Virus record (IMG/VR): IMGVR_UViG_3300009149_003671
Coordinates: 1 to 25,260 of that record
Reading direction: 5' to 3' (one strand)
From: a virus
DNA: 25,260 bases
Part shown: positions 1 through 25,260 of the stretch, piece after piece
Position numbering within the stretch: position 1 is the stretch's first letter
Layout of the letters: each line of letters begins with the position of its first letter
Notes under the pieces: model-generated
What the model saw: only the letters and a program-made list of their open reading frames with translations
What the model was told of the DNA's origin: nothing
Database searches by the model: none
Position numbers and translations under genes: made by a program

Positions 1-251
1 GCAGGATCCGGGGAGCCAACAGAGGGCTGGTAGTCGTCGCTCTCGACAAGCGCCTTGATCCCTACCGCGATCTCCTCAGTGACGTGCTGTCCGACGAACT
101 GCTTCCACCACCGTGGTTGGTTCAGTCGGTTCGCGGTCACAGCGATCTGGGTCTCCGTGACCGTGTCCTGGTCCGAGCTCAGGAACGCCTTCGCGGAGCT
201 CGCGAAGTTGGACTTCGAGGCTCCGGGACCGGCCATGACCGCTTTGACCAT
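1..251 (-). CDS. Partial hypothetical protein following the portal gene (start present, C-terminus outside window)
   Basis: An open frame on the minus strand begins at ATG 251 (MVKAVMAGPGASK) or at ATG 236 (MAGPGASKS) in the same frame, and runs off the left edge without a stop. Neither start has a strong ribosome-binding site. About 83 residues are visible. They are polar and Ala/Ser-rich at first, then contain RLNQPRWWKQFVGQHV, with a Trp-Trp pair near residue 49. I do not recognise the family. The gene follows the portal by about 70 bases, and one copy of the 15-bp palindrome lies in that gap. In T4 the genes after the portal encode prohead core and protease proteins, so a head-assembly role is possible, but the sequence does not show it. 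Confidence 0.55.
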   Translation of the reverse strand, partial: MVKAVMAGPGASKSNFASSAKAFLSSDQDTVTETQIAVTANRLNQPRWWKQFVGQHVTEEIAVGIKALVESDDYQPSVGSPDP

Positions 252-303
252 TTCAGTCAGCGGCTCTGGCCTGTGCTTATTCGTTAGGTTCAGTCGTCTC
301 ACG

Positions 304-318
304 TGCAATCCGATTGCA
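304..318. repeat. 15-bp palindrome copy 1 (perfect)
   Basis: TGCAATC-C-GATTGCA, a perfect 7-1-7 inverted repeat. It begins two bases after the portal stop codon and ends about 53 bases before ATG 251, as read on the minus strand. The TTGCAC formed by its right half could act as a -35 box, with TAACGA 16 bases further on, but that -10 is weak. Confidence 0.85.
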
Positions 319-320
319 GG

Positions 321-1998
321 CTAGTTGTCGCCCAGCGTAAACCTTCTACCGGTACCGGACAAGTTCCCAACGCCATTGTTTCGCCGCCCGGCCTGAGAAA
401 GCTCTCGCATGAGACCCTTCATTTCGCGGACGTTCCTAGCCATGGCCTGATCCTCTCGGAGGATCTCAGAGACCTTATTGTGTAGGACCTTCGAGTCCTT
501 CTTCGAGATCTTACCGTGATCCCGACCCTCTTCTCGAAGGAGTTTGGCCAAGTAGCCGGACTCTCCGAGTGCGGCCTTCTCCGACTGCACCTCCGAAGAG
601 CGCTGCTCCTTCACCTTCATGACGTCCGCGTCGGTGAAGCCGAAGACCTCCTTGAGGACCCACTCCAAGGACACGAACTCACGCATGCGGCTGGCGAAGT
701 CAGCACGCGCGTTCGCCACCTCGAGCTGAGCCAGCTCATACACGCCGCTCGGAACCGTGAGGTAGATCTCGTGGTAGACGGTCGCTGGGTCGATCTCCAT
801 TGCGGATAGGTGGACCCGCGCAATGTGACGTAGGCCGCGACGTACCTCACGCTGCACCCGGAGGATCGAACGCGCGAACTGCACGTCCACGTTCGAGAGG
901 ATCGAGCCTGACTTGTCTGCGTCAGCACCCAGGTACTGCTTCGGGACCTTGAGGGCGGAGTACATCTTCTTGAGGAAGTACTCGACGATCTCCATGGAGT
1001 CCCAGGTCGGCTGAGCCAGGGTGTCGATCCTGGTCCGCTCCGCCTCTCTGCTGATCGGAATGTAAATGTTCTCGTCCGGCCCCATGGGGTTGAACCGTAG
1101 GTCCACGTTCCCCGTCTGGCTGTTCAGGAACTTCCGCTTCGAGAACTGCTTCTTGACCTCGTTCAGGTAGCGGAACGCCTCACGCGGGGGACGCTGGCCG
1201 GTGTCCACGTAGATAGCGAGACGGCCCGGGGCTCTGGTCAGGAAGTGCTGCATGGAGGCCCTCCAGCATGACCAACCGCTTCCAGATCCAGCGAGCGGGC
1301 TCCAGCACGGAGTAGCCGTACTTGGTGCCTCGGTTCACCGACTGGAGGCGCATGTGCATGACCTCCCAGTCGTCGTAGAGCACGGTCCCGTCGAACGACC
1401 TCTTCCCCGAGTCCATGAGGGACTTGAACTCGTTGGGCTGGATATTCACCGTGCCGGTCTGGTCGTAGTAGAAGCCGAGCAGCCCCTCCGCCGGATCGTC
1501 AACACGACGGGTGGCGGCGGGTGAGAGGTACTCCAGTCCGATCACGCCACGGTCGGTGACGAGGAGCTCGTTGTACTCGTTGCCCATTTTGCAGAGCCCG
1601 CGGGTCATGGGCCAAATGTGGTCCTTGATCTCGAGGTTCCCGTAGAAGCATTCGTCGAGGAGCTTCTTGACCTGCTCGTCGTCTGCTTCGATCTCTACGG
1701 TCCTGCCGTCCTGGATATCCGGCTGGGTTGCGTCGTCAGCCCAAATGTCCAGAACCGAGGCGAGCTCTGGATACTGCTCCATGTGCTCGTAGTCGACGTA
1801 ACGGGCCAGCAGGCTCTGATCCGTTCGGAGGGCCTCCCCCACTCCCTCGAGACCTGTGCCGGTAGCCATGCCGGCACGAGTAAAGGCCCCGGAGCCGCGC
1901 GTTGCGATCCGGGGCCTTCTGGCCTCCCGACGCTCGTCCCGCTTACGCGAGAAGACGGCGTCAATGAAGCTCTGTGCTCTGCCTGAGATTTTTGCCAT
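321..1998 (-). CDS. T4 gp20-like portal vertex protein, reading frame broken near 1255-1265
   Basis: The portal forms the dodecameric head vertex through which DNA is packaged. The first frame runs from ATG 1998 to about 1260 and carries the gp20-like opening YVDYEHMEQYPELASVLDIW, then DDATQPD and a VLEPARWIWKRLVMLEG helix. The second frame runs from about 1262 to the stop at 321 and continues the family with FLTRAPGRLAIYVDTG, EVKKQFSKRKFLN and ALKVPKQYLGAD. The two must be read together for a full portal of about 560 residues; T4 gp20 has 524. Deleting one G from the GGG after CTGGA would join them as MLEASMQHFLTRAP. The gene could be truly split: the second frame has an ATG at 1253 behind GGAGGG. 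Ribosome binding at 1998 is weak. The C-terminus is Lys/Arg/Gly-rich. Confidence 0.85.
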
Positions 1999-2037
1999 TG
2001 GGGACTACACGTGGCTCGAGGTTAGGGAGACGAAAGT

Positions 2038-2352
2038 CTACTCCGAGAAGGAGTCGTCGGGGTCTTCGTCTTCGGGCTCAGGCTCAGGCTCAGGCTCAGG
2101 AGCAGGTATCTCGACGATCACCTCGACGATCTTCTCGACGATCACCTCGACGATCTTCGGCTCTCCGGCGGACTCAGCCTCCGTGAACGCAGCCTTGCTC
2201 TTGAGCTTGGCCGTCGCGCTATGAAGGTGGTCCTCATGCTTGAGGAGCCACGCCTCGTCGAGCTTGACGCGAGCGTTGTAGTTGGGAGCGAGAGCCTGAC
2301 GGGCCGCGCTCAAGAGGCACTCGGCCTCAGCTTGTGTGAACTGGATCGCCAT
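2038..2352 (-). CDS. Small acidic-tail protein with a duplicated KIVEVIVE segment
   Basis: A protein of 104 residues begins at ATG 2352 behind AGGAGG and ends 39 bases before the portal start, so it is probably co-transcribed with the portal. Residues 1-60 are helical and charged. Residues 66-73 and 74-81 are two exact copies of KIVEVIVE, encoded by a 24-bp tandem DNA repeat. They are followed by a Pro-Glu run (residues 83-94) and an Asp/Glu-rich end. I do not recognise the family. The repeat would form beta strands or a coiled segment and the tail is probably disordered. A scaffold or assembly-chaperone role is guessed only from position next to the portal. Confidence 0.8.
   Translation of the reverse strand: MAIQFTQAEAECLLSAARQALAPNYNARVKLDEAWLLKHEDHLHSATAKLKSKAAFTEAESAGEPKIVEVIVEKIVEVIVEIPAPEPEPEPEPEDEDPDDSFSE
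2111..2158. repeat. 24-bp tandem repeat, two copies
   Basis: Two adjacent exact 24-bp units (2111-2134 and 2135-2158) lie inside the small acidic-tail gene. Each unit is built from two similar 12-bp halves that start TCGACGATC. In protein they give KIVEVIVE twice. This is a recent in-frame duplication. Confidence 0.9.
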
Positions 2353-2376
2353 ACTGGCCTCCTGGGTTGGTTAGCT

Positions 2377-2892
2377 TCAGCCGCCGCTGCTCATGGCCGC
2401 GCCACGCATGCTGTGCTTGAGCTGAGAGATCTTCTGTCCGCGAATGATATCGCGGCGGCGGTTGTCGTTCTTCTTCCGCTTCTGACGACGGCCACCGCCG
2501 TAGCGCTTCGCCTTGCGGGACGCCTGCTGCTTCTGCTTGTGGCGAAGCTGGGCCTGCATGCCGGGGGTGGTCTTGTCGCCGCTGGAAGCCTGAGCTCGAC
2601 GACGAAGGGCGGACTTGCTGGCCTCGAGAATGAGGAGCTCAGCGAGGTCTTCGAGAAGATCGGTGATTGAGTGGGTCATGTCCTCATTCCAGGACTCGGC
2701 CAGGTCGATCTCCACGGTATCTCCGTGAATCGTAGCCTTCGTGACGAACTTCAGCTTCTTCGCGGCACGAGCGAACTTCTTAGCTGAGGACGCAGTGTCG
2801 AATCCCCAAGAGGACCCCTCTTCCGTGTCCTCGCCGCCAAAGTCGCTGGCCAGCTCGTCGAGCTCTGCCCGGATCTTGTAAAGTGAACCCAT
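2377..2892 (-). CDS. Probable prohead core/internal protein: acidic N-half, LILE cleavage-like site, basic tail
   Basis: ATG 2892 is chosen because AAGGAGG lies 8 bases upstream; the frame stays open further upstream but crosses the promoter and palindrome. The product is 171 residues. The first 80 are acidic and mixed. About residues 82-95 (ITDLLEDLAELLILEASKS) form an amphipathic helix with I-L-E before A, matching the (L/I)-x-E site of T4-type prohead proteases. The rest is rich in Lys, Arg and Gln, with KRYGGGRRQKRKKNDNRRR. The layout (acidic helix, cleavage site, basic DNA-binding-like tail) is shared with 7516-8157 and 8795-9073. No family is recognised; a processed head core protein is an inference. 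Confidence 0.75.
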   Translation of the reverse strand: MGSLYKIRAELDELASDFGGEDTEEGSSWGFDTASSAKKFARAAKKLKFVTKATIHGDTVEIDLAESWNEDMTHSITDLLEDLAELLILEASKSALRRRAQASSGDKTTPGMQAQLRHKQKQQASRKAKRYGGGRRQKRKKNDNRRRDIIRGQKISQLKHSMRGAAMSSGG

Positions 2893-2917
2893 AGGGACGG
2901 CCTCCTTGCCTGGTGGG

Positions 2918-2945
2918 ATTCTAGCGAACAGGCTTCGCCGTGCAA
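2918..2945 (-). promoter_or_regulatory. Candidate promoter overlapping palindrome copy 2
   Basis: On the minus strand TTGCAC (2940-2945, right half of the palindrome) is followed after 16 bases by TAGAAT (2918-2923). A transcript from here would start just ahead of the AAGGAGG of the gene at 2892. The overlap of -35 and palindrome suggests repression or activation by a palindrome-binding protein. Confidence 0.5.
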
Positions 2946-2955
2946 TCGGATTGCA
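2941..2955. repeat. 15-bp palindrome copy 2 (perfect)
   Basis: TGCAATC-G-GATTGCA, perfect 7-1-7. It lies two bases beyond the stop codon of the gene ending at 2958 and about 48 bases before ATG 2892. Confidence 0.85.
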
Positions 2956-2957
2956 TG

Positions 2958-3437
2958 CTACCGAAAAGCACCGGCCCACGTCTTCCCCAAGACGGCGACA
3001 GCGATAACCCGCCTACGGTGCTTCTCCGCCTGGTGCTTTGCTCCTTGCCGGCCACTGGTGAGCCTGTCCAGAGAATCCCTATCTACCGCCAGAGTCGTGG
3101 CGGATAGAGCCAAACACTGCTGGAAGATAGAGAATCTTGTCGAGGCTTCGGGGACCTCGGGCAGCCCGACCACAATCTGATCCACAACAGACTCGGTCCA
3201 GACCGCGTGGGCTTCACGTCCGTAGTCCTCAAGCGTCTTCGACTCCTTGGCCAGGGAGAGCTCGAGCTGCTGGCTGTGGTGCGCCGCCAACAGCTTCGCC
3301 CGCCGGATCGCTTCGTACAGCAAGAAGCCCGCCGGGTCTTTCAGCCGACGGGCCTGCTGCTTCTGTTCTTCTGCCCACTCCTCGCCGTCTACTCCGATCA
3401 CGGACCTGTAGACGTGGTCGAAAAGGGAGCCGGACAC
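2958..3437 (-). CDS. Hypothetical helical protein
   Basis: A 159-residue frame begins at GTG 3437, directly after the stop of the gene at 3440; there is no better start and the ribosome-binding site is weak. The protein is mostly helical and charged, with EEWAEEQKQQARRLKDPAGFLLYEAI near residue 20 and a basic C-terminal part (RQGAKHQAEKHRRR). No signal peptide, membrane segment or known motif is visible. It is the last gene of its block, and palindrome copy 2 follows its stop. I do not recognise it; a virion or assembly role is suggested only by the neighbours. Confidence 0.7.
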   Translation of the reverse strand: MSGSLFDHVYRSVIGVDGEEWAEEQKQQARRLKDPAGFLLYEAIRRAKLLAAHHSQQLELSLAKESKTLEDYGREAHAVWTESVVDQIVVGLPEVPEASTRFSIFQQCLALSATTLAVDRDSLDRLTSGRQGAKHQAEKHRRRVIAVAVLGKTWAGAFR

Positions 3438-3439
3438 GA

Positions 3440-3754
3440 CTACCGACGGACGACGCGACGCCCGCCCCGCTTAGCGGCACGAAGCCTGGATCCTGCCGCC
3501 CTCACCGCGGGACGCTTGTTGACGCCCCCAATGGTGGACTGATTTCGGTTCGGTGCAGTAGCACTTGTGCGAAGCCGTGTCCCTCCCGCCGCTCGCCGCG
3601 CGGCACCTTGAGTCCTGGCACGAGTACGCGCCTGGGCGAGCTTGCCATGAACGGCACGTCGAGGGCTTATGCCTGCGGCACGAGCCATGCGACCTGCCCC
3701 GACGCGTTCGTCGAGGAGGCCGTCAAGCCGCTCAAATAGGCCGGTGACGTTCAC
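3440..3754 (-). CDS. Small Arg-rich basic protein with short helical leader
   Basis: The frame is open from further upstream, but that part overlaps the beta-rich gene at 3757-4125. I place the start at GTG 3754, giving a 104-residue protein that opens NVTGLFERLDGLLDERVG and then becomes Arg/Ala/Gly-rich to the end. ATG 3688 is an alternative start. Neither has a strong ribosome-binding site. The leader LFERLDGLLDE resembles those of the genes at 4392, 7516 and 8795, and ends in L-D-E, close to the (L/I)-x-E cleavage rule. A DNA-binding internal head protein is inferred from composition and architecture, not from homology. Confidence 0.6.
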   Translation of the reverse strand: MNVTGLFERLDGLLDERVGAGRMARAAGISPRRAVHGKLAQARTRARTQGAARRAAGGTRLRTSATAPNRNQSTIGGVNKRPAVRAAGSRLRAAKRGGRRVVRR

Positions 3755-3756
3755 GG

Positions 3757-4125
3757 TTAGCTGCCGGCAATGATCACGTCGAGGGTGATCGGCTCCGCCC
3801 CGGTGGTAATGAACAGCGCAGTGATCGCGCCACCGATCACCGTGGGCTTGTCGATCGCGATAGAGGTGCTGGTGTTGTTCTCGAACTTGACCTGCACCAC
3901 AGGACACGTGTTGACGTCGGGTCCTGGGTTCAGGTAGATCGCCTTGGCGGTGGTCACACCCCCGAAGCTGATCGGCTCGTCGGTCAGGTTCGCGTCAATG
4001 ATCTGGAGGAGCTGCGTAACCTCCGCGACCGTGATCGACCAGTCGATCTTCTTGGCCGTCTCCTTGTTCTTGCCGGTGCTATCGAAGATAGCGAACTCTC
4101 CGGTGAACTTAACGATCTTGCTCAT
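3757..4125 (-). CDS. Small beta-rich virion-like protein
   Basis: ATG 4125 opens a 122-residue protein that ends TLDVIIAGS. Its sequence alternates hydrophobic and Thr/Asn residues (ISFGGVTTAKAIYLNP, VVQVKFENNTSTSIAID), as expected for a beta-sandwich. No export signal or catalytic motif is present. Proteins of this kind in phage structural blocks are often head decoration or tail proteins, and it lies between two basic or zinc-binding small proteins. The family is not recognised, so a structural role is an inference. Confidence 0.75.
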   Translation of the reverse strand: MSKIVKFTGEFAIFDSTGKNKETAKKIDWSITVAEVTQLLQIIDANLTDEPISFGGVTTAKAIYLNPGPDVNTCPVVQVKFENNTSTSIAIDKPTVIGGAITALFITTGAEPITLDVIIAGS

Positions 4126-4128
4126 GGG

Positions 4129-4395
4129 TTAGTCCTCTCCCAGGTAGTCGGTGCCGGAGCCCTCGAACGTCGTAGATTTGACGGCGAGAGCTTCCTTGTT
4201 CTTGCGGGCCATGGCTATCACCACGGACTCGTTGAGTTCTAGGGTCCACCAGCAGTGACAGCACCTACGGCACTTCCTGCGGCGACGGACTACATTTCCC
4301 CTGAACGGCCAGAAGGCACCGAGCCGGGTCTCGGCGACGCCACAGTCCTCAGATCCACAATGTCCGCAGACTCTGGTTCCGTATTCGTCGCTCAC
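4129..4395 (-). CDS. Stand-alone NrdR-like zinc-ribbon protein
   Basis: An 88-residue protein starts at GTG 4395, overlapping the previous stop by four bases (GTGA), which implies translational coupling. Residues 10-52 read C-G-H-C-G-S-E-D-C, then ETR, then VVRRRRKCRRCCHCWWTLEL. This follows the N-terminal zinc ribbon of NrdR repressors (CPxCGSED...DSR...RRRRECxxCxxRFTTxE), with zinc ligands likely Cys10, Cys13, Cys42 and Cys45. The ATP-cone domain that normally follows in NrdR is absent; the last 35 residues are short and unrelated. It probably binds DNA or a protein partner. Control of ribonucleotide reductase genes cannot be claimed from the ribbon alone. Confidence 0.75.
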   Translation of the reverse strand: MSDEYGTRVCGHCGSEDCGVAETRLGAFWPFRGNVVRRRRKCRRCCHCWWTLELNESVVIAMARKNKEALAVKSTTFEGSGTDYLGED

Positions 4396-4631
4396 TTTGG
4401 ACCAAGCCTTCTTCCCTCGTAGCCCAGAGCGTCCAGCTTACGCTTGGCCCTGCCCTGCTCCAACCGTCTCTTGTTCTTGCGCTTCCGAACCTTCCGGGAG
4501 CGGAGCTTCTTCTCCATGCCGAAACCGAGTCGCCTACGGGCACGACGGTGAAGGTTCTTCTGGAAACCATGCGACCGACTCACCTGCTGGGTGATTCGGT
4601 CAAGGTCCTCTAGTAGCTCTCTCAACGTCAT
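4392..4631 (-). CDS. Small basic protein with amphipathic leader
   Basis: ATG 4631 begins a 79-residue protein, first in its minus-strand block. Residues 1-17 (MTLRELLEDLDRITQQV) form an acidic amphipathic helix. From about residue 25 to the end it is very basic (RRARRRLGFGMEKKLRSRK and KRKNKRRLEQ). The leader resembles those of 7516-8157 (MLLDLLEDLNDLV) and 8795-9073 (MIHEILEELAVLV). It ends in a 4-base overlap with the zinc-ribbon gene. A nucleic-acid-binding internal head protein is the likeliest reading, but this rests on architecture only. Confidence 0.7.
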   Translation of the reverse strand: MTLRELLEDLDRITQQVSRSHGFQKNLHRRARRRLGFGMEKKLRSRKVRKRKNKRRLEQGRAKRKLDALGYEGRRLGPK

Positions 4632-4687
4632 GTGGTGCCTAGCCGTCTCCTCGAAATAGCTACCTCGGCAGTATACACTCTGCCCCC
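4632..4687. promoter_or_regulatory. 56-bp divergent promoter region with a shared TATAC box
   Basis: This gap separates ATG 4631 (minus) from ATG 4688 (plus). GTATAC at 4671-4676 is self-complementary. On the minus strand it reads TATACT, a near-perfect -10; on the plus strand it reads TATACA/TACACT. No good -35 is visible on either side. The plus-strand start point would fall at or near the ATG, and the bases before it (TGCCCCC) hold no ribosome-binding site, so a leaderless message is likely. Confidence 0.5.
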
Positions 4688-5542
4688 ATGAGCCCTACCT
4701 TGCCTAGATCCAGGGTGCATTGGCGCGCTGAGACCCTCCTGACCCCCGCCCAACGCGACGCGACCGTTGAGCTCGTCGAGAAGGTCGTCCGTCTCCCTGA
4801 GTCTCAGACGTGGGGAAAGGAGCTAGGCCCACACGCGATCTTCACCCGCACTGTGCTCGCTACGGTTCCCGGGGCGGATCACGAGTTCTCCACGGATCAC
4901 GACCGGGTAGTGATCAAAGTCAGCAAGGGATCGGCGGACGACACCATTGCCTTCCAACAACGAATTATCGAGGAACCTCCCGCCGCCTGGGGGGAGTGCC
5001 GGTTCCAGCAGACGCTCCGCGCTGGGCACCTTGACGACGGGTCAGCCTACAAGGTGCTCGACTACGTTCCCGGTGCGACGCTCGAGCCCTATCTAGCGAA
5101 CCGAGAGACACCCCTGTCTGCTGAGGTGGCCTCGTCGATCCTCCGGCAGCTCTTCGGCGACGTGCTGATCCCGTGGTGGGACGCTGGGTTCCGGTTCGCG
5201 GACTTTCGCCAGGCGAACTGGATCTACGAGGAGAGCACCGACACCCTCACCATGATCGACACCGACGGTCTTCGTCCTGGAATGGAGGGAGCCCTGCGCG
5301 GAGACCAAGAGGTGCTTCAGTCTCTGGAGTCGATCGCCGTGTCCAGGTTCCCTGGGCTGATCCTCGCTGTAATGACCGCGAGGACGCCTTCACTCACGAA
5401 GTCCGTTGCCGGGTCGCGAGTGAAGAACGCCCTCGAGAAGAGCAAGTTCATTGAGCGAATGACTGCCTTGGGTACGCCCAAGGGGTCACGCGTGAAGGTC
5501 GAGCAGAGCCTCAAGAAGCTGCTGCTCTGGCTGCGCCTCTAA
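4688..5542 (+). CDS. Phage protein with protein-kinase-like fold
   Basis: This is the only long plus-strand gene inside the minus-strand structural block. The 284-residue product shows a kinase-fold core: DRVVIKVSKGS (Lys77, ATP-binding lysine position), the hinge YKVLDYVPGATLEPYL (121-136), the catalytic loop ADFRQANW (Asp172, Asn177) and the metal-binding MIDTDG (Asp191-Gly194) in place of DFG. It resembles small-molecule or atypical protein kinases more than classical Ser/Thr kinases. No membrane segment is present. It has its own probable promoter and ends three bases from the convergent gene at 5546. A host-modifying or virion-modifying kinase inserted as an independently expressed gene is my inference; the substrate is unknown. 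Confidence 0.75.
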   Translation: MSPTLPRSRVHWRAETLLTPAQRDATVELVEKVVRLPESQTWGKELGPHAIFTRTVLATVPGADHEFSTDHDRVVIKVSKGSADDTIAFQQRIIEEPPAAWGECRFQQTLRAGHLDDGSAYKVLDYVPGATLEPYLANRETPLSAEVASSILRQLFGDVLIPWWDAGFRFADFRQANWIYEESTDTLTMIDTDGLRPGMEGALRGDQEVLQSLESIAVSRFPGLILAVMTARTPSLTKSVAGSRVKNALEKSKFIERMTALGTPKGSRVKVEQSLKKLLLWLRL

Positions 5543-5545
5543 GGG

Positions 5546-7513
5546 CTACGCAACCCCGAACGGGTCGGCCAAGAGGTCCTTGGTCTTCCGCTTGGACATG
5601 CCGCCGACGCCGACGCTCTTTCCGAGATCCTTGAGAGCCGCGCTGACCGAGAGGGCCCCCGACTTACTCGCCAAAGGAGCCTCGGGCTCGTCACCGAGCT
5701 CCCAGAAGTCCAGACTGGTGGTGGTCCGGGCGGGGAACATGTGCTTCTCAGCCCAGCCAGGAACCGTGGACTCCATGCCGAAGTCTTCGCGGATCGCGAA
5801 GAACTGGGCCATAACGGCGTAACGAATGTCCTTGCTGACCTTGTAGCGGCGCAGGTAGCCGTTCATGGCCGTCTTGGCCCGCTGGATCGTCTTCGTCACA
5901 TCGTTGTCGCCGGCCTTGTGCTTCATGATCGCGACGAGCTTCTTCTTGACCGAAGCGCCGCCACGCTTGCCCCCGCCCAGCTCGCTCTGGGTCTGGTCGA
6001 TCAGCCGCTGCATGGCCTCAACTCGCTGACGAGCTCGCTTCCTCATGACCCGCTTGTTCTGCGACTTCAGGAAGCTCACCTTGGGCCGGTCCTCCATGAC
6101 GTAGTCGTCGTCCTCGGTGGTGATCTCCATGCCGCCGTCGACCTCGCCGTAGATATCGCCAAGGCTCTCGGCGACTCCCATGGCGACACTCGCGTAGGCC
6201 AGAATGTCCTCGCGGGCCTGGTGCCGGTAGTAGGGGTCCTGGCGTTCGACGTTGAGCTCCTCAGCGAGCTGGATCATGAGGCCCTCGAGCTCCGAAGCCG
6301 CCTCACGGTCGTTCGGGTTCTGCGAGAGCTCCTCCAGCGCGACGTGGATCGGTTCCAGGGCCTCCTCGTCGAAGAACATGGGCAGGTCCGCCAGAATGTG
6401 GCGGACGGACTCGATCTGGCTACGGATAGTCCGCCGTCCTTCGTTGGGCTGTGAGATCTTCTCCATGGTGGGTCGCCCAGCCTGTGGGTTGTAGGAACCC
6501 TCGGACAGAAGTCCTCGGAGGTCAGAAACGATACCTCCGAGCTCGTCGTGGTCTTCCAGTTGCACGGTGGCCTTACTCCCTTTGAACCTACTCATAATGA
6601 TCTCCGCTCGCTTGCGAATGGCGCTAGACCAACGATTGAGTTCAGCGTCAAATTGGTCTCGTGTTTCCAGAACAGCCTTCACCCACTCGCCGAGTTGGCG
6701 CTCAGGCATGGCCCCTTGTGTTTTGGTCGCCCTGTCGGCTGCCACGATCAAACGGCCAGCCTCAAGGCTGTGGGTCGCGACCTGGTCGATCAGGTCCTTC
6801 GCCACGTCAGGAAGCTGTCCGGCCATAGCCGAAATGCTCTCCAGCAGGCTACGAATGGGGTCGTTAGCGACCCTCTTGTCGTAGGCAGCCTTCTCGGCCC
6901 CTCGACGCTTCTTGCCGTATTTGGCAGAGCCGACCGTAGCGTTGAAATCCCGCTTGAACTCCTTGGACCGCTGCCCGCCGTCGGTCATCCACGGCGGGTT
7001 GCGATTCATGGCGATCTGCTTGAGCGCCTTCGAGACGTTTCGGAAGTTCTTGTTCGCACCGAAGCCACTCTTCTCGACTTGGTGCGCGAGCTTCAAGAGC
7101 CTCTCGGCAGCCTCCCTAGAGAGGTGCTCCTCGCCGAAGGCCGTGTTCGCGATCACAGCCACTTCCGCCTGGAGCTTCTCAGCCTGGCGAAGGTAACGGG
7201 TCCGAATGTAGGAGGCGGTCTTCTCCAAGGTCTCGTTGGCGTGACCCAACATGCCTCGTATGGTCCCTCCGAAAACGTAGGGATCCTCCCGACCAGGAGG
7301 CCGGCGGGGCTCCTTGGGCTTGGCCTTCTTCTGGTCAGCGAGGTTCTTCTCTCGCTGCTCCGGCGTGACGACAGGCTTCCGACGACGGCCTTCGTGGAGG
7401 AGGTTGGTCCGTTCGATCACCTTCTCGTCGAGGTCCACCTCGTCGAACCACTCGATCATGGTGTCGAGTTCGGCCCTTCCGTAGGGCATGTAAGGAGGGT
7501 CAACGTGCTTCAT
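5546..7513 (-). CDS. Large helical, basic virion-associated protein
   Basis: ATG 7513 is chosen because it lies two bases after the preceding stop (TAGCTATG) with GGAG upstream. The 655-residue protein is nearly all helical and charged, with long heptad-like stretches (for example EEALEPIHVALEELSQNPNDREA and KRVMRKRARQRVEAMQRLIDQ) and no membrane segment. The N-terminus, MKHVDPPYMPYG, faintly recalls the M-x-H-R-T-P-P leader of the cargo proteins, and NLLHEGRRR at about residue 37 offers an L-H-E cleavage-like site. I do not recognise a family. A large internal or scaffold protein of the head is plausible from location and composition. Confidence 0.75.
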   Translation of the reverse strand: MKHVDPPYMPYGRAELDTMIEWFDEVDLDEKVIERTNLLHEGRRRKPVVTPEQREKNLADQKKAKPKEPRRPPGREDPYVFGGTIRGMLGHANETLEKTASYIRTRYLRQAEKLQAEVAVIANTAFGEEHLSREAAERLLKLAHQVEKSGFGANKNFRNVSKALKQIAMNRNPPWMTDGGQRSKEFKRDFNATVGSAKYGKKRRGAEKAAYDKRVANDPIRSLLESISAMAGQLPDVAKDLIDQVATHSLEAGRLIVAADRATKTQGAMPERQLGEWVKAVLETRDQFDAELNRWSSAIRKRAEIIMSRFKGSKATVQLEDHDELGGIVSDLRGLLSEGSYNPQAGRPTMEKISQPNEGRRTIRSQIESVRHILADLPMFFDEEALEPIHVALEELSQNPNDREAASELEGLMIQLAEELNVERQDPYYRHQAREDILAYASVAMGVAESLGDIYGEVDGGMEITTEDDDYVMEDRPKVSFLKSQNKRVMRKRARQRVEAMQRLIDQTQSELGGGKRGGASVKKKLVAIMKHKAGDNDVTKTIQRAKTAMNGYLRRYKVSKDIRYAVMAQFFAIREDFGMESTVPGWAEKHMFPARTTTSLDFWELGDEPEAPLASKSGALSVSAALKDLGKSVGVGGMSKRKTKDLLADPFGVA

Positions 7514-7515
7514 AG

Positions 7516-8157
7516 CTACCGGGCTCCGACTCGTCTGCCGGTGTTCATGGACGAACGTCCTCGAAGCCGGGGCCGGGCCCGAACCCTGCCACGGCTGCCG
7601 GTGTTCTTGGCCCGTAGACGGTTGGCCGCACGTCCCGTGCGCTTCGCAACGCTGGGGCTGGTCTGCCTGCCTCGAGCGTTGGACTGAGAACGATTCGCCG
7701 AGTTCTTCACCTTCTGCTTGGGAGCGTTCTGACGAAGCTGATCGCGACGACGCGAGGACCGGGCCCCCTTGGCCTGCCACGCCCGACCATAAGCCTTCTT
7801 CTTCTCCTTCTTGTGGAACTGCTTGGTCTTCATGCGACCGAGGCGCTTCTTGGCGGCACCACGCTTGCCGACACGCTGATCGACAGCCTTCTTGGCCGCC
7901 CGGTAGTCGCCGGCAACCCTCCCGGCTGCCTTCTTGACCCTCCCGGCTGCCTTCTTGAGCGCGCTGAAGATACCCTCGAGGAGTTCTTCCTCACCGAGGC
8001 TCTCCGCGTGCTCGATCAGCAACGAGAGGAGAACCTCGTCCTCAAGGAGCTCCTCGTCGTCTTCGTCGAGACCGAACTCAAGAAGGTCCTCGTACAGCGC
8101 CGCAACCCCGTCTTCCGTGACGAGGTCATTCAGATCTTCGAGAAGGTCAAGCAGCAT
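7516..8157 (-). CDS. Bipartite acidic-leader/basic-tail internal head protein candidate
   Basis: ATG 8157 has CGGAG seven to eight bases upstream and palindrome copy 3 just before that. The 213-residue protein has an extremely acidic, Leu-rich N-terminal 65 residues (MLLDLLEDLNDLV, LEFGLDEDDEELLEDE), with several (L/I)-x-E sites including LLIEHAES and EEELLEGIFS. From about residue 70 it becomes protamine-like: KKAAGRVKKAAGRV, then Lys/Arg/Ala/Gly to the end. Cleavage after LLE-G would release the basic part. Known T4-type internal proteins are cut in this manner. The role in DNA condensation inside the head is inferred. Confidence 0.75.
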   Translation of the reverse strand: MLLDLLEDLNDLVTEDGVAALYEDLLEFGLDEDDEELLEDEVLLSLLIEHAESLGEEELLEGIFSALKKAAGRVKKAAGRVAGDYRAAKKAVDQRVGKRGAAKKRLGRMKTKQFHKKEKKKAYGRAWQAKGARSSRRRDQLRQNAPKQKVKNSANRSQSNARGRQTSPSVAKRTGRAANRLRAKNTGSRGRVRARPRLRGRSSMNTGRRVGAR

Positions 8158-8168
8158 GCTGGTCTCCG

Positions 8169-8183
8169 TGCAATCGGGTTGCA
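8169..8183. repeat. 15-bp palindrome copy 3 (one mismatch)
   Basis: TGCAATC-G-GGTTGCA, one mismatch from symmetry. It abuts the stop codon (8184-8186) of the upstream gene and ends 11 bases before ATG 8157, next to its ribosome-binding site. Confidence 0.85.
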
Positions 8184-8792
8184 TTAGGGCGCAACGAAGA
8201 GTTCCGTGGTGCTCATGCGGACCCTGGTGATCCCGCAGTTGTTCGGGCTGTAGATCCCGACCTGGAGCGAGCTACGGGACCGGTTCTGGACGAACAGGTA
8301 GTGCCGGTAAGGCACGACCGGGTCGGTGTTGGGGGCCAACGGAGCGATCTCACGCCGTTGCTCTCCGGGCTGGAGCGCCGGTCGGTTCGAGGGTGTGACC
8401 TTGTAGAGAGTCAGGCCAGCCGCCGAGACGCCGTTCCACGGGTCGAACAGGAGGAGCTTCGTGGCCGGCGTGCCCCCGTCGAAGATATCGACGACGCCGA
8501 GGACCTTGCCGTCAGCGAGGGAAACGATATCCCCGACCACGAGCTCCGTGTCGAACGACGTTCCAGCTCCAACGAGGGTCTGGTCGCCGTTCGCCAGGGT
8601 CACCGTGCCTGTCAGCGCGGTAGCCGCCAGGTCGTCGGCTGCCCGGTTGGGACCGTCGCCCGTGGCAATTCGGTAAATGAGCGGCCCGCCGCCCATGTTC
8701 TTCAGGTAGACGACGTAATCAGGGTCGACCCGTTCCAGGAACAGAGTGACCGAGACACCTGGGCCGACGATTTGGCTGTGGTCGAAGCTCAT
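8184..8792 (-). CDS. Beta-rich phage structural protein
   Basis: ATG 8792 follows the previous stop by two bases. The 202-residue product is beta-rich. Residues about 60-125 contain GTVTLANGDQTLVGAGTSFD, then VVGDIVSLADGKVLGVV and a LLLFDPWNG strand. This pattern (GTV...VxGxGTSF...GDxI) recurs in phage tail and head accessory proteins. The C-terminus HYLFVQNRSRSSLQVGIYSPNN also looks like a surface beta domain. There is no signal peptide and no catalytic motif. A decoration, neck or tail-fibre-associated role is possible; the family assignment is not firm. Confidence 0.75.
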   Translation of the reverse strand: MSFDHSQIVGPGVSVTLFLERVDPDYVVYLKNMGGGPLIYRIATGDGPNRAADDLAATALTGTVTLANGDQTLVGAGTSFDTELVVGDIVSLADGKVLGVVDIFDGGTPATKLLLFDPWNGVSAAGLTLYKVTPSNRPALQPGEQRREIAPLAPNTDPVVPYRHYLFVQNRSRSSLQVGIYSPNNCGITRVRMSTTELFVAP

Positions 8793-8794
8793 GG

Positions 8795-9073
8795 CTAACC
8801 TTGCTGCCGCGCTGCCGCGTTTCTCCGGCGACTACGCTGTGCCCGCTGTGCCCCACCACGATTGGCAGCGTGCTGGGCCACCTTCCGACGCCGAGGATCG
8901 ACGGCGGTGCCCCTGGATCCGATCACCTTGCCTGCCCCTCGTGCCTGAGCAGCAGCCCTGGCCGGGCTCGGACGCATGGCCCGTGTCCTGGCCGCCCTAC
9001 GTGCCGCTCCTTGGGAAAGCGGGCGACCTCGCTCAACGAGAACGGCAAGCTCTTCAAGAATCTCGTGAATCAT
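8795..9073 (-). CDS. Protamine-like small protein with cleavable leader
   Basis: ATG 9073 has GGGAGAG upstream and lies 9 bases after the terminase stop. The 92-residue protein opens MIHEILEELAVLVERGRP, an amphipathic helix ending L-V-E, and then is almost only Arg, Ala, Gly and Gln. The leader EELAVLVE is nearly the same as EELAFLVE in the gene at 18082, which otherwise encodes an unrelated protein. That points to a shared targeting and cleavage function, as with T4 prohead cargo. The basic remainder would bind DNA. No database family is recognised. Confidence 0.75.
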   Translation of the reverse strand: MIHEILEELAVLVERGRPLSQGAARRAARTRAMRPSPARAAAQARGAGKVIGSRGTAVDPRRRKVAQHAANRGGAQRAQRSRRRNAAARQQG

Positions 9074-9082
9074 GTGCTCTCC

Positions 9083-12000
9083 CTACAGGAACGCAGGCAT
9101 TTCAAAGTCGTCGTCAGGCGTGGTTCCGAACTGACGAGGACTCTCGTCGCCCCAGAGAATACTACCCGAAGCACCTGCCTGCCCGCTAGAAGACCCTTGA
9201 CTGGCAGAGACAGGTTCGTCCGACGTGACCGGAGGTGGAGGGCTGTATTCAAAGGGAGGGTGCTCGAGCCAGTGGGTGTAGGCGCAGCACGCAGCGTCGG
9301 CCACGTCCTTGAACCCGTTCGGTGGGTGGTCCACCCTGTTCGTCTTGTGGTTCTTCTGGAGCTCTCGAAGCTCCTTGAGGAGGGGTGGGTAGTCGTACAT
9401 CAGGACCCGGCCCTCGTAGATCCCTTGCTTGAATAGCTCGTAGGGTCCTGGGTTGTGGCAGGACCTGATCTCGCACTCGTAGCCCTCACGCTCGAGGGAC
9501 TGCTTCAGACCGACGTATTGCCAGCGGTCCATGCTGACCGAGCGAATGGGCACGCCGAGCTTGGTGAGCATCATGACCAGGGACACCAGGTTGTCCTGAA
9601 GGATCTCGCCGTCACGGGGAGGCACGATCCTCAGGGTCACGTCGAAGCGGACCATGTGGACCTGCTTCTTGAAGACCTGGAGGCCCTCTCGACGCTCTAC
9701 GATCTTCGCCCCGCAAACATGGCTGACCACGAAGCCGGTGTTGCAACTGTTCAGGCTCGCGTCGATATGGGCGTGCCGACTAGCGTGAGGGCAACAAAGT
9801 GGCTTCCTGGCGCTCATGTTGACCAGAGCTCCCCAGATCCCACGGTAGGGGGTTCCACTCTCGTAATCGTAAAGCTGGAACGGGTGAATGAACGCCGGGT
9901 CCACCATGGCCTGGAGCTTCTCCCGCTGCGTAATGAACGGCTCCACGACGACCGTGGCGAAGCCGGCGTCGTCACGAATGGCCGACTCAATGTCAGCCTC
10001 GAAGTCAGACCTGTAGTCCTCCGGGATCTCGATCACCCGGCAGCCTTCCGGCATGGCCTCGACGTCCTCGCCGACGTGCATGATCCGGGACCTGTGAACC
10101 TCGTTGCCGACAAAGACCTTGAACGTCTCCGCGGAGTAGTTCGAGCGGTTCACGTCCCACGTCGAGTATTCCCGGTAGAACACGTGAGGGTCAGACAGAG
10201 CCTGGCGGACCCGCTTCTCGGTGAAGTCCTCCTTGGTCCTCTTCGACGAGACGATCACGAGCTTGCCGGGAAGCCGTCCCGCGCTCAGGAAGCGCGACTT
10301 CATGCGTCGGATAATGTTGTTGTAGAGGGCCGTTGGCTTGTCGGCTTCACCTTCTACGGTCGCGGAGTTCTTCTCTGAGACCATGAAGTTGGCCTCGTCC
10401 ATGATCCCGCCGAAGGCGTTGGTTCCGATAATGTTCGACGAGCTAGCGGTGCCCCCAAGGATATGGACGTTCTTCGGGAACGTGATCCCGGCCTGAATGT
10501 CCTTGTAGCCCATGCGAATGAAGAACGGGGAGAGCTTCAGCTTGCTGCCAATGCTGTCGAAGACGACCTCCTTGGCCACCTTCTCGTTGATCGACACGTT
10601 GACGAAGTGAATCTTCGAGCCCGGTCCGAGACCGTAGGCTTGAGCCGGGTCCCGCAGGCAGAGGCACTCGTAGACCATGCGTATCACGATCAGCGTCGCC
10701 AGGTACGTGTTGTGGAGAACGATCCCATTACCCACGAAGTTCTTCGTTGCCGGAACGGACAGATCGTACACAGGCTGAACGCCGGTACTCTCGATCGAAT
10801 TGACCTGCTCCCAGACCAGATCGTTACTAGACAGCCAGGCGTACTTGCCGGAGTAGGACTCCTCCTCACAGAGCCTCTCGAACTTCTCCCTGGATAGGTT
10901 CTGGCTACGCGGACAGCGCCAACGCTTCATGAAGCCGGGCTGTTGCTTCGCGGGAAGCTCGTCCCGGATCTCCTTGAGCTGGTCGTAGGAGACTGGCACC
11001 ACGTCGGTATTCGGGTTCGACTTGGTGCGGAGGCACTCGTCATATAGAGCGCGGCAGGCGTCTTCCTTGTCCCCCAGGAAGAATCCAACCTCGTCGAAGA
11101 ACCGCACGATGTTCTTGGAGCCGGTGACCGAGAGGGTCCAGGCGTCGAAGACGTGCTTCCTGCCATCCGGTCCTCGATAGTGCTTCTTCTTGGGGACCTT
11201 CCTGGAGAGGACTCCGAGCCGCAAGAGCATGAATCTCAGGTCTTCGATCAGACCGTTGCTGGCGAGGGTGACCTCGACCTTCCTGGGCTGCTTGACGGAG
11301 ACAGACCCGTCACAGGACAGGAAGCGGTTCAGGAACAATGCAATCTGATTGCACGGGAGACCGTAGAACTGGGCCGGCGCACGCTTGAGCTTGGAGAGGG
11401 TGTCCATGCCCCACCTGCGAACGAACGGTCGAAGACCAAGCAGGTTCATTTGCCGGGTCTTCCCTGCCATTCTCGACCAGCCAACACCCGTCTTTCCGAC
11501 GCTTGAGTCCTCTGGATTACCGACTATCTCTGCGAGACGGACCACCTCCTTCAGGATCGTCACGTCTGCCTTGGTAAAGGTAGTGTGCTGGGTGCAGCCG
11601 CCGTCTGCCGCCAAGAAGGCAACAAGAGCCACCTCGTCGTCGGTGATCTCGAGCGGCTTGCTCGGGCCGGGAACCCTGCGCGGGCAGGCCACCAGGTCCT
11701 TGATCTTGAGCTGGTCGGCCTCGACCCAGCCCTGCGTCGTGTAGACCTTGTGATCGGTGGACAGCTCGATCTGCTGACCAGCGGCGAGGGTCAACCTGAC
11801 GCACGGCTTCTGACCTGACTCGAACGCCGTAGCCTGCTGCTCAGAGAACGTCCCAGACGGCTCCAGCATGGACAGCGTTGCGAACCCCTCAGACCGTCGA
11901 GTCAGTGCTCCAACGGTCGACCTAGATCCGTCGCAAACCACTTCTGTATCAGGACTTATGCACTTCCCCCACCCGATTGCCCCGCCAAGAATCGCCTCGT

Positions 12001-12304
12001 GATAGTCCCCGGCGAATAGCTCCTCGAGGTCTCCCATGAGGGTCGGGTAAACGCTGACCGCCTTGCCCATGTAGTAGGGGTTCTCGAAGAACTCCCTGAC
12101 CGAGACAGGCTCACGCTCGTAGTGGAGCTCGTGGGTGACCTTGAGGAGCTCTGACCTCCCGGTCGTGTCCATTTCCTCGATCGCCGACAGGATCAGCCGC
12201 TGCTGAGCCGGGGTCATTCTCCCCCAGTCGTCCTTCAGGCTCTCCTGCACCTCGTCCTTGGTGAGGAAGCTCTGGTAGCGACCGTGGTGATTGTTCCTGA
12301 TCAC
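9083..12304 (-). CDS. terL: Terminase large subunit (packaging ATPase/nuclease) interrupted by an intein
   Basis: The packaging motor pumps DNA into the prohead and cuts it. The start is set at GTG 12304, which overlaps the upstream stop as GTGA; GTG 12340 in the same frame is an alternative. Of 1073 residues, 418 are an intein inserted after the Walker A lysine (GGAIGWGK, residues 107-114), so the extein has about 655 residues. After the intein come TYLATLIVIRM, the Walker B-like AFGGIMDEANFM, and an RNase H-like nuclease domain with likely acidic residues in HAHIDASLN, VSMDRWQYVG and FKDVADAACCAY. The C-terminal tail is Ser/Gly/Pro-rich. The ATPase cannot work until the intein is removed. 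Confidence 0.93.
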   Translation of the reverse strand: MIRNNHHGRYQSFLTKDEVQESLKDDWGRMTPAQQRLILSAIEEMDTTGRSELLKVTHELHYEREPVSVREFFENPYYMGKAVSVYPTLMGDLEELFAGDYHEAILGGAIGWGKCISPDTEVVCDGSRSTVGALTRRSEGFATLSMLEPSGTFSEQQATAFESGQKPCVRLTLAAGQQIELSTDHKVYTTQGWVEADQLKIKDLVACPRRVPGPSKPLEITDDEVALVAFLAADGGCTQHTTFTKADVTILKEVVRLAEIVGNPEDSSVGKTGVGWSRMAGKTRQMNLLGLRPFVRRWGMDTLSKLKRAPAQFYGLPCNQIALFLNRFLSCDGSVSVKQPRKVEVTLASNGLIEDLRFMLLRLGVLSRKVPKKKHYRGPDGRKHVFDAWTLSVTGSKNIVRFFDEVGFFLGDKEDACRALYDECLRTKSNPNTDVVPVSYDQLKEIRDELPAKQQPGFMKRWRCPRSQNLSREKFERLCEEESYSGKYAWLSSNDLVWEQVNSIESTGVQPVYDLSVPATKNFVGNGIVLHNTYLATLIVIRMVYECLCLRDPAQAYGLGPGSKIHFVNVSINEKVAKEVVFDSIGSKLKLSPFFIRMGYKDIQAGITFPKNVHILGGTASSSNIIGTNAFGGIMDEANFMVSEKNSATVEGEADKPTALYNNIIRRMKSRFLSAGRLPGKLVIVSSKRTKEDFTEKRVRQALSDPHVFYREYSTWDVNRSNYSAETFKVFVGNEVHRSRIMHVGEDVEAMPEGCRVIEIPEDYRSDFEADIESAIRDDAGFATVVVEPFITQREKLQAMVDPAFIHPFQLYDYESGTPYRGIWGALVNMSARKPLCCPHASRHAHIDASLNSCNTGFVVSHVCGAKIVERREGLQVFKKQVHMVRFDVTLRIVPPRDGEILQDNLVSLVMMLTKLGVPIRSVSMDRWQYVGLKQSLEREGYECEIRSCHNPGPYELFKQGIYEGRVLMYDYPPLLKELRELQKNHKTNRVDHPPNGFKDVADAACCAYTHWLEHPPFEYSPPPPVTSDEPVSASQGSSSGQAGASGSILWGDESPRQFGTTPDDDFEMPAFL
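10709..11962 (-). mobile_element. Intein with LAGLIDADG-type homing endonuclease in the terminase Walker A motif
   Basis: The 418-residue element begins with Cys (CISPDTEVVCDG) and ends VGNGIVLHN, followed by Thr of the extein. These are the standard splicing residues (Cys1, terminal His-Asn, Thr +1). Block B is visible as LSTDHKVYTTQGW, and block F as VYDLSVPATKNFVGNG. Two LAGLIDADG-like motifs, LVAFLAADGG and FLNRFLSCDGSV, mark a homing endonuclease that could spread the intein to empty terminase alleles. The P-loop is a frequent insertion target in phage terminases and other ATPases. All splicing residues look intact, so the intein is probably active. Confidence 0.9.
11339..11353. repeat. 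15-bp palindrome copy 4 (perfect), inside the intein
   Basis: TGCAATC-T-GATTGCA, perfect 7-1-7. It encodes Cys-Asn-Gln-Ile-Ala just before the second LAGLIDADG motif of the intein endonuclease. It is the only copy within a coding region. Confidence 0.85.
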
Positions 12305-12612
12305 GCGAGACGGGCCCTCGCCTTGTGGAGGGAGGTCCACAACCTAGCAACGAGGCGCTCCTGGGGATCGTCTAGGCTCTCCTTGCTGAGAATCTTCACG
12401 ACCTGGATCGCCCGATCGTAGTGCTTCCGATTTCCGAAGGACTTCTTCTTGGTGTCCACGAGCTCGAGGAGATCAAGAATGTCCTCGGCGTACACGTCAC
12501 GGATTCCGATAAGCGAGGCGACGAGGAACCGACCGTAAAACTCGATCTGAAACCAAGGGTTCTCCTTGGGCTTCAGATTGAGGTCTAGCTTCTTCGGCTC
12601 CTTGAGCTTCAC
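12301..12612 (-). CDS. Small hypothetical protein upstream of terminase
   Basis: GTG 12612 directly follows the nuclease stop, with GGAGG about ten bases upstream. The 103-residue protein is basic, with KLKEPKKLDLNLKPKENPW at the N-terminus, a hydrophobic helix (FYGRFLVASLIGIRDVY) and an Arg-rich end (LVARLWTSLHKARARLA). It overlaps the terminase start by four bases. Small terminase subunits often sit here, but I see no recognisable DNA-binding helix-turn-helix and the protein is short for that role, so I leave it unnamed. Confidence 0.75.
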   Translation of the reverse strand: MKLKEPKKLDLNLKPKENPWFQIEFYGRFLVASLIGIRDVYAEDILDLLELVDTKKKSFGNRKHYDRAIQVVKILSKESLDDPQERLVARLWTSLHKARARLA

Positions 12613-12993
12613 CTACTTCTTGCCTCCGAAATACGCTGTGGCGTGCCCTTCCTCGACAAGGGTCTGGTTGACGTGAACCGAAGGCTGCCCTTCGCGGTCT
12701 ACGAAGATATCGACGAGCCAGCGGCCGAACTTACCTTGCTTGTCCTTGTGGGTCATGATCTTGATAACTCCGTCGTTGTCACTCTCGAGAAGCTCCTGTA
12801 GACGTGCCTTGGCGGCCATGCCTGCCAACCACTCCACGCTCTCCTTCTGGACTCCGTAGGTCTCCGGGGTGTCGATCCCGTAGAGACGAACACGGTCCCG
12901 AACGTAGGTGCGGAACCCGAGGTCAATGATCAGGTCGAGGGTGTCCCCGTCCACGATCTTCACGACCTCTGCTCTGTATTCGTAGAGGGACAT
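12613..12993 (-). CDS. Staphylococcal-nuclease-fold nuclease (thermonuclease-like)
   Basis: ATG 12993 opens a 126-residue SNase-fold protein. Key residues are present: VDGDTLDL (Asp15, Asp17), RLYGIDTPET (Arg36, Asp41, Glu44) and GKFGRWL (Arg91), which correspond to Asp21, Arg35, Asp40, Glu43 and Arg87 of the staphylococcal enzyme. The C-terminus VNQTLVEEGHATAYFGGK is also typical. It likely cuts single- or double-stranded nucleic acid in a calcium-dependent manner. There is no signal peptide and no cargo-type leader. Location next to the terminase may link it to DNA packaging or to breakdown of host DNA. Confidence 0.92.
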   Translation of the reverse strand: MSLYEYRAEVVKIVDGDTLDLIIDLGFRTYVRDRVRLYGIDTPETYGVQKESVEWLAGMAAKARLQELLESDNDGVIKIMTHKDKQGKFGRWLVDIFVDREGQPSVHVNQTLVEEGHATAYFGGKK

Positions 12994-13014
12994 TCGTTCC
13001 GCCTTCTCTGGAGG

Positions 13015-14523
13015 TTACCTGGTGGGGAGCTCGTCCCGAACGAAGTCGCTCCGAAGGTACTTCCGCATGATCTTGAGTTGCTGCCGTGCTCCGCCGATCC
13101 CGCGCTTGCCAGTCTCGTCTTCCAGAGACGCGGTCAGCCACTTGATCGCCTTCTCCGTCGGCACGTAGAGCTTACGCTCCAGGTCCTCGTGCCGCAGGTG
13201 GATCCCGCCGTCACAGCAGGTGTCTCCTTCTACGAACTCGTCGTGGAGGACCTCGAGGGTGCCCTTGAGCTTGCCGAGCCGCTCGAGGGCTAGCTCCGGG
13301 TTCCGCTCGAAGATCCTCCAGACGTTCTTCACACGTAGGTCAATCGCCCGGAGCTTGTCGTGGTGGACCTTCACGACGCCTTGGCTGTAGTGCTCGAGCA
13401 GCACAGGTCGCGCACGATTCATAGACTCCGCCTTCACCAGCTCGAACGGACCGTCGTCTTTCCAAACCTCACGGAGCGCGTCCTCCATGGTCCCTTTCCG
13501 CTCTCTGTGTCCCCAGGGCTCCATTTTCCGGTCGAACTCGCTGATCTGAATAGGGTGGGTGCTCTTATTCGGTCTGGAGCTTCGGTGGACGACGTAGTTG
13601 TTCACGTTTGCTCGGCTACTCTTGAGCCTCACGTGGACGGTCTTCTTGCCCCGGGCCTTCTTCAGGACCGGCGATAGGTCCTTCGCCATAATGGCCGCCC
13701 GCTTCAAGGACCCAAAGTCGAAATCGTCAGTCCAAGGGGACTTCAACCTACCAGCCGCTGCGTGCTCTTCCCCGGCCCTGACGCCGGCCTCGACCCACCT
13801 AAGAACCTCCTGCGGGCTGATCTTCCCCGCTTCAAGGTCGTCCTCAAGATCACCGGTAGCGACCCACACGGCTGTGTCGTCGGCCTTAGCGAATACGTCC
13901 CAGAACTTCTTAGAGATCTTCGCCTCCGTGAGCATGAGATCGGGAGGGGTGCGGTGCTCGAGCTGCACCTTCCAGATCTTGGGCCGAATGCCTTTGGCCC
14001 TCGCGGCCATGAGCCTCGTGTTCCCTCCGATCAGGTAGGGGGGCTTGTCCTTTCTGAAGAGCACCACAGGTGCGGGCATGTTCCCGCCCTTGTCCAGTCC
14101 GGCTTCGACCCTGCTGATATCTCGTTCGTACTCCTTGGCCAGGTCGCGGGCCTTCTCGGGCGTGTCCGTCTCCCAGGAGTCGGTGTTCTCCATGCCCTCC
14201 CAGTCCTTGTCGGAGAGTTTGGACACGCCCCCCTTCTTGGCAGCGTGCTTGAGCTTCCTGGGGTCCACGCCGAGCTCCTCGGCAGTCCGCTCGATCTCTC
14301 CCATTTCGTCGCCGAGATCGGGCTTCCTCCACTTGGGCTGACGTTTGGGCGCAGCTCCCTTCTTGCTGAACGTCCGGCCCCCGGCCTGCGCCTCGCCCCC
14401 TTTGGGAATGAACACGGTCCTGCCCTGAATGTTCACGTAGTTGCCGGGATTGCCGGCCTGGTAGTCCGTATCGTCGAACGGACCGGTTTCCATGAGGAGG
14501 TGGGGAGGAGTGCGGTGGGTCAT
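13015..14523 (-). CDS. Cargo-type protein with ParB-like domain and a second, internal targeting peptide
   Basis: ATG 14523 lies two bases after the previous stop, with GGAG upstream. The 502-residue protein begins MTHRTPPHLLMETG, the shared leader with L-M-E cleavage site. Residues 148-187 (MPAPVVLFRKDKPPYLIGG, then NTRLMAARAKGIRPKIW) match the ParB/sulfiredoxin-like fold, whose GGxxR loop binds nucleotide. Immediately after, at residues 189-200, EHRTPPDLMLTE repeats the leader, followed by Ala. The remaining 300 residues are helical and basic with a Cys-Cys pair (GDTCCDGG). The simplest explanation is fusion of two cargo genes that kept both peptides. A packaged nuclease or DNA-binding effector is inferred. 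Confidence 0.8.
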   Translation of the reverse strand: MTHRTPPHLLMETGPFDDTDYQAGNPGNYVNIQGRTVFIPKGGEAQAGGRTFSKKGAAPKRQPKWRKPDLGDEMGEIERTAEELGVDPRKLKHAAKKGGVSKLSDKDWEGMENTDSWETDTPEKARDLAKEYERDISRVEAGLDKGGNMPAPVVLFRKDKPPYLIGGNTRLMAARAKGIRPKIWKVQLEHRTPPDLMLTEAKISKKFWDVFAKADDTAVWVATGDLEDDLEAGKISPQEVLRWVEAGVRAGEEHAAAGRLKSPWTDDFDFGSLKRAAIMAKDLSPVLKKARGKKTVHVRLKSSRANVNNYVVHRSSRPNKSTHPIQISEFDRKMEPWGHRERKGTMEDALREVWKDDGPFELVKAESMNRARPVLLEHYSQGVVKVHHDKLRAIDLRVKNVWRIFERNPELALERLGKLKGTLEVLHDEFVEGDTCCDGGIHLRHEDLERKLYVPTEKAIKWLTASLEDETGKRGIGGARQQLKIMRKYLRSDFVRDELPTR

Positions 14524-14525
14524 AG

Positions 14526-15038
14526 CTACTCCGGATCCGGTGGGAACTTGGGAACACGAAGGGCCAGACGGAGCTTGTAGGTGGAGGTGGCGATCTCGTC
14601 CGTCCACTTGGCGATCACCTTCTTGTTGGTGGCACCGAGAGCGCCGTCGAGAGACTCCATGAGCCCGGTCACGTGATCGAACCTACGACGCTGTCGGCTG
14701 TTCACGTCACGGATCTTCTCGGCGTCTCGGAGCTTGAAGCGCTTGGTGAAGTAGCGCCTGCCGATCTTGACGTATTTGAGAGCCGTCTCCTCGTCGTCCG
14801 GGTGGATCTCATGAGTGAAGAACGCGTTCACGAGAGCCTCCTTACCGTGCCACGGTTCCCAGTCGGCCATTCGCTCGGCCCCAGCCCCGGGACGCTCCTT
14901 CTTTGAGGGACGCTCGCCGAAGGAGTAGAGGTTGAGGAGATCGTCGAGCCGAGCTCGAATGACGACGAGCGCCTTCCTTGCTGCGCTCTTGTCGATCTCC
15001 GCCTCCATGAGGAGGTGAGGGGGTGTGCGGTGGGTCAT
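14526..15038 (-). CDS. Cargo-type helical protein with MTHRTPPHLLMEA leader
   Basis: ATG 15038 overlaps the upstream stop (ATGA) and has AAGGAG upstream. The 170-residue protein begins MTHRTPPHLLMEAEID; ten of its first twelve residues form the shared leader, identical with that of the next gene. Cleavage would fall after L-M-E, before Ala. The remainder is helical and charged, with KALVVIRARLDDLLNLYSF, then a GERPSKKERPG linker and a basic helical C-terminal half (RRYFTKRFKLRDAEKIRD). No enzyme motif is seen. It is probably a virion-internal protein. Confidence 0.82.
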   Translation of the reverse strand: MTHRTPPHLLMEAEIDKSAARKALVVIRARLDDLLNLYSFGERPSKKERPGAGAERMADWEPWHGKEALVNAFFTHEIHPDDEETALKYVKIGRRYFTKRFKLRDAEKIRDVNSRQRRRFDHVTGLMESLDGALGATNKKVIAKWTDEIATSTYKLRLALRVPKFPPDPE

Positions 15039-15568
15039 GCCTCGACTCCTTCCACGCTGTCGAACTTCCAACGGAACCACAACGTGGACTCGACGTCCCA
15101 GCCGTAGAGGTCAGGCTCCCCCATGGGGACCATTCTGGTGGCGTTCTGTCCGCGTTCCGTCAGGTGCATGGCGTCGTAGTCCTTGCTCATGGCCTCGAAG
15201 TCAAGCACCTCCTCACCCACGCGCGTCTGGTGCTGGTACACGGACATGAGCTTCTTCAGGTCGGACAAGGAATCGACGATAGCCACCTTCGCGGCCTTCG
15301 GGTGAAGGATCCACGCCTCCCCTCGGGACAGCACCATGGAGGAGCCAGCCCAGGCGCTACCTCCCTCGTGGTAGGTGCTCGTCCAGAGGCCGCCGGTCGG
15401 CTTCACGTACCTGTTCTTGACGGGGGTGAACTTGGATCGAGACGGCTTCGCTCCCATGAACAACTGGGCAGGGGCCTTGACCTTCCCGCCCTTGAGTCGG
15501 GGAAGCATGCGTCGGTTCTCCGCTTCGCAGCAGAGATCGTGAAGAACACCTAGCAGCCCCTCGATCAC
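15035..15568 (-). CDS. GLWTS/WDVES-type phage protein with a leader ending in CCE
   Basis: GTG 15568 follows AGGGGG and lies 8 bases after the previous stop. The 177-residue protein has KPTGGLWTS (56-64), VLDFEAMSKDYDAMHL (121-136) and YGWDVESTLWFRW (155-167). The order GLWxS ... (D/E)A..KDYD ... WDVES recalls small uncharacterised proteins of phages and actinobacteria, which I know only as hypothetical; the layout is somewhat reminiscent of ADP-ribosyltransferase-like folds. The N-terminus MIEGLLGVLHDLCCEAEN is an amphipathic leader ending in Glu-Ala, similar in kind to those at 18082 and 8795. Function is unproven. Confidence 0.75.
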   Translation of the reverse strand: MIEGLLGVLHDLCCEAENRRMLPRLKGGKVKAPAQLFMGAKPSRSKFTPVKNRYVKPTGGLWTSTYHEGGSAWAGSSMVLSRGEAWILHPKAAKVAIVDSLSDLKKLMSVYQHQTRVGEEVLDFEAMSKDYDAMHLTERGQNATRMVPMGEPDLYGWDVESTLWFRWKFDSVEGVEA

Positions 15569-15576
15569 AGGACCCC

Positions 15577-16977
15577 CTATCCAATGTCCGACTGGATCAA
15601 GCGCATGGATCGGATCGGTGCCTCGCGGACGATCTGGTAGTCACTCACCCAGCCGGCATTCAGCGTCTGGTGCAGGTACCGGCTGTCGATCACGACTGCC
15701 CACAGGTCCCTGGTGCCTGCTCCTTTCAGGTCCACGGCGATTCCTTCGGCGCGGCTCATGGAGCTCGTCAAGAACAGGCCGGACGGCAGCTTCTTCGCGT
15801 TCTTGTATTGGCTTCGGTCCCCACTGGGTCGGGCCGTGTAGAGGGTCAGCTTCTTGCCGGGCTTCCGCGAAGAACCTGGGCTCTTCAGTTCTGCAACCAG
15901 GCTGAAGTAGTCCTGCTCGAGGGTCTCCTCGCCTGCGGGGAAGAAATCAGTGTCCCTGGCGTCAAGAACGTCCTCAACCGTGTCGTCCCAGAACAAGGTG
16001 AACTGTGCGTCGTCGTTGCTCTTGTTCTTAGGCCACAGGCGGACAACGCTGCCGTCTACAGGATCCAGCAGGTCGTCATTGAGCCGACGCCACTTCTCCT
16101 CGTCGTGATACGTGTATTGAGGGGTGACTGTGATCTTCGTGCCGCCCCACTCTTCCAGGCGTCGCACGGCCTTCATAACCGTGGCCGCGTTCTTCCGCTG
16201 GAGCTTCCTGGTCTTCTTGAGTATCTCCTCGGACTCAGGACCTCCTACCTCGTCCCACCAACCCTCGTTGTCGTCCGGCCAGAGGTTCTCGACGTAGTCC
16301 TTCAGGTCCGCTGGATAGGTCCCCAGGTCAAACTCCACCTTGGAGGCTCCCCCCTCGCAGAGATCACCACGGTCCTGTTCCATACGGAGGGCGATAGCCT
16401 GCCAGAAGTTCCCCGGCTCAGGCACAGCGTTGCGGTAGGTCGACTCCACGGGTCCTTCCGGGGCGTCAGGATCCTGGTCCAGGAAGTTCTGCTTCAGGAA
16501 GAAGTTCCTGCCCTTGTAGGGGACCTCGTTCATGGCCGCTCGGATCAGCTTGTTCCTGCGTGCAGCCACCTTGAGCTCTTCGACAGCCCCGGCTTGATCG
16601 GTGCCGCTGAACTCGAAGGTCTTGACGACGCTGCCCTCCCCCTCACCGTCCGGGCCACGCTCGATCACCTTGACCTGAAGCACGACGGGATCGTCCTTCT
16701 CAGGAGCAGGGTCGTCTTCAGGCTCGTTCGCTACGGGGTCCGCAGCGGCGGGAGGAGCGCCTGAGGCTGGAGGGGCTGCGCCCTGCTGCGCTCCGGCGTC
16801 ACGGGCGTCAAGTTCCGCCTCAATGTCGGCTGCATTCATGTTCTCCGCGGCAAGCTCGTCGTCGGAGAGCTTCAGCAGATCCTCGAGCTGTGCGTCAGTG
16901 AGCTTGGCAAGCGGGTTCTCCGCCTCGTAGACCTTGCTAGCCTGAATAAGGGCCGAAGGTAGGGAGCGGTGGAGCAT
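15577..16977 (-). CDS. Cargo-type multidomain protein, C-terminus ADP-ribosyltransferase-like
   Basis: ATG 16977 has AGGAGA upstream. The 466-residue protein opens MLHRSLPSALIQASK, a divergent leader with Gln where the cleaved Glu usually stands, then VYEAENPLAKL. A Pro/Ala/Asp-rich linker follows (about 60-100). The C-terminal 95 residues read LTLYTARPSGDRSQ, then PSGLFLTSSMSRAEGIAVDL and YQIVREAPIRSMRLI. The Arg, Ser-Ser and Glu in this order resemble the R-S-E pattern of ADP-ribosyltransferases. T4 Alt is an ADP-ribosyltransferase packed in the head by a similar leader. The assignment is tentative because the usual E-x-E is not clear. Confidence 0.75.
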   Translation of the reverse strand: MLHRSLPSALIQASKVYEAENPLAKLTDAQLEDLLKLSDDELAAENMNAADIEAELDARDAGAQQGAAPPASGAPPAAADPVANEPEDDPAPEKDDPVVLQVKVIERGPDGEGEGSVVKTFEFSGTDQAGAVEELKVAARRNKLIRAAMNEVPYKGRNFFLKQNFLDQDPDAPEGPVESTYRNAVPEPGNFWQAIALRMEQDRGDLCEGGASKVEFDLGTYPADLKDYVENLWPDDNEGWWDEVGGPESEEILKKTRKLQRKNAATVMKAVRRLEEWGGTKITVTPQYTYHDEEKWRRLNDDLLDPVDGSVVRLWPKNKSNDDAQFTLFWDDTVEDVLDARDTDFFPAGEETLEQDYFSLVAELKSPGSSRKPGKKLTLYTARPSGDRSQYKNAKKLPSGLFLTSSMSRAEGIAVDLKGAGTRDLWAVVIDSRYLHQTLNAGWVSDYQIVREAPIRSMRLIQSDIG

Positions 16978-17068
16978 GTGCTTCTCCTGGGAACGGGTGC
17001 TGGCAGTCTACCGGATCTGGCCCTGCGCCTCACGTAAGGGTTCAGTATCACGGTAGAGAGCCCTAGCG

Positions 17069-17083
17069 TGCAATCGGGTTGCA
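17069..17083. repeat. 15-bp palindrome copy 5 (one mismatch)
   Basis: TGCAATC-G-GGTTGCA. It lies 23 bases beyond the stop of the capsid-like gene and 91 bases before ATG 16977. As read on the minus strand, TTGCAC from its right half is followed after 17-18 bases by TGATACT, a fair -10. Confidence 0.85.
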
Positions 17084-17106
17084 CAGCGAAGCGCCCGTGC
17101 GGGTCA

Positions 17107-18015
17107 CTACCCCAAGGTCTTTACCCTGATCTTCTGGTAGTTCCGGTCGTCCACGAGGTACTTGGAGCCACGCCAGGCGAGGCCGATCCCGCTCTCGCCC
17201 GAGAGCAGGTGGAACTGGAGCCTGTAGGGGCAGAACACGTAACCGGCGTCCAGGTGACTCTTGCCGACGCGGGCCACGAGCACCTCCCTGGGGGTCATGG
17301 CGGGGACCACGATCACCTTGTGCGAATCCCCCTCTGGGGTGTAGCTGTGTCGCGGGCTCATGACCACCACGTTGCCGGGTCCGTGCATGGTGTCCCGCCA
17401 GATCATGGTGGACAGGAACTCGATCTCCTGATCCAGAGGACGGAGGTGGGGCGGGGCTCCTGGGCGCTGGGAAGCCACCAGTAGGTCCTGCCAGACGATC
17501 TTGAAGATCTCCTCGAACATGGTCTGGACCATGGAGTCTGCGGCCATTTGGTGAGCCCCGGACTCGTCAGGAAGGGTGCCCTGGTGGACCGTGCCGAGTC
17601 GCCGAACAGTAGCCCGAACCTCGTTCGTCAGGACCCGCATGTTCACTTCGCGAACGTCGGTGTCACCAGAGCTTCGCCCCAGGGTCGGAGGGCTGTAGTA
17701 GCCGATCGACGCAATGGGGTACCCCTCGAAGGGCTGCACGGAGACCAAGTCGAAAATGGGGCTGCTGTAGAGGAACTTCCCGATCGAACGGAGCAGAACA
17801 TTCACCCAGTCGTCGCTGAAATACTTCTGAAGTCGGTTCAGGACACCCGGCTGGGGGTTGTCCGTGATCTCGTCGAAGTACTTGCGTTGATTGAGGAGGA
17901 CACGGGCCACGACCCAGTCCTTGTGCTGATCCTCGCCGAGCTTCTCACACCAGTGGAAGCCTTCGTTCCACATGCCGAGCACGGCGTCGCTTCGGATATC
18001 TGCGCTACTGACCAC
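17107..18015 (-). CDS. T4 gp23-like capsid-fold protein, compact form
   Basis: GTG 18015 is chosen for the AAGGAG about nine bases upstream. The 302-residue protein has VLLRSIGKFLYSSPIFDLVS with VQPFEGYPIASIGYY (92-107), matching the VQPMxGPxG region of gp23. A long helix follows (MVQTMFEEIFKIVWQDLLVAS), then HGPGNVVVMSP (211-221) and VARVGKSHLDAGYVFCPYRLQF (248-268), matching the gp23 VGYKGxxxYDAGxFYAPY region. The end, KYLVDDRNYQKIRVKTL, also fits. T4 gp23 has 521 residues, so this form lacks insertions and the long N-terminal arm. It is a major capsid or vertex protein; no leader cleavage site is obvious. Confidence 0.68.
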   Translation of the reverse strand: MVSSADIRSDAVLGMWNEGFHWCEKLGEDQHKDWVVARVLLNQRKYFDEITDNPQPGVLNRLQKYFSDDWVNVLLRSIGKFLYSSPIFDLVSVQPFEGYPIASIGYYSPPTLGRSSGDTDVREVNMRVLTNEVRATVRRLGTVHQGTLPDESGAHQMAADSMVQTMFEEIFKIVWQDLLVASQRPGAPPHLRPLDQEIEFLSTMIWRDTMHGPGNVVVMSPRHSYTPEGDSHKVIVVPAMTPREVLVARVGKSHLDAGYVFCPYRLQFHLLSGESGIGLAWRGSKYLVDDRNYQKIRVKTLG

Positions 18016-18081
18016 GGGACTACACTCCTTGCGTGGGTTGGGAGGGCAGCTTACCAGCCGAGGGCTGGACCTGATCATTTG

Positions 18082-18855
18082 CTAGCGGTACCTGCCGTAG
18101 CTTCGATCACTGTCGTGCCTGCGGTATTCGGGACGCGCACGCTCCCGGTAACTGGGCACGGACTTCTTGGACTTGTCGGTGAAACCGATCTCGCTGGCCA
18201 GCATGTAGGTCAGCTTGTCGGCACCACCTTGGAGCTTGATCCCGATCCTGACGTTCTCGCCTACACGGGCAGGACCCTTGAGCCACATGATCTGACCCAC
18301 GCCTCCCTTGTGCTTTCCCGAAATGACCTCGACAGAATCGAACTTGGAGATCCTGGGAGGAGGGGGAGCTTCCACAGGTAGGCTGCCTGCGGCGTCGATC
18401 AGCTTGTCGGCAGTCCGAAGATCGGCAGAGGTCACGTCCCCTCCGCGCTGCTTGTGGATCTCCATGTTGGTCTTCAACCGCTCGGACACGCCGACGAACT
18501 GCCTCGTGTCCAGAATGGGGGAGGACCCACGTAGGACCTTGAGCGCGTATTCCAGGTCATTGAGCTCGCTGAACATATCCCCGGCCAGGAACCAGTCCCG
18601 AGCGTTGGTCAACAGGGCGAACTTCTCGATCAGGTCAGCGAGCTCCTCTGGGGTGGGGTTCTTCTTGATCAGAAGCGAGGACGGCCTGGGGGCCTTCTTG
18701 ACCTTGGGCTCAGGGTCGGCCTCAGGGGCGCCCTTCTTGACCTTGATCTTCCTACAGCGTCCTGTCTTCGGGTCACGCCGGGATCCCGGTGGGCACCGAT
18801 TCTTCGCCTCCACCAGGAAGGCGAGTTCTTCTAAAACCGTGCGGATAAACGTCAT
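18082..18855 (-). CDS. Cargo-type protein: LVE leader, two-Cys adaptor-like motif, KOW-like domain
   Basis: ATG 18855 starts a 257-residue protein. Residues 1-17 are MTFIRTVLEELAFLVEA, a leader ending L-V-E before Ala. Residues 21-34 read C-P-P-G-S-R-R-D-P-K-T-G-R-C, close to the two-cysteine adaptor motif known from large eukaryotic DNA viruses. A Lys/Pro-rich linker and a helical middle region follow. Residues 172-225 (FDSVEVISGKHKGGVGQIM) form a KOW-type SH3-like domain, usually RNA- or protein-binding. The C-terminus HDSDRSYGRYR shares RSYGR with 22809-23369. An internal virion protein with nucleic-acid contacts is the best inference. Confidence 0.8.
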   Translation of the reverse strand: MTFIRTVLEELAFLVEAKNRCPPGSRRDPKTGRCRKIKVKKGAPEADPEPKVKKAPRPSSLLIKKNPTPEELADLIEKFALLTNARDWFLAGDMFSELNDLEYALKVLRGSSPILDTRQFVGVSERLKTNMEIHKQRGGDVTSADLRTADKLIDAAGSLPVEAPPPPRISKFDSVEVISGKHKGGVGQIMWLKGPARVGENVRIGIKLQGGADKLTYMLASEIGFTDKSKKSVPSYRERARPEYRRHDSDRSYGRYR

Positions 18856-18872
18856 GGTCGCAGAGGTCCTCG

Positions 18873-19310
18873 TTAGAGCGATCGAAGGACTTCTTTGAGC
18901 TCGTCCTTCGCGAGCACTTCTCGGTCACGGAGCAGGTGCTTCGCTGCCAACACGCAACGTAGGGCGTTGTCGAACGTAGGGTTGTCGGGTGAGTCCTCGC
19001 TCGCGTCGTTCAGGAGGCTCTCGACCTTGTTGAGCATTTGCACGCTCGACTTCTCCCACTGGGTAGGGGTCGCCTCGTGCAGGTCGCCCTCGAAGACACC
19101 GGGGTCGTCGTTCATGTGCCCGTCCTCGAGGGCAGCGCGCACCTTCTTGGGTAGCTGCTTCCAGAACATGCCCTCGTACTTCTTCGCCTCCCTACGACTG
19201 ATCCCGGCGGCAATGAGCCAGCGCCACTGATCTTCTTCGTCGCTCGTGTCCCAGTTGCGCTGGTGATTGACGCTCGCCTCAGCGAGTAGTGCTGGCTTCG
19301 TGCGGTGCAT
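18873..19310 (-). CDS. Cargo-type protein with MHRTKPALLAEA leader
   Basis: ATG 19310 has GGAG upstream and a promoter-like region with palindrome copy 6 ahead. The 145-residue protein begins MHRTKPALLAEASVN, the shared leader with L-A-E before Ala. The rest is acidic and helical, with WDTSDEEDQWRWLIAAGISRR and FEGDLHEATPTQWEKSSVQM, and ends in a basic-acidic helix (LLRDREVLAKDELKEVLRSL). No known domain is visible. It starts the block that continues with the KOW-type and capsid-like genes. Confidence 0.82.
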   Translation of the reverse strand: MHRTKPALLAEASVNHQRNWDTSDEEDQWRWLIAAGISRREAKKYEGMFWKQLPKKVRAALEDGHMNDDPGVFEGDLHEATPTQWEKSSVQMLNKVESLLNDASEDSPDNPTFDNALRCVLAAKHLLRDREVLAKDELKEVLRSL

Positions 19311-19336
19311 TCGGTGCTCCTGTGCTCGTGACGACC

Positions 19337-19366
19337 AGTGTAGTGGGGGGAGGGGCCCTCTTGCAA
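19337..19366 (-). promoter_or_regulatory. Candidate promoter overlapping palindrome copy 6
   Basis: On the minus strand TTGCAA (19361-19366) is followed after 18 bases by TACACT (19337-19342). It would serve the gene at 19310, whose ATG is 26 bases further on. As at 2918-2945, the palindrome supplies the -35 half. Confidence 0.5.
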
Positions 19367-19376
19367 TCGGGTTGCA
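19362..19376. repeat. 15-bp palindrome copy 6 (one mismatch)
   Basis: TGCAATC-G-GGTTGCA, identical with copies 3 and 5. It lies 51 bases before ATG 19310 and at the border of the long stretch without genes. Confidence 0.85.
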
Positions 19377-19423
19377 GCGTAGCCGCATGCTCGTGGTGAC
19401 CCGGTCGGTGCTCGCTACAAGGG

Positions 19424-19833
19424 GGTGTAGTGGGGGGCGCTTAGCCTCGTGTAAGGGTGCGGAATCCCTGTAGTGGGGCCTAGCGGCCCTCTCGGTCGGG
19501 CGAGTGTTCTTCGGTGCGGGTCACTACGCCTGGAAAACGTAGGCTCCCTCGGTCGATCACTCTCTCCTTATGGATCTCGAGGATCAGCCCGCAGATTTCA
19601 GCGTTTTCATGCGGGTGTAGTGCGGGGTGTAGTCGTGCCGGAGCGGTGTTGGAGCGCGTACACAGCGACGGCCCAGACGCTCGTTGGATTGTCTGGGCCG
19701 CGCTTGCTCTCTGCTACACCTGATCTGGCTCGCTGGGATTTCACCCAGCGCCTACACCCGACCAACCTCAGGGGTTACCCCTGGTCGGCGTCCTTTGGGT
19801 TTGACCCCTCAGGCGAGTGCCGTGCTCTACACC
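19424..19833. ncRNA. Candidate multibranched structured RNA
   Basis: Several complementary pairs nest without conflict: GGTGTAG 19424-19430 with CTACACC 19827-19833 (outer); CGGGTGTAG 19612-19620 with CTACACCCG 19752-19760; GGTGTAG 19626-19632 with CTACACC 19714-19720; CGGCCCAGAC 19669-19678 with GTCTGGGCCG 19691-19700; CGCTGGG 19731-19737 with CCCAGCG 19744-19750. Beside these, AGGGG-TTA-CCCCT at 19770-19782 forms a short hairpin inside CGACCA/TGGTCG (19759-19764 with 19782-19787). This looks like a multi-helix RNA rather than random sequence. Strand is not determined and it is not a known tRNA, tmRNA or intron that I recognise. Confidence 0.45.
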
Positions 19834-20246
19834 ACCACCGTATTGAACGGGTGCGAATGCAGCGAGCAATGCCCTTCTCGTCCTTGCTGCGGTCCGGTTA
19901 CTGCCCGTGAAGGTAGCTGGCCATGCGCCGCAAGAGCTCGTTGAGCCGACTGTGTTCTGCCCACCCCTCTACGCGGCCTTGCGGCAGAGCAGCGGAACGG
20001 CTGGTTCACAGCCCCGCGACCACGTCCCCCCAGGAAGGGATCCCTTTTCTGATTCGTTCCTACCTCGCGGCGGTGACTTGTCAGGGCCAGGACCCCTCAC
20101 TTCAAGACTGAAGCGGCTTCGAGTAGCGGGCTGATCTCGCTCTCCGGGTGGCGGGAGTCACCTCGGTTCGGCTTTCGCCTCGCCTTGGTTGGGCCCGTTC
20201 TCCGGTGCGCCTATCGGCTGCTCCCTCGAACAGGCAGGAGTAGATC

Positions 20247-20303
20247 ATGAGCGTTTCTGTCGTTCAAACACAAACTCAAGAATTTCTTCAGGCGGTGCTG
20301 TGA
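20247..20303 (+). CDS. Possible 18-residue plus-strand peptide
   Basis: GGCAGGAG lies seven to eight bases before ATG 20247, and an 18-codon frame (MSVSVVQTQTQEFLQAVL) ends at TGA 20303. Three bases later palindrome copy 7 begins, the same stop-then-palindrome spacing seen behind the portal gene. Base composition is more A/T-rich than the surroundings. It may be a leader peptide or chance; no homology can be judged at this length. Confidence 0.3.
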   Translation: MSVSVVQTQTQEFLQAVL

Positions 20304-20306
20304 GCC

Positions 20307-20321
20307 TGCAATCCGATTGCA
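20307..20321. repeat. 15-bp palindrome copy 7 (perfect)
   Basis: TGCAATC-C-GATTGCA, the same as copy 1. It sits in the gene-free stretch, three bases beyond the stop of the possible 18-residue peptide, and 38 bases from a copy of CCTCACGTAAGG. Confidence 0.85.
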
Positions 20322-20477
20322 GACAGGGTGCGGCAGGGGGCTCCAGTGTGGGAATGACCCTCACGTAAGGCGTCAGAAGCGTAGCGGAGAAGCTGAGAAG
20401 GGAAGGGTGTGAGGGAAGTCGTGCTGTACGAACGGCGTAAGGGTGTCTGCGCTATGGGGTGGAGGTTCTATCCCACC

Positions 20478-20840
20478 TCACAGCAGCCAGTTGACGAACA
20501 GCGCCCAGACCGCAGCGCTGAAGATCATGGAGAGACAGCACCCACAGGAGCGGAGTTCACCCTCATAGGCTCGGGCTGCTGCGAGTCCCCTGGAGGCGGG
20601 TGAGTAGGCTGCGGGTGAGTAGGCTGCGAGGGAGGAGGCTCGCTCGTGGTGACACGACAGGTGAATGAGGGAGGGCGGCCTGTCCAGAACGACCCAGTGG
20701 TCTGGCCCTGGGTAGACCAGGGAATCGCAGTGTCGGCAGAGACCGAGCGGGAGGTCAGGGATCTCGTGAGCGGGGAGCCTCTCAGAGCTGGGTCTGTTCG
20801 GCTGGGAAGGGGGCGAGGGTGGAGTCGGTGCTCCTTCCAT
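20478..20840 (-). CDS. Small Cys-motif protein with C-terminal membrane anchor
   Basis: ATG 20840 lies 9 bases after the previous stop, with AGGG upstream. The 120-residue protein has a Pro-rich start (residues 4-18), then LCRHCDSLV (Cys35, Cys38) and HLSCHHE (Cys63, His64, His65), a plausible zinc site. A duplicated AAYSP (72-81) comes from a 15-bp tandem repeat. The last 18 residues (LSMIFSAAVWALFVNWLL) are a strong membrane segment, preceded by CGCC. Tail-anchored topology is likely. It may act in lysis or membrane attachment, but no family is recognised. Confidence 0.65.
   Translation of the reverse strand: MEGAPTPPSPPSQPNRPSSERLPAHEIPDLPLGLCRHCDSLVYPGPDHWVVLDRPPSLIHLSCHHERASSLAAYSPAAYSPASRGLAAARAYEGELRSCGCCLSMIFSAAVWALFVNWLL
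20596..20625. repeat. 15-bp tandem repeat, two perfect copies
   Basis: GCGGGTGAGTAGGCT occurs at 20596-20610 and again at 20611-20625, inside the gene at 20478-20840. It is in frame and gives the duplicated AAYSP-type segment. Confidence 0.85.
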
Positions 20841-20849
20841 ATCTGTGCC

Positions 20850-21326
20850 CTAGCGAATGCCCAATGCTCGAACGATTCCTTGGAGGTACTTCAGCTCCTT
20901 CTGGAACTCCTTGGCCCTGTCGAAGAGTTCCAGGGTCGCGGTGTCCCTGGAGCGTGCCGCTGCCTCCATGAGACGAATAGAGGCGGACCACAGCAGGACA
21001 AGCCGGAACAGCGTCCTGTGAATCTGTTGTGTGGTGTGGGGTCCCTGCTTCAGGAGCAGGTTATGCCTGATATAGAGCATTCTGGGTTCGCCGAGCAGCA
21101 GGCTGTACCCGACCTTGTCGAGGTGGTCCTCGATCTCTTGTGCCAGTCCCTGCGATCTGTCGGCGAGCTCCACCTGGAAATCCATGAGCCCGTCTACTCG
21201 TTGAGCCGCAGACAGGTAAGCGATCAGGTCCTCTTCGCTCTTGTCGGCGTCCTTCTTGAGAAGGCGCAGGTCCACGTCTCTTCCCTCGTGCAGTCTCAAC
21301 AGGCGCGGCGGTGTGCGGTGACTCAC
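20850..21326 (-). CDS. Cargo-type helical protein, paralogue A
   Basis: GTG 21326 overlaps the upstream stop (GTGA) behind AGGAGA. The 158-residue protein begins MSHRTPPRLLRLHEGRD, with L-H-E before Gly as cleavage-like site. The body is helical: SEEDLIAYLSAAQRVDGLM, then LAQEIEDHLDKVGY, then LFRLVLLWSASIRLMEAA. It is clearly related along its length to 22330-22806 (shared DGL..FQ.E, LAQEIEDHLD, RTLFR, KELKYLQGI/AELRKIQEI), so the two arose by duplication. No known domain is seen. A packaged internal protein is inferred. Confidence 0.82.
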   Translation of the reverse strand: MSHRTPPRLLRLHEGRDVDLRLLKKDADKSEEDLIAYLSAAQRVDGLMDFQVELADRSQGLAQEIEDHLDKVGYSLLLGEPRMLYIRHNLLLKQGPHTTQQIHRTLFRLVLLWSASIRLMEAAARSRDTATLELFDRAKEFQKELKYLQGIVRALGIR

Positions 21327-22327
21327 GGGAATCTCCTGTCCCTGAGGGCATTCCAGACGTCCTCGACCTCGTGGCCCCAGGTGACCATGCGGTAACTCTC
21401 CTTGGGGTCTGGAATGATCTCGGCCAGCGTCATGGCCAGATCGCCCAGGGAGTCGAGCCCCCTCAGGAGAGAGCTCCTGTGACGCTGTGTTCCTGCGCCC
21501 TGGAGGAATCTCTCGATCATGGCCAGGATCGTCCTTCCGCCTGTGCCTACGTTGATCTTGGCGCTCTTCTTGTCCCTGCGGTTGTCCCCCCGTCCGTACC
21601 CCTGCCAGACATGGTCCGGCCAGTCGTTGACCTTCTTGGGGACGAGCGGGTCCTTGTAGACCTCGGTCACGACCTTCTTGGCCTTGAGGAGATCCTTCTT
21701 TAGCTCGGGGTCGATCCTGTCAGTGTCTTGTAGTGCGTGGTCGCGGGCCCTGTCCTCGACCCTGGCCATGTCCCCGAGCTCCCTGTGGAGTCTCGGCAGG
21801 TCAGCGTCCTTGATCCTCTGGCCAATGGCGGTCATGGTGATCCGCCACCCCTGCTGCTCTCTGTCCGAGATCTCTGGAACGAAGGCAGTCTCCGCGTCTA
21901 TCACCTGCCCCATGTAGACAGCAGAGGCGGTTTCACGGAAATCCTGGAGGAGACTCTCTGCCTTCTCGATATCAGGGGTCCCCTTGTCGAGCTCCCTGTC
22001 GAGCTCCTTGAGCTGTTCTTCTGCGTAGGCTCGGACCCTGTGCATGTTCTTCTTCGTGCCGGGCCCCAGATAGTTGACGTATCCCTGGTCCACTACGACA
22101 TCCTTCTCGGGGAGCAAGGTGAGGATCTCCTCCATGTGCTTGCGGGATCTCGCATACCGAAGCTGGATCCTGGTCATGAGCTTCGCTGTGGCGGTGGTGT
22201 GCATGCCTAGCTGGAGACGTACACGGTCGAGCTCCTGAGCAGGAGCACCTGAGCGCTCCAGTTCACGTAGCTTGGAGTCCCCTCGGGAGGCTTCGATCAG
22301 AATGTGGGGCGGTGCTCTGTGGGTCAT
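21323..22327 (-). CDS. Cargo-type protein with MTHRAPPHILIEA leader
   Basis: ATG 22327 is preceded by GGGGAAC and lies two bases after the previous stop. The 334-residue protein opens MTHRAPPHILIEASRGD with L-I-E before Ala, an ideal T4-type prohead protease site. The rest is helical and strongly charged (HMEEILTLLPEKDVVVDQGY, LKELDRELDKGTPDIEKAES) with one glycine-rich patch (WQGYGRGDNRRDKKS). It lies between the two paralogues at 20850 and 22330 and shares only the leader with them. No enzyme motif is recognised. Confidence 0.82.
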   Translation of the reverse strand: MTHRAPPHILIEASRGDSKLRELERSGAPAQELDRVRLQLGMHTTATAKLMTRIQLRYARSRKHMEEILTLLPEKDVVVDQGYVNYLGPGTKKNMHRVRAYAEEQLKELDRELDKGTPDIEKAESLLQDFRETASAVYMGQVIDAETAFVPEISDREQQGWRITMTAIGQRIKDADLPRLHRELGDMARVEDRARDHALQDTDRIDPELKKDLLKAKKVVTEVYKDPLVPKKVNDWPDHVWQGYGRGDNRRDKKSAKINVGTGGRTILAMIERFLQGAGTQRHRSSLLRGLDSLGDLAMTLAEIIPDPKESYRMVTWGHEVEDVWNALRDRRFP

Positions 22328-22329
22328 GC

Positions 22330-22806
22330 TTAGGTGTTCCCCACTCCCCCTGCTCGGGCGATCTCCTGGATCTTCCTCAGCTCGGCACGGAGTTTCTTGG
22401 ACTGGTCGAGCAGGCTCACCGTGGTGTCCCTGCCTTGGTTCAGGGGCAGGGCTCCCTTGAGGAGCAATCGGGCTGCGACCCACAGGTAGTTGATCCTGAA
22501 CAGCGTCCTGCGCAGCCTATGGGTCGGGTGGACACCTATGGTGGTGAGGGAGCCGAGCCTCTGGAAGAGGAGCCGGGTGTTGGCCACCCCCTCGGGTCGG
22601 TCGATCCTGTCGAGGTGATCCTCGATCTCCTGGGCGAGGGCGTTGGTCCTGGCGACGATCTCCTCTTGGAATTTCAGGAGTCCGTCCGCACGGTCTGCGG
22701 CAATCAGGTACAGAGCCATGTCCTCGTCGCTCTCGTGTCGGTTCTTCTCTAGGACTCGGAGGTCCCTGTCGCTTTCGCAGAGGTAGGCTGGCGGTGTCCT
22801 GTGCAT
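22330..22806 (-). CDS. Cargo-type helical protein, paralogue B
   Basis: ATG 22806 has AGAGGG upstream and follows the previous stop by two bases. The 158-residue protein begins MHRTPPAYLCESDRD, with L-C-E before Ser. It matches 20850-21326 over most of its length, including SDEDMALYLIAADRADGLL, FQEEIVARTNALAQEIEDHL and RRTLFRINYLWVAARLLL. The leader is more diverged than the body-specific motifs, unlike the leaders of unrelated neighbours. Function unknown; probable internal virion protein. Confidence 0.82.
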   Translation of the reverse strand: MHRTPPAYLCESDRDLRVLEKNRHESDEDMALYLIAADRADGLLKFQEEIVARTNALAQEIEDHLDRIDRPEGVANTRLLFQRLGSLTTIGVHPTHRLRRTLFRINYLWVAARLLLKGALPLNQGRDTTVSLLDQSKKLRAELRKIQEIARAGGVGNT

Positions 22807-22808
22807 GG

Positions 22809-23369
22809 CTAATACCCTCTGTGGCCTCTACCGTACGAGCGGTCCTGCTTGGGCTTGCCCTTCCTGCCTGGCCGATCTGGGTCCTCGGCAAGCTCTGACA
22901 TTGCCTTCTGGATCTCAGGGATCGTTGCCTTGGGGATCTCCAGGAGGTGTGTCCAGATCCAGCCCAGGGTCTCGATCAGCTTCTTGACCTGGTTGGTAGT
23001 GGCGCGGCCACCCATTTTGAGCTGGCTGGTCACCTGCTGCGGGAGCTTCACCGCTGCCCTGCGGGTGCCGGCGTGCTCTCGCTCCTCCCAGTTGTTCCTC
23101 TGGGCACGGGTAGGGCCGTTACGCCGGGTCGGGCCCTGGGTAGGGACCAACTCCTCGTCCCTGTCAGCCCAGTCCTTCAGCGGAGGAAGGACCTCGTCAC
23201 GAATCCGCAGCACGAGGTCGTGGAAGGTGTAGTCCCAGCCCGCCTGCTTCTTCATGTGATCCAGGGCCTCCTCGGCCTCCTCGTCACCTTCCGAGGCTCT
23301 ACGCTCTAGGTCCCGCATTCTGCGGTCCATGCTGCTCTCGTAGAGCAGGTGGGGAGTCAGCCGGTGCAT
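22809..23369 (-). CDS. Cargo-type protein with MHRLTPHLLYES leader and RSYGRG tail
   Basis: ATG 23369 has AAGGA upstream. The 186-residue protein begins MHRLTPHLLYESSMDRR, with L-Y-E before Ser. Its middle is charged and helical (RMRDLERRASEGDEEAEEAL) and then basic, with many Arg and Asn (TRRNGPTRAQRNNWEEREH). The C-terminus, KQDRSYGRGHRGY, shares RSYGR with the KOW-type protein at 18082. The frame is open further upstream, but that part overlaps the gene at 23410 in another frame. No family is recognised. Confidence 0.8.
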   Translation of the reverse strand: MHRLTPHLLYESSMDRRMRDLERRASEGDEEAEEALDHMKKQAGWDYTFHDLVLRIRDEVLPPLKDWADRDEELVPTQGPTRRNGPTRAQRNNWEEREHAGTRRAAVKLPQQVTSQLKMGGRATTNQVKKLIETLGWIWTHLLEIPKATIPEIQKAMSELAEDPDRPGRKGKPKQDRSYGRGHRGY

Positions 23370-23409
23370 GGGGTCTCTTCCTTCTAGCGGGAGTGCTCTG
23401 GGAGGCCCA

Positions 23410-23790
23410 CTAGAGGCTGTTCTTTCTGCGGAAGGCTTTGGCCGCCGCCTGGGCGTTCTTGAACCCCCTCGAGTAGTCGTCAAGGCCGCTCTTGGCTGCC
23501 ATTTCGGCCTTCGAGAGCTTGATTCGGTAGGCTTCCTTGAGCTTCGTCGGGTCGTAACCGAGCTCGTCGAACTCCTCCATGTCCAGCAGCCCACGGTGGT
23601 CGTCCGCGAGCTCTTTGAAGTGGACGAGGGGGGTGGTCGCGCTATCGGGGTACCAGGCCCGCATGTCGGAGAGCTCGGCAAGCCTCCCCTGCTCCTTGTC
23701 CTGAGCCTCCTCCAGATCGACGTCGACAACACGGAGCCGGCGCTTGCGGCCTTCAGTGAGGAGCTTACTGGGTGGTGTGCGGTGCTGCAT
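23410..23790 (-). CDS. Cargo-type small protein with MQHRTPPSKLLTEG leader
   Basis: ATG 23790 is preceded by CAGGAAC and follows the previous stop by two bases. The 126-residue protein starts MQHRTPPSKLLTEGRKR, with L-T-E before Gly. The body is helical and mixed in charge (VDLEEAQDKEQGRLAELSDM, LKEAYRIKLSKAEMAAKSGL) with a basic end (AAAKAFRRKNSL). It is one of the clearest examples of the shared leader. Cleavage at residue 13 would remove only the leader. No known domain is seen. Confidence 0.82.
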   Translation of the reverse strand: MQHRTPPSKLLTEGRKRRLRVVDVDLEEAQDKEQGRLAELSDMRAWYPDSATTPLVHFKELADDHRGLLDMEEFDELGYDPTKLKEAYRIKLSKAEMAAKSGLDDYSRGFKNAQAAAKAFRRKNSL

Positions 23791-23792
23791 GG

Positions 23793-24257
23793 CTAGTTCC
23801 TGCTGAGATTGTGGGGGGACTCGCTCCAGGTGGAGGCCATGTCCTTGAGCTCCCGTTGGAGGCTCGCCAATCGGGGAAGGATCTTCTTCCGCTCGAGGGA
23901 GTCGTACAGGGGAGCAGGTAGGTCCTGGATCTCGGTGGAGATCTCAGCCACGAGACCTCGCAGGCTCAGTGCCATTCGCTTGTAGCGAGGGGAGGCCACC
24001 AGGATAGAGCTCATGGGATCGGCGAGCATTCCGGCTGCCTCGGCGGCGCTGTCATAGCGCCGAACCGCAGCACGAACCCCGCCCGTGTCGCCACCGTGCT
24101 TGATCTGCTTGGCTGTGCTGCCGGGGATCCGCTTGAGGGTGCCGTGCTTCTTGTCGTGCCGGTCGAGCAGGACCATGACCATGTCCATGACCTTGCCGGA
24201 GCTTCGGAGGAGCTGGCGTATGTCGTTGCCGGGCTCGTTGGTCCTGCCCTCCGCCAT
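23793..24257 (-). CDS. Helical protein, probably the C-terminal part of the frame-broken gene at 24973
   Basis: The frame from ATG 24257 gives 154 residues: helical, charged and of good quality throughout (SSGKVMDMVMVLLDRHDKKH, LRGLVAEISTEIQDLPAPLY). The codons just before the ATG (GGA TAC CAG GAC) are open and would join the upstream gene after its DTFNDG if one G were added to the GGGG at 24271-24274. Ribosome binding at the ATG is weak. It may therefore be the second half of a single protein of about 390 residues, or a separate gene. No cargo leader is present. Confidence 0.7.
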   Translation of the reverse strand: MAEGRTNEPGNDIRQLLRSSGKVMDMVMVLLDRHDKKHGTLKRIPGSTAKQIKHGGDTGGVRAAVRRYDSAAEAAGMLADPMSSILVASPRYKRMALSLRGLVAEISTEIQDLPAPLYDSLERKKILPRLASLQRELKDMASTWSESPHNLSRN

Positions 24258-24973
24258 GTCCTGGTATCCCCGTCGTTGAAGGTGTCCAGTGCCTTCTGGA
24301 TCGTGTCCTTCGCCGAGACCAGCGACTTCCAGTAGAGACCCCGCTTGTCGGCGATAAGAGCCCGCTGGGCCATTTTCATGGCCCGCTGCACGTCGTCCAC
24401 CAGGCCCAGGTCCTTGCGCGTCTGCTTCTTCTTGGGGGAGGCCCCCTCATGGATCTCGGAACGTCGGACACGGGCCCCCTTCGTCGAGGCACGATTGGAC
24501 CTCCTGCGCTTCTTGCCCTCTGCCTCCAGCTTGCGCTCGTATTCCAGCTCTCGCTGCTCTCCACGTGCGGCCCTGCTGCCCTTCAGGTGAGGGGGGTACG
24601 GGGGGCTGTCCTCCTTGAGCAGGTGATCCATGGCCATGCGGATCTCCTTCACGATCTTGAGCGGGGATCGCTTGTCCATGGTCCAGACCTGCGGGTTCCT
24701 TCCCATGACCTCGAGAGCCAGCTTGACCTTGCCGTCGTTCCTGCCGCTGTCGGTGATCACGAGCCGCGGAAGATCCTGGCCCTTGGCCCGAACGACGACC
24801 TCGTGGTCGTTCGACAGCACGTTGTAGTCTCGGCTGACCCGGCTCAGGACCCGATAGATCGTCTTGCCGAGGTCCGTGACGCTCATGTCGCCGGAATCAG
24901 ATCCGAGCGACTCAGCGAGCTGGCCCCTGGCCGCAGTGGATCCTTGGAGGGGATCGTAGAAGTGGAACTGCAT
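24011..24973 (-). CDS. First gene of the block; real coding probably ends near 24270
   Basis: ATG 24973 lies behind GGAG that is fused to palindrome copy 8. The first 235 or so residues look real: MQFHFYDPLQGSTAARG, QLAESLGSD (an L-A-E site), then YRVLSRVSRDYNVLSNDHEV, a basic stretch (KLEAEGKKRRRSNRAS) and KDTIQKALDTFNDGD. After this the frame continues to 24011 as Ser/Thr/Arg/Trp-rich sequence typical of a wrong frame, while another frame (24257) carries good coding. A single missing G in GGGG would explain this. Function unknown; no enzyme motif seen. Confidence 0.65.
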   Translation of the reverse strand: MQFHFYDPLQGSTAARGQLAESLGSDSGDMSVTDLGKTIYRVLSRVSRDYNVLSNDHEVVVRAKGQDLPRLVITDSGRNDGKVKLALEVMGRNPQVWTMDKRSPLKIVKEIRMAMDHLLKEDSPPYPPHLKGSRAARGEQRELEYERKLEAEGKKRRRSNRASTKGARVRRSEIHEGASPKKKQTRKDLGLVDDVQRAMKMAQRALIADKRGLYWKSLVSAKDTIQKALDTFNDGDTRTWRRAGPTSPATTYASSSEAPARSWTWSWSCSTGTTRSTAPSSGSPAAQPSRSSTVATRAGFVLRFGAMTAPPRQPECSPIP

Positions 24974-24984
24974 AATGGTGCTCC

Positions 24985-24999
24985 TGCAATCTGGTTGCA
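24985..24999. repeat. 15-bp palindrome copy 8 (one mismatch)
   Basis: TGCAATC-T-GGTTGCA. Its end merges with the ribosome-binding GGAG of the gene at 24973. On the minus strand TAGAAT (25003-25008) lies three bases upstream of it, so here the palindrome would sit at the transcription start instead of the -35. Confidence 0.85.
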
Positions 25000-25002
25000 C
25001 GG

Positions 25003-25008
25003 ATTCTA
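25003..25008 (-). promoter_or_regulatory. Candidate -10 box for the gene at 24973
   Basis: TAGAAT on the minus strand, the same hexamer as the -10 at 2918-2923. No clear -35 is seen upstream. A transcript would begin inside or just before palindrome copy 8 and have a leader of about 25 bases. Confidence 0.45.
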
Positions 25009-25031
25009 TCAGAGGAGCCGGTACAGCCCGA

Positions 25032-25063
25032 GGGCCTGATCCTGTGGCGGCAAGATCAGGCCC
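25032..25063. promoter_or_regulatory. Perfect 10-bp inverted repeat in the divergent region
   Basis: GGGCCTGATC (25032-25041) and GATCAGGCCC (25054-25063) are separated by 12 bases. It looks like a terminator stem but has no T-run on either side, and both flanking genes point away from it, so there is nothing obvious to terminate. An operator or an RNA leader element for one of the two divergent transcripts is more likely. Confidence 0.5.
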
Positions 25064-25161
25064 TTGGAGGGGAACACGACCCTCCAAAGGTAGCAGCGGT
25101 ATACGACGGAATCCAGAACGAGGGGTTGGAGCTCCTGCTACGCGCTGGGAGGATACCCGTC

Positions 25162-25260
25162 ATGACACTCCTCGAGGCTCTGCTGAAGAACGACGTAGAA
25201 GAAGGCCAGGTGGTCGAGGCCGAAGTGCGGCTGGGTCAGGGCCTCTACTGGGAGAGGGCC
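25162..25260 (+). CDS. Partial plus-strand gene leaving the window
   Basis: GGGAGGAT precedes ATG 25162 and the frame is open to the right edge (33 codons, MTLLEALLKNDVEEGQ, then VVEAEVRLGQGLYWERA). It is divergent from the minus-strand block and probably begins a rightward operon. Too little is visible to name the product. Confidence 0.6.
   Translation, partial: MTLLEALLKNDVEEGQVVEAEVRLGQGLYWERA

Follow-up and report, generated by a model that had tools for sequence, protein, structure and literature searches.

The portal-terminase interval of the window

The window, that is, the whole stretch of DNA analyzed here (25,260 bases, 61.6% GC), constitutes the IMG/VR record IMGVR_UViG_3300009149_003671, and its head genes form a compact operon on the minus strand. 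Proteins are named below by their lower coordinate, and a slash marks the junction between a leader or helix and what follows it.

321 to 1998, minus strand: T4-type portal (PF07230, E = 2.5e-36), downstream border of the cargo interval
2377 to 2892, minus strand: 171 aa; ~70-aa N-terminal region, internal helix SITDLLEDLAELLILE/ASKS, tail of 81 aa, net +22
3440 to 3754, minus strand: probable gene, 104 aa from GTG; MNVTGLFERLDGLLDE/RVG, then an Arg/Ala-rich tail of 88 aa, net +25, devoid of Asp and Glu
4392 to 4631, minus strand: 79 aa; MTLRELLEDLDRI helix, then a tail of 66 aa, net +22
7516 to 8157, minus strand: 213 aa; leader-like MLLDLLEDLNDLVTE, acidic domain, basic tail of 152 aa, net +48
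8795 to 9073, minus strand: probable gene, 92 aa; leader MIHEILEELAVLVE/RGRP, then an Arg/Ala-rich tail of 78 aa, net +21
9083 to 12340, minus strand: intein-bearing large terminase, which bounds the cargo interval on its upstream side
13015 to 24257, minus strand: nine proteins with leaders of a first class, e.g., MTHRTPPHLLME, MHRTPPAYLCE, and MTHRAPPHILIE
15035 to 15568, minus strand: 177 aa, starting MIEGLLGVLHDLCCE/AEN
18082 to 18855, minus strand: 257 aa; leader MTFIRTVLEELAFLVE/AKN (16 residues), site LVE/A

Several other features of the window were recorded. The portal is split over two overlapping frames (1180-1253), which may reflect a sequencing error, a broken gene, or a frameshift; it occupies one frame in relatives. 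The terminase intein contains a LAGLIDADG domain, and the clade member L183, which matches the terminase over its full length, may on the strength of that match have the intein in common. Upstream of the terminase, the product of 17107-18078 matches 14 clade loci and, weakly, the T4 major capsid protein Gp23 (E = 4e-5, slightly short of the Pfam cutoff); it may be a divergent capsid protein or a relative of one. The sole likely plus-strand gene of its stretch, 4688-5542, was judged by eye to resemble a protein-kinase-like fold. In addition, the near-palindrome TGCAAyCCGATTGCA (≤2 mismatches) occurs at eight sites (304, 2941, 8169, 11339, 17069, 19362, 20307, and 24985) versus 0.12 expected, mostly directly upstream of genes, and is a possible operator or promoter element; a shorter form lies immediately upstream of L176:8430, in the syntenic relative described next.

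Megablast of the window against 50,697 phage records returned no near relative, and searches by portal or 5546 peptide patterns found no close one. The nearest cultured portals, those of Flavobacterium phage immuto and Microcystis phage Mel-JY01, are ~30 to 33% identical, and the only relative among genome contigs was a MAG contig of a bacterium. The gene order of the window recurs in L176, which comes from a 19-kb contig of 52% GC, as terminase, homologues of 8184 (36%), 4129 (52%), and 3757 (34%), and portal, with a partial homologue of 5546. Its terminase-portal interval encodes three basic helix-bearing proteins of 319 aa (+38), 294 aa (+28, TQLLERLSDLLE/MAKRK), and 61 aa (+10, RLVSILE/ASRK). 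Since terminase and portal lie near each other in most other clade members, we regard this interval as an island of variable cargo. The helix and tail of 2377 are weakly similar to the C terminus of the 319-aa protein (L176:5900-6859; P = 0.012), whose counterpart of the helix lacks the site Glu, which speaks against reading all such helices as cleaved leaders. Protein 7516 was also considered as a relative of L176:5900-6859, and the match was no better than shuffles.

Acidic helices and basic tails

The five tails carry a net charge of +21 to +48 (+0.27 to +0.33 per residue), with 0 to 4 acidic residues and 8 to 20% hydrophobic residues. All of them exceed dinucleotide shuffles of their own DNA in basicity (P ≤ 0.01), and +0.15 charge per residue is reached by 1.7% of 413 genes from related phages. 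The five proteins gave no informative match in HMM libraries, phmmer searches with the leader-bearing proteins against 20,246 ORFs from the retrieved loci gave no solid homologue, and a fold search with a single-sequence model of 2377 gave no match at E ≤ 0.001.

The original prediction assigned to each of the five a short, acidic, Leu-rich N-terminal helix joined at an (L/I)xE site to a basic remainder. The order of helix, then basic tail was recovered in 8795, 3440, 7516, and 4392, but the helix of 2377 lies within the protein (residues ~72 to 90), because the likely start is ATG 2892, behind AAGGAGG. The starts of 2377 and 3440 were assigned from ribosome-binding sites and gene spacing, that of 3440 being most likely GTG 3754, 2 bases past the upstream stop. 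As for the site, it is present in 8795 (LVE/R, after a leader of 14 residues), 3440 (LDE/R, after 16 residues if GTG 3754 is the start), 2377 (ILE/A), and 7516, as well as in 18082, but not in 4392, whose junction reads DRITQQV. The letters quoted for the leaders of 8795, 4392, and 7516 (MLLDLLEDLNDLV in the last) were verified on the minus strand. In 7516, the tail is preceded by a whole acidic domain, which spans 61 residues, has a net charge of −24, and ends LLE/GIF (at residue 61), and is more than a short leader; the single-sequence structure model of this protein is helical throughout. Arg at P1', as in 8795 and 3440, is unusual, and the MHRTPPGLLCE/R leader of the relative G001 (see below) has it too.

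Outside the interval, 18082 bears an acidic leader on a body with a mildly basic tail and a weak KOW match. The 15035 product is a possible further member of the class, its site, CCE, falling outside the (L/I)xE pattern. The N-terminal match between 8795 and 18082 scored 40, compared with a mean maximum of 25 and a highest value of 41 in 300 shuffles, which bears out the near-equality noted at the outset for the leaders of these unrelated proteins. Moreover, the pattern L..L..L(L).E was found in 4 of 29 N termini, compared with 2.6% of windows within protein bodies (P = 0.014 by shuffling). In amphipathicity, the helices of 4392, 7516, and 2377 clearly surpassed shuffles, and those of 8795, 3440, and 18082 did so weakly.

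Two leader classes in the window and its relatives

The codon pattern of LEELAxLVE was searched in 2.9 million viral contigs, blind to kinship. Among the 34 stretches found, two were N-terminal leaders, LEELAELVE/G close to a protein start in G009 and MKQLLEELAELVE/A in G010, and both lie on contigs of ~153 kb encoding T4-type portals 47% identical to that of the window. G009 and G010 are close sisters, with a median identity of 94% between orthologous proteins, and are therefore counted as one observation. Apart from the portal, the bodies of the window proteins were unmatched in G009 and G010, except for a basic stretch of 7516 (E = 0.001).

Gene calls for G010 were made independently of the leaders, and further leaders were found there (MSTMDELLEGIRREAGLVE/A, MSQNLIESIRSQAGLSE/A, MNILEDIRSAAGLTE/S, and MEIKDRLQSAVDQVNE/A), which align to one another chiefly over their N-terminal residues. 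A site at residues 10 to 22 occurs in 10 of 45 late genes and in 6 of 120 others (P = 0.002), and the leader-bearing late proteins are more basic than the remaining late proteins (P = 0.0015). Some G010 proteins also contain leader-like stretches inside, such as EADLVEDVRQAAGLIE/A, in parallel to the internal helix of 2377. Leaders MSLSKLAEDLVALVE/Y and MKFSRLGRMLVE/A were found in G004, which had been fetched via its portal rather than a leader. The likeness of the leaders exceeds chance, and in G010 they are associated with late basic proteins. In these sequences, the leader behaves as a portable tag that stays in place while the cargo is exchanged. Across all portal-flanking loci, the enrichment of N-terminal sites is weak, and for this reason the use of such leaders is not claimed for every clade member.

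In G001 (IMGVR_UViG_3300009149_000093, 41 kb, with GC as in the window), MTNVSEALSSLAVLTE/R is carried by a 491-aa protein (+35). This contig also has eight sites of the near-palindrome TGCAAyCCGATTGCA and the leader MHRTPPGLLCE, and probably represents a further portion of this phage or of a sister phage. The latter leader is the tenth case of the first class, HRTPPxLLxE, whose members end in or close to LLxE. No HRTPP leaders were found in G004, G009, or G010, and an HRTPP codon scan gave, apart from G001, three matches, none with a start codon adjoining the motif. One HRTPP-leader protein, that of 13015-14523, shows a ParB-like motif by eye (YLIGGNTRLMAARA); against Pfam, it had no match at E ≤ 0.1.

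The acidic helices were proposed at the outset to be a second class of targeting leader, and the sequence comparison is favorable to this view: HRTPPxLLxE was confined to the window and G001 among the sequences compared, while acidic-helix leaders were seen in every relative examined in detail. Loss of the leader likeness among relatives, named in advance as the refuting outcome, was looked for and did not occur. A targeting role is likewise supported by the occurrence of the leader on unrelated proteins, its recovery in related phages by a kinship-blind scan, the late and basic nature of its bearers, and the presence of a protease of the matching type, a Peptidase_S77 (gp21-type) adjoining the portal in G010, L009, and L176. 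In two of these relatives, Gp23 is likewise found just downstream of the portal, and for the protease and Gp23 alike the corresponding place would fall beyond the end of the window.

Probable capsid targeting, its alternatives, and implications

We consider it probable (roughly 0.6) that the acidic, Leu-rich helices represent capsid-targeting propeptides like those of T4. Each helix would dock the protein that carries it on the prohead scaffold core, and a gp21-type protease would then cut after (L/I)xE wherever the site exists. Cleavage would strip off the acidic part, and the strongly basic tails would remain in the head on the packaged DNA and perhaps be injected along with it, as the T4 system suggests. 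The 4392 product would be targeted and left uncut.

The T4 capsid-targeting sequence (CTS) comprises 10 to 19 residues, of which residues 4 and 7 govern targeting and residues 8 and 10 govern cleavage; when residue 10 is Asp, targeting persists and processing is blocked (PMC9026906), a targeted-but-uncut case to which 4392 may be analogous. T4 internal proteins are basic and DNA binding, with ~300 copies each (PMC9026906); they vary widely across phages, the CTS alone being conserved, and their lysines touch the packaged DNA (PMC3012670). Because T4 internal proteins are already known to be basic, CTS tagged, and DNA binding, the window system looks like a variant of the T4 kind. As with IPI, IPII, IPIII, and Alt, whose CTS is cut by gp21, a short N-terminal leader is common to unrelated proteins (PMC9026906, PMC3012670), an (L/I)xE-type site lies near residues 10 to 19 in several of them, the cargo is basic and turns over rapidly, and a T4-type portal is accompanied, in relatives, by an S77 protease and Gp23. 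In contrast to the T4 proteins, the window leader is a longer, acidic Leu helix, in one case internal, the tails of the cargo proteins have a much stronger positive charge and are probably disordered, and a second, dissimilar leader (HRTPPxLLxE) is used alongside. Giant phages offer another parallel, in that diverged inner head proteins have similar N termini, with prohead-protease cleavage known or inferred, and gp53 and gp54 of SPN3US share an identical 15-residue N terminus; however, most of these propeptides are much longer (several >100 residues), and they favor other sites (AxE and SxE) (PMC5694885).

The window leaders are candidate T4-type capsid-targeting sequences that fit a strict definition in part. 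An N-terminal position and a length of ~10 to 19 residues are found in 8795, 18082, and 3440 (if GTG 3754 is the start) but not in 2377, with 7516 and 4392 ambiguous in this respect, and one leader is carried by unrelated bodies (8795 and 18082; the G010 leaders). The tails are strongly basic with few acidic or hydrophobic residues, like protamines or T4 internal proteins. Protamines are short, Arg-rich proteins with few acidic or hydrophobic residues, and the window tails resemble them in composition, with no homology expected; the protamine-like label is thus one of composition, and both DNA binding and DNA condensation by the tails are putative. A bolder scheme, in which two head-loading codes are divided by cargo, HRTPPxLLxE serving mostly folded proteins and the acidic helix both serving protamine-like proteins and masking their tails until prohead cleavage frees DNA-condensing peptides before packaging, is speculative and probably does not hold as stated.

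The basic tails could instead be early-acting effectors, packaged and injected like T4 IPI and having no DNA-condensing role in the head. T4 internal proteins are diverse, with nothing but the CTS to unite them, and one of them, IPI, inhibits a restriction enzyme of the host (PMC3012670), a precedent with which the rapid turnover of cargo among relatives agrees; however, the tails of 8795, 3440, and 7516 are almost without hydrophobic residues for folding, and we regard this possibility as doubtful. It has the targeting step in common with capsid targeting by T4-type propeptides and differs in end use only.

A less likely alternative is that the acidic helices stay on their proteins for good, as segments that dock or mask charge in assembly proteins of a core, scaffold-like, or DNA-binding type, with (L/I)xE a by-product of a Leu/Glu-rich helix. 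Such segments would suit 4392, with its siteless junction, the entire acidic domain of 7516, and 2377, whose helix is internal and whose weak L176 relative retains the helix and not the Glu. However, LVE, LTE, and LSE recur at residues 13 to 19 in G010 and G004, in many late proteins that are unrelated to each other, and docking by itself would not require this.

Coding potential bears on the two Arg/Ala-rich proteins. Codon bias of the coding type is evident in 2377, 4392, 7516, and 18082, while no frame of 8795 or 3440 has the phage codon bias, and their third-position GC is ~0.6 versus 0.70 to 0.83. On the other hand, 8795 fills the gap between the terminase stop and the 8184 start, leaving 9 and 2 bases to its neighbors, 3440 fills its operon gap with 2 and 2 bases to spare, and both tails are more highly charged than shuffled DNA (P = 0.0025 for 8795 and 0.005 for 3440). 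Owing to this exact filling of gaps and the tail charge, both are probably genes of atypical composition. That they are instead chance Arg/Ala-rich frames, which arise readily in DNA of 62% GC, as the missing synonymous-codon signal and the lack of an 8795 counterpart in L176 might suggest, is the least likely alternative; it would make the match of the 8795 leader to that of 18082 a coincidence, and it is inapplicable to 2377, 4392, 7516, and 18082.

For capsid targeting by T4-type propeptides, what would be new is that a single phage has two leaders unlike each other, of which the acidic one is borne by short, Arg-rich peptides. If this reading is true, T4 tag-and-cut loading extends across a broad clade of T4-type phages that are uncultured, and the leaders would provide a sequence rule for finding packaged or injected proteins in metagenomes, as well as new packaging tags. 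Moreover, these phages would represent a case where protamine-like peptides derived from acidic-basic precursors may aid the packing of viral DNA.
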